Below the pieces are notes generated by a model that saw only the letters and a program-made list of their open reading frames with translations, did no database searches and had not been told where the DNA came from. Of a DNA stretch of 64,000 nucleotides, positions 1 to 64,000 are shown one piece after another. Source of the stretch: a virus; IMG/VR virus record IMGVR_UViG_3300031963_011530, positions 32,058 through 96,057 of that record. One strand, given 5' to 3'. Each line of letters starts with the position of its first letter. The first letter of the stretch is position 1. Position numbers and translations under genes: made by a program.

Positions 1-175
1 GAAAAAACGATCTAGTTATTAAATCCTCTCCAGCTACAACATTCGCAAGATCATAATTCACTGCATTACTACCAACAGTTCCTTGTATAGTTATTGATAG
101 CCTTTTATGTTCACCAGCAGGAGTTGTGTTAGTACCTACTCCAAGAGTAGTGTCAAACATTTTACCTAAAGCCAT
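1..175 (-). CDS. N-terminal part of an unknown phage protein (cut by window edge)
   Basis: Fifty-eight codons are open from an ATG at 175 to the window edge without a stop. The N-terminus is MALGKMFDTT and the rest is rich in Thr, Asn and Gly with a beta-strand look, which fits a small virion or neck-type protein, but I do not recognise the family. It is the most distal visible gene of the radical-SAM operon: its start lies one base beyond the stop of the 130-residue gene at 177-569, so it is co-transcribed with it. The C-terminus lies outside the window. Confidence 0.6.
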   Translation of the reverse strand, partial: MALGKMFDTTLGVGTNTTPAGEHKRLSITIQGTVGSNAVNYDLANVVAGEDLITRSFF

Positions 176-176
176 C

Positions 177-569
177 TTATATTTCCTTTGATAAAAAATC
201 TAAATTATTTTTTGCTGAACTTTTTGCTAAAAACTTTTCATAGTCATCAAGATCGGATGTTATAAAGTCTAAAGTTTCCAAGTCCGGCTCTTTATTACTA
301 GATTCTTGAGTATTGTTATTTTGAATAATTGATAAAACCATTTGTTCAATATCAACACCCAAAGCATCACAAATTTGTTGAATGTAAACAGAAATATCAA
401 TTTGTTCCTTTTTCTCATTATTTTCAGAAATAGATTGTGCTAAACTCATAGCTGTGTCAAAACCTATCCAAATTAAGTTGGCGAGGCCTTCATCATATTC
501 CGATATCTCTTTAATATTTTGTGAAATACTCGTTAACTTTTCAATTACAATTTCTCTATCAGTGCTCAT
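177..569 (-). CDS. hypothetical acidic helical protein in the radical-SAM operon
   Basis: 130 residues, acidic, predicted mostly helical, no Cys, no signal peptide and no membrane segment. Its ATG overlaps the stop of the upstream radical-SAM gene by four bases, so translation is coupled. I recognise no domain. Its conserved placement beside four radical-SAM genes makes it a candidate partner, carrier or substrate of those enzymes; that is inference from position only. Confidence 0.7.
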   Translation of the reverse strand: MSTDREIVIEKLTSISQNIKEISEYDEGLANLIWIGFDTAMSLAQSISENNEKKEQIDISVYIQQICDALGVDIEQMVLSIIQNNNTQESSNKEPDLETLDFITSDLDDYEKFLAKSSAKNNLDFLSKEI

Positions 570-1459
570 ATTATTACCTTTTCTTTAAAATCATGAAATT
601 TCGGGGAGTTCTCATAATTACCATATGTGGTTACATTACCCTCGTCAGTAAAATAAGTTTTTACTTCCTTTCTCTCACCACATCCATCACACATGTCACA
701 AAATAACTCACAAACTGGAACATCAATTATCCTATTTATCCAATCTTTCCTGAGACTTTCTTTCATGTTTTGGAGCAAGTCAATTTGAATTTTATTGAGA
801 GTTTCCCACGCAACGGATGTTATAAGACGGGTTGGTTTAAAATATCTAATAATATTGGACATATCTTCATAGCAATTATGAACGTTTTTGTGATGTATGG
901 TGTATCTTATCCTAAATTTCATTGCGTTTTTTCTCAAATTTCTGAAAACTTGGATCATTAAATTAGTTGAATCCTTGCCGCCGTGTGTGACTCTATCCGA
1001 ATTTCCTATACCGTCAAAACTAACGTCTATACTTAACAAGTTTTTTTTATAAAAAAAATTGTTTTTTGTTTCCTCTATAAAACTTTGTTTTAGGTATCTT
1101 ATGCCATTTGTGTTTAAATTAAAATGAACATTTTTCTTTTTTGTATAGGCATAATTCATGGCATAACAAACATTATCCCATTCCATAGTAGCTTCTCCAC
1201 CAAAAAGAACAAATAATGTTTGACTATTGGGATCTTCTCTTTCTATAACTCTATCGATACTTTTTTTAATATCTTCTTTAGACAAAATTTGTGGAGGGCG
1301 ACCAGGCAAATCTTCATAACAATATGTACAAGCTAAATTACATTTATTTGTGAAATATAATACATTTACTCCCGAATCTTTAGTTACAGTTTTATCCGTT
1401 TCATGTCCTACATAAAAATTTATTTGAGGATACTTTTTTTTGAAAGTTTCGGCGTTCAT
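566..1459 (-). CDS. radical SAM protein (fourth of four)
   Basis: 297 residues. A CxxxCxxC motif at C40, C44 and C47 (CNLACTYC) should bind the [4Fe-4S] cluster that reductively cleaves S-adenosylmethionine. The SAM-binding GGE motif follows as LFGGEAT near residue 88, and a strand carrying NTNG follows that. The C-terminal part has a second Cys cluster (CELFCDMCDGC, around residues 251-261), suggesting an auxiliary cluster, shorter than a full SPASM domain. It is coupled to both neighbours by 4-base overlaps. The substrate is unknown; the layout resembles peptide-modifying radical-SAM enzymes more than tRNA- or cofactor-type ones. Confidence 0.85.
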   Translation of the reverse strand: MNAETFKKKYPQINFYVGHETDKTVTKDSGVNVLYFTNKCNLACTYCYEDLPGRPPQILSKEDIKKSIDRVIEREDPNSQTLFVLFGGEATMEWDNVCYAMNYAYTKKKNVHFNLNTNGIRYLKQSFIEETKNNFFYKKNLLSIDVSFDGIGNSDRVTHGGKDSTNLMIQVFRNLRKNAMKFRIRYTIHHKNVHNCYEDMSNIIRYFKPTRLITSVAWETLNKIQIDLLQNMKESLRKDWINRIIDVPVCELFCDMCDGCGERKEVKTYFTDEGNVTTYGNYENSPKFHDFKEKVII

Positions 1460-1785
1460 ATTTCTTTTTTTCGTCTAGCACTTTTAGTTTTATCCATTGT
1501 ATAGACATTATTAGGATTCATTTCTTTACGCTGTTTTGCCGTTTTGATTATGAATGACATATTGTCCAAAAATTTAACATAATCAAATTTATATTCGAAT
1601 AAATGTCCTCTCTCAGTCAGTTCAAATCCTACATACTTACTATCGACTTTGGCTTTTCCCTTTTTAGCTTCTTCTATTTGTTTCGACAAATCATCAACAG
1701 TCAAAACTTTATTGCTTTGATGTTCAACTGGTTGCATCTCAACTTTAATAGGTATAGATACAATACTTTTAAAATTTTTCTTCAT
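1456..1785 (-). CDS. small Lys-rich protein between radical-SAM genes
   Basis: 109 residues, strongly basic at the C-terminus (KSARRKKEI), with a helical middle part and no Cys. Its ATG overlaps the stop codon of the preceding radical-SAM gene (TAATG) and its own end overlaps the next one, so it is locked into the cluster. No family is recognised. Its size and its position between two radical-SAM enzymes make it a candidate peptide substrate or recognition partner of a RiPP-like pathway, but no typical leader/core arrangement is visible. Confidence 0.72.
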   Translation of the reverse strand: MKKNFKSIVSIPIKVEMQPVEHQSNKVLTVDDLSKQIEEAKKGKAKVDSKYVGFELTERGHLFEYKFDYVKFLDNMSFIIKTAKQRKEMNPNNVYTMDKTKSARRKKEI

Positions 1786-2633
1786 TAAATTTCCTTAGGA
1801 TACATCATAAGTCCACCTTCACAAACTTCTTTTGGACAAATAACCTTTTTCGTAATATCTTTTAAAGATAATGGCATAATTTCGTTAGTGCAAACATTTT
1901 TAACTACATTATTTAATTCTATTTGAAAAGATTCCGGTAAACATTTATAGCCTTTGAAATTATTTTTTTTATCGTATAATAATCTTAAATTTGTAGTATT
2001 TTCTCGAAAGCCATTATCATATAAAACATCCATATCAATCATAGATTCAGCAGTAGAAGCTTCTACGAAAAAATCTTCTTCTAAATTACTTGAATAATAT
2101 TTTGTGTCTCTTAAAAAATTTAATGTAAATTTTATATCCTCCAACTTACACTTATCAATAATTTTTAAAATGTAATTTTTATATTCAGGCATCATACTTA
2201 TATGAACCTCACAGTTTAGATTTTTACACTTATCTAAAAAATCTTCTTTGTGATATTCGGGGTGAAAGGATGCGTAATATGTAACTTTCGAAAAACTTTT
2301 TATATTTTTATAAAAATTTTCTGATCTAGTTAAGTTAGTAAAAAAATAAATTTTAGTTAAATTTTCAATTTCATTTAATCCACTTAATATATCTTCGATA
2401 TTGGGATGTAATGTTGGTTCCCCACCAGTCAAACAAATCTCAAAAGGTTTAGAAATAGTTTTTAATCTACTTATAATCAATTTATAATTATTTGAAATTT
2501 GAGTATTATCATTATAATCATAACTCAAATGTTCCTTTACATTACAGTAGGAACATTTTAAATTACACCAATTTAATATATGCCAGTTAATTCTAAGAAT
2601 TTTATCTTGACTGGTGCAAGAAACAATTTTCAT
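1785..2633 (-). CDS. radical SAM protein (third of four)
   Basis: 282 residues from the ATG at 2633, chosen because it follows the upstream stop by one base with AGGA just before it; a longer reading would overlap the neighbour. The cluster motif is C23, C27, C30 (CNLKCSYC) and the SAM motif is LTGGEPT. Later Cys residues (KCLPES, VCTNE, CPKEVCEGG) could ligate a further Fe-S cluster. The shape is similar to single-domain 7-carboxy-7-deazaguanine-synthase-like or peptide-modifying radical-SAM proteins; the actual substrate is not evident. Confidence 0.85.
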   Translation of the reverse strand: MKIVSCTSQDKILRINWHILNWCNLKCSYCNVKEHLSYDYNDNTQISNNYKLIISRLKTISKPFEICLTGGEPTLHPNIEDILSGLNEIENLTKIYFFTNLTRSENFYKNIKSFSKVTYYASFHPEYHKEDFLDKCKNLNCEVHISMMPEYKNYILKIIDKCKLEDIKFTLNFLRDTKYYSSNLEEDFFVEASTAESMIDMDVLYDNGFRENTTNLRLLYDKKNNFKGYKCLPESFQIELNNVVKNVCTNEIMPLSLKDITKKVICPKEVCEGGLMMYPKEI

Positions 2634-2634
2634 G

Positions 2635-3759
2635 TTAGTTCCTACACTCCACACCTTCATTTTCAACACCAACATTTTCGATATAATTTAAAACCAAATC
2701 TTGGAAAACTCTTTCGTCTTTACACTCATCTACCACTCGCATTGCTTGTTCATAATATATGTGGAACAATTCACAAATACTATCTAATGGTTTATTATCA
2801 TTCATAATTTGAGAATATGTACAACCGGCATTACACACCTGTTTCAAATCACACGGTTCACATTTATCATAATTTTTTGGATTAAAAATGTCTTGATAGT
2901 ACCTAAAATTATACTGTTCATCCATTTTCATAATTTTTTTGGATGCAAACCTAGCGCAAGGGTAGAATTCCCCAGAACTCATCAATACTCCACCATTAGT
3001 TCCAGCAAAACAACCAAAAGGTCTTTTACCTTTCACTAAACCATAGAGAATATCTAAAATAGCTAGTTTTAAAAATCCTACTGAACATGGTTTACCAGAT
3101 TTTATCTTTTCTATCCAAAAATCTGCAAGTCTTTCACATTCATATCTAAACTGTATTATATCATCTTCTGTCCAAACATCATCACGAACAATACTAAAAT
3201 CGGGATGATCTATACCCCAATCTAAGAGAAATTCAAAATTCTCTTTCATGTCTTTTGTATTTCCTGGCCATATCATGACCTTACATCCGTTTGTCAAATT
3301 CTTTATGATATCTTTCTTATATTCATACATCGAAAGTATACCATCAAACAATTCGCCTGTTTCTGGATTAGTATTTTCCAAAAGTGGAAGTAAAGGTCTA
3401 CTCTCATTAGAACTCATACCATCAAAAGACCAAGAAACGCCAACACCATTATTTCTCAAATAATTAGCTTTATCTTGATCAATCATCGTTAAATTTGTGA
3501 TGATATTAATACCTTTACATTTATCATCCGATCTTAAATAAGGAACAGCGTGAGTTATTAGGTCCCAATTTAATAAAGGTTCACCACCAAAAAAACTTAC
3601 ATGATAATCTTTATCACCGGACCTTTGCATTAATTTTGGCAGGTCTTTCATACCCTGATCAAAAACTTCTTTCGTCATCCAAGTTGGTCTGTTTGCCACA
3701 TAACAATACGGACAACCTAGATTACACTTTTCAGTAACACTTACTTCTAATGTAAACAT
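2635..3759 (-). CDS. radical SAM/SPASM protein (second of four)
   Basis: 374 residues. Radical-SAM motif at C12, C16, C19 (CNLGCPYC), GGE motif as FFGGEPLLNW, and a C-terminal SPASM-like region with FGCFAG, YPCARF and the run CEPCDLKQVCNAGC, the pattern that binds auxiliary [4Fe-4S] clusters in anaerobic sulfatase-maturase and peptide-maturase families. Such proteins modify side chains of a peptide or protein. Ten bases separate it from the upstream radical-SAM gene. The start at 3759 has AAGGATAAT upstream. Confidence 0.88.
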   Translation of the reverse strand: MFTLEVSVTEKCNLGCPYCYVANRPTWMTKEVFDQGMKDLPKLMQRSGDKDYHVSFFGGEPLLNWDLITHAVPYLRSDDKCKGINIITNLTMIDQDKANYLRNNGVGVSWSFDGMSSNESRPLLPLLENTNPETGELFDGILSMYEYKKDIIKNLTNGCKVMIWPGNTKDMKENFEFLLDWGIDHPDFSIVRDDVWTEDDIIQFRYECERLADFWIEKIKSGKPCSVGFLKLAILDILYGLVKGKRPFGCFAGTNGGVLMSSGEFYPCARFASKKIMKMDEQYNFRYYQDIFNPKNYDKCEPCDLKQVCNAGCTYSQIMNDNKPLDSICELFHIYYEQAMRVVDECKDERVFQDLVLNYIENVGVENEGVECRN

Positions 3760-3768
3760 TTATTATCC

Positions 3769-4875
3769 TTATACTGTACACTGTTCAGCCTGAATTTTAA
3801 TTACAGGCTTTTTATAACTCTTTAGTGCAGTTCTTAATGCGTGATGTACTATCTCGTTTGTCTTAAATACTTTACAGACTTGCCAATTTGCTGTATGATC
3901 ACTCCATTTTTCTAGATATGTTTCTTTTTCTGATTTTTCATAAGTTGCCGCATTACATTTCATACAGAATTGACTGTCACAGTTCATACAATCTAAAGGT
4001 TGATTCTTCAACGCATCCTTATACATTTGAGATTTTTCTTCAATCAACTGATCCAAATCTGCAACTTTAAAAATATTTCCTAATTTATGTGAATGCGATT
4101 CTTTGTACATGCATCCATGGCAAGGACTCAAATCGCCGTTTAAATCAACACTTACGTAATTTATACCTGCTGCACATAGAGCTCTAGATTGTTGGAACCA
4201 TCCAAACTTCTCAGGAGGTAATTTATTTTCGTAAATATGTTTAGCAATTTTCTTCAATCCATCCTTTAATACTTCCAATTTAGGCATAAATTCTTCTTCT
4301 GTCAATTGGCTGTATAAATCTGGTGTTGGAAAATAATTTTTATCCATTTCTATGACATCCAAAAAGGCTTCATAGATTAAGTGGAAATTTTCAGACGTTA
4401 GTACAGATTTCAGTGAAACATTCAATCCAGCTTCTTTAGCTGCAATATAGTTTGCTTTGACCATTGCTGACGATGGAGTACCAGATTTAGTCACTCTGGC
4501 GATGTCGTTTACAGGCTTTCCATCATATGAAACCTGCAACTTTAATCTACCGGGAATCTCATTGTGAATTCTAACCAAATCTTTTAAATATCTCTTTAAA
4601 TACGTTCCATTTGTATAAAAGAAAAAAGAAAAACCAGGATCATGTTTAAATTTTTCTATGACACCTTTACAAAAATCCCAATTAACAAATGGTTCACCAC
4701 CCCAGAAATAAACATCTTTTTTGGGATCAGAAATTTTAGCCATAAATTCTTCAACATTATCTAATGTCAAAGAAGTATTTTCTTCAAACTCGGTAGATAG
4801 TCCACATTCAAAACCTTCGGAACAATATGTGCAAGCTAAATTGCAGATACTTGTTACGTTTATATCTACTACCAT
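3769..4875 (-). CDS. radical SAM/SPASM protein (first of four)
   Basis: 368 residues. The cluster motif is C11, C15, C18 (CNLACTYC), followed by FWGGEPFVNW. The C-terminal half has a SPASM-like Cys set: CAAG, CHGCMY, and CMNCDSQFCMKC. This is the arrangement of sulfatase-maturase/RiPP-maturase enzymes with auxiliary clusters. It opens the radical-SAM group, 68 bases downstream of the UDP-sugar dehydrogenase gene; a good Shine-Dalgarno (AAAAGGAGAAAAA) precedes the ATG. It is not PqqE as far as I can read (no CPLQCPYC-type motif). Confidence 0.88.
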   Translation of the reverse strand: MVVDINVTSICNLACTYCSEGFECGLSTEFEENTSLTLDNVEEFMAKISDPKKDVYFWGGEPFVNWDFCKGVIEKFKHDPGFSFFFYTNGTYLKRYLKDLVRIHNEIPGRLKLQVSYDGKPVNDIARVTKSGTPSSAMVKANYIAAKEAGLNVSLKSVLTSENFHLIYEAFLDVIEMDKNYFPTPDLYSQLTEEEFMPKLEVLKDGLKKIAKHIYENKLPPEKFGWFQQSRALCAAGINYVSVDLNGDLSPCHGCMYKESHSHKLGNIFKVADLDQLIEEKSQMYKDALKNQPLDCMNCDSQFCMKCNAATYEKSEKETYLEKWSDHTANWQVCKVFKTNEIVHHALRTALKSYKKPVIKIQAEQCTV

Positions 4876-4943
4876 TTTTTCTCCTTTTTATTTAAACCAA
4901 AGACGTACTAATATATAGTGTTTGACAAAACTGTTCAACAAAC

Positions 4944-5678
4944 TTATTCATTTCTAAACTTTTGATTTAATTCCAAAACTTTTTTAAGTATTTCAACATC
5001 ATAATTTTTAACTAAACACTCTGTGTCTTTTGGTAAACAAGGCCCACCAAATCCTTTTTTACCATCAGGACCAGGTACTTTGAAATGATTGGATCCCATC
5101 CATGGATGTTTAGAGAGAACAGTTATAGCTTCATTATAATCGACACCCATTTTTTTAGCAACCTCATACATAGAGTTCATAAAAGTTACCTTAGTTGCAT
5201 AAAAGGAATTCATGGTGTATTTTATAAATGATGCTGTATTAATATCTGTTACAAAAATATTTTCAGTATCTACGGTAGAATGTTTTTTATAAAGTTCCAA
5301 AGCCTGTTGAGATTTTTTACCAGAAAGTATTAATAAGTGTGGATTTACAAAATCTTCTTTCGAGGTTGATCTTGATAGAAATTCTGGGTTATACACAATA
5401 TCATATTTTTCAAGATATTGCGGCAAAATTGTGGACTTTACTATAACTATTCCCTGATAGTTCATCTCGAAAATTTCATTCAATACTGAAGTAACCAATG
5501 AATAATTAGTATCGTCTGTTGGTGTGGGGACACAAACGAATATTGCCTCTGGATTTAATAAACAGAGGCCTTTGACCGTTACGTGATTATATTTCGGATC
5601 ACAAACGAAAACTTGGGTTTTGGAAAAGCCGTATTCAACGGCTTGTCCAACCATTCCATAACCAATAATTCCAATCAT
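4944..5678 (-). CDS. short UDP-glucose/GDP-mannose 6-dehydrogenase family protein
   Basis: 244 residues, against about 400 or more for cellular enzymes. It keeps the N-terminal Rossmann motif (GYGMVG), the Lys/Asn dimer-helix region and the catalytic Cys in GFGGPCLPKD, so it can form the thioester intermediate, but the C-terminal UDP-binding domain is missing. It would oxidise the C6 hydroxyl of a nucleotide sugar to a uronate, or have an altered role. It lies between the tail-fibre gene and the radical-SAM cluster, which suggests a late function in surface-sugar metabolism or virion decoration. Confidence 0.82.
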   Translation of the reverse strand: MIGIIGYGMVGQAVEYGFSKTQVFVCDPKYNHVTVKGLCLLNPEAIFVCVPTPTDDTNYSLVTSVLNEIFEMNYQGIVIVKSTILPQYLEKYDIVYNPEFLSRSTSKEDFVNPHLLILSGKKSQQALELYKKHSTVDTENIFVTDINTASFIKYTMNSFYATKVTFMNSMYEVAKKMGVDYNEAITVLSKHPWMGSNHFKVPGPDGKKGFGGPCLPKDTECLVKNYDVEILKKVLELNQKFRNE

Positions 5679-5681
5679 AAT

Positions 5682-8600
5682 TTACATAATAACTACTTCT
5701 ATTAAACCTTCTTCTTCAGTTTCTTTATTTTCTAAAGCAATAATTCTAAATGGTAAAATTACATTTTCTTTTATAGAAATACCTACACCAGACTTTTCAG
5801 ATACAGTAATTAAATCACCCTTTTCACAAGTACCAATTATTCTAACAGGTAATCGACCTTTAAGTCCAACTATTAAACCATTTTTCAAGTCATTATTCAT
5901 TACGTATGCTGGTTTCTCCGATACGATTCCGATGATAGCGTGTTTTTTGGTGTCTTTTGCTGCAGTAACTTCTTTTTTGCCACCAACCATCATTATGGTA
6001 CCTGTAGGATATTTTTTATCGGACAAATATTTTTCAGCCAAGTCAGCGTAAAGGGCTCGCACTGCGACACCTTGAAACTGAAGTGCCCAAACTTCATTAG
6101 AAACAGCAACATCACCAGTAACTTTTAAAGCAGCTAAATTACTTGGGTCAGTTCTAGACGTTGTTGTTCCACCACTTCTAAAAAATACGTTCGAATAGAA
6201 ATTTGCAAAATCATCACATCTTATAGTGTTTGTGTGAACAGTTCCACCATCAATAACATTTGTAGCATTTGTAGCACTAGTTGCCGAACTAGCAGTAGTT
6301 GCAGTACATGCTGATGATGCTGTTCCATTGATGTTTATACTATAAGTACCGGTTAGTCTACCACTCGGCACAGTACCAGAAGTTAAATTGGTAGCATTTA
6401 AATTATTTAAATCAGCAGCAGGAACATCCGCCCAAGTAAACTCGGTTCCTGTCCACTTTAAGAAACGATTAGCAACAGCAGGAGCATCAATGAATTGTGT
6501 TGCACTAGTGTTTGTTTGATATGGAATTTTATTAGTTGCACCACCAGTAATATTATTTGCTTTATTGGCAAATTCTTCCAAATTATGTAAACCATTTACA
6601 CCATCTTCAAATTGCCACTTATCTAATGTTTCATTCCATTGGAATGTAGCAGGAGAGGCATTAGTTCCTCGATAAACTTGTATAGCAGCATTTTCACCTG
6701 GAGATGTATTTGGATTTAAATCCGAATTAAATACAAAATTGGAACCAAAATATCTAGCACTATCTCCGTCAAATTGAAGATTTGCAGTATTTAATCTACG
6801 GGTTATAGTAAGATCACCAGTAATCGTCTGTGTAGGAGCAACTTTCTGCACAGCATTATTAGCTGCTGCAAATGCAGAGTTAGCATATGCAGATCCAGAA
6901 GTAGCTTTATCTAAAGCTACAGCGTCTGAAGAATTATTAGCTTTAGCGAAAGCTCCATTAGCATATAATGATGCAGAACTTGAAGTATGTACAGCTGTAG
7001 CCGTAGAAATAGCAACGTCATTTAAATCAGTAGCAACTGTATTGGCTTTAGAGAAAGCCGCATTGGCATAAAGTGACGCGGAGTTTGCAACATGTGTTGG
7101 TGTATTTGCCCTTAAGAACGCACCATTTGCATAAAGTGCTGCAGAATTTGCTACATGCGATGGTGTGTTGGCTTGAATGAATGATGAATTTGCATGGGTG
7201 AAAGCTGAATTCGCATATGATGATCCACTATTAGCTGTATGATAAGCCGAATTGGCATAACTTCCAGCTATAACACCTCCCGCGGTAAATGCTAAATTTG
7301 CTTGAGCATAAGCTGAGTTAGCATAACTACCTGTTGTATTCTGTGCGGCAAATGCTGAGTTAGCGTACATACCCGAAGTCTGTGCAACAAAATGGGCTGT
7401 ATTCACAGCTAAAGAAGTTGCAACATTTGAAGTACTTGTGCTGTTTATTGATGAACTTAAGAAACTATCATCCAAAATTCCATAGAGGGAAGAATATGTA
7501 TTTCCTCTCGAAATAGTCCATCTATCATCAGCTTCATTCCATCTAATTAACGCATCATCACCTATAGGTCTTTCATTTCTAAATGTCGCTTCAGCGTTTG
7601 TTGGTGTTCTCTTATTTAAAATTATTTCACCAACTTCATACTCAATATCACCTAGAGCTGTCCAAGTTCCTTCAACAGTTAAATTACTAGTAATTAATGC
7701 AGTTCTTAAAGTAGTTTTACCATCAACAGTCAAAGATTCGTGCTGATCATTCGGTGCAAAAATTCTTGTTAAAGAACCAGTACTCATCCATAAGTTTGAT
7801 GTGACATTTAAAATAGATGTATTAATTGTAGAAGAAACGATATTATTTGTTACAATACTATTTCCTGTAATTCTATTTGTGGAAGTTATATTCCATGTCG
7901 TTAAAGTATTAATCGAAGCTAAATTGATACTAGCAACATTTATAGTAGAACTATTTGAAGTAAGTGTTACTACATTACCAACCAACACCGTAGATGTATT
8001 TACAGTGGAATTATTTAAAATAGAATTGTTTGAAACTAATGAAACTACATTACCAGTCAATATCGTAGAAGTATTTACGGTAGAAATGTTTATTGTAGAA
8101 TTGTTTGAAACTAGAGATACTACATTACCATCAATTATTGTTGCTACGTTAATTACAGCAACATTCGATTCTAAATTTACAATGTTCGCTGTTACATTGG
8201 CTATTAAATTTTTAGTTGTTAAAAAATTTGAAGTAGCGGCATTAGTTTTTAATATATGAGAATTTGTAGTAGTATTATCTAAAGTAATAATTCTAGCAAA
8301 AGACAAATCATCTAAAACATCAACTTTAGCATATAAAGCATATAGGTTTGCAGTGCTTACATTTGTTGAATATACTTGATCGGAATATAGCGTTTTAGTA
8401 AAAGAAGAACCTGTATTAATATAGGATACATTTCCAGATCCATTCAATCGTAATTTTCCTGTTGTTACAGTTAAATTATTTGCTATGGTTATGTCAGTAT
8501 TTACAATAACATTACTGGTATAAACATTTTGAACAATTTGCAGGTCTCTACCCACGTAAACACTATTCGCCACGTTTAGAGATTGTCCTGGACCCCTAAC

Positions 8601-8894
8601 TGATATTGTTCCACCAGCAATAATATTACCAGTTGCTGAAGATTGAATGCCTAAGAAAAGAGTATTACCAAGAGTCAAACTACTTTGAAATAAAACATTG
8701 TTAGCTACTTGTAACGGTGTTCCTTCAGCTGTTATACTTAATAGGGAGGTACCCGAGAGTAGTAATGTGCCTTGAGCTTTATCGTAGGTGTAGAATCCAA
8801 GATCATTTAAATCTGTAGCAGATTTATTAGTTTGAATTCTCCACTCATCGATAGTGTTAGTTCTGGCAATAATTGGTATTAGTGAAGTAGGCAT
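5682..8894 (-). CDS. tail fibre protein with repeat shaft and C-terminal fibre domain
   Basis: 1070 residues. The N-terminus (MPTSLIPIIARTN) resembles fibre attachment regions. Residues about 235-330 are 25-residue repeats rich in Asn/Ser/Thr (NNSTINISTVNTS). Residues about 500-690 carry repeated YANSAF.(K/R)AN units, typical of a trimeric alpha-helical shaft. The last 120 residues (ADLAEKY, then GGKKEV, ending EGLIEVVIM) match the C-terminal domain common on T4-like cyanophage fibres, often an intramolecular chaperone or tip. It should bind the host surface. It is followed four bases later by the sugar dehydrogenase gene. Confidence 0.85.
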   Translation of the reverse strand: MPTSLIPIIARTNTIDEWRIQTNKSATDLNDLGFYTYDKAQGTLLLSGTSLLSITAEGTPLQVANNVLFQSSLTLGNTLFLGIQSSATGNIIAGGTISVRGPGQSLNVANSVYVGRDLQIVQNVYTSNVIVNTDITIANNLTVTTGKLRLNGSGNVSYINTGSSFTKTLYSDQVYSTNVSTANLYALYAKVDVLDDLSFARIITLDNTTTNSHILKTNAATSNFLTTKNLIANVTANIVNLESNVAVINVATIIDGNVVSLVSNNSTINISTVNTSTILTGNVVSLVSNNSILNNSTVNTSTVLVGNVVTLTSNSSTINVASINLASINTLTTWNITSTNRITGNSIVTNNIVSSTINTSILNVTSNLWMSTGSLTRIFAPNDQHESLTVDGKTTLRTALITSNLTVEGTWTALGDIEYEVGEIILNKRTPTNAEATFRNERPIGDDALIRWNEADDRWTISRGNTYSSLYGILDDSFLSSSINSTSTSNVATSLAVNTAHFVAQTSGMYANSAFAAQNTTGSYANSAYAQANLAFTAGGVIAGSYANSAYHTANSGSSYANSAFTHANSSFIQANTPSHVANSAALYANGAFLRANTPTHVANSASLYANAAFSKANTVATDLNDVAISTATAVHTSSSASLYANGAFAKANNSSDAVALDKATSGSAYANSAFAAANNAVQKVAPTQTITGDLTITRRLNTANLQFDGDSARYFGSNFVFNSDLNPNTSPGENAAIQVYRGTNASPATFQWNETLDKWQFEDGVNGLHNLEEFANKANNITGGATNKIPYQTNTSATQFIDAPAVANRFLKWTGTEFTWADVPAADLNNLNATNLTSGTVPSGRLTGTYSININGTASSACTATTASSATSATNATNVIDGGTVHTNTIRCDDFANFYSNVFFRSGGTTTSRTDPSNLAALKVTGDVAVSNEVWALQFQGVAVRALYADLAEKYLSDKKYPTGTIMMVGGKKEVTAAKDTKKHAIIGIVSEKPAYVMNNDLKNGLIVGLKGRLPVRIIGTCEKGDLITVSEKSGVGISIKENVILPFRIIALENKETEEEGLIEVVIM
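7915..8175 (-). repeat. 75-nt tandem repeats inside the fibre gene
   Basis: The segment actacattacca recurs at about 7969, 8044 and 8119, an exact 75-base period, with diverged copies on either side. On the minus strand each unit encodes 25 residues of the pattern GNVV.L.SN.S...STVNTSTI. This is a coding repeat in the fibre shaft, prone to copy-number change by recombination, not a CRISPR array. Confidence 0.8.
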
Positions 8895-8903
8895 CTCTAA
8901 TTA

Positions 8904-9143
8904 TTAATCCTTCTTTTGAATCAAAGTTTTTAACAACGATTTGATTTCGGTCATATCGTTAGATAATTCTTCTATTTTAGATTTTAAGTTATTTATCTCA
9001 GTGTCATTACTGCTCATTTTTTTACCCATTTTTTTTCTAGCTTCATTTTGTATGAGTATATTTTTATTTACAGCCAAAATGGCACCATTTTTCCTATCTT
9101 TTACGAATAAATCGCCTTCTACTTTTAAAAGATTTTCTTTCAT
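8904..9143 (-). CDS. small coiled-coil protein between fibre genes
   Basis: 79 residues. The N-terminal third is beta-like (VEGDLFVKDRKNGAILAVN); the rest is a charged heptad-like helix (INNLKSKIEELSNDMTEIKSLLKTL) likely to form a coiled coil. Four bases separate it from the upstream giant gene and nine from the fibre gene downstream. It may be a fibre connector or chaperone. Family not recognised. Confidence 0.72.
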   Translation of the reverse strand: MKENLLKVEGDLFVKDRKNGAILAVNKNILIQNEARKKMGKKMSSNDTEINNLKSKIEELSNDMTEIKSLLKTLIQKKD

Positions 9144-9146
9144 ATA

Positions 9147-12100
9147 TTATCCTGCTGGCAAAGCAATTATTCTTAAATCTTTAACCCTCGGTATTACCGA
9201 AGGATCACGCGAAGTCATAACAATCTTTATTGCAAATGTTTTGAATGTGTCGTAAATAACTCCAGCATCAGAAGTGTAAGTCAATTCGTCACTTGTTAGA
9301 GAAGGTCGGTATTCATATTCTCTAAATTCAGTTTCATCTATTGCGCCACTAACACTAGGATTCAAACATTCAAATTTACCATAAGGTCTATCGGAAAAAC
9401 TTATAATATCAGAACTAGATAAAATTTTATAGAAAACATGAATTTCTGTTCCAACAGGTTTATTGGCAGATAAGAATACCCTCAAATCACCAGCATCAAA
9501 TCCGTCTGTCAAAATAATAGGTTTAGTAATATATCTCGCCAAACATGGTCCACCAGAACTATCAAATTCACTATTTAATACAATAGAGGCATTAGCTGTT
9601 ACAGTTGAACTGTTTGATGTATGTGGATATGAAATATAAAAGTCATCAACATATCCTATACCAGATGAAGCGACATTCATTCGAACCACATTTCCATCTG
9701 TACTATTATTTACAACTATTTCAACATTTGCGCCTTCTCCTGTGGAAGAAATAACAGTAAGCACATTAGCATTTGAGTACTTTGCACCAGCTACAATAAT
9801 ATTAAAATCTTCAGGATTAATTTCACCATTATCAATAAAGTTTTCCCAAGTATTTACATATAAACTCTCTAAAGAAACTAAAGGAGTCACAGCATCGTTT
9901 GAAGTTGAAATTTCTAATCTTACTGTAAAATCATTTTTATCTAGTAACTCTTTTCTTCTATTACCTATAGAATAGAAGGTGTCATCTCCCATACTATAAA
10001 TTGTAGACGGTGTTATATTTCTATAAATTGTTTCTTTCGATGAATTTACTGGTTTAGTAATAACTGAGTAAGAAATTGATATTGGAGAACTAGATTGTGT
10101 TGTAATAGACTTCTCCAACAATCTAAATCTATCAATATAAATTTTTGAATCTTGTTTCTCACTCTGTAATAAAAATGTTGCAGAACTTGTATTGAAAACA
10201 CAACGATTCAATTCAAACATTAAATCTTCATTTAGATATGGAACATATTCCATAGCATTTTGTGATTTATACAAAGTGCCAACATAAGGGTTAACAGAAA
10301 CAGTTTGATTAGTTAATGTTGTTTGTCCCTTTTCTGCTGTCCAAACAACATAATCTGGAGAATCAGTTAATATAACAACAGCATATAATCCTGGTTTTAA
10401 AAATACTGGTGAACTAAAAGTAAAAACATTTTTGGTAGCACTATCATTAATACTAGGTGTGTTTGAGACAATTATTTCACTAGGATATTTTTCAACTACA
10501 GATTCAGGATACCAATAATCAAAAGAAGGTGTACCATTTACTGTAGGTCTAATTTGCACTCTGACTGGAAGGTTTTCATCATCCTTAGCACTAAAGAATA
10601 AATTTACACTCTCCAAATACAATCCATGTGGGTAAGTTTGTTCATCCACAAAAAATGTTTGTGCTAATGGATCGACTCTCCAAGTGCTTGTTATTGTACT
10701 TGTAACTGTTGTCGATTGTAACAATGGTGAAGTAACAGTTCCTACAATTTGATTACTTATTCCAATATTGTATACGGTATCAACTAAAGAAGTTTTTGTT
10801 GTTGTTATACCTGATGATACAAAATTTTTATCGGCAAAAGAAATTGCATCTTTATCATAAGAGTTATTGAAAGACTCCGTTAATCTATAAACTCTTTCTC
10901 CACTTAAGAAAGTGGCTTGTGGTGGATAAAATATTCCACCAATTTGGCCAGCTTTATTTGAAACATTCGTTCCTATACTATAAGAAAATGTTTTTCCTAC
11001 TTCGGAGGAAGGTATTGTTCCTGATACTGTAGCTACTTTAGTAGTAGTATTATAAGCAGTAATTGTGTAAGTGGAACCAATTCCAGTTGCAGGATTTACA
11101 TCAGCGTCAGTAGTTTGAATTCTAACCAAACTTACTGTGTTGCCAGTAATGTCTACACTTGGAGCATCTGCAGCTAATGTAATTGTACTGGATGTTACCG
11201 ATTTTGTATTTCCACAACGATGATCTAATACTGAACTAATAATTTTAGTTTCTTTCGAATCTAGACCATATACATATTTTCCACTCAATGACAAACTACT
11301 TTCATTTACTATAGAAACATTAGCTGATCCCACTTCAGAAACGGCACAAACACCTAAATGGTATATTCCAGTATCTAAAGCATAATTATCTATATGAGTT
11401 GATAATTCAGCATTTGTATTGGCAATTAAAACCATTTCTCCAGATTTAAATGGAGTATTCTGAGTTAAAGTAACTTTTGATGGAACGATAGTGTAGTTAT
11501 CAACTAATGTGCCATCAAAATACGAATAAAATCTCGTTTTAGGTCTTAAAGAAGATCCTATAAAAACTATACCTCTAGGTTTTAAGAAAGGATTTATTGC
11601 TGTGTCTGTAATATAAGATCCTAAATCCTGTTTTGATGTTGACACACCAATCTGATCTGCACTTAATGTTGCTCCTGTTTTAACATAAACTTGATCAGTA
11701 GTGGTTTGTAAATTACCATTTGTATTTCTATTAATTTGTACTGTCTTATTTTCAACTGTGGTTTTTGTTTCAAACCAAGAAGAATCTGGAACTTTTGCAA
11801 AAGGACTATCTTTGTCACTTAGCCAAGTTGGATTCTGTTCAGCTACGTAATTTAATCTATCATCAACGAAATTAAAGGCATCTTCTAATCCTTGAACCGA
11901 GTTTAAAGTAACTTTAGCTGTAACACTAGTATCATGGTCACTCGTAAACTCTGGGAAAAGTTTTAACGTTCCATTAAAATTACCATAAAGAGCACTAGCA
12001 ATAGGAATAGTTTTAGTTGCATATGGTTGATCGGCAAATTTTGTGGAAGTATAATTCATAATCAAAGATTTTTGAGTATTTGTACCCACAACCTTATAAC

Positions 12101-15100
12101 TACCAGAAGAAGTACTTTCCGACCATAGGAGTTTAGTCGTACTCATTAAAGAAGCTGGCTTTAATTCTCCATCTTCTACTTTATTTCTATTATCAAAACC
12201 TACATCACCATAATTAGCTTGAACGCTAGTTGAAGTAAAATTGTCAACTAAAATTCCATATTTTGATCTTTCGAGTCCATTAGCATCTAATATTTTAGAA
12301 TCATTAGCATTTTTTTCTAAAGAATTTAAAGAGACATAATATTCCAATCCTTTAATTCTATTTTCAAACGCACCAATGTCCCTCATGGTAAATCTACGAT
12401 TATTTTGGAAATCTACACGAACATCTTTTACATTTTCTGTATACGGGGGTATATACAGGGTGTAAAGTAACATATCAGTTATATCATGTGGAGGAATCAA
12501 AGGTTTAACAGCAGATTGTCCCTCAATAATAGCCATCTCTTTTGATGGTTTTACAACTACTTTATCAACCCTACTTAAATAATTTTCAAAAGAAACTTCT
12601 GCAATTTCATCAGGATCCGGACAAACCGCTCCAGACAAAGTATTTTGAGCAATACCTCTAGTTGGTCTAAAATCAAAAGAAGCTCTTCCAGATAAAATTT
12701 TTCCAGTAGATTTATCGACAAACTTACTTATAGTTGCATATGTAATATCCGAAGTTTCGTTCAAATAAGAATCTACAGTAAATAATCCATCATTTTGAGG
12801 AGATGGTGCTGATCCATGACTCAAATAATTATACATAACATAAATTGAACTGCCAACAGGAGAACTAAATCCTCTTTTTAATTTGATTGTTGCGTGATCA
12901 TAATGAGTTTTTCTTTGTCCGTTATCAAATTCATATCTATTAGTTACGTCATAAAGTGGATCAGTCAACATTGCTGTTGTAATGTTACCAGTAATTGTTC
13001 TCGAATCTATAATTTTTACAATTTCTAATACGTCAGGTACTTGTAAACTAACAGGAACTCCTGGAGTTTTTAATTTCTTAACTGTACCGGCATCTCCCGC
13101 TCCCGTTTCATTATCAAAATAAGTTACACCCAACTCTGGAAAAACATATCCTCCAGAAAAAGCAGTAGTTGTTCCAGTATTAAGTGAAGTTAAACCCGTT
13201 GTAGTATCAATCATATAAGCTACTTTTTCATGTTTACTTACAGATAATGGGTATAAAACTTTTGATCGTATAGCTCCAGTTGATCCATTTTCCGCATTAT
13301 TCACTTTAGTTGTTACTATAAAATCTGCTCTAATACCACCAAAAAGTCCTGTGTTTGTAGGATCAAAATTGACTCTAATTTCAGTGCTACTTATAGCTGA
13401 TACGGTATATTCATTATTAGCTAAACTTAAAACAGTATTTGGTGCTATACTTGGAATTCCTCCAGAAGTATCAGGTCGAATAAAACAAATTATATTATCT
13501 AAAATAACGCTGTCAGATAAAGTTCCTGGAGTACCAGCAAATGCAAAGGTGTCAGTGCCCTCCGGTGCTAAAGTAATAATTCCTGAACCACTTGATGTCT
13601 TATCGCTATAGACTTTTCTTGCAAAAAAATCAAAATTTGTTATTGTATCTTCCTTAATAGCGTCAAAAGGAACATCAAAAATTAATCCTTGTCTGTTAGG
13701 TTCAGTAATAAAAGCATACTTATTATCATCGTTAGTTTTAGAATCATCTGTTATATCAGCACCAAAAATTTTTGAACCACTTCTTTTTATTAATGATTCT
13801 GCAAATTTAAAATCCGAATCAATTGAAAATGCGTTTGAAGAAGGAACAAAAGGTAAAGCTGAAGATAACGTAATTGTTTTTGACGATCCACTCGATTCTT
13901 TAATTCTAACTGGTGCTAAATTTAATCCTGCTCCATCTTTAATACTAAAAAACATTCCCAAATAACTGTTTGCTGGAAGTTGTGCAAAAGATGAAGGTAA
14001 GACTATAACGGTATTAGTAGATCCAGAAGAAGCTACACTTCCTGTTATTGAAGAAGTATTTGCATCAAAAAGATTAACTGTAAACTGATGGGTTGTGCCT
14101 AGATCGGGATTAGAAGATTTGTTATATTTTATCATATTGGCACGAACTGTACCAATTTTTGAAGAATTATATTCTGTCGTAGAAGCAACACTAACACTGG
14201 CATGATTTGCACAATGTATATCCAAAAGTTCAAAGTTGGATATAACTAAGGTTCCATATACGTTTGCTACATGGACATAACTCGAATAATTTGTGGGTAA
14301 ATCATAGTCATTAATACTAGCTGTGGCTCTTCCTCTAGACACTTGTAATTTTGTTGGAGCTATTGTTTGTACCTCATAACCGCCGACATATGCTTTACCT
14401 GGATCCAATGATGCTGTAAAATAATTAGGATCAACGTAATTATTATTTGATGTATCTACGTATTCTTCTTCTAGAGATATTACAAAAGGATCAACAGTAT
14501 AATTACCAGATTCGTCAAATGTTCTTCTTGCTAAAGTCTTATCAATTTCATTGTAAATAGGATAATCAATTTCTTTTGTTTTTACCCCATCAACAATTCG
14601 GATAACTTCGAAAAAAGAAGATTCATCAGCAGAATCTAATGTTCTCTTACTCAATATGGTATTAATTTTAAACCTTGTTGCACCAGGTGCTTGATAATTG
14701 AACGAACCTTGTGCTGGGTCTAATAAAGAAACATCATCAATTTCATCAATAACCAATTCATCAAATTCAATACCTATTCTATAAGAAGGTTGTTTGTTAA
14801 TTGTTTCTGTGTTTAAACCTAATCTATAATATGTTTCTAATACTAAAAATTGAGGACTAACTTTTACAAATTGTCCTTTAAAGTAATAAACACCTTCCTG
14901 TATACTAGCTACATAAGAACGTCCTGTAGCATTTGCATCTTCCAATTCAGCAAAAATATTTTGTCCATAGACTTTTAATTCATCGCCTTCTGCAAAAAAA
15001 TCTCCACTTAAATATTTTACAATTAAAATAGGAAAAATTGTTGAATTATCTATAGCTATAACTTTGGCTCTAATTACTTTAGATGAATTATAAGAAACAA

Positions 15101-15386
15101 TAGTTTTGTCCAAAAAGTTTTCCAAAACAATATCTTGACCACTATATTGACCCTTTAGAATTAGATAATAAGCTCTATCATCTAGGGAAATTTTACCTCC
15201 AGTTATTGGACTTCCATTTTTAAATATGTGATTACCAAACTTTTCAATTTGATTGGACAAGATTGTTTGTAATTGAGTAAGTTCTCTCGCCTGCAAGGAA
15301 TATCCTGGGCGAAAAAGAACTCGCATAAAATTTTTATCTTCATCAAAATCGTCATTATATGGATCGTAATTAAAAAGCTTAGTCAT
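9147..15386 (-). CDS. giant virion structural protein, DUF4815 type
   Basis: 2079 residues. The N-terminus (FRPGYSLQARELTQLQTIL, residues about 27-45) is the signature of the DUF4815 family found in T4-like cyanophage and pelagiphage tail-fibre or baseplate proteins. The remainder is beta-rich with many Thr/Ser/Asn, and near residue 1860 has a GIGY segment like those in the other baseplate proteins here. There are no membrane segments. It probably forms a long fibre or a baseplate-attached appendage. It follows gp8 and precedes the fibre gene, as in marine T4-like phages. Confidence 0.85.
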   Translation of the reverse strand: MTKLFNYDPYNDDFDEDKNFMRVLFRPGYSLQARELTQLQTILSNQIEKFGNHIFKNGSPITGGKISLDDRAYYLILKGQYSGQDIVLENFLDKTIVSYNSSKVIRAKVIAIDNSTIFPILIVKYLSGDFFAEGDELKVYGQNIFAELEDANATGRSYVASIQEGVYYFKGQFVKVSPQFLVLETYYRLGLNTETINKQPSYRIGIEFDELVIDEIDDVSLLDPAQGSFNYQAPGATRFKINTILSKRTLDSADESSFFEVIRIVDGVKTKEIDYPIYNEIDKTLARRTFDESGNYTVDPFVISLEEEYVDTSNNNYVDPNYFTASLDPGKAYVGGYEVQTIAPTKLQVSRGRATASINDYDLPTNYSSYVHVANVYGTLVISNFELLDIHCANHASVSVASTTEYNSSKIGTVRANMIKYNKSSNPDLGTTHQFTVNLFDANTSSITGSVASSGSTNTVIVLPSSFAQLPANSYLGMFFSIKDGAGLNLAPVRIKESSGSSKTITLSSALPFVPSSNAFSIDSDFKFAESLIKRSGSKIFGADITDDSKTNDDNKYAFITEPNRQGLIFDVPFDAIKEDTITNFDFFARKVYSDKTSSGSGIITLAPEGTDTFAFAGTPGTLSDSVILDNIICFIRPDTSGGIPSIAPNTVLSLANNEYTVSAISSTEIRVNFDPTNTGLFGGIRADFIVTTKVNNAENGSTGAIRSKVLYPLSVSKHEKVAYMIDTTTGLTSLNTGTTTAFSGGYVFPELGVTYFDNETGAGDAGTVKKLKTPGVPVSLQVPDVLEIVKIIDSRTITGNITTAMLTDPLYDVTNRYEFDNGQRKTHYDHATIKLKRGFSSPVGSSIYVMYNYLSHGSAPSPQNDGLFTVDSYLNETSDITYATISKFVDKSTGKILSGRASFDFRPTRGIAQNTLSGAVCPDPDEIAEVSFENYLSRVDKVVVKPSKEMAIIEGQSAVKPLIPPHDITDMLLYTLYIPPYTENVKDVRVDFQNNRRFTMRDIGAFENRIKGLEYYVSLNSLEKNANDSKILDANGLERSKYGILVDNFTSTSVQANYGDVGFDNRNKVEDGELKPASLMSTTKLLWSESTSSGSYKVVGTNTQKSLIMNYTSTKFADQPYATKTIPIASALYGNFNGTLKLFPEFTSDHDTSVTAKVTLNSVQGLEDAFNFVDDRLNYVAEQNPTWLSDKDSPFAKVPDSSWFETKTTVENKTVQINRNTNGNLQTTTDQVYVKTGATLSADQIGVSTSKQDLGSYITDTAINPFLKPRGIVFIGSSLRPKTRFYSYFDGTLVDNYTIVPSKVTLTQNTPFKSGEMVLIANTNAELSTHIDNYALDTGIYHLGVCAVSEVGSANVSIVNESSLSLSGKYVYGLDSKETKIISSVLDHRCGNTKSVTSSTITLAADAPSVDITGNTVSLVRIQTTDADVNPATGIGSTYTITAYNTTTKVATVSGTIPSSEVGKTFSYSIGTNVSNKAGQIGGIFYPPQATFLSGERVYRLTESFNNSYDKDAISFADKNFVSSGITTTKTSLVDTVYNIGISNQIVGTVTSPLLQSTTVTSTITSTWRVDPLAQTFFVDEQTYPHGLYLESVNLFFSAKDDENLPVRVQIRPTVNGTPSFDYWYPESVVEKYPSEIIVSNTPSINDSATKNVFTFSSPVFLKPGLYAVVILTDSPDYVVWTAEKGQTTLTNQTVSVNPYVGTLYKSQNAMEYVPYLNEDLMFELNRCVFNTSSATFLLQSEKQDSKIYIDRFRLLEKSITTQSSSPISISYSVITKPVNSSKETIYRNITPSTIYSMGDDTFYSIGNRRKELLDKNDFTVRLEISTSNDAVTPLVSLESLYVNTWENFIDNGEINPEDFNIIVAGAKYSNANVLTVISSTGEGANVEIVVNNSTDGNVVRMNVASSGIGYVDDFYISYPHTSNSSTVTANASIVLNSEFDSSGGPCLARYITKPIILTDGFDAGDLRVFLSANKPVGTEIHVFYKILSSSDIISFSDRPYGKFECLNPSVSGAIDETEFREYEYRPSLTSDELTYTSDAGVIYDTFKTFAIKIVMTSRDPSVIPRVKDLRIIALPAG

Positions 15387-15397
15387 TTATTCCTCTT

Positions 15398-16738
15398 TTA
15401 GAAACTTAAAATAAATCTAATTCTATCTGTTTGGTCTGGATCTCTAGTTACAGGAACTTTATTTGAAACAAATAATATTTTTCCTGAATATAATTCTAAA
15501 GATGGGTTTGTTACATTAATTCCTATTCGTATTGAACCACTACTCAATCCTTTTACTGGTTGATTGGGTGTAAAAGTTCCTTTTAAATTATTAAGGTACA
15601 TAACATTAGTACCCTCATCAAATGAAATGACTTCAGCACTAAATGTGGAATTTTCTAAAGTGTCACCTTGTATAATAACTTCATCGTTATTATAATCTCC
15701 AACACCAGGCGACACTAAAACTTTACTATAAAGTGTATATGTATCAGCTGAAGCCAATGTCTCAGTATTATTAATATAAGGATTGTATACTAAGGAAACT
15801 TCTCTAAATTCATTTTCTGATGGAAAAATTCCACCAACACTACCATCAAAATCGACATTAAACATTACAGTATTTGCATAAAGTTCTTCAACCGGATCAT
15901 AACCATGTCCATTTTGCGGAGATAAAACTACATTAGCTGAAGCACCAGTTCCTATGCCACCCGCAACATCAGTAAATATTAAGTTAGCTGTGGTATAATC
16001 TTTTCCTCTATTTTGAATAACGATATTTACTACATTTCCACCAACAACATTTGCTTTTAAAACGGCATCGGTTCCATCACCAACAATAGTAATTATACTT
16101 TGTGTTGGACCATCAACATAATTGTTTCCAGCATTTCCTATTCTAACGATATCAATACTTCTATTAATTGCAGTTGCTCTAACAAATCTATTATAAGCAA
16201 CCGGCATCCAATCTTGATTTAAAAATTTTTGTTTTTGATCAGAACTTATAGTGTACAAATACTTCCATTTATATCCGTCAGAAGTTATAAAAAATGGTTC
16301 TTCTAAAGAAGTCGCAGATAAAAATAATTCAGGTTCATCCGTAGATGCAATACTATTATTATTATCTAAACATTTGAAAACTTGATTTTTAGAATTTAAA
16401 ACATAAAATGGTGTTCCAATAGGACAAACTGTACAACCATATCTAGAATACACCGTTCCGGATTGCCAATTATACCTCGGAACCACGAAAGAAACATTGT
16501 CTAATTGAATTACCTTCGCTACAATACCCCTATTGTAATATTCAATCAAATCTCTGGTGGATTGTCCGGGAGAAACAGGAGGAGTGTCACCTTGATTCCA
16601 AGGCGTTTGTTTGCCAATAGTCGCAAAAAGATAAGACCTTCGATTTAAGGGCAAGTACGTATTCGCACCAACATCCAATAAATTTATGAATTGTTGTGCG
16701 AGTAAAGTAGAAAAGGTGTTCGTTATTATTGATGACAT
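15398..16738 (-). CDS. 8: baseplate wedge subunit gp8-like
   Basis: 446 residues. The N-terminal half holds the gp8 hallmarks: a wedge-type start (FATIGKQTPW), then a region equivalent to the T4-like VQFVVPRVDW motif, here VSFVVPRYNW, then a Cys-containing turn and a WKYLYTI strand (DGYKWKYLYTIS). Gp8 forms the wedge with gp10, gp7, gp6, gp53 and gp25. Two GxxY/GxGY-type beta repeats lie between residues 200 and 265. It sits between the 931-residue protein and the DUF4815 protein. The start at 16738 has no clear Shine-Dalgarno; GATAAATA lies just upstream. Confidence 0.85.
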   Translation of the reverse strand: MSSIITNTFSTLLAQQFINLLDVGANTYLPLNRRSYLFATIGKQTPWNQGDTPPVSPGQSTRDLIEYYNRGIVAKVIQLDNVSFVVPRYNWQSGTVYSRYGCTVCPIGTPFYVLNSKNQVFKCLDNNNSIASTDEPELFLSATSLEEPFFITSDGYKWKYLYTISSDQKQKFLNQDWMPVAYNRFVRATAINRSIDIVRIGNAGNNYVDGPTQSIITIVGDGTDAVLKANVVGGNVVNIVIQNRGKDYTTANLIFTDVAGGIGTGASANVVLSPQNGHGYDPVEELYANTVMFNVDFDGSVGGIFPSENEFREVSLVYNPYINNTETLASADTYTLYSKVLVSPGVGDYNNDEVIIQGDTLENSTFSAEVISFDEGTNVMYLNNLKGTFTPNQPVKGLSSGSIRIGINVTNPSLELYSGKILFVSNKVPVTRDPDQTDRIRFILSF

Positions 16739-16746
16739 AGACTTAT

Positions 16747-19542
16747 TTATCTCACTTTTTGTACAATTATTGAAACAAAGTTGTTTGTTGTTATTGGATT
16801 AGTGTCAACTAAAATGGTGTTGGCATTCACAAAAGAGACATTTTTCGTTTCATCAAACACCACCCTAATTGTCAAATCGGTGCTAGAAATGCCAAATTCT
16901 GTTTGAGCAAAAATAGTATTTGCATTAAATATACTTTTTACGACTACTGTATTTCCAGAGGAAAGATAGAGCGTTTGGCCATCAACCACATCATGAATAA
17001 AATTAGTTCCGTTACCAGTTATTACATTTGAGCTGGATGAAATATTTGCTGTACCATTTATGGTTTTTTCTAAATTTTTTAAAATAATTAAATTGCCAAC
17101 AGAAACTTCAGATTGCACGTTTGGAGTTATTGACGTTGACACTATACTATTAGAAATATTACTTATATTAAATGTATTTGAATGATAATCTTGCGTTAAA
17201 TAGATTATTTGTACATTTTGATCAGAAGCATTTTTTGAATTCGTATCAATTTTAGTTACAAAAGTTTTTGTTCCTAATGGATGTACAGTTTCTTGCAATG
17301 TTTTCTTAAATTTATAATAATCATTTTCTGTATTAATTATATACGAGAAGTTATGATATTTTTTATCATCTTGAAATTTTTGATCCGAACTTGGTTGACC
17401 ATCGGTATTCAAGTAAATTCCAGGATATCGAATCAATCCATTTTCAAATTTGGCTGTTGCCTTAGCCTTACCATCGCCGTAGAACAACGAGGTCACAACA
17501 TTTCCTGTGGTTAAATTATCATCAGATTTTATAGATAGACTAGAATCAAAAGTTCCTGTATAATTATAAACTCTTAATGAATTATTTGATGTTGAATATT
17601 TGTCCACATAAGCAGACCAACTATAATTTGTATTCGATGCTCCTTGATAAACAAATGTATTCGCTACATAAATTTGACCTTCGGTAACATCAGTTAATGA
17701 TATGTCAGCATTTCTCAAAGAAATAATTGGAGCAGAAACATAATCATAACCGTAACTTATAACTCTTATACTTGATATTGCACCAATTCTAGTTGTAGAA
17801 ATTTCTTTATTTAATCCTTCACCTAATATTTCGGATACTTTTAATACTGCATTTTGTCCTCCACCGGGAGAATTAACTGTTACGGTTGGAAGGTCAATCA
17901 TAGTATAACTTTCACCACCTCTAATATAATCGGATGTTTCATTGAAAGTTATTGTTTTAATTCCATTATTTCCGGCATGTACAGAACTAACATTCGCATT
18001 AGCTCCATATCCTCTACCAGTACTACTAAAAACTAAAAAATCCCCAACAGAATAACCATTTCCACCATTGACTATTTGAATTCTACCTAAAGATCCAACT
18101 TCGGTTAATTTCCTTCTATTTAATTTATATACTGAAAGATTGTTTATATTATTTTCAAATTCATCAAAAAAAGTTATTGTGTTTGAACTTACGTTGGCTA
18201 CAATTTTTATTTCTTCATATCTATTTCTTAAAAATAATTTTACTGTTTCTCCAACTTCAAAAGAGTTGGTTAAATCTTGAGACTCATCTCTCAAAACTCT
18301 AGTGCCCTTTACGGCAGTAGTTGAATTTATAATTAATGTATCATCAAGTTCTTCCATATACAAACTATAAATGTCCAAATCGGGTTGAGTTTTATACCCT
18401 CCACCAGAAGATTCTACGGTAATAAAAGATATGGGAAAAACATTCAGTGTTTGTTTCGTAGTCAATTCATTTATCGTTTTATTGTCATTTACATTATCAA
18501 TTCCGTCAATAGTTGAAGAATAGAAAGATTCTATTGTTATATTACTTACGTTTATTGTTCTATAAACTTTTTCATCCAACAGTAATATTTTAGCCTTAGC
18601 TTCAGAACCTAATAATATATCTTTAAATCCTCCAGTAAAATCAAGAATTGAGGAATTTTGATATAATGCAGGATCCCTAAATCCAAAACCTCCATTAGTA
18701 ACAACAACATCATCAACTGAACCCTGTAATACATTTCCAACTGTAGCTATAGCACCAATAGGATTACCAGAACTTGGATTCAATCCACCTATAATTGTAA
18801 CTGGATCTCCTTCATATCTTAATTCTGGATCATATCCATTGTAATACAATCCTCTATTTTTAGGATCAATTTTAATTTCAGATAAAGATCCAATTAATTT
18901 AGCAGTAACAAAATCTTCATTTCCATTTGTTCTTACTATAGTTGTGCTTACATTTTCTCCAGTCAAAAATAATTTATTAATATTGGAAATGTATAATTCT
19001 ACATATTCTATTCCTAACTGTCGGTCAACCGATTTTATAACTTTTTCAACGATAGCTGTTGCTTTTGAATTTGTTCCGGTAATTTTACATTTTTCAATAT
19101 CAAAAATATTGGTATCACCAGTCTCAACTCTTAACGATAAAGGTAATACCCATTTTCCGTCAGAAACTTTTAATATTTGTTCTTTTGGAAAATAAATTTC
19201 AATATCTTCATTATATAATATTCTAAATAAAAACTTTACTGATTCTGGTGTTCCTTTTGACCTATAAAATTCTCCTACATTTTTTATAAAAGTTCTTTTA
19301 TCTAAAAGAATTTCTTTTGGAAAATATGGTAAAACTTCTTTTGCTATTTCATTTAAATAGTAATCATCGACCAAATCTAAATCTTTAGACTGTTCTAAAG
19401 TTTTGACTTCGTATAATGCATTATTACTACTTTCTAACCATTTATAGTATTTTTCTAAAAAAATGACAAACTTGGGGTTATCAGACCTAATAAAATCAGG
19501 TAGTTGACTTGAAACTAAATTGGAAACAATTAATTCTGACAT
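16747..19542 (-). CDS. large baseplate/tail structural protein
   Basis: 931 residues. The N-terminus (LPDFIRSDNPKFVIFLEKYY, then RTFIKNVGEFYRSKG and IYFPKEQILKVSDGKW) is that of a large virion protein conserved in marine T4-like phages, placed between gp6 and gp8. The rest is beta-rich, with several turns of the type GGGY, GNGY and YGYDY followed by a strand, suggesting a chain of small beta domains. By position it could take the place of the T4 gp7 wedge protein, but I cannot show homology to gp7. No lysozyme or metal site is seen. Confidence 0.75.
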   Translation of the reverse strand: MSELIVSNLVSSQLPDFIRSDNPKFVIFLEKYYKWLESSNNALYEVKTLEQSKDLDLVDDYYLNEIAKEVLPYFPKEILLDKRTFIKNVGEFYRSKGTPESVKFLFRILYNEDIEIYFPKEQILKVSDGKWVLPLSLRVETGDTNIFDIEKCKITGTNSKATAIVEKVIKSVDRQLGIEYVELYISNINKLFLTGENVSTTIVRTNGNEDFVTAKLIGSLSEIKIDPKNRGLYYNGYDPELRYEGDPVTIIGGLNPSSGNPIGAIATVGNVLQGSVDDVVVTNGGFGFRDPALYQNSSILDFTGGFKDILLGSEAKAKILLLDEKVYRTINVSNITIESFYSSTIDGIDNVNDNKTINELTTKQTLNVFPISFITVESSGGGYKTQPDLDIYSLYMEELDDTLIINSTTAVKGTRVLRDESQDLTNSFEVGETVKLFLRNRYEEIKIVANVSSNTITFFDEFENNINNLSVYKLNRRKLTEVGSLGRIQIVNGGNGYSVGDFLVFSSTGRGYGANANVSSVHAGNNGIKTITFNETSDYIRGGESYTMIDLPTVTVNSPGGGQNAVLKVSEILGEGLNKEISTTRIGAISSIRVISYGYDYVSAPIISLRNADISLTDVTEGQIYVANTFVYQGASNTNYSWSAYVDKYSTSNNSLRVYNYTGTFDSSLSIKSDDNLTTGNVVTSLFYGDGKAKATAKFENGLIRYPGIYLNTDGQPSSDQKFQDDKKYHNFSYIINTENDYYKFKKTLQETVHPLGTKTFVTKIDTNSKNASDQNVQIIYLTQDYHSNTFNISNISNSIVSTSITPNVQSEVSVGNLIILKNLEKTINGTANISSSSNVITGNGTNFIHDVVDGQTLYLSSGNTVVVKSIFNANTIFAQTEFGISSTDLTIRVVFDETKNVSFVNANTILVDTNPITTNNFVSIIVQKVR

Positions 19543-19546
19543 TTTT

Positions 19547-21622
19547 TTATTTTATGATTTTTAGTTCAACAACAACACTGGTTGGATCCGTTTGATCGAA
19601 AGCTAACATTTTATTTTTAATTGATTGTAAAACTGTAGATTTTGGTCTAACATTTATAGAAAGTTCATCAAAATCATTATCTACAGAAAGTGGAGCAAAA
19701 TTTTCTATTGTTATAGTGCCTAAAACGTAATCTATAACACCAGTAATACCTTCATTTTTTTCGGCATTTAAAATAACCTTTGTACTTCTACTTGTAAGCT
19801 CATCTGGTTTAAAATAGGCGATTCTAATTTTACCAAACCTATTTTCTAAAATAGACTCAGCAGTAGCATTTGTTCCTCCACCACCAATAATTCTTATTGC
19901 AGCTGTTGTATAACCAATACCAGGATTTATAACTTTTACTGAACTTAGTTTTCCGTTTACGATAATGGCGGCCGCTTTGGCTCCTCGACCATCTCCAATA
20001 ATTTCTATGGTTGGTGTTGACGTATATCCTGAACCTGGTGTTATAACTGATATCGATTCGACTCCTGTAAATGAAGATGGAACTTCTTCAATAAAGCAGG
20101 ATCTTTCTATTAAATTTTCGTCAAGTATATTAAAATTTGGTGAAGAATAAAAATTATCGAGTGTTGTGCCTCTAGACAATTCAACACCAAAATCTAAAGT
20201 ATAAGTATTAGTTTGTGTTAAAACAGGTCTAAATCTCTTAGACAAAAATATTTCCAATTCGTTTGATTGTACAGAAATATCAGAATTATCAACATTAGTT
20301 CTTAATTTTGATGAACTAAAAATTGAATTAAATTTATTTAAATTTAAATTTGAAAATGAAGTTATCGCATTTGTAACTTTTGATTGTAGAGTTGATGTAT
20401 TTAAATCAGTTTTCGTTGGGTCATAATAAACGGTAGAAATTAACTTAATGTAATTATAATCAACATCAACAAATTCTGGAGTAACTGTTAAAACACTTAT
20501 GGGTTTAACTATCTCATTTATAAAATAATTTTTTTCGGTATCAGAAACTTCAAATCCCAATTTAGGTTTAGCAGAAATAAAAATTTTACCATAAACGGGA
20601 GGAATATTTTCTTCTCCACCCCAAACATTAACCGCATCAAACTGTGGATATTTTTGTTGAATTAGTTTAATATAATCATTTTTTGTTACAGCTCTATTTT
20701 GAGAGGTAAACTGTAATGGAGCTGCAAACTTAATTTGATCGACAGATTCCTTTGCTGCGCCGCCAGAAGAAGCGGCAACTGGGGTCACACTAAAAGTAGT
20801 AAAAGATGAGACTGGTGTCGTGGCAACAAAAGTATTGGCTTTATTAGCAACAGATCCGTTCGTAGAAAGATAGGTTACATTTACTACACCAGCGTCAGGT
20901 ATTTTTTTACCGATTACATCATCACCAAAATAAATCTGATATTGATTGTTTAGTCCCTCTTGTAAAAAATAAACAGTAGAGTTAGCAGTAAGATTTATTA
21001 CATCTGTGGCTAAACTATAAACAACCGAATCTGTATTAGATGAAGATTGTTGTACAGTAACTTTTAATGTTGATGTATCAATATTCGAATCTGGTATAGA
21101 AAATATTTGCTTTGGATTTGAAGCTTCAGAATGGTTGAAAGAATATCTATTCAAAGATCCTTCGTATATTTTTAAATTATTGAATACGAAATTTGTCCCA
21201 GTTTTTGTTACGGTAGTATCTTCTAATGTAACAAAATTATATACTTTATTATCAATCAATGAAGATAAGAAAATATATCCTCTTGGTAAAGTTAAACTAC
21301 CTGGTGTAGAGTTTAAACTATTGATAGTAAAGTTAATTGTAGCTCTTGCAGCTGTTGCTGATCTTGGAACATATCCAAATTTTTTGGCATGAGAAATAAC
21401 CGAGTTTCTTAAAAGAGCCGTATCTAAGAAGGATTCATTTGCAATCATGTTTAGATAATAAGCGTTATAATGTGTATTATAAGCCAGTATATCTAAAAGT
21501 ACACTTAATCCAGAACCGTCAAAATCATAGTCGGTAAATTCATTTTGACTTTTTAAAAAACTTTTTAAATTTGTTTTGATTTGATCAAAATCAAGTTCTG
21601 TTACTCTTAAACGATCTGTCAT
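19547..21622 (-). CDS. 6: baseplate wedge subunit gp6-like (gpJ family)
   Basis: 691 residues. The start (VTELDFDQIKTNLKSFL, then GSGLSVLLDILAYNTHYNAYYLN) is the classic gp6 signature. Gp6 forms the inner ring of the baseplate with gp53 and gp25. The C-terminal part carries two GxGY beta repeats (VITPGSGYTSTP and VINPGIGYTTA, residues about 525-580). It lies directly downstream of gp25, with gene spacing of zero bases, as in T4 (25-6). Confidence 0.92.
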   Translation of the reverse strand: MTDRLRVTELDFDQIKTNLKSFLKSQNEFTDYDFDGSGLSVLLDILAYNTHYNAYYLNMIANESFLDTALLRNSVISHAKKFGYVPRSATAARATINFTINSLNSTPGSLTLPRGYIFLSSLIDNKVYNFVTLEDTTVTKTGTNFVFNNLKIYEGSLNRYSFNHSEASNPKQIFSIPDSNIDTSTLKVTVQQSSSNTDSVVYSLATDVINLTANSTVYFLQEGLNNQYQIYFGDDVIGKKIPDAGVVNVTYLSTNGSVANKANTFVATTPVSSFTTFSVTPVAASSGGAAKESVDQIKFAAPLQFTSQNRAVTKNDYIKLIQQKYPQFDAVNVWGGEENIPPVYGKIFISAKPKLGFEVSDTEKNYFINEIVKPISVLTVTPEFVDVDYNYIKLISTVYYDPTKTDLNTSTLQSKVTNAITSFSNLNLNKFNSIFSSSKLRTNVDNSDISVQSNELEIFLSKRFRPVLTQTNTYTLDFGVELSRGTTLDNFYSSPNFNILDENLIERSCFIEEVPSSFTGVESISVITPGSGYTSTPTIEIIGDGRGAKAAAIIVNGKLSSVKVINPGIGYTTAAIRIIGGGGTNATAESILENRFGKIRIAYFKPDELTSRSTKVILNAEKNEGITGVIDYVLGTITIENFAPLSVDNDFDELSINVRPKSTVLQSIKNKMLAFDQTDPTSVVVELKIIK

Positions 21623-22027
21623 TTATCTTACTCGATCTAGAAAAAATGTTATTGTTATTGGTTCAGTTCTGTTTATAATGGTAAATTCCATATCTATCGT
21701 AAAACCATTGTTGTCATAATCTGGTAAAGCACGTATTCTATAAACAGAGGCTCTTGGTTCAAAATTTCGTATTGTCTGAGAAATTTCTCTTTCCAATGCT
21801 GCGGCAGTCACAAAATCTAGTTGTTCGAATAAAAGTTTTGAGACATTAGATCCTATTTCTGGTTGAAAAGGACGTTCATAATGATTTGTTAAAATCAAGT
21901 TTTTTACAGAATTAATCACAGCCATTTCTGCTGTGTGTTTATTAACGTCTTTTTTTATTGGGTGAACATTGAAAAGGAGGTCTAAGTCCTTATAAGTTCT
22001 CGCAACATTGGTAGTAATTGTGGCCAT
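21623..22027 (-). CDS. 25: baseplate wedge subunit gp25-like
   Basis: 134 residues with the GPW/gp25 fold: DLDLLFNVHP near the start, then VKNLILTNHYERPFQPEIGSN, the most conserved block of the family, and a C-terminal strand pair. In T4 gp25 joins the sheath to the baseplate core bundle. It is followed immediately by gp6. The start has AATAAATAAT upstream rather than a strong Shine-Dalgarno, so translation probably depends on coupling with the preceding gene. Confidence 0.92.
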   Translation of the reverse strand: MATITTNVARTYKDLDLLFNVHPIKKDVNKHTAEMAVINSVKNLILTNHYERPFQPEIGSNVSKLLFEQLDFVTAAALEREISQTIRNFEPRASVYRIRALPDYDNNGFTIDMEFTIINRTEPITITFFLDRVR

Positions 22028-22034
22028 CTATTAT

Positions 22035-22847
22035 TTATTCAACTCCTAAAGAGGTTTTGAGTTTTGCGGTTCCTATTTTATTGGTAATTAGATTTTTTTC
22101 AGTACTTCCCGAGTTTTGCATTCCGTTTAGTATCTGAAAATCTTTTAAAATTTGTTGGGAAGCGTAAAAATAATTCTCATCTTCGGTTCTTCTGGTGTAA
22201 AGTAATGTATTTGCGGTGTTTATTATTACATTCATTGCATTTACTTGAGATGTTGTCAGTGAAGAAGGCACGGTTTGTAGTGAGTTTTTAGTATTTCCTA
22301 TACTCCAATTATTAGCCGCCAATTCTTCTTCAATATACAAACTAGTAAACTGGTTTAAAATAGGAGTAGAATTTCTAACATTATCTGTTGTTCCCAATAT
22401 AGTTAATATCATTCCTCCAGATCCGACACAATCTTGATAATTTGGTTTTATAACTCCTGTAGATGAATCAAAATAACTCTCTGAAACACCAGATATTCTA
22501 TTTGTATGTTGTAAAAATAAATTTAATTGAGTTACTAAATTATTTGATGAATTAGCTAAATTTTTTATCGCAGCATTAGAACTAGGATAGTTTGTATCTG
22601 GACTAGTAGTACATAATGTTATAATTGAATTTAAATTAGAAGATATACTAGAAACATAAGATGCAACAGGATTTTGAAAATAATCAGAACGTGTCACCGC
22701 ACCATTGGCCAAATCACTAGCCGCCCATGAACTTATTTTTATAGGACTTGTGTTTAAAAAAGCTTTAGCTCTGTCACTCAAATTAATATCATCACCAAAT
22801 TTAGATGAATCGAAAGTAGTTGTTAATCTATCTAAAACATTTGCCAT
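22035..22847 (-). CDS. hypothetical virion protein between spike and gp25
   Basis: 270 residues, Ser/Asn-rich, mostly helical, no Cys cluster except C94 and C139. I do not recognise the family. Its start overlaps the stop of the spike gene (TAATG) and it lies seven bases before gp25, so it belongs to the baseplate assembly block. A hub-associated or spike-cap role is possible but unproven. Confidence 0.7.
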   Translation of the reverse strand: MANVLDRLTTTFDSSKFGDDINLSDRAKAFLNTSPIKISSWAASDLANGAVTRSDYFQNPVASYVSSISSNLNSIITLCTTSPDTNYPSSNAAIKNLANSSNNLVTQLNLFLQHTNRISGVSESYFDSSTGVIKPNYQDCVGSGGMILTILGTTDNVRNSTPILNQFTSLYIEEELAANNWSIGNTKNSLQTVPSSLTTSQVNAMNVIINTANTLLYTRRTEDENYFYASQQILKDFQILNGMQNSGSTEKNLITNKIGTAKLKTSLGVE

Positions 22848-23659
22848 TATAAAGCTCCTATGCTAGGAATTCCAGTAACTCCTCCAGAATCTCCTGGATG
22901 AAAATGATATGTATACGCATGTCTGAATATCTGTATTGGTCCAATAATATCATTCAATACTGGCGCCGTAACTGAGGATAATGATGAAATGGGACCAGCA
23001 GAATAAATTCCTGGTGCAACAGCACCAGCATCTGGAAGGCCAACTAAAACTCCTGTGGGAGTTACCAATCCTAAAGCACCAAAAACTTTTTTACTCGCTA
23101 TTATGTTTTCAGAACAAGCAATAGGTCCTGTGGAAGATATTCCTCCGTTTACAGTTAAATCACCTTCGACATGAACAGAAAAAGGAGCATTTAAATTAAT
23201 TTGTCCTTCTATTCCTCCAGCAGTTATGTTTACATCGGTTTCTGAAGTTAAATTTACCTCACCGGTGACAACAGCGTCCATCTGACCTTCAATGTTTTGA
23301 TAAACATTACCTTCAATGTTTTGATAAACATCTCCCTTAACATTTAATTTAGAATCACCTTCTATAGTCACAGAGCAATAACCTTTTATCAAAACATGAT
23401 TGTTCTTAACAACTATTTCATAATTATCACCAATAATTTTATGAATTTCTGTTCCATCGGATTGTATCTCAGTATAATTTCCTATTCTATGTTGTATTCT
23501 CATTCTTTCATATTGTGGTGTGTCATCCATTTCCACAAAATGACCAGAATCGGAATAAAATCCTTTTACATGAGGATAAACTGAATTATTTGCTTGAGAA
23601 TCGGGTTCATACCAAGTACTATCACCTTCGGGTTTTTTAACTTCTGTATCTGCCATCAT
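22847..23659 (-). CDS. baseplate central spike protein with beta-helix and HxH tip
   Basis: 270 residues. The middle (GDVYQNIEGNVYQNIEGQMD) is an eight-residue-type VxG repeat, as in the triple-stranded beta-helix of T4 gp5 C-terminus and other spikes. Near the end H252-F253-H254 lies in a YHFHPGDSGG segment; in P2 gpV and phi92 spikes an HxH pair from each of three chains binds an iron ion at the tip. The protein would pierce the outer membrane. It has no lysozyme domain; the OB-fold part of a T4-type gp5 is on the neighbouring gene. Confidence 0.85.
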   Translation of the reverse strand: MMADTEVKKPEGDSTWYEPDSQANNSVYPHVKGFYSDSGHFVEMDDTPQYERMRIQHRIGNYTEIQSDGTEIHKIIGDNYEIVVKNNHVLIKGYCSVTIEGDSKLNVKGDVYQNIEGNVYQNIEGQMDAVVTGEVNLTSETDVNITAGGIEGQINLNAPFSVHVEGDLTVNGGISSTGPIACSENIIASKKVFGALGLVTPTGVLVGLPDAGAVAPGIYSAGPISSLSSVTAPVLNDIIGPIQIFRHAYTYHFHPGDSGGVTGIPSIGAL

Positions 23660-25464
23660 TATACCTTTTCAAATGTTGCTTCTATCGCTTTAATTTCTGT
23701 ATATACTATTGTTGTAATTTCTACTGTTTCTTTTGCTGTTTGGAATGTTTTTTGTGTTTCAGATATTAATTCTGTTACTTCAGAAAAAGATACATTTTCA
23801 CCACCGGCACCACTTAAAGATATTGATTCGGAAAAAGCATCAGTCAATGAATTAAAAAAATGAGTTAAACAGTCTTGCAACAGAACCAATAATCTTGCGG
23901 GTAAACTTAATATCCAGTTTATTAGTTGTCTTATCTGTGCGGTAATTTTTGCAATCTCTAGTACTATTTCATTTATTACTTTTAAAAATTTCTGAATACT
24001 TTTGAGTGTAGCCGTTAAAAGTTTAACCGTTTGTTTAATCCACTGAGCTGTGGCAGAATTTCCATCAATTGCAAAAAGAGCAAGTATCTTATCTCTCAAC
24101 CATTTAACTGCTGTTATAACTTCTTGTCTTTTTGTGAGAATTTTTAATCTAGTTTCATAGGAAATATCACAATTCCAAGTTTTATCATTATTTGATTTTT
24201 CTATAGCTACACTATCCGAAGGATCTATAATTGTACTCAGTTGACCAGATTTTGAACCATTAAGATTTGTTGATTGTAAATAAGATTCTTCACTTATTCT
24301 ACCTTTCGAATCTATTGGTATTAATTTTTTTCTGTCTGGTATAGAAGGTCCAGGTTGTAATGCGTAACCGGGTAAATAAAAAGTATATCCTGTCCAGTTA
24401 CCTATTAATTCTTCTTGTGTATTATAAACTTTACCAGAAGTTTCATCATATCGGCCTACTCTTGCATCCAATGATCTTGCCTGTTCTATGGAAAGTAAAG
24501 CATTCGGCGCATTAGAAGCTTGAGAATTTAGTTCTGCAATTTGTTTATCTATTTCTTGTATTTTAAGACTTTGTTTGTTTATTTCTTCTTGAATTCCTTG
24601 TTTTTGCGTATTTACTCTATTTAAATTTGATGTAGAGTTCTTATAAAGATTTGCCAGGTTTGTCTCAGCATCTAATATATTTCTTTCTAGTAGTCCTTTT
24701 CTGGTTACTAAATTATCTCTTTCAGTTAGTTCACGAGAATTCCAAACTTGATCAGCATATTGTTCTAATGTTAAATCTTGCTCATCTTCATTTCTATTTG
24801 GATACGCAATCTCAGCTAATTTTCTACCACTTTGTATTTGAGATTCTAATTGAGAAATTCTACTATCGTAAGATTGCCCACTTACTGAACCAATTGAACC
24901 AACATCATTTAAAAAGTTATTGAGTTCACTTTTTGAGTATTCTATAGCTACAGTCCATCCAGATTCGTCTATAGGTGAAACTTGATATTTTTCTTCATCT
25001 GCAATTAAATTTTTTAGTTCTTCTTCATTAGCTTTTTTGGCATTTTCTAATGTTTTCTTTTCTTCCTCTAATTGTGCTATTTTATTTTTAATCGTTGAAT
25101 AATCTACAGGACTTTGGTTTAAAAATTTTTGATTTTCACTGTCATATTTTAAATAGAGTCTTGGGTCTCTATTTTCTGTTAATTTCAAATAAGGTGAAGG
25201 AGAGTGCCATTCTAAAGCCTCTTGATCAGCAAAAGCTCTCATTGCACTACCAAAAGAAAATTTATATTTTACTTTTATTGGAGTGTATATTTTTGGTATA
25301 GAAACGGTAGTTTGAGATGCAAACGCCCAAGGAAGGTTCTCAAATGGAGTTTTAATTCCAGTTATATCATGAACACCATAGATAAAAACTTGAAGTCGGG
25401 CTAATCCAAGTGGATCAGCATTATTGATAACTATAGCATCTCTTTCTACAACTTGCATAGTCAT
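23659..25464 (-). CDS. baseplate hub protein with gp5-like OB domain and long coiled coil
   Basis: 601 residues. The N-terminus (LARLQVFIYGVHD, then LPWAFASQT) looks like the OB-fold of T4 gp5/VgrG hub proteins. Residues about 135-330 are charged heptad repeats (a long coiled coil); residues about 440-545 are hydrophobic/amphipathic helices. There is no lysozyme active site, so the tail-lysozyme function of T4 gp5 is absent here; the cell-wall cutter may instead be the amidase at 33525-35378. It overlaps the spike gene by one base. Confidence 0.75.
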   Translation of the reverse strand: MTMQVVERDAIVINNADPLGLARLQVFIYGVHDITGIKTPFENLPWAFASQTTVSIPKIYTPIKVKYKFSFGSAMRAFADQEALEWHSPSPYLKLTENRDPRLYLKYDSENQKFLNQSPVDYSTIKNKIAQLEEEKKTLENAKKANEEELKNLIADEEKYQVSPIDESGWTVAIEYSKSELNNFLNDVGSIGSVSGQSYDSRISQLESQIQSGRKLAEIAYPNRNEDEQDLTLEQYADQVWNSRELTERDNLVTRKGLLERNILDAETNLANLYKNSTSNLNRVNTQKQGIQEEINKQSLKIQEIDKQIAELNSQASNAPNALLSIEQARSLDARVGRYDETSGKVYNTQEELIGNWTGYTFYLPGYALQPGPSIPDRKKLIPIDSKGRISEESYLQSTNLNGSKSGQLSTIIDPSDSVAIEKSNNDKTWNCDISYETRLKILTKRQEVITAVKWLRDKILALFAIDGNSATAQWIKQTVKLLTATLKSIQKFLKVINEIVLEIAKITAQIRQLINWILSLPARLLVLLQDCLTHFFNSLTDAFSESISLSGAGGENVSFSEVTELISETQKTFQTAKETVEITTIVYTEIKAIEATFEKV

Positions 25465-25485
25465 AGGATTATCCTTAAAAAAATA

Positions 25486-26838
25486 TTACGCATAATTTGT
25501 ATTAGTTACATTATCAACGCCGATCATTTTATTATATCTATCACTTCTATTTGAACTGTTTGTACAAGCTTCAAAAATAGTTTCGTGTTTATTGTCCGGT
25601 GTTAATTTGTGCCGTGCTGCGATGATCATATAATGACCATATAATGTTCTGTCTAAATTATTTTCTCCTGGAACTTTCTCGGAGAATTTAGGTATGTTTA
25701 AATATACATTTGCTCCTGATGAAATTCCAAAATTTCCTGGCACTACAAGTTTAACTCTTTGTGAAAAGAAGTTTGCAAATATAGATTCTCTCTGAAATAA
25801 AATTTGTTCATAATCTATCTTCTTTTCGAATTCTCCTGGACTATTTTGTTTTATTTCATTTATATTTCTAGATATTAAACTTGTAGGACCTTCAACTATA
25901 TTTGATTCTGAAAAATTGTTTAATAAATCGCCTTCTATGGTTTTTAAATTTGCCACAGCAGGTCCGTTATTCCTAGAATTTTTTGGATGATTTATAGAAT
26001 TGTAATCGAAATTTAATTCTAGACTTTGACCTATATTTCTATCATATCCAATAAATTTACCCGAATAAACTCCGTTTTTTATATTTGATAAAATATCAAA
26101 CTGCTGTATAACTTCAAAATGTCTGGCTCCAAACATATCATTTGTTTCATCCATACGACCTAAGTTTTTAGGATCAAAATTTATATTTACAACCGATTCT
26201 TTATCTAACAAATTACTTAAACTAGCAAAGTTATAACCAAAAATATTTTCGTAAAAAAGAAAACATGGTCTGTGATCAGTATCAATTGCCAATTTTGTCA
26301 TCCACATTATAGCGTCTATTGGATTTAAATATAATGGAACTACAATATCTCTTATTCCTAAAGATGTATCAAATTCTCCTCCTTTTATTTTTTCACTAGG
26401 AGTTTTTAAATAATCTCTAAGAATTTTGAGTGCAGTGTTACTATATGTGGTATTTAAATAAGCTTGTCCCACCTTTTTAAATTGTGCCGTAACAAATTCT
26501 TCAGAAATAAAATGTAAAATATAAGTTTCTTTAGTTTGATTTACTACATTTCTATCAGACTGTTTATAAATTCTAAAAATTCTTTTTATATCTAAAGTAT
26601 CATCGTCAACTTTTCCTATGTGAATTTTTATAAAATCATTACCGTCTAATAAAAAAGAATCAGACAATCCAGACGAATCTTCAATTAAAATATTACCAGT
26701 TAAACATGGCTGCAATATTGAATCGAAAATGTTTATTTCTTTGTAGTGTGCAATAAGACTTCGTTCAGTTTTATCTTTGGCGACAAGGTTTAATTCTTTT
26801 ATTATAAACCCAGTTGATATTAAAAAATTCGATTGCAT
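25486..26838 (-). CDS. baseplate hub protein (gp27/gpD-like)
   Basis: 450 residues. Strands near the start (ISTGFIIKELNLVAKD, then IFDSILQPCLTGNILIED) and the central ALKILRDYL and NPIDAIMWMTKLA segments fit tube-like hub domains of gp27/gpD-type proteins. The hub trimer adapts the threefold spike to the sixfold tail tube. It lies between gp53 and the OB-fold hub protein, as expected for a hub block. Confidence 0.75.
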   Translation of the reverse strand: MQSNFLISTGFIIKELNLVAKDKTERSLIAHYKEINIFDSILQPCLTGNILIEDSSGLSDSFLLDGNDFIKIHIGKVDDDTLDIKRIFRIYKQSDRNVVNQTKETYILHFISEEFVTAQFKKVGQAYLNTTYSNTALKILRDYLKTPSEKIKGGEFDTSLGIRDIVVPLYLNPIDAIMWMTKLAIDTDHRPCFLFYENIFGYNFASLSNLLDKESVVNINFDPKNLGRMDETNDMFGARHFEVIQQFDILSNIKNGVYSGKFIGYDRNIGQSLELNFDYNSINHPKNSRNNGPAVANLKTIEGDLLNNFSESNIVEGPTSLISRNINEIKQNSPGEFEKKIDYEQILFQRESIFANFFSQRVKLVVPGNFGISSGANVYLNIPKFSEKVPGENNLDRTLYGHYMIIAARHKLTPDNKHETIFEACTNSSNRSDRYNKMIGVDNVTNTNYA

Positions 26839-26839
26839 T

Positions 26840-27493
26840 TTATTTTGTTAAATCTTTAAATTCTTTTTCTAAAAAAGGAACGAATTCTTTTTTTAACAAT
26901 TTAATTTTTCTTTTATTTTCATTTGTCTCATGTTCATATTCATAATAAGTTTTTGTTCCTCTAGTTCTTTTAAATTCTATTTGAGTACCACCAATTAAAG
27001 TGTAATTATTTGAGGTTATTGGAGAAGTATTTGCGTAGTCAGGTTGCGTTAGAATTATCGTTTTTTCTTCAAACTCTTTAGTATCTAATATAGTTTTTCT
27101 CTCTTTTACAAAATATTCTTTTACATTTGATTCCGACCAAGAAAGTCCCGTAACCGAGGTATTAGAAGTATCGGCATAATTATTTGCAGAATATTTTGAA
27201 TCGATATATTTGTTTAGTGTTGTATAACTCATTGGCCAATCTAACAAAGGATTTATAATATTATTAACCATTAAAATTATCCAGTGTCTTTCGGAAGAAT
27301 CATAAAATTTGTCCGCTAAAATTTCTGGTGTTTCTCCTTCAGGAATAATATAATCATAATAAACAACAGAATTTTGTTTAAAATTTTCATTAAACTTAAA
27401 TTTAAAAGTTAAGTTTGTTATTATATCTAAAGATGTTTGATCTCTATCGGAAAAATAAACAACCTTAGGAAAGTAATTAAAAAATTTTGACAT
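26840..27493 (-). CDS. 53: baseplate wedge subunit gp53-like
   Basis: 217 residues. The first 100 residues hold the gp53 signature, a LysM-like region: IPEGETPEILADKFYDSSE followed by RHWIILMVNNIINPLLDWPM. The C-terminus is basic and helical. Gp53 links gp6 and gp25 at the inner baseplate. It is 13 bases downstream of the gp48/54-like gene. Confidence 0.9.
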   Translation of the reverse strand: MSKFFNYFPKVVYFSDRDQTSLDIITNLTFKFKFNENFKQNSVVYYDYIIPEGETPEILADKFYDSSERHWIILMVNNIINPLLDWPMSYTTLNKYIDSKYSANNYADTSNTSVTGLSWSESNVKEYFVKERKTILDTKEFEEKTIILTQPDYANTSPITSNNYTLIGGTQIEFKRTRGTKTYYEYEHETNENKRKIKLLKKEFVPFLEKEFKDLTK

Positions 27494-27506
27494 TTATTAC
27501 CTTTTA

Positions 27507-28817
27507 TTAAAATCTTCTTTTGGTGGTAGAAACTTCCCACATCGCCACATCGTCCCTATCTCTTCCCGCAACTTCAACAAAAGAATCTTTTGTAAGAATT
27601 TCCGTTTCTTGGAAATTTAAAGATAATCTAATACCAACAGGCATACCAGTTTTTCCAATCTCAGGTTGTCCAAAATTGTCAGGAGATTCATATGCAGACC
27701 ATCCATTTGGTGCATAATCTGTATCTATAGATGTCAAAACACAAGTTGAAATTTGAGGAATATTAGGATTTATAGAACCGTTGTAGTAAAATTTTATATC
27801 AAATTCGGATGGTGGCACTAAGAAGAATCCACCTAAGGCTCCAATTCCTTCTTTTAAAACTTCTGGTGCTTGATGAAATCTAAGTCTTTGTAATATTTTT
27901 TGAACTTCAACCGCTTCTTTAGAACTTCTTGGATATAACATAAAATCAAATCTGAACTCTCTAAATGAAGGAGACGAATATATCATTTCTAGTTGAGGAT
28001 TTACAACTGCTCCAAATCCTGCGGCAAAAACTCCTGATCCTGCACCACCGAGAGTTTTTCGTAAAAAATTGTTTAAAATGAATGGTGTTAAGTTTTTAAC
28101 GGCACTTTCAATTTTTTTCTCTCCTGATCCTTTTATTTGACTATAACCGGCTGTTGCAGCTGCCAAGTAAGCTAGAGGTGAAGATCCAAATTCTATTGTA
28201 GAATATTGTTGATTATTTGTAAAATTTAAAGTATCTGGCATATAAAAAGCAATACTATCCGTGGTTCTTTTTATAGTTCTCAAACCTTTTCCAGAATTAG
28301 CTAAATTAAAAATTTCTTTCGCAGAATCAGACAATCCTTTACCAAACGAATTTAATCCACCAGCAGCACTCTCAAAACCTTCTTGGAACGTTTCATTCAT
28401 ATTTTCTATTTTTGCATTGGCTTTATCAGAAAGAAAAGAAGCTCCTTTTTTAATCATTTCTTTACTTATTTGTGTAGGTCCAGATTCATTGACATCTTCA
28501 ACTATTTGTGTAAGACCAGATACAGTTTGCGAAAAAGGATTGGGTGTTCCATTATACTTTTGATTTTGTATAATAGTAGGATTTCCATAAAAGTTAGGCA
28601 AGCCAACCTCGTCCTTTGTTCTATCAAATCTAGTTTTTTCTTGTTGATTAATATGGATTACCATATAGTGTCCTTTATCTAAAGAACCTATATCCAAAGG
28701 ATATCTTAGTACATTACTCATATATCTGCTATCACGCAAAATTTGTTTTGTTAAACCAAGGGTATCACCATCACTCGTATTATTGATTTTGATTTCGGTT
28801 AAGTTGAAAAATGCCAT
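27507..28817 (-). CDS. baseplate tail-tube cap/initiator (gp48/gp54-like)
   Basis: 436 residues from the ATG at 28817, chosen because AAGGAA precedes it; upstream in-frame codons run into the divergent gp4 gene. Diagnostic blocks are MPDTLNFTNNQQY, EMIYSSPSFREFRFDFMLYP and LQRLRFHQAPE, found in T4-like gp48 tail-tube caps. The protein has a Gly/Ala-rich middle. It polymerises on the hub and nucleates the tail tube. It is the first gene of the leftward operon; only 28 bases separate it from the rightward gp4 gene. Confidence 0.82.
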   Translation of the reverse strand: MAFFNLTEIKINNTSDGDTLGLTKQILRDSRYMSNVLRYPLDIGSLDKGHYMVIHINQQEKTRFDRTKDEVGLPNFYGNPTIIQNQKYNGTPNPFSQTVSGLTQIVEDVNESGPTQISKEMIKKGASFLSDKANAKIENMNETFQEGFESAAGGLNSFGKGLSDSAKEIFNLANSGKGLRTIKRTTDSIAFYMPDTLNFTNNQQYSTIEFGSSPLAYLAAATAGYSQIKGSGEKKIESAVKNLTPFILNNFLRKTLGGAGSGVFAAGFGAVVNPQLEMIYSSPSFREFRFDFMLYPRSSKEAVEVQKILQRLRFHQAPEVLKEGIGALGGFFLVPPSEFDIKFYYNGSINPNIPQISTCVLTSIDTDYAPNGWSAYESPDNFGQPEIGKTGMPVGIRLSLNFQETEILTKDSFVEVAGRDRDDVAMWEVSTTKRRF

Positions 28818-28840
28818 ATGATTCCTTTGTGAATATATAA

Positions 28841-28848
28841 TATTTATG
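28841..28848 (-). promoter_or_regulatory. possible T4-type late promoter CATAAATA
   Basis: On the minus strand CATAAATA, one base off TATAAATA, lies 23 bases upstream of the ATG of the leftward operon and overlaps the gp4 start codon. Position suits a late start for the baseplate genes. The AT-rich background makes chance matches common, so confidence is low. Confidence 0.3.
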
Positions 28849-29280
28849 CCATATTCAGGAAAGTTTACTCCAAAAAATCCGACGAAATATAACGGAGATG
28901 CAACAAATATCATCTACCGTTCTTCGTGGGAACTCTACGTCATGAAATATTTGGATGAAAATCCTATGGTTACCTGGTGGGCATCAGAAGAACTGTTCAT
29001 ACCATATCGCAATCCCATCGATAAAAAGATGCACCGTTACTTTCCAGATTTTGTCGTAAAAACGAAGAAAAAAGATGGAACAGTGATGACTTACGTACTA
29101 GAAGTAAAACCAGAAGTCCAAACAAAAATGCCTAAACAAAAAAGAAAGACCAAACGGTATTTACAGGAAGCTGCGACTTATGCAATCAATCAAGAAAAAT
29201 GGAAAGCAGCAGATATCTTTTGTAAAGAACATGGTTGGAAGTTTCTCATACTTACGGAAAACGATCTCGGTCTAGTATAA
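28846..29280 (+). CDS. 4: head completion protein gp4 (nuclease fold)
   Basis: 144 residues. The start (SGKFTPKNPTKYNGD, then TNIIYRSSWEL) and the core PDFVVKTK....YVLEVKPE match T4 gp4 (gp50/65), a head-completion protein with a PD-(D/E)XK nuclease-like core: E of the SSWE helix, D of PDF, and E-x-K of LEVKP. It finishes the packaged head before tail joining. No Shine-Dalgarno is visible; the ATG lies in an AT stretch only 28 bases from the divergent operon start. Confidence 0.9.
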   Translation: MPYSGKFTPKNPTKYNGDATNIIYRSSWELYVMKYLDENPMVTWWASEELFIPYRNPIDKKMHRYFPDFVVKTKKKDGTVMTYVLEVKPEVQTKMPKQKRKTKRYLQEAATYAINQEKWKAADIFCKEHGWKFLILTENDLGLV

Positions 29281-29287
29281 ATAGTCG

Positions 29288-29878
29288 ATGGCATATTTAA
29301 TCGACAGAATTCAAGCATCACTTCAAAAAGAAGGTTACGCTTCTAGATCAAGAGAATCTAGAGACTGGTTACGCACGAAAGTTGCAAACCTAAAACCAAC
29401 AAAAGCAAGTTTAATGAATGATATGGCGAGATTGCGTGAGCGTAGTATTATTGGTAGAATGTATTTTTTCTTTTACGATCCTAAGACAAAGGAAAAAATG
29501 AAATACTATGATAGATTTCCTTTAGTTTTACCTATAGAACAATATGCAGATGGTTTTTTAGGATTAAATCTACATTACATTCATCCCAAACAAAGATTAA
29601 TATTGATGGACAAACTTAGTTCATATGCCAACAATGACAAGTTTGACAAAACCACGAAGTTAAAATTAACATATCAAACACTTAAAGCGGCATCAAGAAT
29701 ATTTGAAAAAAATGCTTGCATTAAGAGATACCTATTTACACAAATACAATCAAGATTTTTAGAAATAAGTGCTGAAGAATGGGATATAGCCGTTCTACTT
29801 CCAATGGAAGATTTTACATCCAAGAAAAAACCTGTTTCTAAATCTGTAGTTTTTCAAGATTCTAAGGATACATTCTAA
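29288..29878 (+). CDS. conserved T4-like phage assembly protein
   Basis: 196 residues. The blocks RDWLRTKVANLKPT, GRMYFFFYDPKTKEKMKYYD and GFLGLNLHYIHPKQR belong to a protein conserved next to gp4 and tail-tube genes in marine T4-like phages. Its name varies between genomes, and I do not assign one. It is soluble, basic at the N-terminus, and its stop overlaps the next start. A role in head or tail completion fits the neighbourhood. Confidence 0.72.
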   Translation: MAYLIDRIQASLQKEGYASRSRESRDWLRTKVANLKPTKASLMNDMARLRERSIIGRMYFFFYDPKTKEKMKYYDRFPLVLPIEQYADGFLGLNLHYIHPKQRLILMDKLSSYANNDKFDKTTKLKLTYQTLKAASRIFEKNACIKRYLFTQIQSRFLEISAEEWDIAVLLPMEDFTSKKKPVSKSVVFQDSKDTF

Positions 29879-30627
29879 TGTCTTTTACGCCAACACTCTT
29901 TTTATCAAATATTCGAGCCAAAGATGGATTAGCCAGACCGAATAGATTTAAAGTAATTTTACCGATCCCTAACTACATAGGTAATTTTGTTAGCACAGGA
30001 GTTTTAGAAGGATTATTAAACTTACCAAATACTCTTGTTACTGACATTACAGATTGGGTAAGTTCAAGAACTAGTTATGAAACAACAGGAGTACCTTTTA
30101 AGAGAAGTTCGAATCCCTCTATCACAAGATATCTTTCTTTACAGTGTGATACCGCTGAACTTCCAGGAAAAACATTACAAACAGCCGATGTAAAAATTTA
30201 TGGTCCGACATTTAAAATACCATATCAAAAACAATATAATGATATGAGTTTAAGTTTTATCTGTACAAACGATTTTTATGAAAGAAAACTTTTTGATCTT
30301 TGGATCGATGCTATTATGCCATCTGACACCAACAATTTAAGATTTCCCAAAGATGAAGAAACTAGATACATGACGGACATTCAAGTTCTTCAGTACGACG
30401 ACTTTATCAAACAAATTTATTCTGTAAAATTAATCGATGCTTTTCCAATAGGTGTCGCAGCACAACCGTTAGCTTGGAGTGATGACGGTTATCATAGATT
30501 AACTGTTCAATTCGCATATCAAAAATATCAAACTATCTATGAAGGTTATACTGATCTGGGTGAAGCAGCTGCTTCTTACTTTGGAGCAAAAAGTACAAAG
30601 TTATTTGACAAATTCTTTAAATTTTAA
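29878..30627 (+). CDS. tail-tube-type protein (gp19/gp54 family)
   Basis: 249 residues. The blocks LQCDTAELPGKTLQT, KIYGPTFKIPYQKQYNDMS and FYERKLFDLWIDAI are those of T4-like tube-fold proteins, either the tail-tube monomer gp19 or the tube initiator gp54. C-terminal strands (YHRLTVQFAYQKYQTI) complete the beta-barrel-like fold. Its position next to gp26 and the tape measure favours the baseplate initiator, but gp19 cannot be excluded. Confidence 0.78.
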   Translation: MSFTPTLFLSNIRAKDGLARPNRFKVILPIPNYIGNFVSTGVLEGLLNLPNTLVTDITDWVSSRTSYETTGVPFKRSSNPSITRYLSLQCDTAELPGKTLQTADVKIYGPTFKIPYQKQYNDMSLSFICTNDFYERKLFDLWIDAIMPSDTNNLRFPKDEETRYMTDIQVLQYDDFIKQIYSVKLIDAFPIGVAAQPLAWSDDGYHRLTVQFAYQKYQTIYEGYTDLGEAAASYFGAKSTKLFDKFFKF

Positions 30628-30638
30628 ATGGAGTTACT

Positions 30639-31367
30639 ATGTTACCTAAAATTGATGTTCCGTTATTTGAAATAAAATTAAGTTCTACTGGTGAGTTTAT
30701 TAAGTTTAGACCTTTTACAGTAAAAGAAGAAAAATTATTTCTTATGGCTTATGAATCTGATGATGCAAAATATTCTGTAGACACAATTATGCAAGTTTTA
30801 AATAATTGTGTAGTAAGTGATATTGATATAAAGGATTTGCCAACATTTGATATTGAACATTTATTTTTAAATATTAGAGCTCGTTCAATTGGCGAAATAG
30901 TCAAATTAAAGTACCGTTGTAATAATGATGTTGGTACAGAAGAAGAACCTAAAAAATGTAACAGTTCTGTTGAAATAGATTTGAATGTTTTGGAAATAGA
31001 ACCAACTAAAGAAGAAAATCATTCAAATAAAATAGAAATCACAGACAAATTAGGTATCATGATGAAGTATCCTAAAATGAACTTGATAAAAGATAACACG
31101 AATACAGAAGATTTTAATGTTGTTTTAGATTTAATTATAAACTGTATTGATTTTATTTACGATGAAAACAATGTATATTATGCGAAAGATTCTACTAAAG
31201 AAGAATTAACAGAGTTTTTAGATTCGTTACAATCTAAAGATTTGGAAAAAATTAAAGATTTTTTCGACACTATGCCAAAACTTAAAAAGAAAGTAGATTT
31301 TGAATGTAATAAATGCGGCTATCACGAAAACATTGAATTAGAAGGTTTACAAAGTTTTTTCGGTTAA
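30639..31367 (+). CDS. 26: baseplate hub assembly protein gp26-like
   Basis: 242 residues. FRPFTVKEEKLFLMA near the start and the DIEHLFLNIRARSIGE segment are typical of T4 baseplate gp26 (T4_baseplate family). A zinc-ribbon-like pair pattern is present: C97 and C111 in the middle, and CNKCGYHE near the end. The gene ends in GTTTTTTCGGTTAA, which contains a perfect -1 slippery heptamer T TTT TTC in frame, followed by a 64-codon open extension (31361-31555). Shine-Dalgarno is ATGGAG. Confidence 0.82.
   Translation: MLPKIDVPLFEIKLSSTGEFIKFRPFTVKEEKLFLMAYESDDAKYSVDTIMQVLNNCVVSDIDIKDLPTFDIEHLFLNIRARSIGEIVKLKYRCNNDVGTEEEPKKCNSSVEIDLNVLEIEPTKEENHSNKIEITDKLGIMMKYPKMNLIKDNTNTEDFNVVLDLIINCIDFIYDENNVYYAKDSTKEELTEFLDSLQSKDLEKIKDFFDTMPKLKKKVDFECNKCGYHENIELEGLQSFFG
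31355..31361 (+). promoter_or_regulatory. predicted -1 frameshift site T_TTT_TTC
   Basis: In the zero frame the codons are AGT TTT TTC GGT TAA; the heptamer T TTT TTC fits X XXY YYZ exactly and lies three codons from the stop. A shift of -1 here bypasses the stop and continues for 64 codons. A short stem downstream is possible, but I see no convincing pseudoknot by eye. Confidence 0.6.
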
Positions 31368-31555
31368 CATTTGGTCATGACAATTTGCAGAATCACTATC
31401 ACACCAACTTTGCGTTAATGCAACATCACAAATATAGTTTAACAGAGTTGGAGAATATGATTCCTTGGGAAAAAGATATCTATGTGAATATGTTAATGAG
31501 ATATCTAGAAGAAGAATCTGAAAGATTAAAAGCAGCACAAAATCAAAAGAGATAA
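31361..31555 (+). CDS. frameshift extension of gp26 (tail chaperone-like segment)
   Basis: In the -1 frame after the slippery site the reading is open for 64 codons to a TAA at 31553-31555. The peptide (FGHDNLQNHYHTNF, SLTELENMIPWEKDIYV, then a charged helix) resembles the second-frame segment of tail-assembly chaperones, in which a Y/H-rich start is followed by ELE.M.PWER..YV. The only internal ATG (near 31410) has no Shine-Dalgarno, so expression as a gp26 fusion is more likely than free translation. It fills the gap before the tape-measure gene. Confidence 0.62.
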   Translation, partial: RLTFGHDNLQNHYHTNFALMQHHKYSLTELENMIPWEKDIYVNMLMRYLEEESERLKAAQNQKR

Positions 31556-31558
31556 AAT

Positions 31559-33523
31559 ATGGCAACTAAAAAACCATCAAGAGGAAGATTAACAGAAATC
31601 GTTGCTTCACGAAGAAGTCAGGGTAGCAGCGTTACTGGAGCTTTAGCTAGTGGTATCAAAGAAAGACTTAAGGAAAAATTTGATCCTCGGCAATTAATTA
31701 ATCAAAGAGGATTATTAACTGCTTTATTTCCTGGACTAAAAACATATCAAGCAAAAACTTCCGCATCAGAAATATCACAATCTTCGATGCAAGTTACGTC
31801 TTTTGATGAAATAAAACCTATGTTGGAAACCATTTCATTCAATACAAAAATGACAGCAAAAAATACTATGGTTTTACCAGCACTACACCGAGATGTAAAT
31901 GTAATTCGTCAAAATATAGTAAAATTAGTAAAGTTAAAAGGCGGTGACGCTAGAACAAAAGCCGATATGTATTTTGTAAAAGCAAAAGAACGTGAGGACA
32001 AATATGAACGGGAACTAAAAAAAGAAAGAAATAAACAAAGTAGAATCCAAAAAATAAAAGAAGATGAAAAGAAAAAACAAGATGATGGCACTAAAAGTTT
32101 TTTTCAAAAATTAATTTCTTCAATAGTGAAAGGATTATCCTCAGTCGTTAGTGCTTTAGCTAGTCTTGGTAAAGCTATATTAGGAGCATTTAAATTTTTA
32201 GCCGGAATTGTAGGCACTATATTTACAACTTTAGGAAAGGCCTTTTTTGGAGCTTTGTCCGGTTTAGCTGGATTAATGCCAAACCTTAAGAACATACTTA
32301 AAACAATCGTAGGATTCATCTCAAGTGATTTAGTTAAAATATTAATTAGATCAATAATAGGTAGACTTATAGGATTTGTATTAAGTCCAAAAGGATTAAT
32401 AAGAATAGGAATGGGATTATTAGCATTTTTTGCTGGAGCTTTTGGTCTATCAATACTTCCAGAAGCAAGACGACAAGCAAATATGTTACAGGATAAAAAC
32501 ATATCCGATAAAGATATGTATCAACAAACAATAAATGAAAAATCTTTGGATTTAAAAAAAGGAGAATATTCTGAATTGCCAACAAGTGGCAGAAAAATGG
32601 AAGGAGAAGAATTAGAAAGATCTAAATTAATAGGTTTGACGGCTGATGCAAATGCAAAATATTCTATAATCGGAGCTTCAGAAGGAAAATCTGTACAATT
32701 AGGAAAAAATGGAGAATTAACTGAGTTACAAAAAAATATATTAAAAGATAGGTTTGCTCCTGGAGTTTTACAAGAATACTATAGTAAAATGAGAAATATG
32801 TATAAAATACACATACCAGGACTTAATGATACTCATCCTTTTTTACTGACAAAAGAACAAGCTGTCGAATACGGTGATAAACAACGAGAATACTTCTCAG
32901 CACTTAGAAAACTAATCTCATTACAAAATTCAGCAAGTCCTGCTAAAACAAAACTCAGAGAAGAATTTAATATAATAAAAAGTGATTTATTAAGTTTTGC
33001 TGCAAATTTTGTTGCAGAACAAATTAATTCAAATAGTGCCGATAAACGTATTTACTTTTCCAACTTGCGAAGTGTTATGGAAAATTTAGATCCAGGTTTT
33101 CTTGACGCTTATACTGAAAGAGCAACTGATGTAATTATGAACAGTGATATAATGAAAGGCATCACAAGTAACGTAGAAAAAGCGGGTGAAAAATTTGTTA
33201 AAGATTTAGATATTCCCGACGTTAGTTCAATTATAAAGAATACTGCTAACACAGCAAGAAACAGTCTTACAAGTTTATCAGGAAGTTTAGAAACACAAAT
33301 GAAAGATTTTTATACAACAAACATCATAGATAAAACATTTGATAATAGAAAAAAATCTGTGGTGTTTAAACAACCAATCGTTATAACTCAAGAATCGGAT
33401 AAAAAAAGTTTTCCACCTTTTGTAGGAGGACTCGGAGGTGCAGCTTCTGCTTGGAATAATGATTTCATAGATAAACACTTTTCTGATATGATGTCCAACC
33501 CATTAGGTCCTTTTAAGAATTAA
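31559..33523 (+). CDS. tape-measure/hub protein (gp29-like)
   Basis: 654 residues. The N-terminal module (SRRSQGSSVTGALASGIKER, then FDPRQLINQRGLL) is followed by a charged coiled coil (residues 140-178), then about 120 residues of hydrophobic helices rich in Gly/Ala/Ile (179-300), the usual core of tape-measure proteins, then a helical C-terminal region. In T4 gp29 sets tail length and caps the hub. Its N-terminal 140 residues are repeated in the next gene. Confidence 0.78.
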   Translation: MATKKPSRGRLTEIVASRRSQGSSVTGALASGIKERLKEKFDPRQLINQRGLLTALFPGLKTYQAKTSASEISQSSMQVTSFDEIKPMLETISFNTKMTAKNTMVLPALHRDVNVIRQNIVKLVKLKGGDARTKADMYFVKAKEREDKYERELKKERNKQSRIQKIKEDEKKKQDDGTKSFFQKLISSIVKGLSSVVSALASLGKAILGAFKFLAGIVGTIFTTLGKAFFGALSGLAGLMPNLKNILKTIVGFISSDLVKILIRSIIGRLIGFVLSPKGLIRIGMGLLAFFAGAFGLSILPEARRQANMLQDKNISDKDMYQQTINEKSLDLKKGEYSELPTSGRKMEGEELERSKLIGLTADANAKYSIIGASEGKSVQLGKNGELTELQKNILKDRFAPGVLQEYYSKMRNMYKIHIPGLNDTHPFLLTKEQAVEYGDKQREYFSALRKLISLQNSASPAKTKLREEFNIIKSDLLSFAANFVAEQINSNSADKRIYFSNLRSVMENLDPGFLDAYTERATDVIMNSDIMKGITSNVEKAGEKFVKDLDIPDVSSIIKNTANTARNSLTSLSGSLETQMKDFYTTNIIDKTFDNRKKSVVFKQPIVITQESDKKSFPPFVGGLGGAASAWNNDFIDKHFSDMMSNPLGPFKN

Positions 33524-33524
33524 A

Positions 33525-35378
33525 ATGTCTAGATTATCCGAAATAGTATCATATCGAAGAAGTCAGGGTAGCAGCGTTACTGGAGCTTTGGCCGGAGGTA
33601 TCAAAGAAAGATTAAAAGAAAAATTTGATCCGCGACAGTTAATTAATCAAAGAGGTTTATTAGCTGCTTTATTTCCGGGATTAAAAACTTACCAATCGAA
33701 AGCAGGATCAAATCCTAGGATATCCGGAAAATCAATAGAAAAATCTTCAGTGGATGTTTCAGATATAAAACCTATATTTGAAAATATACAATCTGACACC
33801 AGAATTACAGCTAAAAATCTAAGTGTTTTACCTTCTATTCACAGAGACTTCAATGTGATTAGACAAAATATTGTAAAACTTTTAAAGTTGGAAAAATTTG
33901 ATGCAGCAACAAAAGCTGATATGTATTTTAAAGCTGCCGCAAAAAGAGAAGAAATGTATGAATCACAATTATCAAATTTAAGAAATAACAATTCTCCGGA
34001 AAGACAAATCACTAAACCAAATTCAGGATCTTTTAATTTTGGAGTTTTAGTGGATGCAGCATTTTTTGCAGGTCTTTTAGGTATGGTTACCTTAGCTATT
34101 AAAGGTGTATATAATGCGGTTGAAAGAATAAGAAATATAGACTTAAAAGAATCTATTGATGATTTCTTAAAATCAGTACAAAAATCGATTGATGAAGTAA
34201 TGTCGATTGATTTTTTTACTGATGCGTCCGATATCGAAAGAGAAATGTCCAGGTTAACATTTGGTACTTTAACTGAAGATCAAAAAAAGAAATTTTTGGA
34301 AGCTCAAGCAAAAGCTGAAGGATTTGGTGTAAAAGGAACAAAACCAACTGAACTTAATAATCCTGGAGCAATGCTTTATAATGAAAAAGATGAATCTCAA
34401 AAAAAATTGGGAGCTAAACCTTCTGAAAAACATTTCTTAAATGTAAATGGTAAAAAAATTCCTTTTGCACAATTTCCTACTGTTGAAGCTGGAAAACAAG
34501 CTCAGAGAGAAAAATGGGAATCTCCAATGTATAAATCAAAACCTTTAAATGAAGCAGCTAGAATTTGGAGTGGAACTGTAGGAGTAGACACCAAAGCATC
34601 TCAAAATTATTTGAAACTTTTATTTGATTCATTAGGAATAGGAACACCAATAGGCGGTTTCGTAAAAAAACCAGCTGGTCCTAGAACTATAAAAGATGTA
34701 AATGTAGAAGGCTTCAAAATGAAAGAAGTTACTGGTGATTTTGGAATTTATGGTCAAATGTCTAAAGTTGAAAATGTTGTTCTGCACCATACTGGTGATA
34801 ATAGATTAACAAGTGCCTTAAATGAATTTGAAAGATTTCAAACAGACAAAGAAGGCAAAAGCAAAGGTTATAAACACGGCGTTCAATATGTGATTGATAG
34901 AGATGGAACTGTTTATAACATAGCTCCAGATAAATCAATCATGTACCACGCTGGAACTAAATCGGGAGTAACGAATCAAAACTCAATTGGTGTAGAAATA
35001 GTTTCTAAAAATAGTGAATCATTTACTGAAGCTCAAACCAAATCAGCAAAAGCTCTTGTTGCTTTTTTAAGAAAACGTCATGGAGATTTAAATGTAGTTG
35101 GACATGGAGAAATTTCTCCAGATAAAATGAAATCTGAAGGTAGAGCTTTGGCTGAAGAAATAAGAAAAAATCCTCCAGTTTTTAGTCCTCAATCCATGGG
35201 TAATATGGGTGAGATGATAGATAATTCTTCTTTTAATGTGGCTTTTGGATCAATGAATGAAGATACTCCAATAGTTTTCATCAACAATAATACTAATCAA
35301 CAAAATGTAATAGTGATGGAAAATCAGTCAGAATCTAAAGATTATTTACCAAATTTGTTTCGAAGTATTATCGCATAA
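33525..35378 (+). CDS. virion-associated amidase with tape-measure N-terminus
   Basis: 617 residues. Residues 1-140 repeat the N-terminus of the preceding gene, with near-identical DNA at 33556-33600. A middle part (NNPGAMLYNEKDE to ARIWSG) looks like a muralytic or structural lysozyme-like segment. Residues about 405-545 form an N-acetylmuramoyl-L-alanine amidase (amidase_2/PGRP): VVLHHTG (His about 419), MYHAGT (about 472), and VVGHGEISPDK (about 526) supply the zinc and catalytic residues. It probably opens peptidoglycan on injection, compensating for the lack of a gp5 lysozyme. Confidence 0.85.
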   Translation: MSRLSEIVSYRRSQGSSVTGALAGGIKERLKEKFDPRQLINQRGLLAALFPGLKTYQSKAGSNPRISGKSIEKSSVDVSDIKPIFENIQSDTRITAKNLSVLPSIHRDFNVIRQNIVKLLKLEKFDAATKADMYFKAAAKREEMYESQLSNLRNNNSPERQITKPNSGSFNFGVLVDAAFFAGLLGMVTLAIKGVYNAVERIRNIDLKESIDDFLKSVQKSIDEVMSIDFFTDASDIEREMSRLTFGTLTEDQKKKFLEAQAKAEGFGVKGTKPTELNNPGAMLYNEKDESQKKLGAKPSEKHFLNVNGKKIPFAQFPTVEAGKQAQREKWESPMYKSKPLNEAARIWSGTVGVDTKASQNYLKLLFDSLGIGTPIGGFVKKPAGPRTIKDVNVEGFKMKEVTGDFGIYGQMSKVENVVLHHTGDNRLTSALNEFERFQTDKEGKSKGYKHGVQYVIDRDGTVYNIAPDKSIMYHAGTKSGVTNQNSIGVEIVSKNSESFTEAQTKSAKALVAFLRKRHGDLNVVGHGEISPDKMKSEGRALAEEIRKNPPVFSPQSMGNMGEMIDNSSFNVAFGSMNEDTPIVFINNNTNQQNVIVMENQSESKDYLPNLFRSIIA

Positions 35379-35380
35379 AA

Positions 35381-35410
35381 AACCCACCTTTCGGTGGGTT
35401 TTCTTTTAGT
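35381..35410. terminator. bidirectional rho-independent terminator
   Basis: The hairpin aacccacc-tttc-ggtgggtt (35381-35400) has an A-run on its left and a TTTTCTTTT run on its right, so it can stop both the rightward tail operon and the leftward gp32 transcript. The convergent stop codons lie at 35378 and 35406. Confidence 0.88.
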
Positions 35411-36296
35411 CTTGAGATGCGAGTGATTTAAAATAATCCAAATCATCATCATCAATATTTGATGAAGTATCGAATGAAGATCCATCAAGATCAGATGAAG
35501 TTTTAGGAACAAAATCTTCAGCTTTAGTTCTTGGTGCAACAGCTTCAAAACCTAGAGCTTTATCAAGACGAGCTTTCAATTGCTCATACGATTTAAAGTT
35601 TTTCTTCTCTGTAAATTCTTTTAGGGAGAATTCTTTCTTCCAAAGTTCTTCAAGTTTATCATCATCACCATCAAGAACAGCAGACTTATCTGCAAATTCC
35701 GATTTATCATAATTACGATAACCTTCAACATTACGAATCTTCAACTTGAAGTTAGCACCTTCCCATAGATCAAATGGGTTAACAGGTGTTTCATCAGCAA
35801 ACTCAGGATTCATTGCTTCAGTAATCTTATCAAAGATTTTCTTACCGAATTTAAACAGTTTAATCTGTCCTTCGTTTTCTGGATTACTTGGATCCGAGAT
35901 AACGAGAATATTTGCAATGTATGAGAGTTTACGTTTTTGTTTACGAGCAATATCTTTATTTGCTTCAACACCAGAATTCCACAAAGTAGAATTGTGTTCG
36001 CAAACAGGACATTTATCGTTCAATGTAGTAAGACAGTTATCAATTAACCATCCACCAGGTCCCTGAAAACCGTGATGAAAAATTCTTACCCATGGTAGAC
36101 CTTCATCACCATCTGCTGCAGGTGCTGGCAAGAAACGAATGACTGCCATACCATTACCAGCTTTATCAACTGATGGTTGCCAAAATCTATTATCGTCCTT
36201 TGAATTTGCTTCGCCAGATTGGGTTGTTGATTCAATCGCCTTTGTTAGTTTGTCCAACGAACTGCGATTGCGTTTGAGATTTGCAAAACTAGACAT
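35406..36296 (-). CDS. 32: single-stranded DNA-binding protein gp32
   Basis: 296 residues. The basic N-terminal LAST-like segment (NLKRNRSS) supports cooperativity. The zinc site is formed by His74 or His75, C88, C96 and C99 (DNCLTTLNDKCPVCEHN), comparable to H64/C77/C87/C90 of T4. KRKLSYIANILVI and LFKFGKKI are OB-core strands. The acidic tail (DDDDLDYFKSLASQD) contacts gp59, polymerase and helicase. A sigma70-like promoter at 36360-36388 and a leader with three tandem repeats lie upstream. Confidence 0.95.
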   Translation of the reverse strand: MSSFANLKRNRSSLDKLTKAIESTTQSGEANSKDDNRFWQPSVDKAGNGMAVIRFLPAPAADGDEGLPWVRIFHHGFQGPGGWLIDNCLTTLNDKCPVCEHNSTLWNSGVEANKDIARKQKRKLSYIANILVISDPSNPENEGQIKLFKFGKKIFDKITEAMNPEFADETPVNPFDLWEGANFKLKIRNVEGYRNYDKSEFADKSAVLDGDDDKLEELWKKEFSLKEFTEKKNFKSYEQLKARLDKALGFEAVAPRTKAEDFVPKTSSDLDGSSFDTSSNIDDDDLDYFKSLASQD

Positions 36297-36308
36297 AGTA
36301 CTTCCTTT

Positions 36309-36341
36309 CGTATAAACGGTGTATTAACGGTGTATAAAACG
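36309..36341 (-). repeat. three tandem ~11-nt repeats in the gp32 leader
   Basis: On the minus strand the leader holds CGTTTTATACA, CCGTTAATACA and CCGTTTATACG back to back, ending 12 bases before the gp32 ATG (36296). The repeats are AU-rich in RNA. In T4 gp32 binds its own leader cooperatively at an unstructured repeat region to repress translation; this block is placed for the same job. That role is inferred. Confidence 0.6.
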
Positions 36342-36359
36342 ACTTATCCACATAAACAT

Positions 36360-36388
36360 AGTATATCATTTATTTAGTGAACTTGCAA
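36360..36388 (-). promoter_or_regulatory. sigma70-like promoter of gp32
   Basis: TTGCAA (36383-36388), 17-base spacer, TATACT (36360-36365). It overlaps the end of the upstream nucleotidase gene and would start a leader of about 57 bases ahead of gp32. Confidence 0.6.
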
Positions 36389-36863
36389 GCAACTTCTTCA
36401 ACATTTCCTTAGTTTTAGTAATATCTTTATGAAGTATACCATGACCTCCAGCTTTATTAAAACTTTCAATCACATCTGGAGTATCATCAATCAAAATCAT
36501 ATCTGGTGTAGCATAATCTTTCTTATGTTTTCTACCAGGAACAATATTTGCTTTGTAGTTAATGCCATGGCTACGAAGCCATTTAATCTTCTGAACGGTT
36601 ACTTCACCATGAAACTTCTCTCCACCAGATGAGGAAAGAATTTCAACTTCAACTGGATATTTTTTAATAAAACTCAACAATTCTTTACCACCAGGATACC
36701 AATCTAATGTGGCAAAATTTTCACCTTTAACAAACTGTTTCCAATTTGGGTTAAAATTCTTCTTATCTCTTGTTTCACCTGGTGTTTCATCGAATAAATG
36801 AAAATAGCGTTTTTCAAAATCACATAAAACGCCATCCATATCAAGATATATTTTTTTGATCAT
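36366..36863 (-). CDS. HAD-family 5'(3')-deoxyribonucleotidase-like protein
   Basis: 165 residues. The DxDGVL motif (YLDMDGVLCDF, residues 6-16) provides the nucleophile, SSSGG gives motif II, and the MILIDDTPD segment gives motif IV with the two Asp residues that hold magnesium. Length and motifs fit the NT5C/deoxyribonucleotidase type, which dephosphorylates nucleoside monophosphates. In a phage it could adjust nucleotide pools. It lies just before gp32. Confidence 0.8.
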   Translation of the reverse strand: MIKKIYLDMDGVLCDFEKRYFHLFDETPGETRDKKNFNPNWKQFVKGENFATLDWYPGGKELLSFIKKYPVEVEILSSSGGEKFHGEVTVQKIKWLRSHGINYKANIVPGRKHKKDYATPDMILIDDTPDVIESFNKAGGHGILHKDITKTKEMLKKLLASSLNK

Positions 36864-36865
36864 AA

Positions 36866-37072
36866 TTATTTGAGTAAATAGTTTGCTAACCTAAAAACTT
36901 CTGTTTCTTCTAAAAAGAAATCATAAGAGGAAGTATTTGTCATCTCACCTTCTTTATTATACTGTTCACCAGTAAAACGTAAATGCCTCATACCTCTAGG
37001 CGATAAGCAATCTTCCATTTGAAATTTTAATTTCCAGTCATCTCTATTTGTTAGAATTTCTTTAACACTCAT
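36866..37072 (-). CDS. small hypothetical protein
   Basis: 68 residues, beginning MSVKEILTNRDDW. Predicted beta strands (MRHLRFTGEQYN, TSSYDFFLE) and a short helix at the end. It overlaps the upstream gene by 11 bases and ends just before the nucleotidase. No family recognised. Confidence 0.65.
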   Translation of the reverse strand: MSVKEILTNRDDWKLKFQMEDCLSPRGMRHLRFTGEQYNKEGEMTNTSSYDFFLEETEVFRLANYLLK

Positions 37073-37280
37073 AATCGTCTCCTTCGAAATATTTTTCTAC
37101 TTTTGTCATTGCTTCTTCCAAAGTCACGGCAATGACTCTAACATATGCTATACCAGCACTGATGGACATATCAAAAGGAACAGGTCCATTAAAATTAAAA
37201 CTATCGGGAACAGTATATTGAACCTCAAACTCCCTCAAGTTTTTTATTCGACTCATTATGTTATCAAATTCTTTATTCAT
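37062..37280 (-). CDS. small hypothetical protein
   Basis: 72 residues. The central run MSISAGIAYVRVIAVTLEEAMTKVEKYF gives a strand-helix pattern similar to small phage alpha/beta proteins. It overlaps its downstream neighbour by 11 bases. Function unknown. Confidence 0.65.
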   Translation of the reverse strand: MNKEFDNIMSRIKNLREFEVQYTVPDSFNFNGPVPFDMSISAGIAYVRVIAVTLEEAMTKVEKYFEGDDYEC

Positions 37281-37285
37281 GGTAT

Positions 37286-38071
37286 TCAGTGAGATTCGCC
37301 ATCTATAATATTATTATACATGATTTCTTTAACCGTGTCAACTCTTTCTTTGGAGTTTTTAGCTCCTAATATTACTATGGCATGTTTACGATTGTTTTGT
37401 TCTACCATAATTGCTACACAATAACCGGCTGGGTTGGTAAATCCAGTTTTACTCACAATTACATTATCAAACTCAAAAAGAACCCTTCTGTTTGTATTAT
37501 ACAGAACGATTTTTCTTACCTTCTTCTTAAACTTAGTTTCTATAAGAGTTTGTTTTCTTATACTTATATTTTTTATTGTTGGATAATTTGATGCCGCAAT
37601 CACCATATTCACAACTTCATTTGCAGTTGAAATATTACCCATATTAAGTCCTGTTGGATCTTTAAAATAAGTAGAATTCATACCCAAATCACAAGTTTTT
37701 TTGTTCATGGCCTTTAAGAAAGCATCTCGACCACCAGGATAATCAGACGCTAAAGTTTCAGCAGCTGCGTTATCACTACGAATTAACATCGCTTCAAATA
37801 ATTCACCTCTAGTGTATGACTTTGGTGGCAAACTAGACTTTACTTTTCGTACTAGATTTAATTGTTTATTCATATCAGTACTGTAATCCAAAGCTACCAT
37901 GGCGGTCATGAGTTTTGTAACACTAGCTATAGAACGAGTATCACTAATATTTTGATTGAACATGACTTTATTTTCAGAAACATCAAAGTGAATTATTGAT
38001 GGTTCCGAACGCTTTGCATAAGAAAAGGTGCAAATAGTCAATGCAATTGTTGTTATTATTATTCTAAGCAT
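37286..38071 (-). CDS. secreted D-alanyl-D-alanine carboxypeptidase/endopeptidase (S11)
   Basis: 261 residues. A signal peptide (residues 1-19, ending FSYA) directs export. The three penicillin-binding motifs are present: S50-VT-K53, S99-D-N101 and K208-TG. This is the peptidase S11 fold, about the length of the PBP7/PbpG endopeptidases, lacking the C-terminal membrane anchor of PBP5. It would trim or cleave peptidoglycan cross-bridges in the periplasm, either to help lysis or to remodel the wall. Phage copies are uncommon. It overlaps gp59 by eight bases. Confidence 0.9.
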   Translation of the reverse strand: MLRIIITTIALTICTFSYAKRSEPSIIHFDVSENKVMFNQNISDTRSIASVTKLMTAMVALDYSTDMNKQLNLVRKVKSSLPPKSYTRGELFEAMLIRSDNAAAETLASDYPGGRDAFLKAMNKKTCDLGMNSTYFKDPTGLNMGNISTANEVVNMVIAASNYPTIKNISIRKQTLIETKFKKKVRKIVLYNTNRRVLFEFDNVIVSKTGFTNPAGYCVAIMVEQNNRKHAIVILGAKNSKERVDTVKEIMYNNIIDGESH

Positions 38072-38663
38072 TTAATATTTTCCTTAAAATTATTTTGTTT
38101 TTTGTTTGGTCTTTGTTCAAAAAATCATTATATTTTAAGACTTTCATTCTATACGATGGCCATATAATAGTATCTTCTATTTTTTGTTTCCACATTGGAA
38201 AAAAATTTAAAATAGAATTCAGAACACAAAGAGTTTCTATTTCAATCTCTTTTCTCATACATGATGTAAGTAACTTGGGATGAGAACCCTGCTCGGGCAC
38301 TAATAACTCATTTGGATTTTGAACATTGGAAAATAGTTTGATACAATCATTCTCGAAAACATATGAGAACGACTGTATCACCTTTTTTCTTTTCATATGA
38401 TGCACATCAGCATCTTCGTTCAATAAATCTCCAATCCAGAGTTTTTCATTGTTCACTAAATTTGATACAATGAAAGATACCAGATCATCTTTTAGATTAA
38501 ACTTCTTTGAAAGTTTAGTGAAATGCCATTTATCTTTTCTGTTTTCAAAAGAACTCAAACTAACATTTGTTTTCCCATTATATTTAAAGTAATCATATGA
38601 TTCCTGAGTAAAATGTAGTTTGAGTGCGTTGTATATTCCAAAAGCCTCATAACCAGTTATCAT
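38064..38663 (-). CDS. 59: helicase loader gp59-like
   Basis: 199 residues. The segment YFKYNGKTNVSLSSFENRKD, then KWHFTKLSKKFNLKDDLVSF and ISNLV...LWIGDL lines up with T4 gp59 (KYN..RVSD..YQKRRDK..F.KLS.KY.LKEL..F..SNLV....WIGD). Gp59 loads helicase gp41 on forked DNA covered by gp32. Its ATG overlaps the gp33 stop by four bases. The order gp59, gp33, dsbA is that of T4. Confidence 0.88.
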   Translation of the reverse strand: MITGYEAFGIYNALKLHFTQESYDYFKYNGKTNVSLSSFENRKDKWHFTKLSKKFNLKDDLVSFIVSNLVNNEKLWIGDLLNEDADVHHMKRKKVIQSFSYVFENDCIKLFSNVQNPNELLVPEQGSHPKLLTSCMRKEIEIETLCVLNSILNFFPMWKQKIEDTIIWPSYRMKVLKYNDFLNKDQTKNKIILRKILNA

Positions 38664-38893
38664 ATTGGCAGTCGATTACCTTTCACCTTCAATAAATTAT
38701 TATTCATAGCTTCACTCTCAATCTTAGCCTTAAGGTTTTGATTGATGAGTGAAGCAGCAACCTCTATTTCAAGACCAGTTTGCTTACAGTGCTCAACTAT
38801 GGCTTCAATGTAGTTGTAATCAGTGTTTGCAACTAATGATTCAATAGTTTTCGCAAATTTAAGCATTTCGTCTTTTGTCGGCATAAATTTCAT
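38660..38893 (-). CDS. 33: late-transcription coactivator gp33-like
   Basis: 77 residues. The pattern YIEAIVEHCKQTGLEIE, then SLINQNLKAKIESEAMNNNLL and a hydrophobic C-terminus LPI is that of short gp33 proteins of marine T4-like phages. Gp33 links the sliding clamp to RNA polymerase on late promoters; its C-terminal hydrophobic end binds the clamp. Flanked by gp59 and dsbA as in T4. Start at 38893 or 38884. Confidence 0.72.
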   Translation of the reverse strand: MKFMPTKDEMLKFAKTIESLVANTDYNYIEAIVEHCKQTGLEIEVAASLINQNLKAKIESEAMNNNLLKVKGNRLPI

Positions 38894-38896
38894 ACC

Positions 38897-39250
38897 TTAC
38901 AAAGATTTTGCAAGTGGGCATTCTGGTTGATAACAATCATGTCTAGCCATAATATCTATTGCGAAACCACAAATATTACATTTATCAGATTGTGACATCA
39001 ATTTCTTAGCATCTTCATTCCACGATGATAGAGAATCAACTATAAAATTTATACTACTTGGACTATTCGTGTGTTCGTTTGACAATTCTATATCAGTACC
39101 AACTATATCAATTTCACCATCAATATGAAAGGTACTTCCTTTCAAAAAATAACCGAAATTTTCTAGAATTTCATCTAACGAATCTGCATAGAATTCTGTA
39201 GAATTTTTCCAATTGGAGTATTCATCTTCACATGTAAATGTATATTTCAT
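38897..39250 (-). CDS. hypothetical protein with zinc-ribbon-like end
   Basis: 117 residues. The N-terminus is a beta sheet (MKYTFTCEDEYSNWKNS); the C-terminus has CNICGFAI and DCYQPECPL, four Cys in CxxC and CxxxxC spacing, plus His, fit for one zinc. It overlaps dsbA by four bases. Function not recognised; a zinc-bearing regulator of transcription would fit the neighbours but is speculation. Confidence 0.68.
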   Translation of the reverse strand: MKYTFTCEDEYSNWKNSTEFYADSLDEILENFGYFLKGSTFHIDGEIDIVGTDIELSNEHTNSPSSINFIVDSLSSWNEDAKKLMSQSDKCNICGFAIDIMARHDCYQPECPLAKSL

Positions 39251-39519
39251 TTTACGACCGTTTCATAAAGAGTTTCAAATTGTTCATGTACTGCAACTTC
39301 CTCATCATAATTTTGTTTATGATATACTTTCACCATCTTAGCGACAAGTTTTTTCGGTAGTTGAAGATCCTTTGCAATATTAGTTGTTGCTTCTTTAATA
39401 TAATCCTTTTCGCCTTCCATGCGTGTCAATGAATTTGAACATTCTTTCAACACAACCAGAAGTTTCTCGCGGTCAGCAGGATTACTAAGTACATTTACTG
39501 ATAATTGTTGTACAGCCAT
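39247..39519 (-). CDS. dsbA: double-stranded DNA-binding protein DsbA-like
   Basis: 90 residues. YIKEATTNIAKDLQLPKK, then MVKVYHKQNYDEE and ETLYETVV resemble T4 DsbA (IKDIRIRAKDELG...LYHKDNRD...ELYDTV). T4 DsbA binds DNA near late promoters. The gene follows the gp59-gp33 order of T4. Shine-Dalgarno GGAGATTTTC precedes the ATG. Confidence 0.78.
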   Translation of the reverse strand: MAVQQLSVNVLSNPADREKLLVVLKECSNSLTRMEGEKDYIKEATTNIAKDLQLPKKLVAKMVKVYHKQNYDEEVAVHEQFETLYETVVK

Positions 39520-39536
39520 AATGAAAATCTCCTATT

Positions 39537-39773
39537 TTATTTGTAACGTGTTCCAGATGCAGCATGAGTAACGCAGATAATATCATCACCTCTCGCATAT
39601 GAGCAACGAACTGAAAGTGGATCTATTCCTTTGGAGATAGCATTTTCAATATTCGATGCCATCAATTTGCGTTCGTTCAATCCGTAAATGCAGACAGCAA
39701 CAATAGCTGAAATAAGTACTACTGTTACAGAAAAAATTACCGCATAACTTTTGTTGTTTGATTCACTACTCAT
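39537..39773 (-). CDS. small single-span membrane protein
   Basis: 78 residues from the ATG at 39773, chosen because GGAG lies six bases upstream. One transmembrane helix (residues about 10-31, VIFSVTVVLISAIVAVCIYG) is followed by a short soluble tail with two Cys (RCSYARGDDIICV). Its position after the SleB-like hydrolase suggests a possible lysis role such as spanin or holin, but neither is shown. Confidence 0.68.
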   Translation of the reverse strand: MSSESNNKSYAVIFSVTVVLISAIVAVCIYGLNERKLMASNIENAISKGIDPLSVRCSYARGDDIICVTHAASGTRYK

Positions 39774-39788
39774 TAAGTTCTCCATAGT

Positions 39789-40352
39789 TTAAGCATTCCA
39801 TTTAGTTTTGTTGTAAAAAATATGTCTACCAATATAAGCTGTTCTTCTCATATTAGGCCATCCAGGTGAAACATAATCTGCATGGTAGAAAAGAGCACCT
39901 TTAGTTGGGTCATTCATCTTATCATGATTCAAATAAAAGTTTAAAGACAAGTCAACAATACTATTATACAACGAATTGTTGCGTGTTGTCAAGCCATTAT
40001 TCTTCAATATCGCCAGAGGTTTATCTTCACAATACCAAGAAAATTGGCAAACAACATATCTTTCGAAATATGTTTTCTGTTTAACTACATCGCAATATGT
40101 ATTGGGAAAACGTCCACTTTTCATTCTATTCAAAGTGACAAAAGCTACTGCAATTTGACCTTCAGTGGGTTCGTGTGCAGATTCAAAGTAAATGTTTTGC
40201 GCTAAACATTCTACTTGTTTTCTTGCATCCATACTTAAATCACTAAATTTTACATTTAGTTTTGTAGGTATCGGTATTTGCGAAAAAGCAAATGCAAAGA
40301 AACCTAAGAATATAGCAAATAATATACTTGATAATACGGTTAATAAACGCAT
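39789..40352 (-). CDS. SleB-type cell wall hydrolase
   Basis: 187 residues. A signal or anchor helix (residues 3-23) precedes a hydrolase_2 (SleB/CwlJ) domain: QVECLAQNIYFESAHEPTEG with catalytic E57, IAVAFVTLNRMKSGRFPNTYC, and the closing GALFYHADYVSPGWP. SleB enzymes are lytic transglycosylases. With an export signal it is a candidate endolysin of the signal-arrest type. A UUCG-loop hairpin lies in its leader (40373-40392), and GGAGAAAAT precedes the ATG. Confidence 0.9.
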   Translation of the reverse strand: MRLLTVLSSILFAIFLGFFAFAFSQIPIPTKLNVKFSDLSMDARKQVECLAQNIYFESAHEPTEGQIAVAFVTLNRMKSGRFPNTYCDVVKQKTYFERYVVCQFSWYCEDKPLAILKNNGLTTRNNSLYNSIVDLSLNFYLNHDKMNDPTKGALFYHADYVSPGWPNMRRTAYIGRHIFYNKTKWNA

Positions 40353-40372
40353 ATTTTCTCCTTGTTAGTTAG

Positions 40373-40392
40373 AGATGTGCCGAAGCACATCT
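40373..40392 (-). other. C(UUCG)G-loop hairpin in SleB leader
   Basis: AGATGTGC-TTCG-GCACATCT, eight perfect pairs closed by the very stable C(UUCG)G loop, between the 90-residue gene and the SleB start. T4-like phages use such hairpins to bound or stabilise mRNA ends. No T-run follows, so it is not a classical terminator. Confidence 0.7.
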
Positions 40393-40399
40393 GGTCCCG

Positions 40400-40672
40400 T
40401 CAGGCAGACTTTTTGCTCTGTGTCTTTTCTGCTGTGATGTTAGAAACGAACCCATTCAAAGACTGAGCTTTGTTTATGATATCGTTTTCTGTGGGATAGT
40501 TGGGATATGGTGGATGATCAGGTATTGGTTGTCCGTTTAGTTTAGCGGACTCTACCTTCATATGCCACTCATTTGATAGACGCTCTTTGTTAGAATGATA
40601 TTCTTCTAGCAAAAGTCCTTGCGCCATTTTTAAAAGTTCAAGACGAATCTCAAACGGTGTAAGATTACTCAT
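40400..40672 (-). CDS. conserved small T4-like phage protein
   Basis: 90 residues: helical start (PFEIRLELLKMAQGLLLEEY), then a Pro-rich patch (PDHPPYPNYPTENDI) and a helix ending in a basic tail. The pattern is common in T4-like cyanophage genomes as an unnamed protein. AGGAGAAGTAA precedes the ATG. Function unknown. Confidence 0.72.
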   Translation of the reverse strand: MSNLTPFEIRLELLKMAQGLLLEEYHSNKERLSNEWHMKVESAKLNGQPIPDHPPYPNYPTENDIINKAQSLNGFVSNITAEKTQSKKSA

Positions 40673-40694
40673 TTACTTCTCCTGTGTGTTGTGT

Positions 40695-40794
40695 GTATAT
40701 CGGCGAACCGATATATCTATTTAGTGTTTTTATTGCTTAAAGTGGTGGTTTTTCGGAACAAGTCCGGGTGATGCCACCAAACCCACTATTTCAA
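40695..40794 (-). other. structured non-coding stretch downstream of pqqA
   Basis: After the pqqA stop the minus strand can fold TGGTGG with CCACCA around an inner CGGA-cttgt-TCCG hairpin (40742-40785), and farther on ATATCGG-TTCG-CCGATAT (40697-40714) forms a seven-pair UUCG-loop hairpin. These would protect the 3' end of a short pqqA message or separate it from the next gene. No T-run is seen and no open frame was found. Confidence 0.55.
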
Positions 40795-40866
40795 TTAACG
40801 ATTTGCGATATACATCGTGATTTCGAAACCAAAACGCATATCTTGTGCAGTAGGTTTAGTCCACAT
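40795..40866 (-). CDS. pqqA: PqqA, precursor peptide of pyrroloquinoline quinone
   Basis: 23 codons from ATG 40866 to TAA 40795. The peptide begins MWTKPTAQDMRFGFE and ends ITMYIANR. This is the full-length PqqA pattern (MW.KP...DLR.GFEVTMY...R). The two residues joined by PqqE and built into PQQ, Glu15 and Tyr19, are both present at the required E-x3-Y spacing. A strong Shine-Dalgarno (AAAAGGAGAG, seven bases from the ATG) shows it is a real gene. Neighbours are HPr and the tmRNA upstream. Other pqq genes (B-E) are not in the window, so host enzymes would have to process it. PQQ is the cofactor of methanol and glucose dehydrogenases in the periplasm. Confidence 0.93.
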   Translation of the reverse strand: MWTKPTAQDMRFGFEITMYIANR

Positions 40867-40977
40867 ATTTCTCTCCTTTTAATATAGTGACAGTATTAGC
40901 TGTCTGTTTATGTATTGAAAAACTCATAAAAAAGTTCTACTGATAATCATTAAAAATCTATGAATATGAATTTACTT
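40867..40977 (-). other. pqqA leader region
   Basis: The 111 bases between HPr and pqqA contain GACAG-ctaata-CTGTC, a small hairpin 14 bases before the pqqA Shine-Dalgarno, in an AT-rich stretch. No good -35/-10 pair is present, so pqqA is probably read through from the tmRNA/HPr promoter. Confidence 0.4.
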
Positions 40978-41283
40978 TCACATACCAAAGGTTATAGCGG
41001 GAAATTCAGCTTCTCCGAATCGATTCTCAATCAACTCAACTAAAGAATTCATACATTCTTCCTCATCTTCACCATTTATATTTAAAATTAAAACACTGTT
41101 CGAGTAAAGAAAACTACTTGCAGATAATAACATTAATTCAATTATTGATTTGCCATTTGCAGTCTTTTCTCCATGAGTTACGACTATCTCACTTTTATAG
41201 TTTAATGAAGTCTCAACAAATTTTAATGCCGCTCTAGCATGAAGTCCTAATTCATTTATAAGTTTAATTTCTTTAGTAATCAT
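40978..41283 (-). CDS. HPr-like phosphocarrier protein
   Basis: 101 residues from the ATG at 41283; a longer reading would run into the tmRNA. Key residues sit at textbook numbers: His15 (LGLHARAA, the residue phosphorylated by enzyme I), Arg17, and Ser46 (NGKSII, the regulatory serine region). The final strands match HPr (VLILNINGEDEEECMNSLVELI). It could accept phosphate from the host PTS or PTS-Ntr and act as a decoy or regulator of carbon and nitrogen control. Lying between the tmRNA and pqqA, it is probably co-transcribed with them. Phage HPr genes are rare. Confidence 0.9.
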   Translation of the reverse strand: MITKEIKLINELGLHARAALKFVETSLNYKSEIVVTHGEKTANGKSIIELMLLSASSFLYSNSVLILNINGEDEEECMNSLVELIENRFGEAEFPAITFGM

Positions 41284-41299
41284 TTTTTTTCTTCTTTTT

Positions 41300-41623
<324 letters not shown>

Positions 41624-41629
41624 ACTCAC

Positions 41630-41658
41630 ATTATTACATAATATAGATTATTTGTCAA
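41630..41658 (-). promoter_or_regulatory. strong sigma70 promoter of the tmRNA
   Basis: TTGACA (41653-41658), 17-base spacer, AATAAT (41630-41635), 11 of 12 consensus bases. The start would fall near 41623, leaving only about 30 bases before the conserved T-arm stem; no separate riboswitch-like leader fits in this space. Confidence 0.85.
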
Positions 41659-41661
41659 GCT

Positions 41662-42000
41662 TTATCTACTATAAGGTTTTAATTGTTGCCCTATAGTAAC
41701 TACACACAAAATATTTTCTGTATGTTTTTCTACCAAAGTCCAAGTTCCAGTATTTGGATTTACAAATAGAATTGTTGGATAAGAATTAATCGATTCTTCT
41801 GTACCGTCATTTATTTTTCTATGAGATATCATATGTAACAAAGGTTTCTCACCATATTCATCCAAAGAAGAATAAATTACTTTATCTTCGGTGCAAATTA
41901 TCTTAGTTTGTATCAGATCAAATTCTTGTTGTTCAACATTCGTATTATTACCAATTGCCATTACTGGAAATAGCAGTAACGGTAGAAGAAATTTTTTCAT
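41662..42000 (-). CDS. secreted small protein
   Basis: 112 residues from the ATG at 42000, where a clean signal peptide begins (MKKFLLPLLLFPVMAIG); the longer frame has no such feature. The mature part contains two Cys (IICTE and ILCVV) that may form a disulphide, and beta strands. It overlaps the end of the nuclease gene by 53 bases in another frame. It would act in the periplasm. Family unknown. Confidence 0.7.
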   Translation of the reverse strand: MKKFLLPLLLFPVMAIGNNTNVEQQEFDLIQTKIICTEDKVIYSSLDEYGEKPLLHMISHRKINDGTEESINSYPTILFVNPNTGTWTLVEKHTENILCVVTIGQQLKPYSR

Positions 42001-42667
42001 TTGTCCAATACCTTTCGATATAAGATTGGAGTTCTTCCAGGTATTTAGACTTTTCTCTGATGAAAATCTGAGGTGTTCCTTCTTCATTTGCAATCGCCAC
42101 TACTATCTGTTCTACAGGTATACCAGTTCTTTCTTCGAACATCACCGCATAAGCGGTACACTGAACAAAATAATTCTGAATCCATTCTTCTTTTTTCTCT
42201 TTTCTAGAATTTTTATAGTCAATTATTGATACTTTGTCATTCCATAGGGCAACACAATCTGTTCTACCTGCCAGTTTTAATACATCACTGTAAAGTGGTA
42301 ATTCTAGACCAAAAACATCTCCAACATTCTGGTCTATGTGTGGCCTTAATTGCATGAAGAAGTCTTTTATATCAGGCATCATCATGCGAATTTTAAAATC
42401 TGTTAATTCATTCAGTAAATACTTCTCACACATTTCGTGTAATTTTGTACCCCTATCGGAAGATTTTTTAGTTATTCTATTGGCTTCTTTTTCGCCGACT
42501 CTTTGACGCCATTCGTCCAAATGTTTTTTATCGGTAGAATGGGATAGAATAGTGGTAATTGAAGGGTAGAGATTTCCTCCCGGTGTCTTATACACTCTAC
42601 CCTTCTCTGTAGTTGTGGATTCTAATTCATAATCTAATCCATCTATTTTCACATGATTAAAATTCAT
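41948..42667 (-). CDS. PD-(D/E)XK exonuclease, RecB/Cas4-like
   Basis: 239 residues. An N-terminal helix block (RGTKLHEMCEKYL) provides the His/Glu motif; GLELPLYSDVLKLAGRTDCV carries the Asp of motif II, and VSIIDYKNS is the D-x-K motif of the nuclease core. TAYAVMFEERTG is the closing helix. This family is common in T4-like cyanophages and may resect DNA ends in recombination. It is downstream of a cluster of small phage genes. Confidence 0.85.
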   Translation of the reverse strand: MNFNHVKIDGLDYELESTTTEKGRVYKTPGGNLYPSITTILSHSTDKKHLDEWRQRVGEKEANRITKKSSDRGTKLHEMCEKYLLNELTDFKIRMMMPDIKDFFMQLRPHIDQNVGDVFGLELPLYSDVLKLAGRTDCVALWNDKVSIIDYKNSRKEKKEEWIQNYFVQCTAYAVMFEERTGIPVEQIVVAIANEEGTPQIFIREKSKYLEELQSYIERYWTNEKISSTVTAISSNGNW

Positions 42668-42673
42668 TAAACT

Positions 42674-42841
42674 TTATGTTAATACAAACTTTCCTATGTT
42701 AGTGTTGTTTATTAATTGTATTTCCTGTCTATCGGAAAACCATCTTTCAAGATCATCAAGTAATTCCCTTCTCCCTAAGTTACCTCTAATATGTTGCCTT
42801 AAAATAGGTATTTTAGTGCGAGTGTCCTTTCTTTTTGCCAT
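42674..42841 (-). CDS. small basic protein
   Basis: 55 residues from the ATG at 42841, supported by GGAGAGACT just upstream. Basic N-terminus (MAKRKDTRTKIPILRQHIRG) and a helical LLDDLERWFSD segment. It could bind nucleic acid. No family recognised. Confidence 0.68.
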   Translation of the reverse strand: MAKRKDTRTKIPILRQHIRGNLGRRELLDDLERWFSDRQEIQLINNTNIGKFVLT

Positions 42842-42890
42842 AGTCTCTCCTTTACAAAAGAAAGTTAGCATAATATAGAACCTTCTCAAA

Positions 42891-43187
42891 TTATTTGTTT
42901 TTCCATTTTTCTACAATCTGATCCGTCTTAACTTGTTTAATTGATCTTCTACCATGTTGTCTACCCACTTTACTATTTGGATGAGCTTCTGCGACTTTGG
43001 ATAAAACTTCTTTCCAAGTATCGTCAGTTTTCGAATGAATATCGCCGACCATACTGGATATACCAAATGTGGTCAGCACCTGTCTAATGTGGGAATTTTT
43101 TTCGAGGAGTTCTTCTTTGGATGATATACTTAAGAAATCATCAAATTCTTCTCCAGTTTCAGTATTCAAGAATCTATATGTTGGCAT
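42891..43187 (-). CDS. conserved T4-like phage protein
   Basis: 98 residues. The start MPTYRFLNTETGEEFDDFLS resembles the regulatory-protein FmdB-like N-terminus found on an unnamed protein in many marine T4-like phages, but without the Cys ribbon. The end is basic (GRQHGRRSIKQVK). It overlaps the upstream gene by 14 bases. Function unknown. Confidence 0.75.
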   Translation of the reverse strand: MPTYRFLNTETGEEFDDFLSISSKEELLEKNSHIRQVLTTFGISSMVGDIHSKTDDTWKEVLSKVAEAHPNSKVGRQHGRRSIKQVKTDQIVEKWKNK

Positions 43188-43734
43188 TATTATCTACTGC
43201 ATCGATGTACCAAATGGGAGGTTGTCTCTTAGTCCATTTAGCGAAATGATTTTTCTTTTCCAAATAATATTTATGATACGATGCTAAAGAATTACCGGCA
43301 ATCTTACATTCATCAGGCATCGCTGGTGTCGGATCGGTAAAAAAACCAACTTTAATATTTTTTGGAATCGCACTTAATACTGTATATAGTCTGGCGCAGG
43401 CATGTATTTTTCCATAACGATATGTATATTCATCAAGTAAATGTTTCCACATATTGTACAACCAAATATAGTTTAAATCTGAGGTGCGAGCCCAAACAGC
43501 CGATGGATGATTGATGTGTGAAGCTTTCATCAACGTCACTTCACGATCATCATTCAATCGCCATCGTTTAATCTTACGGTTATTCGCAGTCAAATCATAA
43601 TATTCTTGTCCGTCTAAAACACGATGCGCCGTTGACATAAGTTGTGCATACTCAATAATCATTTTCACCACATGTTTATCGAGGTGCATTTCTGCACATT
43701 CTTTAGGGTTTTTGCTGAGATAAAAGATATTCAT
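43174..43734 (-). CDS. conserved phage protein (MNIFYL family)
   Basis: 186 residues. The blocks MNIFYLSKNPKECAEMHLDK, HVVKMIIEYAQLMSTAHRVLDG and HINHPSAVWARTS belong to a widely spread phage protein with conserved His, Asp, Lys and Trp positions suggesting an enzyme. Its function is not known to me. Ends overlap both neighbours, so it lies in a tight early operon. Confidence 0.78.
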   Translation of the reverse strand: MNIFYLSKNPKECAEMHLDKHVVKMIIEYAQLMSTAHRVLDGQEYYDLTANNRKIKRWRLNDDREVTLMKASHINHPSAVWARTSDLNYIWLYNMWKHLLDEYTYRYGKIHACARLYTVLSAIPKNIKVGFFTDPTPAMPDECKIAGNSLASYHKYYLEKKNHFAKWTKRQPPIWYIDAVDNNANI

Positions 43735-43951
43735 TTTGTTTTTTTAATTCATAATATTCACGGGTAAACGCTTCAAACAATTCGAAACACTTTTCACCTC
43801 GCATTTGAATTATATGTTTTAAACCCACCAGTGTATTAGCAATATCATCACTTGAAGGATCTTTTTCCATTACATTTTCATAGAGCAATTGAATATCTTC
43901 ATCCATTCCCCACAAACGAATGATAGCTTGTTCTAAATCAAATTGTGTCAT
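43703..43951 (-). CDS. small helical protein
   Basis: 82 residues from the ATG at 43951, which overlaps the preceding stop (TAATG) and has GGAG upstream. Acidic/helical throughout (EDIQLLYENVMEKDPSSDDI). No family recognised. Confidence 0.65.
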   Translation of the reverse strand: MTQFDLEQAIIRLWGMDEDIQLLYENVMEKDPSSDDIANTLVGLKHIIQMRGEKCFELFEAFTREYYELKKQNEYLLSQQKP

Positions 43952-44136
43952 TACCAACTCCCGTCACTAATGTAAAAGTTTATATGTAAAAATAAAAAAG
44001 AAACAATGAAGGTATAATCATCCCAAGGATCTACTTGTTTATAGAACCTTGGAATATAATACCAATGAAGTGGATTTATGGGTATACTGATGGTAATACC
44101 ACTATGTGTAAGATATTTTAGAATTTTTAACATCAT
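43951..44136 (-). CDS. small conserved phage protein (MLKILKYL type)
   Basis: 61 residues. The sequence MLKILKYLTHSGITISIPIN followed by W.Y.P and ending in DGSW matches a short protein often found in T4-like cyanophages. I chose the paired ATG codons at 44136/44133, not the longer frame, because the upstream part folds as a GC-rich hairpin and lacks homology. A hydrophobic C-terminal stretch (FIVSFLFLHINFYI) may touch the membrane. Confidence 0.68.
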   Translation of the reverse strand: MMLKILKYLTHSGITISIPINPLHWYYIPRFYKQVDPWDDYTFIVSFLFLHINFYISDGSW

Positions 44137-44227
44137 AATTTTAGTAATGGTGGGGGCACGGCGAGTATCTCCCGATAGTCTGTTGTTGTTTAAAAGTAGG
44201 CAGTCGTGCCACTTCCCCATAACTTAA

Positions 44228-44779
44228 TTAGTCAACGATACTGTCACGAATTTCATTAACGATATCATTTACTTCAGAATCGAACCCATCATTCATAATT
44301 TCCTCAACAACAGGAACATCAAACTGAGTTTGAACTGGCGTAGAGTTCAAATCTTTTAGTTTAGTAACAGTGGCTCCTCTGAATTTGACTGTTTTAACCT
44401 TAGGTGTTTTAGCTTTCACCGCTTTTGCTTTTGCAACAGGTTTAGCTGCGGCTTTTGCACCACCACGGGTGATTTTTTGTGATTGACCAGGTACAAAATT
44501 CGCAGCGGTCACGCCAGCGGATTTCATATACTGTTTCACTTCGCTTACGTTAGTGATTTGGTAAGCAGTCACTTTACGGCCATCTTTGATAGCCTTAACT
44601 ACACCATTAGCAAAGGTTTTGATATGCCAAATGTATGTCGAAAGACGATACATATGAATTTCATCACCTAGAGTCGATTCGATTTCTTCAATCGTTACAG
44701 GCTTACCACTCACCATAACGGTAAGAAGTTTTTCGAAAGGTTTAAGTTTAACAGATTTTACAGTTTTAGTTTTTGCCAT
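44228..44779 (-). CDS. protein with histone-like Ala/Lys/Pro linker
   Basis: 183 residues. Residues 10-95 look like a winged-helix-type domain (PFEKLLTVMVSGKPVTIEEI, then YRLSTYIWHIKTFANG). Residues about 100-135 are an AKPVAKAKAVKAKTPK-type histone H1-like linker that should bind DNA or RNA. The C-terminus is acidic. It could be an anti-repressor or nucleoid protein of the phage. A promoter at 44814-44842 serves it. Confidence 0.72.
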   Translation of the reverse strand: MAKTKTVKSVKLKPFEKLLTVMVSGKPVTIEEIESTLGDEIHMYRLSTYIWHIKTFANGVVKAIKDGRKVTAYQITNVSEVKQYMKSAGVTAANFVPGQSQKITRGGAKAAAKPVAKAKAVKAKTPKVKTVKFRGATVTKLKDLNSTPVQTQFDVPVVEEIMNDGFDSEVNDIVNEIRDSIVD

Positions 44780-44813
44780 AATAAATTACTCCTATTTCAT
44801 TTAATGAGATTAT

Positions 44814-44842
44814 AGTATACCACAACTTACACTATTTGGCAA
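44814..44842 (-). promoter_or_regulatory. sigma70-like promoter
   Basis: TTGCCA (44837-44842), 17-base spacer, TATACT (44814-44819), preceded by CGC as in several promoters of this region. It drives the histone-like gene at 44228-44779. Confidence 0.7.
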
Positions 44843-44864
44843 GCGATATGTGGATGTTTGCCGA

Positions 44865-45263
44865 TTAAGAAACATAATCCTCGGAACAGAATTCGGCAAA
44901 TTCTGACCAGGAACCACTAAAAAGAATATTATTATCTTTACTACATCCGGAATAAACAATAACTTTATCCTCAAAAACATGATATTCATATTCTTGCCAA
45001 GAATCTTGATTTAGGTCGGTGTGATACAAATAAAATCCACCAACACCATCTTTAAATGCGGCTACCATTTGTGCAGCTAAACAACCCATACCATTAAAAA
45101 GTTTTCCTTTTGCACCGGAAGGAATTCCATTTACGAGTTTGCCGTCAAATAAAAATTCAGCAAGTTCTTGTCCGTGACCTGAAGGATAACCATCATATTG
45201 ACGATACATACAAACTACGGGAGTTTTAACATCATAAACATATGTAAGTGAACGAGTACCCAT
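44865..45263 (-). CDS. conserved hypothetical protein (MGTRSLTYV type)
   Basis: 132 residues. The N-terminus MGTRSLTYVYD, the YRQYDGYPSGHG block and the C-terminal strand set are those of a short protein scattered in phages and bacteria, with no known activity. Its start overlaps the upstream stop (TAATG). Confidence 0.78.
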   Translation of the reverse strand: MGTRSLTYVYDVKTPVVCMYRQYDGYPSGHGQELAEFLFDGKLVNGIPSGAKGKLFNGMGCLAAQMVAAFKDGVGGFYLYHTDLNQDSWQEYEYHVFEDKVIVYSGCSKDNNILFSGSWSEFAEFCSEDYVS

Positions 45264-45424
45264 TAGTTATATCCTTTTTCATAATTTTCAATATCAAGCA
45301 TATCAGCTTCGAGAATCGCATCTTGATAATTGTTTGCACCGAGCTGAATCACTTCACCTTCAGAATAACAAGCAACATAACATTCTGAAACGGAATCATA
45401 TTCCACACTAAGTAGAAAATTCAT
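45263..45424 (-). CDS. small acidic protein
   Basis: 53 residues from the ATG at 45424, with GAGGAATACTAAA upstream. A two-strand/helix pattern (LLSVEYDSVSECYVACYSEG). It overlaps the downstream gene by one base. Function unknown. Confidence 0.66.
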   Translation of the reverse strand: MNFLLSVEYDSVSECYVACYSEGEVIQLGANNYQDAILEADMLDIENYEKGYN

Positions 45425-45425
45425 T

Positions 45426-45647
45426 TTAGTATTCCTCTCCATAATAACCATAATCTTCATCAGTGCCAAATCCAGCAGATGCCATGGCAGAATCAAAATC
45501 GCCGTCCATGGAATCATCAAACTGTTTCATCATTTCTTCATAAATGAGTTCAACATCACCAACGGGAACATTATACTTTTCAGCAATTTGTGCCCAAGTC
45601 AATTCTCCAAAAGAAAGTTCTTCTTCAATCATAATGACGATATTCAT
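45426..45647 (-). CDS. small acidic protein
   Basis: 73 residues. A helix-turn-helix-like part (ELTWAQIAEKYNVPVGDVEL) followed by a very acidic tail (DEDYGYYGEEY). The first part could be a small DNA-binding or host-factor-binding domain. It lies one base after the GP88-like gene. Confidence 0.66.
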   Translation of the reverse strand: MNIVIMIEEELSFGELTWAQIAEKYNVPVGDVELIYEEMMKQFDDSMDGDFDSAMASAGFGTDEDYGYYGEEY

Positions 45648-45648
45648 A

Positions 45649-46398
45649 TTAAGCAGCCTTCAACATAATTTTAGGATATTTCACAAAGCCAGTCGTATCT
45701 TTTTTGGCTTTACCTTTTGCATATAAACCAACCACAACACCTTTTGGGTCAATGAATCGTAGGTCGCTATCATCTCCGTTATACACAGGACGACCCATAT
45801 ACTCATCAGGCATTGTTTCCGTTTTCTTCAACCCGAATACTACAGCCACATTATAGCCTTGTTCGATAGCTTTTACTACGTCAGCATCATTACCATCAGC
45901 AGCAGAAAACGTCAAATGGTAATTTTCGATATTTTTTATTTTACGGCCAAGAATCTTGGTGTAATCATAAAATTGGACTTCAGGAAAAGCCGCAAAAATA
46001 TTGCGATATAGTTTACCCGAACGAACTACCTCATATTTTTCCCACGCAAGGTCGCTAGTACCATTCAAGCGGAATACAGGAATCAAATTAAGTTTAACCG
46101 ATTGTTTAATGGCTTTTTCGATATCTTTCACTAACCACTCAAAGAATCCGTTACGCTCTTCGAAAAAGAATTGGGTTTTGCGAATTCGAGCTTGTTGAAT
46201 AACATTAGTCGTTTCGCCTTTTTTGAACATACCGCCTCGACCAGCCGTATTCAAACAAGCAGCTGTGCAACCAGCAGTACGTTTTGGACATGTTTCATAT
46301 CCGCTAATATTTGCAGGTGCCAAATGAAGAATATAGGTATTATAACCTTGTTTCATTCCTTTTAACACTTTGGGATTGCCAGTAGAAAGAAGTTTCAT
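45649..46398 (-). CDS. GP88/DUF7227-like protein
   Basis: 249 residues. CPKRTAGCTAACLNTAGRGG near residue 37 and LIPVFRLNGTSDLAWE, then YDYTK and HLTFSAADGN are blocks of the phage gene-product-88 domain, with conserved Cys that probably hold a metal or cluster. The function of the family is unknown. A promoter (46433-46460) lies just upstream. Confidence 0.75.
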   Translation of the reverse strand: MKLLSTGNPKVLKGMKQGYNTYILHLAPANISGYETCPKRTAGCTAACLNTAGRGGMFKKGETTNVIQQARIRKTQFFFEERNGFFEWLVKDIEKAIKQSVKLNLIPVFRLNGTSDLAWEKYEVVRSGKLYRNIFAAFPEVQFYDYTKILGRKIKNIENYHLTFSAADGNDADVVKAIEQGYNVAVVFGLKKTETMPDEYMGRPVYNGDDSDLRFIDPKGVVVGLYAKGKAKKDTTGFVKYPKIMLKAA

Positions 46399-46432
46399 AA
46401 TTTATATCTCAATCATCAACTCAACAGGATCA

Positions 46433-46460
46433 ATTATACAGGAACCGCAAAGGAAGGCAA
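46433..46460 (-). promoter_or_regulatory. sigma70-like promoter
   Basis: TTGCCT (46455-46460), 16-base spacer, TATAAT (46433-46438). The bases after -10 (TGATCCTGTTGAGT) match those after the promoter at 47397 (TGTACCTGTTGAGT), so the two share start-region sequence. Confidence 0.75.
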
Positions 46461-46492
46461 GCATTATTTTTGTTATCAAAATAGAAATGTTA

Positions 46493-46846
46493 TCATCTTC
46501 GCATGGCCGCCTGGTCTTTGGCTTCTTCATCCGTGAACACAGGAACCGCATTGGACTTGTGGAGGGTGCCAATACCTTTCATCGCTGTACCAGTGTACGT
46601 GGTCACCTTATCCTTGCGATTCCAGTTCGCCAGACCGCCTCCAGAATCGACCGATTTTATATCGTAGGGATTACGACCTTCAGGAATTGTCAATTTTGGA
46701 AACTTTGTCGATTTGACAATTTTCTTTTTGACAACTACTGGTTTTGCATGTTTATTAACTATTTTGTTCCAAGAATCTTGAAGCTCACGCTCTTTCGCGG
46801 TGAGCTTCTTCTTTTTCTTGGAAGTTTGATTTGTGTAGATTATCAT
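46493..46846 (-). CDS. hypothetical Lys-rich protein
   Basis: 117 residues, basic (TSKKKKKLTAKERELQDSW) with a Gly-rich middle. It probably binds nucleic acid or ribosomes. It overlaps its upstream neighbour (TAATG). No family recognised. Confidence 0.66.
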   Translation of the reverse strand: MIIYTNQTSKKKKKLTAKERELQDSWNKIVNKHAKPVVVKKKIVKSTKFPKLTIPEGRNPYDIKSVDSGGGLANWNRKDKVTTYTGTAMKGIGTLHKSNAVPVFTDEEAKDQAAMRR

Positions 46847-47037
46847 TAACAGACAGGATCTTGCACTTCAATTTCAGAAATTAATTTATCTTGGAGCGCA
46901 AAAGTCAAATAATCCACCAATCGATATGCATTTTCAGAATCAACAACAAGTTCAGCAAGGAGTTTTAATTGTGCAGGTGTCATTTTTGCAATATTATCAG
47001 CAGCCGCAACAACAACAAAAGTATTCAAATTTCCCAT
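46846..47037 (-). CDS. small helical protein
   Basis: 63 residues from the ATG at 47037, which overlaps the stop of the gene before it and has GGAGC nearby. One long helix-rich fold (AKMTPAQLKLLAELVVDSEN). Function unknown. Confidence 0.65.
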   Translation of the reverse strand: MGNLNTFVVVAAADNIAKMTPAQLKLLAELVVDSENAYRLVDYLTFALQDKLISEIEVQDPVC

Positions 47038-47363
47038 TATACAGCTCCAGTCCAACGAACACGATCAAAGGTTTTTTCAATTACATTGCCTCGAGCAAAA
47101 TTTCGAGCAGGAGCATTCCACGAAGCAGCCATCAGAATATCGCCTTTTTTAAATTTAGCGTCATCTTTCAAGCAAATAAAAGAATGTACAGAACAACCGC
47201 CTTTTCGATCCTTAAAAACTTTGATATATTTCGAACCGACACTAAAAGTCAAACCATCACAAAAATCTTGGTACATTTCTTCCTGAATAACGTCACCAGG
47301 TGTTACCATAGTCAAATAGTCAGCTTTGATAGCTTCCAGATACAAGTCTAAATTCGTTATCAT
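47037..47363 (-). CDS. hypothetical protein
   Basis: 108 residues from the ATG at 47363, placed eight bases after AAGG. Beta-rich core with Cys (DFCDGLTFSVGSKYIKVF, GGCSVHSFICL). It is the first gene after the promoter at 47397-47424. No family recognised. Confidence 0.66.
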   Translation of the reverse strand: MITNLDLYLEAIKADYLTMVTPGDVIQEEMYQDFCDGLTFSVGSKYIKVFKDRKGGCSVHSFICLKDDAKFKKGDILMAASWNAPARNFARGNVIEKTFDRVRWTGAV

Positions 47364-47396
47364 TTTCTTAACCTTATTAATCACTCAACAGGTACA

Positions 47397-47424
47397 ATTA
47401 TACAGGAATAGGTAATATTGTCAA
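47397..47424 (-). promoter_or_regulatory. strong sigma70 promoter
   Basis: TTGACA (47419-47424), 16-base spacer, TATAAT (47397-47402), all 12 consensus bases. AACAAACCGC precedes the -35, identical to the promoter at 63429. The palindrome at 47434-47451 lies just upstream. Confidence 0.85.
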
Positions 47425-47843
47425 GCGGTTTGTTGTTGTTTTTCTGCAACAGCCTTAACATGTGAACAAGTTCTACGATACCCGAACCCCGTACAGTTGC
47501 AATTATAGAAACTTCCTGGAATGTTATAAGAAACGTAATATTCTTTACCTTTTGACAAGACCTTGAAATTACGTATATTTGCAGATTTGACAAGTTGCGG
47601 TTTTTGCAACTTTTCTTTTTGATAATCTTTTGGTATCAGATTAGATAGTTCTTTATTGACAACTTCGATAAACTTTCGATAACGTTTATCAAAATTCCAA
47701 CCATTTTTCAATTTGACAATATCACCGGTTTCGCCATTTGCAAAAGCGATAACTTTATTTTTTGGACTTATCAAATAAGTATGGTTACAAACTTTGTAAT
47801 CACACTCAGACCAGTCCGTGGTTTCTTTGAGAATTTTAAACAT
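47421..47843 (-). CDS. SWIM-type zinc-finger protein
   Basis: 140 residues. The C-terminal CNCTGFGYRRTCSH gives the C-x-C-xn-C-x-H pattern of SWIM zinc fingers, which bind DNA or proteins. The N-terminal half (NHTYLISPKNKVIAFANGE) is beta-rich. The promoter at 47850-47878 serves it. SWIM domains occur in recombination and transposase-associated proteins; the role here is open. The gene's 3' end overlaps the next promoter. Confidence 0.78.
   Translation of the reverse strand: MFKILKETTDWSECDYKVCNHTYLISPKNKVIAFANGETGDIVKLKNGWNFDKRYRKFIEVVNKELSNLIPKDYQKEKLQKPQLVKSANIRNFKVLSKGKEYYVSYNIPGSFYNCNCTGFGYRRTCSHVKAVAEKQQQTA
47434..47451. promoter_or_regulatory. palindromic operator TGTTG-N8-CAACA
   Basis: Perfect five-base half-sites eight bases apart, just upstream of the -35 of the promoter at 47397. 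The same spacing occurs at 47883, 53869, 60265 and 63464. Confidence 0.65.
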
Positions 47844-47849
47844 GCTTGA

Positions 47850-47878
47850 ATTATCTCACAAATTCAAGACTTTGGCAA
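47850..47878 (-). promoter_or_regulatory. sigma70-like promoter of the SWIM gene
   Basis: TTGCCA (47873-47878), 17-base spacer, GATAAT (47850-47855), directly before the SWIM-protein start at 47843. Confidence 0.7.
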
Positions 47879-47882
47879 TAGG

Positions 47883-47900
47883 TGTTGTATTTCTACAACA
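47883..47900. promoter_or_regulatory. palindromic operator TGTTG-N8-CAACA
   Basis: Here the arms extend to seven pairs (TGTTGTA...TACAACA). It lies four bases upstream of the -35 of the SWIM-gene promoter and one base downstream of the coiled-coil gene's stop. Confidence 0.7.
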
Positions 47901-48065
47901 TTATCCTTTTAACAACTGTTGTCCAGATTCTCTTTCCGATTCTTCAAATTCGGATAACTTTAATTTGTTTAATTGATCTTGGAGAATTTTTTTATCGCCT
48001 TGATAGTTAGCGATTCTTTCTTCCAATTCTTTTATCTGTTTCTCTAAAATTTCTCTATAAGACAT
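47901..48065 (-). CDS. small coiled-coil protein
   Basis: 54 residues, from ATG 48065 to TAA 47901. A nearly continuous charged helix (ILEKQIKELEERIANYQGDK) likely to dimerise. AGAGGA lies upstream of the ATG and it overlaps the preceding gene by 11 bases. No other function visible. Confidence 0.7.
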   Translation of the reverse strand: MSYREILEKQIKELEERIANYQGDKKILQDQLNKLKLSEFEESERESGQQLLKG

Positions 48066-48207
48066 AACTATCTTTTTCCTCTTTCATTAAACGATAAAAA
48101 CTTTTATCATGGTGCCTGTTTTTATCCTGTTTAGCCTTTTCACGATCTTGATTTTTTCTAAATTTAGTTTTTTCAGTTTTTTGATATTTTTGACCACCGT
48201 GAATCAT
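48055..48207 (-). CDS. small very basic protein
   Basis: 50 residues, from ATG 48207 to TAG 48055, with GGAGG upstream. Rich in Lys, Arg, Gln and His (MIHGGQKYQKTEKTKFRKNQ), probably unstructured and nucleic-acid binding. It follows the ClpP-like gene by 16 bases. Confidence 0.68.
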   Translation of the reverse strand: MIHGGQKYQKTEKTKFRKNQDREKAKQDKNRHHDKSFYRLMKEEKDSYVL

Positions 48208-48223
48208 TTCGTTTTTTTCCTCC

Positions 48224-48787
48224 TTAAAAAACATTATCAGCTATGCCAAGTTCTAAAAGTTCCTCTGTCGTAAACCAAACATCACTTGGTGGAATAAGTT
48301 TGGTTTTAATTGTACGAGTATCTAATCCCGTACATTTTTTTAACAGAGATAACATTCTTTGATTTATCATATCGTTTTCTTTTGCAGCAGATTTTATATC
48401 ATGATATTTACCATCAAATCCATTGGAAAATTGATGACACATAACAGATGAGGATTTACTGATATATCTCTCACCTTTATGTCCTGATGCAAAAATTAAA
48501 AATGCTGACGAACAAACTGATCCTAATCCCACCGTTTTTATTTTTTTCTTAGATTTATTCATAATCTCAATCAAAGCGAAAGCATCTTCTAAACTTCCAC
48601 CATTTGAATTGATATAAAGTATCAAGTCATTATTTTCTGGTATTAAGTTTTCGTATATAATCCACTTAATTGCTTCTAACGTATTGTTCTCATCAATATT
48701 GCCGGTTAAAAAATGTACGTGATTCTTTAACAGCGTTGAGTTGATCTCATCTGTTGGAGATAAAAAATCAAGAATCTTTTCGGCCAT
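48224..48787 (-). CDS. ClpP-like serine protease
   Basis: 187 residues, the usual ClpP length. Catalytic Ser93 lies in GSVCSSAFLIFASG, and His118 in MCHQF, as in MIHQP of ClpP; the Asp is in IPPSDVWFTTEEL. YINSNGGSLEDAFAL is the substrate-binding strand. It could form its own chambered protease or mix with host ClpP, used for prohead or host-protein turnover, and may meet tmRNA-tagged proteins. Its start overlaps galE by 20 bases. Confidence 0.88.
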   Translation of the reverse strand: MAEKILDFLSPTDEINSTLLKNHVHFLTGNIDENNTLEAIKWIIYENLIPENNDLILYINSNGGSLEDAFALIEIMNKSKKKIKTVGLGSVCSSAFLIFASGHKGERYISKSSSVMCHQFSNGFDGKYHDIKSAAKENDMINQRMLSLLKKCTGLDTRTIKTKLIPPSDVWFTTEELLELGIADNVF

Positions 48788-49727
48788 TTTTTTCCCAATT
48801 ATATGCAGTTTTTACAATAGATGAGATATCATGTTTAGGATCGTAGTTTAATATTTTTTTAGCTAAATCAATGTTGGATACTAATTTTGGAGGATCACCA
48901 GCGCGCCTCTGGTGATATTGTTTGAATACTTTTTGATTTGTGTGTTTTTCGATTGCATCGATAACTTCTAATACGGAGTAACCTGTTCCTGTACCTAAAT
49001 TTAAAACGTGAGACCTTTTCTCTGATAACAAATAATTGGCAGCATCAATATGCACCCTTGCAACATCAGATACATGCACATAGTCTCGAACGCATGTACC
49101 ATCTTTTGTTTCATAGTCGGAACCATAAATTTCAAAGTTATTTAGATTTTGTAGAATTTTAGGAATTAGATGGGTTTCGGGTTCGTGATTCTCACCTATG
49201 TCACCATCTTCATCGGCACCAGCTAAATTAAAATAACGAAAAATTATATGATTCATACCCGACTGTTTTATAGCCAATTCCGATGCATATTTACTTCCTG
49301 CATAAGGATTATTCATAGGATTCAACTCATCATTTTCTAACAAAGGTTGATCTTTAGATTGATACAGTCCTGCTGTCGAAGAATAGATGATATTTTCACA
49401 CTCATACTTTTCCATCACAAGTAATATTGTACAAGTTCCACCTGTATTTGTGTGGTAGTAATAGTTTGGTTTATTTACAGATTCACCGACTTCTATTTTA
49501 CCGGCAAAATGAAATACGATATCAAACTTACCTTTTTTCCAAAAGAGATGGTTTACTTTTTCATAATCACATACATCAATTTGTTCGAAATGATTGAAGT
49601 AATTATGTTTCGGTTTTTTTATATCAAGTATAGTAATATTCCAGTTTTCTTGTTTCAACATTTTGCAAACATGAGATCCAAGATAACCTGAACCTCCAGT
49701 AACAAGAACTTTTGGTCTGAAAAACAT
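48768..49727 (-). CDS. UDP-glucose 4-epimerase-like protein
   Basis: 319 residues from ATG 49727, one base after the upstream stop. NAD-binding GGSGYLGS, catalytic Ser/Tyr/Lys (YSSTAGLY and YAGSKYASE), and the substrate part RYFNLAGAD and DGTCVRDYVHVSD are those of GalE, which interconverts UDP-glucose and UDP-galactose. It is upstream of ClpP and follows a GT2 gene, so it may feed sugars for phage DNA or surface glycosylation. Confidence 0.9.
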   Translation of the reverse strand: MFFRPKVLVTGGSGYLGSHVCKMLKQENWNITILDIKKPKHNYFNHFEQIDVCDYEKVNHLFWKKGKFDIVFHFAGKIEVGESVNKPNYYYHTNTGGTCTILLVMEKYECENIIYSSTAGLYQSKDQPLLENDELNPMNNPYAGSKYASELAIKQSGMNHIIFRYFNLAGADEDGDIGENHEPETHLIPKILQNLNNFEIYGSDYETKDGTCVRDYVHVSDVARVHIDAANYLLSEKRSHVLNLGTGTGYSVLEVIDAIEKHTNQKVFKQYHQRRAGDPPKLVSNIDLAKKILNYDPKHDISSIVKTAYNWEKNGRKDS

Positions 49728-49728
49728 A

Positions 49729-50481
49729 TTACGCAACGATTCGAATGCCTGGTCCAATTTCATTAATAACTTTATCTCTTTTCAACCAAGGATATTTTTT
49801 ATTGTGTCTTTCTTCAGTAACTTTATTTCCCTTTTCAAAGAATTCTAAGTTTACTGAATTTTCATTCCCATCAAGTCTGTAACAAAGTGAGTATTGATTC
49901 GAACACTCAAATTTTGGAAAAAGTCTTTTTAAATTTGTGAAGAATTGTCTATCAGCACCCCATTGACCGTACCATGCATGTCCTATAGCAACAGCAACAT
50001 CACGCCTAACAGCAAAACTTGAGGTATCAATATGGAATACTTCATTGTTAAAATAAACAGGCCATTTTCCAAGCGATTCGCAATTATCCTCACAGAGATA
50101 TTCTCCTTCTTTGTTGTAAATCTTTCTTAATGAATAAGCCCACTGGTTTCCTTCCTGAAGTACCTTAACCAATTCCTCAATGTGATTAGGATCAATCCAA
50201 TTATCTTCATCGAGGTAACATATAACATCAGCATCGACAAGAAAACTACATGCAGCATATACACGATGACCATACCAACCTTTGCCCACATTTTCTTCAA
50301 GGCGGATTGTTTTGACCTTTGTAGCATCTTCAAGTTGGTGCCAAATCTTGTTTCCATACTCTTTCTCACCATCAATAAAAATATAATGTGTCAAATTTTC
50401 ATACGTCTGTTCTTCAACTGATTGAATACATTGTGTTAGAGTTTTAGAACCTATCGTTGGTGTTACGACTGCTACTTTCAT
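49729..50481 (-). CDS. family 2 glycosyltransferase
   Basis: 250 residues. VAVVTPTIGSKTLTQCIQSV is the nucleotide-binding start; CYLDEDNWIDP has the D-x-D-type metal site; later WGADRQFF may hold the catalytic acid region. It transfers a sugar from a nucleotide donor. With galE it forms a two-gene sugar unit. The acceptor is unknown (DNA base, host LPS or virion protein). Confidence 0.87.
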   Translation of the reverse strand: MKVAVVTPTIGSKTLTQCIQSVEEQTYENLTHYIFIDGEKEYGNKIWHQLEDATKVKTIRLEENVGKGWYGHRVYAACSFLVDADVICYLDEDNWIDPNHIEELVKVLQEGNQWAYSLRKIYNKEGEYLCEDNCESLGKWPVYFNNEVFHIDTSSFAVRRDVAVAIGHAWYGQWGADRQFFTNLKRLFPKFECSNQYSLCYRLDGNENSVNLEFFEKGNKVTEERHNKKYPWLKRDKVINEIGPGIRIVA

Positions 50482-50910
50482 TTAAGCCTCAAAAGGTAAA
50501 TCTGGATAAACTTCTTTAATAAATTTCTTGGTAAGAAATTTAATTTTTAAATCTTTTCTTAACATTCTTACATATAGATCAGCTTCATCTTTGTGTAAAG
50601 TTTCCAAAAGAATTAAAAGTAATTCGGTTTGTTTTCTTGGTTTTAATCCATTGGCTCGTTTGGGATGACCTACAATAAATCTATAAGTTCTTTCCAATTC
50701 AGAATCAAGATATGCATTATTCAATCCGGCAGGATCAAAAGATGGTTTATATTCTGGTATCTCAACGTCAAATACAATACTTGGATTGAAAGCATAATTA
50801 AAAAATTCTTTGAACGTTGGATGTTCAAATTTTTTCAACACATCAATTTTTTCTTTTTTGGTTGGAGCTTTCTCAAACATGTCGAGAATCTCCGAGTAAA
50901 GGTATTCCAT
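50482..50910 (-). CDS. conserved T4-like phage protein (DUF6433 type)
   Basis: 142 residues, helical. DMFEKAPTKKEKIDVLKKF, then FKEFFNYAFNPSIVF and LLILLETLHKDEADLYVRML form a pattern shared by unnamed T4-like cyanophage proteins and similar to the N-terminal helical domain of phage DNA ligases. It might assist DNA repair. It lies between RNase H and the glycosyltransferase. Confidence 0.78.
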   Translation of the reverse strand: MEYLYSEILDMFEKAPTKKEKIDVLKKFEHPTFKEFFNYAFNPSIVFDVEIPEYKPSFDPAGLNNAYLDSELERTYRFIVGHPKRANGLKPRKQTELLLILLETLHKDEADLYVRMLRKDLKIKFLTKKFIKEVYPDLPFEA

Positions 50911-50918
50911 TTTAATCC

Positions 50919-51767
50919 TTAAAATTCGTCAATCACTTCAATCAGGTTTTTAAGACGATTGGAGATCATGTAGTTCATAAATTCATTTTTACTTTTTGGT
51001 TTAACACTATCGTATCTATCCAAAATTTTCTCAACAAGACCATCCGGTATCTTAGTCAAATCGATTAACATTTCGTTGCGACTATAATTGCGAAGCATTT
51101 CTTCATTACAGAATTCTTTTGGTTCTTGATTCAACCAATTTATAATTTTAGCTTCAGTAATGGGTTTCTGTCTACCACCAGTGGTAAAGACATCATCTTT
51201 AGAAAGAATATTTGGAATACCATCGCCTTTATCACCACGTATAACCAACTGTTTAAGTTGAAGAAGTGGTAGAGGTTCTTTTATAGATTTTTTTAGAATT
51301 GGAGAATACTGTTCAACATTTGGATATCTTTGCAATTGAGCAAAGTCTTTATCCGAAGAAAGTATCATGACATTTTGTGTTGAAGAATATTTCATCGTCA
51401 AAACAGCAATAATATCATCCGCCTCACAAGTATCAACATCAATAACTTTATAAGGCGAATGATCTTTCAATTCCTGTTTGATTTTACCCAAAACTTCAAA
51501 GATAGAAGTCCAATCATGGCCAGAAGCATCTCTAGTTTTTTTCCTAGAAGCTTTATATTCAGGAAAAATATCTCGGCGCCAGTAGTTTTTATTATCACAA
51601 GCAATAATAACTTCTGGTCCGTATTTCTCCTTGAACTTCTTGACATAGGTACGAATCACATTTAAAATCATGTGTCGCACTAAATCTTCTTCAACAGGCT
51701 TTTTAGAAGAACCAATTTGTTCCATAAGTGACGAAATTGCCACTTGGTTGTAATCAAAGATAATCAT
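50919..51767 (-). CDS. rnh: RNase H / 5'-3' exonuclease (T4 rnh type)
   Basis: 282 residues. FEN/RNase H motifs: FDYNQVAIS at the start, ACDNKNYWRRDIFPEYKASRK, DVDTCEADDIIAVL and SSDKDFAQLQ, with the Asp/Glu residues that hold two magnesium ions; DKGDGIPNIL is the helix-hairpin-helix region. It removes RNA primers from lagging-strand fragments. In T4 rnh follows dsbA; here it is 11 kb away. Confidence 0.92.
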   Translation of the reverse strand: MIIFDYNQVAISSLMEQIGSSKKPVEEDLVRHMILNVIRTYVKKFKEKYGPEVIIACDNKNYWRRDIFPEYKASRKKTRDASGHDWTSIFEVLGKIKQELKDHSPYKVIDVDTCEADDIIAVLTMKYSSTQNVMILSSDKDFAQLQRYPNVEQYSPILKKSIKEPLPLLQLKQLVIRGDKGDGIPNILSKDDVFTTGGRQKPITEAKIINWLNQEPKEFCNEEMLRNYSRNEMLIDLTKIPDGLVEKILDRYDSVKPKSKNEFMNYMISNRLKNLIEVIDEF

Positions 51768-51798
51768 TTTGTTTTCAATTAGTTTATGAAGTATTTAG

Positions 51799-52689
51799 TC
51801 AAATCTCCACATACTTTAGTTTAAAGTTATCGGCACGTTCTTCGTAACCATCGTATCCTCTCGGATTACACAACACTCTTGTAGTACCAATCATGTAATC
51901 AAAGTCCTCATGGGTATGCCCATGAGTCCATAATTTGATTTGCCTGCGATCAAGAATAAAGTTGTCTAGATTAGTACTGTAAGCACCATTCATAATAACT
52001 TCATTTCTGTATCTAGGGTGTGTGCTTTGTTTACTTGGTGCATGGTGTCCCACAACCACAAAACGATGATTGGGATACAAATTAAGAGCTACATCAAGTC
52101 CTTTTAGAAATTCTTTATGATCAGCCACAGTATCGTCAGGCGTAAACTGACCGGGTCTTTGTTTCATCTCCCATCCAGTTGGTTTTTCATTTTCAACATC
52201 AATTGGTACACGATAACTAACTTGACGATTACTATTATCTACGCCTCTGTAATCGTTCATACAATAAGCCATTTCTCGCATCGTTCTAGGATCTTCATTG
52301 TTCATATCAGTCCACAATGTGCCCCCATAAAAGAAAGTACCATTGATATTGATCCAATCTTTGTCTAGAAAATAAAAATTTTTCAAATCACCAAAAGTTC
52401 CTTTGATGAGTTTATCACTCTCGGCAAAATCACCATGATAGTGTTCGTGATTTCCCATGATATAGATTACATGAGGAAATCTTTCAGAACAACGATTGAT
52501 AAAATCAACATATCTTTCAGCACGTATAGATAATGTTTCCGTCACTTTAACAATCGGCGATCCTGCACCTTTCAAATCCTCTGCCACCAAAATATCACCA
52601 CCGAGAATCAAAACATCGGCGCCTTCATCGTTATGAAGGTCCAAATCTCCGAATTCTAGGTGCAGGTCACTACACACTGCGATTTTCAT
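51799..52689 (-). CDS. calcineurin-like metallophosphoesterase
   Basis: 296 residues. SDLHLEF, GGDILVA, GNHEHYHGD, GHHAPS and THGHTHEDFDY are all five metallophosphoesterase blocks that bind two metals. It could be a nucleotide or nucleic-acid phosphodiesterase. Its ATG overlaps the stop of the upstream gene by four bases. Confidence 0.9.
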   Translation of the reverse strand: MKIAVCSDLHLEFGDLDLHNDEGADVLILGGDILVAEDLKGAGSPIVKVTETLSIRAERYVDFINRCSERFPHVIYIMGNHEHYHGDFAESDKLIKGTFGDLKNFYFLDKDWININGTFFYGGTLWTDMNNEDPRTMREMAYCMNDYRGVDNSNRQVSYRVPIDVENEKPTGWEMKQRPGQFTPDDTVADHKEFLKGLDVALNLYPNHRFVVVGHHAPSKQSTHPRYRNEVIMNGAYSTNLDNFILDRRQIKLWTHGHTHEDFDYMIGTTRVLCNPRGYDGYEERADNFKLKYVEI

Positions 52690-53765
52690 TTTACTATCCT
52701 TAGTAGTATTGTATCTTCGTTTAATCTTCCACTCAAAGGTGCTGCAACCGCTTTAATTCCATCAATTGCATTTCTCAAATAAACTTTTCCACCTTTAAGT
52801 ATCTCAGGTAAAGTAACTTCAGGTTTACGCAATTTCTTCTGTATCGATTTATCGTCACTATAATTCTGAAGTGAGCTTCCTTTAATACTTAGGCCTCCTG
52901 CATCACTGGCATGGTAGACACCAAGTTTTCTGGTCTTGGTATTGTATACCCATAGTTGCATAGTTCCTATTATACTCTTAATATCGATAGAAGTCAAGTT
53001 TAATTCTTTAAACTCTTGGCAAATTTTAACTTTTGCCGTAAGTTGTTCTACCGTCTTTACTTTACGTTTTCTTGGTTTTCTAGATTTTATAGCTTCGCCA
53101 GAAATCTTACTTGCATCAACAATTACTTGATCACAAAAAGCAATCAATTTCTTCAAATCAGTTTTTTTGAAATTTGAATATCCTTCTTTTATTTCTGGAT
53201 CTGAAGTATTCATTACAGAATCGTATTCATTGCGAATCTTTTTAAACCAATCAATAACATGTTTTGTGTGTACACCCTTCAAATCCATACCATGCATAAC
53301 ACCATAAGGTGAAACAGATTCATTAAATCTGGAATCTATGAGAATATCAATTAATGCTTCTAATTCACCCACACATTCACTAGCCTTTTCTTTTATTCTA
53401 TCTTGAATGTTTGGTGTATTTGTTTTTACAGGTTTTTCATCAACCGATTTTTGTTTTGAAATTTTATTTTTAATATCTTCAATTTCTGAATCAAACCATT
53501 CTTGATCCTTTTTGGATAAAATTCCACCGTTCGATATAATTCTACACATAAAACCAAAAGTTGGTGGTTTTGATTTAGTTATATCAGAAATACTTAACTT
53601 GAATTTTTTCTTAAAAAAATCAGATGCATACTTTTGAGAATCTTTTGAATCTTTATTTTGTGCATACCATGATAAAGCTTTCGATAAATCGATTTGTGAT
53701 AATTCTGTAGAAAACTTTGGTTCTGCACCCGCAAATTTTTGATTAGCATCGAGCATTCGTGCCAT
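52686..53765 (-). CDS. conserved T4-like phage protein of unknown function
   Basis: 359 residues. Starts MARMLDANQKFAGAEPKFS; a helical N-terminal half with charged linkers (KSRKPRKRKVKTVEQL) and a compact beta C-terminal domain (MQLWVYNTKTRKLGVYHASD to the end). A strong promoter-like sequence at 52969-52997 lies inside it, directly before an in-frame ATG (52961) that would give the 91-residue C-terminal domain alone. Function unknown. Confidence 0.75.
   Translation of the reverse strand: MARMLDANQKFAGAEPKFSTELSQIDLSKALSWYAQNKDSKDSQKYASDFFKKKFKLSISDITKSKPPTFGFMCRIISNGGILSKKDQEWFDSEIEDIKNKISKQKSVDEKPVKTNTPNIQDRIKEKASECVGELEALIDILIDSRFNESVSPYGVMHGMDLKGVHTKHVIDWFKKIRNEYDSVMNTSDPEIKEGYSNFKKTDLKKLIAFCDQVIVDASKISGEAIKSRKPRKRKVKTVEQLTAKVKICQEFKELNLTSIDIKSIIGTMQLWVYNTKTRKLGVYHASDAGGLSIKGSSLQNYSDDKSIQKKLRKPEVTLPEILKGGKVYLRNAIDGIKAVAAPLSGRLNEDTILLRIVK
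52969..52997 (-). promoter_or_regulatory. internal promoter-like sequence
   Basis: TTGACT (52992-52997), 17-base spacer, TATAAT (52969-52974), in the coding part of the 52686-53765 gene. Transcription would begin close to the in-frame ATG at 52961. Confidence 0.5.
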
Positions 53766-53779
53766 TTTAAATCTCCAAT

Positions 53780-53850
53780 AAAAAAACCCGCCTTAATTTC
53801 AGACCTACACTATTATATAGCATTTTAGTCCGAAAGTCAAGCGGGTTATG
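53780..53850 (-). terminator. terminator-like inverted repeat enclosing a promoter
   Basis: On the minus strand AACCCGC (around 53841-53847) can pair with GCGGGTT (around 53786-53792), and the second arm is followed by a T7 run. The promoter at 53812-53840 lies between the two arms, so only transcripts entering from upstream carry both arms and can terminate. Confidence 0.5.
53812..53840 (-). promoter_or_regulatory. sigma70-like promoter
   Basis: TTGACT (53835-53840), 17-base spacer, TATAAT (53812-53817), preceded by CCCGC. It serves the 52686-53765 gene; its transcript lacks the first arm of the surrounding inverted repeat. Confidence 0.75.
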
Positions 53851-53868
53851 TTATCGAATTGTTAAGAC

Positions 53869-53886
53869 TGTTGTTTTTTTACAACA
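53869..53886. promoter_or_regulatory. palindromic operator TGTTG-N8-CAACA
   Basis: Perfect half-sites at the usual eight-base spacing, but 28 bases from the -35 instead of 4-9, directly after the stop of the membrane-protein gene. Confidence 0.55.
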
Positions 53887-54663
53887 CTAGTTTTCGCAAT
53901 CTATCCATTTTAAATTGTTGTAATGTTGATAAGGCCAAGTTCCTTTGGGTATTAAACATCGACCTAATTCTGGACTATTCTCTATTCTCACTTGAACTAT
54001 TGCCCAAACTAACCAAATAAAATATAAAATAGCTAAACTGCTCATACTCCAACACATAATTTTATATTGCAATCTTTTTTTGCGGCGAGCTTTTATTTTC
54101 GACTTTTCAGCATTTCTTCTCATCTCAGCCGCAATAACAATACTTTGTTCTTTGCCAACTTTTCTCATCATTTCTTCAACATCAAGATACAAAGGACCTA
54201 ACTCTGGTGGACTTTGATAGACCATGATTTCACGCAATTCTGCACTCATGTGTTCTAGTTGTTTTTTAAGTAGTACACGCATTAGAGCTCGTTTACCTAG
54301 ACTATCTTCGCCGTGATATACTTCAGTTCGACTGCGGCGTTCTTCTTCCTCAAACACAGCTAAACATTTATAATAGTTGTCGAAATACACACCTAAGTGT
54401 TGTCCTATTTGTGTATAGATATCGGTTGTCTCACCGCCCTTTTTGTTTAATTCAATTATTCGATTTTTCTCCGTGACGAACTGATTACGTTCAGCCACGG
54501 TTGGAGGATGATCTTTAAATTTACTATTGAATTGGTCGTCAAGATCCTTGAGAACATCTTTAATGTCCCCAGCAGCTCCTTGAATGTCCTTGTAAAGTTT
54601 ACATCCTTCTTTTACAAGTTTAACAGCACCATTAGCTAATGCAAATAGTGTTAATGGATCCAT
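53887..54663 (-). CDS. hypothetical protein with C-terminal membrane helix
   Basis: 258 residues. The N-terminal 170 residues are helical and charged; RRNAEKSKIKARRKKRLQYK is a basic stretch before one membrane helix (residues about 203-225, MCWSMSSLAILYFIWLVWAI), followed by a short end with two Cys. The topology suggests a cytoplasmic domain anchored to the inner membrane. Function not recognised. Confidence 0.72.
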   Translation of the reverse strand: MDPLTLFALANGAVKLVKEGCKLYKDIQGAAGDIKDVLKDLDDQFNSKFKDHPPTVAERNQFVTEKNRIIELNKKGGETTDIYTQIGQHLGVYFDNYYKCLAVFEEEERRSRTEVYHGEDSLGKRALMRVLLKKQLEHMSAELREIMVYQSPPELGPLYLDVEEMMRKVGKEQSIVIAAEMRRNAEKSKIKARRKKRLQYKIMCWSMSSLAILYFIWLVWAIVQVRIENSPELGRCLIPKGTWPYQHYNNLKWIDCEN

Positions 54664-54666
54664 CTT

Positions 54667-54882
54667 CTATCTTCTTCTTTTTCTTTCTATATCATCCTTC
54701 AACATATTCTTGAAAAGTTTAACAGTATTTTGCACATTTTTTTCGGCAAATACCTTAACTACTACCAACTTTTCATCATAACTATTTGCGTTTTCTAAGA
54801 ATTCTTTAGGAACTGCAAGTGCTTTCTTTTTTGGCTTAAATTTACTTAAATCGGGCTTTATGTCATCCGAGTTGTCGGACAT
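54667..54882 (-). CDS. small phage protein
   Basis: 71 residues from ATG 54882 with AGGTGATAAAA upstream. DDIKPDLSKFKPKKKALAVP then a helical EKLVVVKVFAEKNVQNTVKLF part and a basic end (DIERKRRR). Resembles short FliM/flagellar-switch-like helical phage proteins of unknown role. Confidence 0.7.
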   Translation of the reverse strand: MSDNSDDIKPDLSKFKPKKKALAVPKEFLENANSYDEKLVVVKVFAEKNVQNTVKLFKNMLKDDIERKRRR

Positions 54883-54891
54883 TTTTATCAC

Positions 54892-55072
54892 CTTTAGTTG
54901 TTGTTATAGTAAACAACACAGGCAAAACGAAGAATTATATGAACGGCACAACCTAGGTTGCGGTCAAGACACTTGATAATATACACCAAGTTTGAGGTGG
55001 ATCAATACTACTATTTAGTATTAATACTAGTAGTTTGGAGTGTAAGTGGGAACTAACATAGTTCCCACTGGT
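54892..55072 (-). other. non-coding stretch with palindromes and a hairpin
   Basis: Contains AGTGGGAACTA-aca-TAGTTCCCACT (about 55046-55070), an 11-pair hairpin just after the AhpD stop, probably marking the 3' end of that message. Further on are CAACCTAGGTTG (54949-54960), a perfect 12-base palindrome next to TATAAT (54934-54939), and TGTTG-N10-CAACA near 54899, a variant of the operator. TTGACC lies 22 bases from TATAAT, too far for a standard promoter. No open frame is seen. Confidence 0.5.
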
Positions 55073-55591
55073 TTAATTAGCTAAAACGCTTGCAACACTT
55101 TTCATGACTGCGGCAATACGACCAATATCTCGCAATTGTTCGACCGTATAACCTTCTTTTTTCAAAGTCTCATAATGTGCTTTTACGCAAAAATGACATT
55201 TACCAACAATACTTGCGGCCAAACTGTAAGCCTCAAATCTTGCTTTGGTCGTGCCACCATGACTTGCGATAGCATTCATGCGTAATTGTGCTGGAAGTCC
55301 AGTAAGATTTGGATCATCAGCCATCTCAACATATGGATACCATACATTGTTTTGTGCCATAATTGCACCTGCCGTAAGTGCTGCGTCAGCTTCTTTACGG
55401 TCAGTTATTTGTAGATGAAGCCATGTCCAAAGTTTAGAGTTACCTGTAGCAAACGCAGCGGCTAATGCCACTGCTTCTGCTTCTTCAACTGGTAATGTGC
55501 TACGTTTAATTACTGCATCAATATTGAGTTTAGTATCCTTAGCATATTCAGGAATACTTACTTCTTTTAATGTATCTACCCACGATGTCAT
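55073..55591 (-). CDS. ahpD: AhpD-like alkylhydroperoxidase
   Basis: 172 residues. The C132-HF-C135 pair with His139 (KCHFCVKAHY) is the AhpD active site; the helical carboxymuconolactone-decarboxylase-like fold and length agree. AhpD reduces peroxiredoxin AhpC in some bacteria or acts itself as a peroxidase. It is in one operon with a peroxiredoxin, an arrangement that suggests the pair works together against peroxides. Confidence 0.9.
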   Translation of the reverse strand: MTSWVDTLKEVSIPEYAKDTKLNIDAVIKRSTLPVEEAEAVALAAAFATGNSKLWTWLHLQITDRKEADAALTAGAIMAQNNVWYPYVEMADDPNLTGLPAQLRMNAIASHGGTTKARFEAYSLAASIVGKCHFCVKAHYETLKKEGYTVEQLRDIGRIAAVMKSVASVLAN

Positions 55592-55992
55592 TTCGTTTGG
55601 TCTCCTAAAATTTTATATCCTTTATATGTTGGATGTACACCATCAGAACTAATGTTGGTTTCTGGTCTTGGTATCACCGTATCACCAAATTCAGCTGCAA
55701 CTAGTTTCACAGATTCAACTTGTTTTGGTTTTAGTTTTTGACTAGGCAACAACCAGAAAACTCTTTCGGCTTGAGCATTTGTGCGAAGTGAACGAATGTT
55801 GCCTTCCGTATTAATTCCCAAATCATTTGCACCAAGACTAATAATTAAAGTTTTAGTAGGTTTTAATTTGTGTAAATGTTTTTTATTCCAATCACTAGAA
55901 TTAATTCCACTTTTCACAATAGCTTGACACTCAGTTCTAATCTGACTTACACCAACAGCAATACTATCTCCAACGATTAAACATTCCAACAT
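55588..55992 (-). CDS. SGNH/GDSL-like hydrolase
   Basis: 134 residues from ATG 55992 with GGAGGAAAAT upstream. GDSIAVG holds the nucleophile Ser, SLGANDLG the oxyanion Asn, and SDGVHPTYKG the Asp/His pair. It is a short esterase/lipase-like domain without a signal peptide; its substrate is not evident. It lies between peroxiredoxin and AhpD with four-base overlap to the latter. Confidence 0.82.
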   Translation of the reverse strand: MLECLIVGDSIAVGVSQIRTECQAIVKSGINSSDWNKKHLHKLKPTKTLIISLGANDLGINTEGNIRSLRTNAQAERVFWLLPSQKLKPKQVESVKLVAAEFGDTVIPRPETNISSDGVHPTYKGYKILGDQTK

Positions 55993-56006
55993 ATTTTCCT
56001 CCAATA

Positions 56007-56543
56007 TTAAAGTGTTTCGCCACCAATTGTGCGGTTACATGCACAGAGTTCTCCAGTTTGAAGAGCATCAAGCACACGAAGTGTTTCATCTGGTGAACGA
56101 CCTACATTGAGGTTGTTAACCGTAACGTGTTGTATAACATTATCAGGGTCGATAATAAAAGTAGCACGAAGAGCTGCGCCCGCTGGTTCATAGAAAACTC
56201 CCAATTGTTCAATCAATGATACACCCCATTCACGCGAAGTATCAGCAAACTGAATGTGTTTGATTTTTTTCAAATCTTCATGTGAAGCCTGCCAACCAAG
56301 TTTACAGAATTCATTATCGGTAGAACCTGTCAATAGAACTGCATCACGGTCTGCAAAATCTTGGAACAACTTATCATATGCCACGATTTCTGTTGGACAT
56401 ACAAACGTGAAATCTTTTGGATAGTAAACAATTACTTTCCACTTACCTTCAAAAGACTTTTCGGTAATATCAAAAAATTTGTCACTACCAGGATTAATAC
56501 CAGTTACTACGAACGGTTCAATTACATCGCCTACTGTTTTCAT
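56007..56543 (-). CDS. 2-Cys peroxiredoxin (AhpC family)
   Basis: 178 residues. Peroxidatic Cys49 in FTFVCPTEIVA, the GWQASH and FIIDPDN blocks, and a C-terminal Cys pair (C167, C169 in ELCACNRT) for resolution. It reduces hydrogen peroxide and organic peroxides. The start (56543) has GGAGGAAATAA directly after a ten-T run of a hairpin terminator (56555-56592), so expression requires reading through that signal. In one operon with SGNH and AhpD genes. Confidence 0.92.
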   Translation of the reverse strand: MKTVGDVIEPFVVTGINPGSDKFFDITEKSFEGKWKVIVYYPKDFTFVCPTEIVAYDKLFQDFADRDAVLLTGSTDNEFCKLGWQASHEDLKKIKHIQFADTSREWGVSLIEQLGVFYEPAGAALRATFIIDPDNVIQHVTVNNLNVGRSPDETLRVLDALQTGELCACNRTIGGETL

Positions 56544-56554
56544 TTATTTCCTCC

Positions 56555-56592
56555 AAAAAAAAAAGACTAAGCACTATCTCTAGTACTTAGTC
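56555..56592 (-). terminator. rho-independent terminator in the peroxiredoxin leader
   Basis: GACTAAG pairs with CTTAGTC (with an inner ACTA/TAGT extension), followed on the minus strand by ten T residues and then at once by the peroxiredoxin Shine-Dalgarno. It ends the tRNA-Leu-side transcript and can act as an attenuator for peroxiredoxin. Confidence 0.82.
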
Positions 56593-56662
56593 ATAGTTTA
56601 CACTAATTAGTCACAAAAGTCTAATGATATTTTTCTATCGCAACAATAGACCTAGTAAAAGA

Positions 56663-56746
56663 TGGTGCGGGTAGCCAGATTCGAACTGGCACGCCTTTCA
56701 GCGGCGGGTTTTAAGCCCGCTGTGTCTACCATTCCACCATACCCGC
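56663..56746 (-). tRNA. tRNA-Leu (UAA)
   Basis: Acceptor GCGGGTA/TACCCGC, anticodon loop CTTAAAA, 13-base variable arm CGCTGAAAGGCGT, T-arm GCCAG-TTCGAAT-CTGGC, discriminator A and encoded CCA. Reads UUA. Confidence 0.95.
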
Positions 56747-56747
56747 A

Positions 56748-57200
56748 TTATTTCGTTTTATTTCTACCACAATAAGTGTCCGTTTGTGAATGACAATTCG
56801 GACAAATAATCATCAAATTATTCAAAGAATGATTATAACTGTTTCCATCAATATGTTCAAGCTGAAACGACAATTCTTTACCGTTCCACTCAGTTATATC
56901 ACACACTTCACATTTTTTTTCTTTATAACCTTCGTTGAATAATCTTTTTCTTAATTTATTTGTTTGATACTCTGGATGTTTACCTTCTAAAATATCTTTT
57001 AATGATATCTTACCTGCGCCTTCTTTTTTAGGTTTTGATGTACCTAATCCACCTTGATTGGCCTTAAACACTCCCAATCTTAAAGCATGAACACGATAAG
57101 TACCATATTGAATACCTAATCTTTGTGCTGCTTGCGTTGCTGAATGTGAAGTGTTAGACACTTCAATTATTTCTTGATCGGTTGCACTTATTCTTTTCAT
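56748..57200 (-). CDS. HNH endonuclease, probably homing type
   Basis: 150 residues from ATG 57200, five bases after AGGAG. The N-terminal part has helix-turn-helix features (ATQAAQRLGIQYGTYRVHAL). The HNH core is C-x2-C (KCEVCDITEW), QLEHIDGN, then NNLMIICPNCHSQTDT with the second Cys pair, as in His-Cys/HNH homing nucleases. It lies next to tRNA-Leu. Its ribosome site is locked in a nine-pair hairpin (57201-57230) with a TATAAATA motif right upstream. Confidence 0.9.
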   Translation of the reverse strand: MKRISATDQEIIEVSNTSHSATQAAQRLGIQYGTYRVHALRLGVFKANQGGLGTSKPKKEGAGKISLKDILEGKHPEYQTNKLRKRLFNEGYKEKKCEVCDITEWNGKELSFQLEHIDGNSYNHSLNNLMIICPNCHSQTDTYCGRNKTK

Positions 57201-57230
57201 AGACACTCCTGAAAACTATCTGGAGTGTCT
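57201..57230 (-). promoter_or_regulatory. hairpin sequestering the HNH ribosome-binding site
   Basis: AGACACTCC (57230-57222) pairs perfectly with GGAGTGTCT (57209-57201) around a 12-base loop. The AGGAG Shine-Dalgarno is in the second arm, directly before the ATG. Full-length read-through RNA would hide the site. Confidence 0.8.
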
Positions 57231-57237
57231 ATTTATA
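57230..57237 (-). promoter_or_regulatory. T4-type late promoter TATAAATA
   Basis: An exact TATAAATA whose last A is the first base of the hairpin arm. With the usual start about six bases downstream, late RNA would lack most of the 5' arm, freeing the ribosome site. The octamer alone could be chance in AT-rich DNA. Confidence 0.55.
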
Positions 57238-57240
57238 AAA

Positions 57241-57711
57241 CTAAGCTGCTCGTAAACTTTTAAATCTATCGGCAGCGTATGATGCCGCAAATGCATTTGG
57301 TTTGATTAGAGGTATAACATTACAAGTACCACGAATATAACCAATTGCTTCTTGCATCACACAGTTACTTCCGTGATGCTCATCAGGATTAATATCCAAA
57401 TGAACTTCAACATGTCTATTTTCAAGCACATCCGCAAGTTTAATGTATAAGTCAGAAACTTTATACACTTCATTCATTAAACGATATCTAGGACGATTTT
57501 TCTTTTGATCATAATCTCTTTCTCTTTGTACTTCACCAAAAAGTTTACAACCATTATTTCCGTTTATGTGAACTACTACAGCAAGAATGTAATCGGCGTA
57601 CCAAACACCATCAACCTTAAATCGTTCAGAATCGCAACCAATATAAATTTTGGTTTCTGGTGATTGACTATTGATATAATCTTTGATTTCATCCAAATCA
57701 AGTTTACGCAC
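57241..57711 (-). CDS. DUF458 (RNase H-fold) protein
   Basis: 156 residues from a GTG start at 57711, eight bases after AAGGAG; no ATG in frame is nearby. YIGCDSERFK, HLDINPDEHHGSN and ALIYIRG-type blocks (here EAIGYIRG) match the DUF458/YkuK family, thought to have an RNase H-like fold. Substrate unknown. It precedes the HNH gene. Confidence 0.82.
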   Translation of the reverse strand: MRKLDLDEIKDYINSQSPETKIYIGCDSERFKVDGVWYADYILAVVVHINGNNGCKLFGEVQRERDYDQKKNRPRYRLMNEVYKVSDLYIKLADVLENRHVEVHLDINPDEHHGSNCVMQEAIGYIRGTCNVIPLIKPNAFAASYAADRFKSLRAA

Positions 57712-57730
57712 GATACATTCTCCTTATTAT

Positions 57731-57822
57731 TGGTGCCTCCGGCGGGAGTCGAACCCACATTGGCCAATTATCTGTTGCACACGGGATATAAATCCGCTGT
57801 TTTACCATTAAACTACAGAGGC
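57731..57822 (-). tRNA. tRNA, probably Ile (UAU), irregular
   Basis: Acceptor GCCTCTG/CGGAGGC, D-arm GTTTAATGGTAAAAC, T-arm GTGGG-TTCGACT-CCCGC, A and encoded CCA. Anticodon loop reads TTTATAT, so UAU, but the stem has an A-C mismatch and the variable region is 22 bases, too long for tRNA-Ile. It may be a modified, extended or degenerate gene. Confidence 0.7.
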
Positions 57823-57825
57823 GTT

Positions 57826-57900
57826 TGGTCCGGCGTGAGGGAATCGAACCCCCATTAAAGCTTTAGAAGAGCCTTGTCCTATCCGTTGAACGAACGCCAG
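57826..57900 (-). tRNA. tRNA-Arg (UCU)
   Basis: Acceptor CTGGCGT/ACGCCGG, anticodon loop CTTCTAA, T-arm GGGGG-TTCGATT-CCCTC, A and encoded CCA. Reads AGA. Confidence 0.92.
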
Positions 57901-57904
57901 AAAT

Positions 57905-57978
57905 TGGAGCGGAATACCAGAATCGAACTGGTGTCTAGACCTTGGCAAGGTTTTGTTCTACCATTAAACTAATTCCGC
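57905..57978 (-). tRNA. tRNA-Gly (GCC)
   Basis: Acceptor GCGGAAT/ATTCCGC, anticodon loop TTGCCAA, discriminator U typical of Gly, encoded CCA. One A-C mismatch in the anticodon stem. Confidence 0.9.
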
Positions 57979-57984
57979 AAAACT

Positions 57985-58058
57985 TGGAGCGGGATATCAG
58001 AATCGAACTGATAACAACAGATTGGAAATCTGTAGTTTTACCATTAAACTAATCCCGC
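57985..58058 (-). tRNA. tRNA-Gly (UCC)
   Basis: Acceptor GCGGGAT/ATCCCGC, anticodon stem ACAGA/TCTGT with loop TTTCCAA, discriminator U, encoded CCA. Its 5' end overlaps the stop codon of the 55-residue gene 58049-58216. Confidence 0.93.
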
Positions 58059-58216
58059 TTTGTTTCTTTTTTATCTTCAAAAGCATCCAATACACAATCT
58101 TCAGTACTTAAAATATCCTGATATTCATTCTTAAAAATTTTATCCCAATTATCAGAAAACTTATCTTGTGGAACCGAAAATGGTCTTGGTCTACTTCCTT
58201 TGCCGCCGTCACTCAT
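58049..58216 (-). CDS. small conserved phage protein (MSDGGKGS type)
   Basis: 55 residues, ATG 58216 to TAG 58049, with AAGGAAG upstream. The start MSDGGKGSRPRPFSVPQDKF then NWDKIF is that of a very short protein conserved in T4-like and other phages. Its last codons run ten bases into the tRNA-Gly(UCC) gene. Confidence 0.8.
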   Translation of the reverse strand: MSDGGKGSRPRPFSVPQDKFSDNWDKIFKNEYQDILSTEDCVLDAFEDKKETKRD

Positions 58217-58232
58217 TTTACTTCCTTGTTAT

Positions 58233-58307
58233 TGGTGCCCCCACCTGGAATCGAACTAGGAATTGATGCTTACAAGGCAACCGTTATGGCCATTTAACTA
58301 TAGGGGC
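58233..58307 (-). tRNA. tRNA-Thr (UGU)
   Basis: Acceptor GCCCCTA paired with GGGGGC-type 3' strand, anticodon loop CTTGTAA, T-arm with TTCGATT loop, A and encoded CCA. Reads ACA. One mismatch in the anticodon stem. Confidence 0.88.
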
Positions 58308-58326
58308 TATTATACACTACTTATGC

Positions 58327-58401
58327 TGGTAGTAGTGGCAAGATTCGAACTTGCACCTAACACCGTATGAAGGTGGCGCACTACCATTATGCTACACTAC
58401 C
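58327..58401 (-). tRNA. tRNA with CAU anticodon (Met or Ile2), copy 1
   Basis: Acceptor GGTAGTG/CACTACT with G1-U72, anticodon stem CCACC/GGTGT with loop TTCATAC, T-arm GCAAG-TTCGAAT-CTTGC, A and encoded CCA. The unusual loop flanks (U33 with C38) fit an elongator or lysidine-modified Ile tRNA better than an initiator. Confidence 0.88.
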
Positions 58402-58403
58402 AT

Positions 58404-58481
58404 TGGTTGCGGGTGTGGGATTCGAACCACACGATTTCTTGCTTATGAGACAAGCGAGGACGACCTCTCCTCTAACCCGCA
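58404..58481 (-). tRNA. tRNA with CAU anticodon, copy 2 (possible initiator)
   Basis: Anticodon loop CTCATAA in stem CTTGT/GCAAG; 3' end CCCGCAACCA resembles bacterial initiators. With 5' T pairing A72 it lacks the classic C1-A72 mismatch, and the T-loop is one base long, so the role between fMet and Met is open. Confidence 0.83.
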
Positions 58482-58528
58482 ATTGAAAAGGTGGGAGATT
58501 TTACTCTCCTCGCCTCACACGCGAAACT

Positions 58529-58613
58529 TGGTGGGTAGCCACGGAATCGAACCGCGTATGCCGAAGCGCCTGATTTACAGTCAGGTGTAGTCACCAATGC
58601 TACTCGCTACCCA
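58529..58613 (-). tRNA. tRNA-Tyr (GUA)
   Basis: Acceptor TGGGTAG/CTACCCA, anticodon stem CCTGA/TCAGG with loop CTGTAAA, long variable arm CGCTTCGGCATAC, A and encoded CCA. Confidence 0.94.
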
Positions 58614-58619
58614 TATTAG

Positions 58620-58739
58620 ATTTGCAGTTTATACTATTTGCTATGCTCAACGGAGTATCCGGCCGGATTTACCGTTTATGTACATAGTTACGCAGGCATG
58701 ATCAAGCCCATGGCTTACAAACTGCAAATTTAATATTGC
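58620..58739 (-). ncRNA. structured non-tRNA RNA segment (A)
   Basis: An 11-pair outer stem (ATTTGCAGTTT family, arms at 58620-58630 and 58729-58739) encloses on the minus strand AAGCC-atg-GGCTT, and a long arm built of CTATG/CATAG, AACGG/CCGTT and the palindrome ATCCGGCCGGAT. No reading frame fits. Lies between tRNA-Tyr and segment B. It may be a stable small RNA like RNA C/D of T4 or a processing spacer. Confidence 0.5.
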
Positions 58740-58740
58740 T

Positions 58741-58925
58741 TAGGCCACGTTTTTCCACGGTCGCCCCCAAGCTGAGTTGTTACCCTGTCCGAACACTAAA
58801 AGCACTTTGCTACGTAGTGTCCACGCTGCTATGTTGTCCGAAGGTTCGCTTCACTAAAGGTGCCATAGCCACCTGGATTTTTTCGTGTACCAAACGCTAC
58901 TTTTAGGAAAGTAGTAACCGGATTC
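58741..58925 (-). ncRNA. structured non-tRNA RNA segment (B)
   Basis: About 185 bases between segment A and tRNA-Asn without a plausible frame. Minus-strand hairpins include GGTG-gctat-GGCACC-type and CTACTTT-cctaa-AAAGTAG. It shares TTAGTGAA with segment in front of tRNA-Arg(ACG). GC content is higher than that of nearby coding DNA, as in stable RNAs. Confidence 0.4.
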
Positions 58926-59000
58926 TGGCTGCTCAGGTAGGGATCGAACCTACGACACACGGATTAACAGTCCGCTGATCTACCGCTGATCTACTGAGCA
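58926..59000 (-). tRNA. tRNA-Asn (GUU)
   Basis: Acceptor TGCTCAG/CTGAGCA, anticodon stem GCGGA/TCCGT with loop CTGTTAA, discriminator G as usual for Asn, encoded CCA. Confidence 0.95.
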
Positions 59001-59007
59001 ATAAAAC

Positions 59008-59499
59008 TTAACGTTCAATAAAATCCATAGCTATTGAATATCTATCAATGTTTTTCCAAGGTGGAACGGTATGCAATAAACTTGGATCAAAAAAAACTAA
59101 ATCATTGTCTTTAACTTTTAACTGCAATAAAGCATTATTAATTTTAAATATTGTTCCATTCTCTGTACAATTTTTAAGAAAAAAAACAGAAGTATATTTA
59201 AAATGCCTTGAACTTCTAGTCCTAATATGATTGTGAAATTCGAAATTGGAATCTTTCTTGCAAATATTAAACCAACACTCAATTAATGTTATTCTTTCTC
59301 TCATTTCTGTTTTAGTTATATCATCAACTTTTTTTAAAAATTTTTTAAAAGATTCATTCTCATCATACTTTAAATGCATATTAGTATGCGACTGATATAA
59401 CGGAACATTTACATCAAAATTATTTTCAATTTCAAGGTCAATTAAGGAAACTATATTTTTTACATCCTCATTGTCTAAAATATTTTCTATTACAAACAT
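59008..59499 (-). CDS. 2OG-Fe(II) oxygenase-like protein
   Basis: 163 residues. FEFHNHIRTRSSR near residue 86 could supply the first iron ligands (H-x-H or H-x-D type), and FFDPSLLHTVPPWKNIDRYS supplies the distal His and the Arg that binds 2-oxoglutarate. This is the size of short prolyl-hydroxylase-like phage oxygenases. It could hydroxylate a protein or nucleic acid. It lies inside the tRNA array between tRNA-Asp and tRNA-Asn. Confidence 0.72.
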   Translation of the reverse strand: MFVIENILDNEDVKNIVSLIDLEIENNFDVNVPLYQSHTNMHLKYDENESFKKFLKKVDDITKTEMRERITLIECWFNICKKDSNFEFHNHIRTRSSRHFKYTSVFFLKNCTENGTIFKINNALLQLKVKDNDLVFFDPSLLHTVPPWKNIDRYSIAMDFIER

Positions 59500-59522
59500 A
59501 AAAACATTCCTATAACATATTC

Positions 59523-59599
59523 TGGCGACACTTAGGGAACTCGAATCCCTGACCTCCGCCGTGACAGGGCGGCATTCTAACCAACTGAACTAAAGTGCC
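59523..59599 (-). tRNA. tRNA-Asp (GUC)
   Basis: Acceptor GGCACTT/AAGTGTC, anticodon stem CCGCC/GGCGG with loop CTGTCAC, discriminator G, encoded CCA. Confidence 0.95.
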
Positions 59600-59727
59600 A
59601 TATTATTATGGTGGTTGGACGTTACACCAACTCTCTACTTACCACAAGGACGCCTTTCGGCTTCTCATTACAGGTTGTTTCAGAGCACAGCCACTATACG
59701 GTGACCAAATCCTAACCTTGCTTCTTC
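59600..59727 (-). ncRNA. structured non-tRNA RNA segment (C)
   Basis: 128 bases before tRNA-Asp. The minus strand has GCC-gaaa-GGC, GTTGG-tgtaacgt-CCAAC and GGCTGTGCT also found in the segment at 61664-61816. The end GTTGG...CCAACCACCA mimics a T-arm and CCA end. No frame or Shine-Dalgarno. It may be a stable RNA or a decayed tRNA. Confidence 0.45.
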
Positions 59728-59803
59728 ACCATATTGAAACACACTTTACCAAGCTCCCATCCGGTGACGGCCTCTAACCGTTCGAAATGTGCTTCAATAT
59801 GGT
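59728..59803 (-). ncRNA. long hairpin abutting the CCA end of tRNA-Glu
   Basis: ACCATATTGAA (59803-59793) pairs exactly with TTCAATATGGT (59738-59728), continued by a CAC/GTG part, around an inner CGG...CCG hairpin. The first arm begins with the discriminator and CCA of tRNA-Glu. A matching element follows tRNA-Lys (62558-62644). Confidence 0.6.
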
Positions 59804-59874
59804 ACACCGTAGGAGAATCGAACTCCTCTTACTGCCGTGAAAGGGCAATGTCCTAACCGATAGACGAACGGTGC
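59800..59874 (-). tRNA. tRNA-Glu (UUC)
   Basis: Acceptor GCACCGT/ACGGTGT, anticodon stem TTGCC/GGCAG with loop CTTTCAC, T-arm AGGAG-TTCGATT-CTCCT, A and encoded CCA. Confidence 0.93.
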
Positions 59875-59889
59875 ATAAAACTTAAAGCT

Positions 59890-59945
59890 AACAAGGAACT
59901 GACTGTTACATGATGCCGAAGTCATTGCTGCATCAAACCCTTGTT
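59890..59945 (-). ncRNA. short hairpin element before tRNA-Glu
   Basis: AACAAGG/CCTTGTT arms enclose TGATGC...GCATCA and TGAC/GTCA pairs. It lies between the 59-residue gene and tRNA-Glu and could be a processing signal. Confidence 0.45.
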
Positions 59946-59980
59946 AAACTCTTTTCAGAGACAGATCGCTCACTTCTGTT

Positions 59981-60160
59981 TTATTTTACAAACCAATTTC
60001 CATCTTCAAAATAATATCGAACTCGTTTATTAAGTTTTTGAATCTTCACATCTTTACCAAACGCAGCATAACCACGCTGGCGAAATTTAGCATCTTTTAT
60101 ACCAACAGCAGTTTGATTGCCAACTTTATACAAATTTAAACGGCCGAGATATATAATCAT
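59981..60160 (-). CDS. small basic protein
   Basis: 59 residues, ATG 60160 to TAA 59981, with GGAGAAAAT upstream. Beta-rich and basic (MIIYLGRLNLYKVGN, KIQKLNKRVRYYFEDGNWF). It is first after the strong promoter at 60233-60260. No family recognised. Confidence 0.72.
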   Translation of the reverse strand: MIIYLGRLNLYKVGNQTAVGIKDAKFRQRGYAAFGKDVKIQKLNKRVRYYFEDGNWFVK

Positions 60161-60232
60161 ATTTTCTCCAAAAGTTAGTATAAAAATAACTTTGTTATCA
60201 ACTTGTTAAAGAACTCTCAATCAACAAAGTAC

Positions 60233-60260
60233 ATTATACACTAGCCACAGAATTTGTCAA
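60233..60260 (-). promoter_or_regulatory. strong sigma70 promoter inside the tRNA array
   Basis: TTGACA (60255-60260), 16-base spacer, TATAAT (60233-60238), full consensus. It starts transcription of the 59-residue gene and the left part of the tRNA array. Confidence 0.88.
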
Positions 60261-60264
60261 GCGT

Positions 60265-60282
60265 TGTTGCCAAAATACAACA
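60265..60282. promoter_or_regulatory. palindromic operator TGTTG-N8-CAACA
   Basis: Half-sites four bases upstream of the -35; followed upstream by GATAATG-type sequence also present at the promoters at 47850 and 63429. Confidence 0.7.
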
Positions 60283-60301
60283 TTATCAACTTGATAACAA
60301 A

Positions 60302-60379
60302 TGGAGGTAAGGGTGGGATTTGAACCCACGGTTTTACAGTTTTGCAGACTGCTGCTTTGGACCACTCAGCCACCTTACC
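60302..60379 (-). tRNA. tRNA-Cys (GCA)
   Basis: Acceptor GGTAAGG/CCTTACC, anticodon stem GCAGT/ACTGT with loop CTGCAAA, discriminator U as in Cys tRNAs, encoded CCA. Confidence 0.94.
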
Positions 60380-60380
60380 A

Positions 60381-60998
60381 TTAATCTACAGTAGGACCAT
60401 TTCCATTTTTAAATCCAATAGTCCCACCTTGTTCTTTAATTTTTTTAATTGCATCTTCAAAAAGAATCGGACGAAAATCGGTGTGTTCAACACAAGCGCA
60501 CCAATATCTCGTATCAAGTACTTTTTTCTGTGTAGTAAAAGGTCTTTCATCGTAAGGACCCCATTCCTGTACATTAATATTTTTCATCACTCTATTGTAA
60601 TGAAGATGTCCATGGATGTTTGTTCCAAATCGACCAAGACTTTCCTCATGTACAGGAATATGACTAAGAATCATTCCGTTCATTACATGATAACCACGAA
60701 CATCACGAAAATGTTTAGTGTAATCTTCGAGTTTAAAAATGTCGTGATTGCCTTTAATCAATACTTTGTCTCCATTTAATCTTTCAAGGATTTGGAGAGA
60801 CTTGCGATTAATTACAACATCACCGAGATGGTAAACTTTATCGTTAGGTCGAACTGTTTCGTTCCAACGCTTTACCATTTCTTCATCCATTTCTTCTGGA
60901 TTATCCCATGGTCTAAGTTTCGTACCATCGTCACGCAGGAATCTACATACGCCAGCATGACCAAAATGTGTGTCACTTACTAGAAATACTGCTGGCAT
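60381..60998 (-). CDS. calcineurin-like metallophosphoesterase
   Basis: 205 residues. SDTHFGHAG, YHLGDVV, IKGNHD and HGHLHYN give the two-metal site. The short family is common in phages and plasmids; it may cleave cyclic or capped nucleotides, for example 2',3'-cyclic phosphates formed on cut tRNAs, which its position among tRNA genes makes tempting. AAGGAGG precedes the ATG. Two bases separate it from tRNA-Cys. Confidence 0.9.
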   Translation of the reverse strand: MPAVFLVSDTHFGHAGVCRFLRDDGTKLRPWDNPEEMDEEMVKRWNETVRPNDKVYHLGDVVINRKSLQILERLNGDKVLIKGNHDIFKLEDYTKHFRDVRGYHVMNGMILSHIPVHEESLGRFGTNIHGHLHYNRVMKNINVQEWGPYDERPFTTQKKVLDTRYWCACVEHTDFRPILFEDAIKKIKEQGGTIGFKNGNGPTVD

Positions 60999-61007
60999 AA
61001 TGCCTCC

Positions 61008-61256
61008 TTATTTGAATGGAATTTCTTTTGAAGGATTTTCCAAAATATGTTCTACTACAAATACATCAAACAATTGATCATCTTCTGGATGTTTTATTTC
61101 TTCCAAAAAAGTATGATTAAACTTTGTTCGCCAATGTACAAATACTTGTTTATCGGCATTCCATCGCGCTTCACTTGCATTACGACAACTGCCTGCATAA
61201 TAAGCGCCATGAATCAAATCTTGTTTTGCAATTTTAGCTTCATATGTTTTATACAT
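61008..61256 (-). CDS. hypothetical protein
   Basis: 82 residues from ATG 61256 with AAAGGAAAAATA upstream; the longer frame runs through a tRNA and is rejected. KTYEAKIAKQDLIHGAYYAG then an acidic end. No family recognised; a small beta-rich fold is likely. Confidence 0.72.
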   Translation of the reverse strand: MYKTYEAKIAKQDLIHGAYYAGSCRNASEARWNADKQVFVHWRTKFNHTFLEEIKHPEDDQLFDVFVVEHILENPSKEIPFK

Positions 61257-61270
61257 TATTTTTCCTTTAA

Positions 61271-61360
61271 TGGCGGTGAGTATTGGATTCGAACCAATGG
61301 AAGATTTAAACCTTCGACGGTTTAGCAAACCGCTGCCTTAAGCCACTCAGCCAACTCACC
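61271..61360 (-). tRNA. tRNA-Ser (GCU)
   Basis: Acceptor GGTGAGT/ACTCACC, anticodon stem GCGGT/ACCGT with loop TTGCTAA, long variable arm, discriminator G, encoded CCA. Reads AGC/AGU. Confidence 0.94.
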
Positions 61361-61470
61361 ATTATATCACAAAATTTAGCAAACATCAGGCAACTAAACA
61401 TGAGTACCGCAATTGCAAATCCCATTACAAACCAATAAAAAAATATTTGTAAAATTGTATTGAGTATCAT
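61306..61470 (-). CDS. small membrane protein overlapping tRNA-Ser
   Basis: 54 residues, ATG 61470 to TAA 61306, with AAAGGAAAAA upstream. One transmembrane helix (residues about 5-32, ILQIFFYWFVMGFAIAVLMF). The C-terminal 17 residues are read through the tRNA-Ser(GCU) sequence and are basic. It could be a membrane toxin, holin-like or regulatory peptide. Confidence 0.6.
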   Translation of the reverse strand: MILNTILQIFFYWFVMGFAIAVLMFSCLMFAKFCDIMVSWLSGLRQRFAKPSKV

Positions 61471-61484
61471 GTTTTTCCTTTAAA

Positions 61485-61572
61485 TGGCGGAAGCGGTGAG
61501 ATTCGAACTCACGGACCTTTTACAGTCGTCGGTTTTCAAGACCGATACCTTAAACCACTCAGACACACTTCC
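61485..61572 (-). tRNA. tRNA-Ser (UGA)
   Basis: Acceptor GGAAGTG/CGCTTCC with wobble, anticodon stem TCGGT/ACCGA with loop CTTGAAA, long variable arm, discriminator G, encoded CCA. Reads UCA. Confidence 0.94.
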
Positions 61573-61579
61573 TTTAACT

Positions 61580-61655
61580 TGGCCGGTCCTGAGAGAATCG
61601 AACTCCCACTTGCGGAGTCGTATTCCGCCGTAATCATCCATTTTACTAAAGACCG
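61580..61655 (-). tRNA. tRNA-Arg (ACG)
   Basis: Acceptor CGGTCTT/AGGACCG, anticodon stem GCGGA/TCCGC with loop ATACGAC, discriminator G, encoded CCA. A34 is normally turned to inosine by host TadA, reading CGU/CGC/CGA. Confidence 0.93.
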
Positions 61656-61663
61656 AAAATAAA

Positions 61664-61816
61664 TTTGTAGCCGGTGTGTACACATTGAGGCATCACCCTC
61701 TCCCGACACTCCGTTCACTAAGCACAGCCGTTCACTAATTCCTGATTGATGGTCAGTTTTCGTTAATACTAAGCCGTGTAGTTGTCCATCCCACTAGACT
61801 CTGCTCCTACTACAAA
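61664..61816 (-). ncRNA. structured non-tRNA RNA segment (D)
   Basis: Seven-pair outer stem TTTGTAG/CTACAAA (arms 61810-61816 and 61664-61670). Inside, TTAGTGAACGG occurs twice in tandem, once after GGCTGTGC, which is shared with the segment before tRNA-Asp. No frame with a start signal fits. It lies between tRNA-Leu(UAG) and tRNA-Arg(ACG). Confidence 0.5.
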
Positions 61817-61819
61817 ACT

Positions 61820-61896
61820 TGGTGCCCCAGAGGAGACTCGAACTCCTAAAATTTGGCTTCTAAGACCAACACGTATACCAATTCCGTCACCGGGGC
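61820..61896 (-). tRNA. tRNA-Leu (UAG) with short variable loop
   Basis: Acceptor GCCCCGG/CTGGGGC, anticodon stem TTGGT/GCCAA with loop CTTAGAA, T-arm AGGAG-TTCGAGT-CTCCT, A and encoded CCA. The variable region is only about five bases, whereas tRNA-Leu normally has a long arm. Confidence 0.87.
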
Positions 61897-61901
61897 AAAT
61901 C

Positions 61902-61975
61902 TGGTCCTTCCGAATGGTAACGATCCACTGTCTCACGATTATCAGTCGTGGGCTCTACCTTTGAGCTACGGAAGG
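61902..61975 (-). tRNA. tRNA-Ile (GAU)
   Basis: Acceptor TCCTTCC/GGAAGGA, anticodon stem CACGA/TCGTG with loop CTGATAA, encoded CCA. The T-loop reads ATCGTTA in place of TTCRANN, unusual for a working tRNA. Confidence 0.87.
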
Positions 61976-61978
61976 ATA

Positions 61979-62055
61979 TGGTGCAACCTGTAGGAATCGA
62001 ACCTACTTCAACGGCTCTTCAGGCCGCCGCTATGACCACATCAGCTAAAGTTGCA
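61979..62055 (-). tRNA. tRNA-Phe (GAA)
   Basis: Acceptor TGCAACT/AGGTTGCA-type pairing, anticodon stem GCGGC/GCCGT with loop CTGAAGA, A and encoded CCA. Confidence 0.93.
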
Positions 62056-62063
62056 TTTGTAAA

Positions 62064-62139
62064 TGGTGGAGGATAGCAGATTCGAACTGCTGACTCATGC
62101 TTGCAAAGCACATGTGTTCCCAATTAGCACCAATCCCCC
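62064..62139 (-). tRNA. tRNA-Ala (UGC)
   Basis: Acceptor GGGGGAT/ATCCTCC containing the G3-U70 alanine identity pair, anticodon loop TTTGCAA, A and encoded CCA. Confidence 0.94.
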
Positions 62140-62141
62140 CA

Positions 62142-62306
62142 TTAAACATAAAACTTTGTTTGATTCTGTTTCTTAAAGTTAATCAAACGATTTCTTTCAC
62201 ACCATGCACAACCGCCATGATGTTCGCAACTTGGTGAAACATATTGCGGATGACCATCTCTAACTTTCTTTGAAGTTTTTCTTTCTTTACGAAAAGTCCT
62301 AGACAT
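62142..62306 (-). CDS. small basic zinc-finger-like protein
   Basis: 54 residues, ATG 62306 to TAA 62142. A basic start (MSRTFRKERKTSKKVRDGHP) is followed by CEHHGGCAWCERN, whose Cys/His spacing suits one zinc ion. Short proteins of this pattern (C.HGGC.YC) occur in T4-like cyanophages. AGGAGAATGAT precedes the ATG. Function unknown. Confidence 0.78.
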   Translation of the reverse strand: MSRTFRKERKTSKKVRDGHPQYVSPSCEHHGGCAWCERNRLINFKKQNQTKFYV

Positions 62307-62321
62307 ATCATTCTCCTAAAT

Positions 62322-62395
62322 TGGTCTCGGTAGAAGGAATCGAACCTCCGCCGCATGGTCCCAAACCACGCATGATACCATTTCACCATACCGAG
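62322..62395 (-). tRNA. tRNA-Pro (UGG)
   Basis: Acceptor CTCGGTA/TACCGAG, anticodon stem CGTGG/CCATG with loop TTTGGGA, A and encoded CCA. Confidence 0.95.
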
Positions 62396-62400
62396 TTATT

Positions 62401-62476
62401 TGGTGCATCGTGATGGATTCGAACCACCGACAACTTGCTTGTAAGGCAAGGACTCTACCACTGAGCTAACGATGCA
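62401..62476 (-). tRNA. tRNA-Val (UAC)
   Basis: Acceptor TGCATCG/CGATGCA, anticodon stem CTTGC/GCAAG with loop CTTACAA, A and encoded CCA. Confidence 0.95.
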
Positions 62477-62552
62477 TGGGGTAACCTATGAGGATCGAAC
62501 TCATACTGCCAGGTCCACAATCTGGCGTGCAGACCACTACACTAAGGTCACC
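62477..62552 (-). tRNA. tRNA-His (GUG)
   Basis: Encoded G-1 pairs with C73, acceptor GTGACCT/AGGTTAC, anticodon loop TTGTGGA, encoded CCA. It ends directly against tRNA-Val with no spacer. Confidence 0.94.
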
Positions 62553-62557
62553 ATTGT

Positions 62558-62644
62558 ACCATATAGAAACACATTCTTGGATTCTCGTAACAGTAATCCA
62601 TAGCGCCGGCCGCCATTATGTGTTTGAATGTGTTTTTATATGGT
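62558..62644 (-). ncRNA. long hairpin abutting the CCA end of tRNA-Lys
   Basis: About 18 nearly perfect pairs between ACCATATAAAAACACATTC (62644-62626) and GAATGTGTTTCTATATGGT (62576-62558), enclosing GGATT...AATCC. Its first arm starts with the discriminator and CCA of tRNA-Lys. It closely resembles the element beside tRNA-Glu. Confidence 0.65.
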
Positions 62645-62716
62645 GGGGCCACAGGGATTCGAACCCTGACCTTACAGATTAAAAGTCTGATGTCTTAACC
62701 GTTTGACTATAGCCCC
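62641..62716 (-). tRNA. tRNA-Lys (UUU)
   Basis: Acceptor GGGGCTA/TGGCCCC, anticodon stem CAGA/TCTG with loop CTTTTAA, A and encoded CCA. Confidence 0.95.
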
Positions 62717-62855
62717 CTCATCTTGTCACTCTTGTCACTATCCATAACAGGACTCCTTTAAAAATTTTTGTGTATATAAAATAAAAAAACCATTACTAGA
62801 ACTAAAACTGACATTGCCCCATGATTGTTTCTCCTTATTATAGTTTTCATAATCA
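62717..62855 (-). other. spacer with possible membrane micropeptide
   Basis: Between tRNA-Trp and tRNA-Lys. A good Shine-Dalgarno (AAGGAG) is followed by an ATG with only six codons; another frame encodes MSVLVLVMVFLFYIHKNF, a membrane-like peptide of 18 residues without its own Shine-Dalgarno. Coding status is unclear. Confidence 0.3.
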
Positions 62856-62929
62856 TGGCCTCGATGCACGGACTCGAACCGCGACAAGCAGTTTTGGAGA
62901 CTGCTGTGCTGCCATTACACCACACCGAG
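62856..62929 (-). tRNA. tRNA-Trp (CCA)
   Basis: Acceptor CTCGGTG/CATCGAG, anticodon stem GCAGT/ACTGC with loop CTCCAAA, discriminator G, encoded CCA end. Confidence 0.94.
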
Positions 62930-62945
62930 ATTCTACCCAAATAGA

Positions 62946-63005
62946 AGAATACTCTGTCGCCGTTTTTGCTACGCAGGTAACGACCAAGACCTCAAAGAGT
63001 ATTCT
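62946..63005 (-). ncRNA. hairpin element between tRNA-Gln and tRNA-Trp
   Basis: Ten perfect outer pairs AGAATACTCT/AGAGTATTCT around about 40 bases that contain CCTGCGTA and AAAACGG, both also seen in segment A at 58620-58739. A processing hairpin or small stable RNA. Confidence 0.55.
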
Positions 63006-63011
63006 TTTGTT

Positions 63012-63085
63012 TGGCAGGGGATATAAGAATCGAACTTATAACCTCGGAATCAAAATCCGGTGTGATACCATTTCACCAATCCCCA
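63012..63085 (-). tRNA. tRNA-Gln (UUG)
   Basis: Acceptor TGGGGAT/ATCCCCT with weak first pair, as usual in tRNA-Gln, anticodon stem CCGGA/TCCGA with loop TTTTGAT, discriminator G, encoded CCA. Confidence 0.92.
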
Positions 63086-63196
63086 ATTGATCCGAATTTT
63101 ACTCTGCTGTTATCGCCAGCGTTTTTATCCTCGGTTCCGACCTTTTGCCATTTTATTGTACGCCGGCTCACACTCGTTGCGAATAGCGTATAAAAC
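63086..63196 (-). ncRNA. structured non-tRNA segment (E)
   Basis: About 110 bases before tRNA-Gln, right after a terminator. On the minus strand TACGC...GCGTA closes a first part and AAAAACG.GGCGA..CAG.AGTA resembles the inner part of the element at 62946-63005. No frame is convincing. Confidence 0.4.
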
Positions 63197-63230
63197 AAAA
63201 AACCCTAAGTCTTTCGATCTTAGGGTTTTT
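63197..63230. terminator. bidirectional rho-independent terminator
   Basis: aaccctaag (63201-63209) pairs with cttagggtt (63219-63227) with T-runs on both sides. It lies between the 41-residue gene and the tRNA array, so the tRNA genes to the left must depend on read-through or on internal promoters. Confidence 0.85.
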
Positions 63231-63256
63231 GTAGGTTATCTGGTTACTTCAATAAT

Positions 63257-63382
63257 CTATACAAAAACCCCTTGATTGTGATAGCCAATTCCGCTTGTAT
63301 TACTAAAGCGTACTGAGGCCTGCCAAATCGATGGCATTTCTATATCTAAACAGGGTTTACAATTAAAAGTGTTTTTTGTCAT
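63257..63382 (-). CDS. 41-residue protein
   Basis: ATG 63382 to TAG 63257. It has a CKPC motif (NTFNCKPCLD) and a Ser/Gly-rich second half. No strong Shine-Dalgarno; an exact TATAAATA sits 9-16 bases upstream and a strong sigma70 promoter farther up, and a terminator follows. That arrangement favours a real short gene, yet its sequence is not recognised. Confidence 0.5.
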   Translation of the reverse strand: MTKNTFNCKPCLDIEMPSIWQASVRFSNTSGIGYHNQGVFV

Positions 63383-63390
63383 AGTACATT

Positions 63391-63398
63391 TATTTATA
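63391..63398 (-). promoter_or_regulatory. possible T4-type late promoter TATAAATA
   Basis: An exact octamer upstream of the 41-residue gene. The predicted start would lie only about three bases before the ATG, implying a nearly leaderless RNA. It could be chance. Confidence 0.4.
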
Positions 63399-63428
63399 TC
63401 TTTTTACTGCGAAATTTAATATGTGTGT

Positions 63429-63457
63429 AGTATATATCAAAAAATATTTTTTGTCAA
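63429..63457 (-). promoter_or_regulatory. strong sigma70 promoter
   Basis: TTGACA (63452-63457), 17-base spacer, TATACT (63429-63434), with CAACAAACCGC just upstream as at 47397. It reads into the 41-residue gene and toward the tRNA array. Confidence 0.85.
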
Positions 63458-63463
63458 GCGGTT

Positions 63464-63481
63464 TGTTGGGTAAATACAACA
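63464..63481. promoter_or_regulatory. palindromic operator TGTTG-N8-CAACA
   Basis: Perfect half-sites six bases upstream of the -35 of the promoter at 63429-63457; GATAATG follows upstream as at 60265 and 47883. Confidence 0.7.
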
Positions 63482-63515
63482 TTATCATTTTAACAACTAA
63501 TTATCAAATTGTTAA

Positions 63516-63592
63516 TGGTGGGCCGGGTGAGACTCGAACTCACTGTCCCCCGATTATGAGTCGGACGCTTATACCAATTAAGCTTCCGGCCC
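63516..63592 (-). tRNA. tRNA with CAU anticodon, copy 3 (elongator Met or Ile2)
   Basis: Acceptor GGGCCGG/CCGGCCC fully paired, anticodon stem TCCGA/TCGGG with loop CTCATAA, T-arm GTGAG-TTCGAGT-CTCAC, A and encoded CCA. The fully paired first base pair excludes an initiator. Confidence 0.92.
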
Positions 63593-63602
63593 CACTAAAC
63601 TA

Positions 63603-64000
63603 TTATAGACCAAATTCAATATTCTTAATTGAATCGAATCTAAACGAACGCCAACCTTTTGCTTCTACATCAAAAACAGGCAATGCATCTTCTGAAAATT
63701 TTCTTTGTGGTTCAGTATTTTTTGGAATCCAGTGTTCGGAAATCACTTCATCTTTTAGTGTACATTTCATCACTCTTTCTGTACCATCAGATTTAGTAAA
63801 AGTAACTTCAACAACACCATCTTTCAAAAGACCTTTGATCCAATCTTTTGCGGTATCTGAAGTAAAGTCGTCTGGTTCATCATCATCATTACTCCAATCT
63901 ATTTCTTCATTCCATTCTGCATCATCCAACATGCGATCACGAATACCCCAATATTCAACTATATCCTCAGGAATATCATCCAGAGATTCTAGGTCAGAAT
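63603..64000 (-). CDS. DUF2693-type phage protein (5' end outside window)
   Basis: At least 131 codons, open to the window edge. The N-terminal part is very acidic (DDIPEDIVEYW, NDDDEPDD). The C-terminal block VVEVTFTKSDGTERVMKCTL, then FDVEAKGWRSFRFDSI, is the DUF2693 signature found in many T4-like phages. Small beta-barrel fold, function unknown. Confidence 0.8.
   Translation of the reverse strand, partial: SDLESLDDIPEDIVEYWGIRDRMLDDAEWNEEIDWSNDDDEPDDFTSDTAKDWIKGLLKDGVVEVTFTKSDGTERVMKCTLKDEVISEHWIPKNTEPQRKFSEDALPVFDVEAKGWRSFRFDSIKNIEFGL

Follow-up and report, generated by a model that had tools for sequence, protein, structure and literature searches.

A 23-codon pqqA gene carried by a T4-like phage without the rest of the PQQ pathway probably feeds host PQQ synthesis

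The window, a stretch of 64,000 nucleotides, corresponds to bases 32058 to 96057 of the virus record IMGVR_UViG_3300031963_011530, which is 96,057 bases long. It carries genes for a gp59 helicase loader, a DsbA late regulator, and a T4 RNase H, and the listed DNA matches of the record are the ssDNA-binding genes of T4-like pelagiphages, cyanophages, and Caulobacter phages. Judged by these genes and matches, the phage is T4-like. The single PqqA of the whole 96-kb record, the peptide MWTKPTAQDMRFGFEITMYIANR, is encoded by 23 codons at positions 40795 to 40866. An earlier sequence-only reading had given these coordinates correctly without stating the strand, which is the minus strand; the ATG starts at 40866 and the stop codon, counted in the interval, lies at 40797 to 40795. 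Immediately 5′ of the ATG is AAAAGGAGAGAAAT (40867 to 40880, minus strand), on inspection the strong Shine-Dalgarno sequence that had been noted there. The proposed full-length match to PqqA was borne out by profile searches, in which the peptide scored about double the cut-off of each curated PqqA model: Pfam PF08042 aligned over all 19 model positions (39.4 bits; cut-off, 21.1; E value, 5.6e-10) and the equivalog-level NCBIfam model TIGR02107 over all 21 positions (39.5 bits; cut-off, 20). In PQQ synthesis, a Glu-x3-Tyr pair of PqqA is joined by PqqE to make the PQQ skeleton, and the window peptide has this pair as Glu15 and Tyr19, as had been read from the letters.

No ORF of 60 or more amino acids overlaps pqqA on either strand. 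A chance origin can be set aside because 1.1 Mb of shuffled viral DNA contained no ORF with the PqqA pattern and because locus L012, which has an unrelated genome background, encodes the identical peptide with 7 synonymous and 0 nonsynonymous changes relative to the window gene. The ORF is almost certainly a PqqA, as far as sequence can tell. Three further observations were not counted as evidence: promoter sites were no more numerous than in shuffles, the T4 late-promoter motif was under-represented, and the mRNA fold had a z score of -1.7. A PHROGs search with the window PqqA gave no match.

Directly upstream of pqqA, between it and a tmRNA gene, is a gene for an HPr-family phosphocarrier (40978 to 41283, minus strand; PF00381, 69.6 bits). 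The tmRNA (41268 to 41652, minus strand; Rfam RF01850, 143 bits) is of the permuted beta type, with the tag ANDETFALAA. Downstream of pqqA lies a 90-amino-acid ORF of unknown function (40400 to 40672, minus strand). At eight other viral loci, its homologues likewise come after pqqA, within 0.6 kb in seven and at 1.5 kb in one. The HPr gene has an identical copy in L014 and was not detected in L011, elsewhere 87 to 100% identical, and a recent insertion or loss therefore looks likely. Across viral loci, pqqA often sits inside or beside tRNA arrays or a tmRNA, and its neighbors vary from lineage to lineage. Since phages gather foreign genes at such places, pqqA might have been picked up there as a passenger that does nothing during infection. 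This explanation is unlikely in view of how the gene is conserved and distributed among viruses, as set out below.

The rest of the PQQ pathway is missing from the phages examined. None of 160 sampled viral copies of pqqA had pqqB, pqqC, pqqD, or pqqE beside it in the flanks available, which in a first sample reached up to 6 kb per side and in a second were either entire short contigs or pieces no longer than about 15 kb; some of these flanks end at contig ends, and a few contigs are common to both samples. The 96-kb window record likewise gave no significant match to PqqB, PqqC, or PqqD and has no PqqE, and thus no pqqABCDE operon. PqqE was also absent from 18 other pqqA-bearing viral records (19 to 356 kb). 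The highest viral score was 34 bits, where the cut-off is 381, and most of these other records had no PqqE-like radical SAM match whatsoever.

The window record does encode five radical SAM proteins (window positions 1785 to 4875 and L010 positions 5598 to 7251, all on the minus strand). Two of them, at 2635 to 4875, are SPASM-like and stand nearest to PapB-type peptide maturases, though even their highest family scores fall well short of all the cut-offs. As candidates for PqqE, all five were rejected, being far below any family cut-off. It is conceivable that PqqA is instead a substrate of such maturases and yields a product other than PQQ, given that two of the five are closest to enzymes that act on peptides. 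However, the PqqE score and the lack of PqqE-like proteins in most other pqqA-bearing records, given above, argue against it, and the nearest radical SAM gene of the window record is 36 kb from pqqA. This reading is highly improbable.

The PqqA type found in the window is widespread among viruses. A profile search of IMG/VR, built from seven phage peptides, returned at least 597 viral stretches that encode a relative with the seed [ED]MRFGFE, and nine cultured phages, described below, add to these. Of the IMG/VR stretches, 80 loci were kept, and all 80 contained intact PqqA ORFs of 23 to 25 amino acids. A Shine-Dalgarno sequence preceded 79 of the 80 genes, compared to 8% of all ATGs in the same DNA. 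Over 75 distinct sequences, pN/pS was 0.23, a value that is biased downward because the sample was chosen on part of the motif and thus on a conserved seed. Trp2, Pro5, Thr17, Tyr19, and Asn22, all outside the seed, were invariant in 69 distinct viral sequences, as was Glu15, and the codons at these fixed positions varied synonymously (four for Pro5, four for Thr17, and two for Tyr19; Trp has a single codon). These patterns indicate that viral pqqA is kept under purifying selection.

Strong amino acid constraint with free synonymous change, together with a near-universal Shine-Dalgarno sequence, is not what a functionless passenger would show. Moreover, pqqA recurs in unrelated phage types and is retained where the adjoining HPr gene differs. 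The same conservation bears on a further explanation, in which phage PqqA acts as a decoy for PqqD or PqqE, so that host PQQ synthesis, or some other process that employs the two proteins, is diverted or blocked. As a precursor peptide encoded alone, it could in principle bind and titrate PqqD. However, a decoy need not keep its full length or the two residues that are cross-linked, both of which are invariant in the 69 sequences, and the location of some viral pqqA genes next to a PQQ-requiring phage dehydrogenase argues for supply. A decoy role is accordingly very unlikely.

A second sample of 80 loci, obtained with a DNA pattern and unranked by similarity, gave a similar picture: all 80 were real PqqA ORFs, and 73 had a Shine-Dalgarno sequence. 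Nine of them were of an IRLGFE.TMYF-like type that is unlike betaproteobacterial PqqA; our guess is that these phages infect gammaproteobacteria. An alphaproteobacterial PqqA pattern had two viral matches, one a real PqqA (L200) and the other not.

Cultured phages also carry the gene. A tblastn search at an E value of 10 over 50,697 phage records found pqqA in nine Methylophilales phage isolates, namely, four Melnitz isolates, Venkman, MEP301, MEP401, MEP402, and P19250A. They span several unrelated phage types, and eight were isolated on OM43 and one on LD28. Each has a solo pqqA of 23 to 24 codons whose peptide is 65 to 77% identical to that of the window. The sole further genuine carrier at this sensitivity was a metagenome-derived spring-water podovirus, and phages of the many other PQQ makers gave no match in these records. 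As a measure of the sensitivity, an Acinetobacter operon peptide was picked up at 59% identity. That hit was to Acinetobacter phage MD-2021a (H11), which was rejected as a carrier, since its locus (L008) holds a full pqqABCDE operon amid host genes; H12 has the same name, was taken as the same, and was rejected with it. The sequence so labelled, CAKLQF020000010.1, is a bacterial contig in this region, with pqqABCDE, ppk, and fur. MEP431 to MEP434 and other Methylophilales phages listed at NCBI were not among the matches, being either outside the record set or without the gene.

In the isolate records examined, the pqqA stretch is either unannotated or lies under a "hypothetical protein" on the opposite strand. 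For example, P19250A has an unannotated pqqA at 28085 to 28153 of KX815270.1 (minus strand), and the Melnitz gene at 74888 to 74953 of MZ577095.1 (plus strand) lies beneath an opposite-strand hypothetical protein. Neither the Venkman paper nor those on MEP301 and MEP401/402 contain the word "PQQ", and in the Melnitz paper PQQ appears solely as a medium additive (PMC9004378). Gene callers pass over genes of 23 codons, which is probably why viral pqqA has been overlooked.

It has not been overlooked entirely. The sequence-only reading was unaware of any pqqA-based phage system, yet one was described in 2020 for phage populations of Lake Baikal methylotrophs (PMC7678222), and viral pqqA is also listed elsewhere (PMC13188868). 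In the Lake Baikal populations VP_266 and VP_139, pqqA was found in VP_266 with a viral methanol dehydrogenase (MDH), and support of methanol oxidation was proposed (PMC7678222). Both populations are T4-like, as is the window phage, whereas the window record has pqqA without an MDH. According to that paper, pqqA occurs in one population and P19250A lacks all the auxiliary metabolic genes described, but the unannotated pqqA is there (H10). Viral pqqA is thus a kind already described and far commoner than the paper implies. What goes beyond the published work found is its breadth, the rule that it occurs solo, the copies that had been missed in cultured phages, and the recurring linkage to viral MDH.

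No other evidence speaks as strongly as this linkage for viral PqqA serving a PQQ dehydrogenase. A viral scan with a Methylophilales MDH as the query gave nine contigs, which resemble the Lake Baikal phages (PMC7678222); the two full-length viral MDH proteins examined scored about 610 bits on TIGR03075 (cut-off, 480). Seven of the nine contigs have pqqA 0.2 to 6 kb from MDH, the gaps being 0.2 kb in L336 and L341, 0.3 kb in L339 and L340, 1.1 kb in L338, 3.6 kb in L335, and 6 kb in L333. The two without pqqA, L334 and L337, are both short and belong to one lineage. As L339 and L340 are also one lineage, the count becomes six of seven lineages. The combination of MDH and pqqA was found in these seven viral records and not in that of the window, where no match to PQQ alcohol dehydrogenase (TIGR03075) was present in the 96-kb, possibly incomplete, record. 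The link to methanol is strong for Methylophilales phages alone.

The window phage carries another pair of genes that recurs near viral pqqA, for an AhpD-like protein of the CMD family (55073 to 55591, minus strand; PF02627, 46.4 bits) and an AhpC-like peroxiredoxin (56007 to 56543, minus strand; PF00578, 72.7 bits). In the MDH-bearing L339 and L340, homologues of both (82% identical to the window's AhpC, 75% to its AhpD) directly precede pqqA and MDH, with the AhpC copy 0.7 kb upstream of pqqA. AhpD-like homologues (75 to 88%) occur near pqqA in L021, L034, and L037 as well as in L339 and L340. PqqC releases hydrogen peroxide, and for this reason a peroxide-clearing pair beside pqqA would make sense. 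Among AhpC-bearing viral loci, 8 of 80 had pqqA in the flank (up to 10 kb), and AhpC is common in such phages. Since the phages concerned are related, the proximity is suggestive, and the association is best regarded as a lead.

Each PQQ molecule is cut from one PqqA, which is consumed, while PqqB to PqqE turn over many times. This may be why only pqqA is carried: every PQQ uses up one PqqA, whereas the enzymes outlast the stop in host transcription. When a phage shuts off the host chromosome, the supply of PqqA would be the first to be lost, and pqqA alone would be the cheapest remedy. Taken with the absence of the rest of the pathway from the record, the best reading is the one first put forward, that added precursor feeds host PQQ synthesis, and the gene is probably a functional, stand-alone auxiliary metabolic gene. 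A host-derived metabolic gene is indeed what these phage genomes carry, as judged by the T4-like genes, the DNA matches, and the nine isolates. Phage PqqA would be translated after infection, presented by host PqqD, and cross-linked by host PqqE between Glu15 and Tyr19. A host protease, PqqB, and PqqC would then complete PQQ, which would be loaded into host periplasmic PQQ dehydrogenases and, in other phages, also into the phage-encoded MDH. Expression, cross-linking, extra PQQ, and, for the window phage, a host dehydrogenase that gains from it are all inferred steps.

The sequence-only reading had also called PqqA the limiting raw material of PQQ. That it is the consumed part stands; that it is limiting does not follow, because in Acetobacter extra pqqAB raised PQQ by only 29%, compared to eightfold with the whole pqqABCDE operon (PMC7936290). 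This result weighs against the supply reading; the amplification of pqqA alone in obligate methylotroph hosts counts in its favor. T4-like phages shut off host expression. A variant of the supply reading, not exclusive of it, is that the phage merely restores the PqqA lost at host shutdown and holds PQQ at its preinfection level. The latent periods of MEP401 and MEP402, 17 to 20 h (PMC10580990), are long enough for PqqA to run out, and replacement differs from a boost in degree only. We regard this variant as possible, at somewhat less than even chances.

The host of the window phage bears on which dehydrogenase would benefit. Its PqqA is of the DMRFGFEITMYIANR type, which is also that of Burkholderiales that have a pqq operon, Polaromonas, Rhodoferax, and Thauera among them. 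The closest host peptide, from Polaromonas/Rhodoferax, is 86% identical over W2 to R23; no exact match was found in host genomes, and a genus-level host search led to one genome only. In those Comamonadaceae and Rhodocyclaceae (Polaromonas, Rhodoferax, and Thauera), pqqA heads a complete pqqABCDE operon, whereas the phage pqqA stands alone. The Methylophilaceae resemble the phages in that their chromosomes have extra pqqA genes (3 to 12 copies) away from a single pqqBCDE set, with one exception (PMC4109929), but these orphan host genes are of the EMRFGFEVTMYVCNR type. By our count, ten Methylophilaceae genomes have 2 to 12 copies of pqqA, Methylophaga has 6, and Polaromonas, Rhodoferax, and Thauera have a single copy each. 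From its Burkholderiales operon-type PqqA, the phage would have a betaproteobacterial host, probably in the Burkholderiales.

The tmRNA was rejected as evidence of host genus. Matches to its type came from genomes of Thauera and other Burkholderiales, and ten Methylophilaceae genomes gave no permuted beta tmRNA match above the family cut-off. However, this permuted type is also present in MDH-bearing phages whose PqqA is of the Methylophilaceae type, and the Melnitz tmRNA is alphaproteobacterial-like (PMC9004378). Permuted betaproteobacterial tmRNA was also seen in L011, L013, L014, L334, and L339.

The role in methanol oxidation suggested by the sequence-only reading is thus supported for other viruses, in which pqqA lies beside a phage MDH. 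It may not apply to the window phage, because the record has no PQQ alcohol dehydrogenase and because the likely host type, as indicated by the DMRFGFEITMYIANR-type PqqA, keeps a single operon pqqA. A broader picture, to which we give about even odds, is that solo pqqA is widespread, was acquired many times, and sustains periplasmic quinoprotein oxidation in betaproteobacteria and probably some gammaproteobacteria. Some phages would have a cassette drawn from MDH, pqqA, a SoxYZ-like carrier, formate dehydrogenase alpha, and AhpC/AhpD, and the window phage, with pqqA and AhpC/AhpD and no dehydrogenase in the record, would be the minimal form, whose host need not be a methylotroph. With 72 bases supplying the sole consumed part of the pathway, no smaller gene could act on an entire class of periplasmic dehydrogenases. 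If pqqA works as proposed, phages of methanol oxidizers routinely keep methanol oxidation going, with consequences for C1 turnover in lakes and coastal seas. Since eight OM43 isolates and one LD28 isolate come from cultured hosts, the question is directly testable.

Several further features were seen around viral MDH. A conserved element just upstream of it, GTGGTCCGCGGCC..CGCTCGAGAGCG..GACAACCGGCA, has a short hairpin and a variable middle (L339, 4975 to 5048; L338, 9518 to 9592; L341, 4247 to 4322; L335, 9940 to 10000). It had no Rfam match and may act as a leader or riboswitch for the dehydrogenase. In L333, formate dehydrogenase alpha (885 bits; cut-off, 666) comes after MDH, and a SoxYZ-like carrier of the kind associated with quinoprotein dehydrogenases (197.5 bits; cut-off, 140) comes after pqqA, so that positions 10001 to 14795 and 17899 to 18801 make up a candidate phage methanol-oxidation cassette. 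Both long MDH loci, L333 and L335, have a gene for the CsgG curli pore, which has also been reported for Melnitz (PMC9004378). Finally, L333 has a glutamine riboswitch at 15708 to 15758 (RF01739, 61.9 bits), like one reported for Melnitz.
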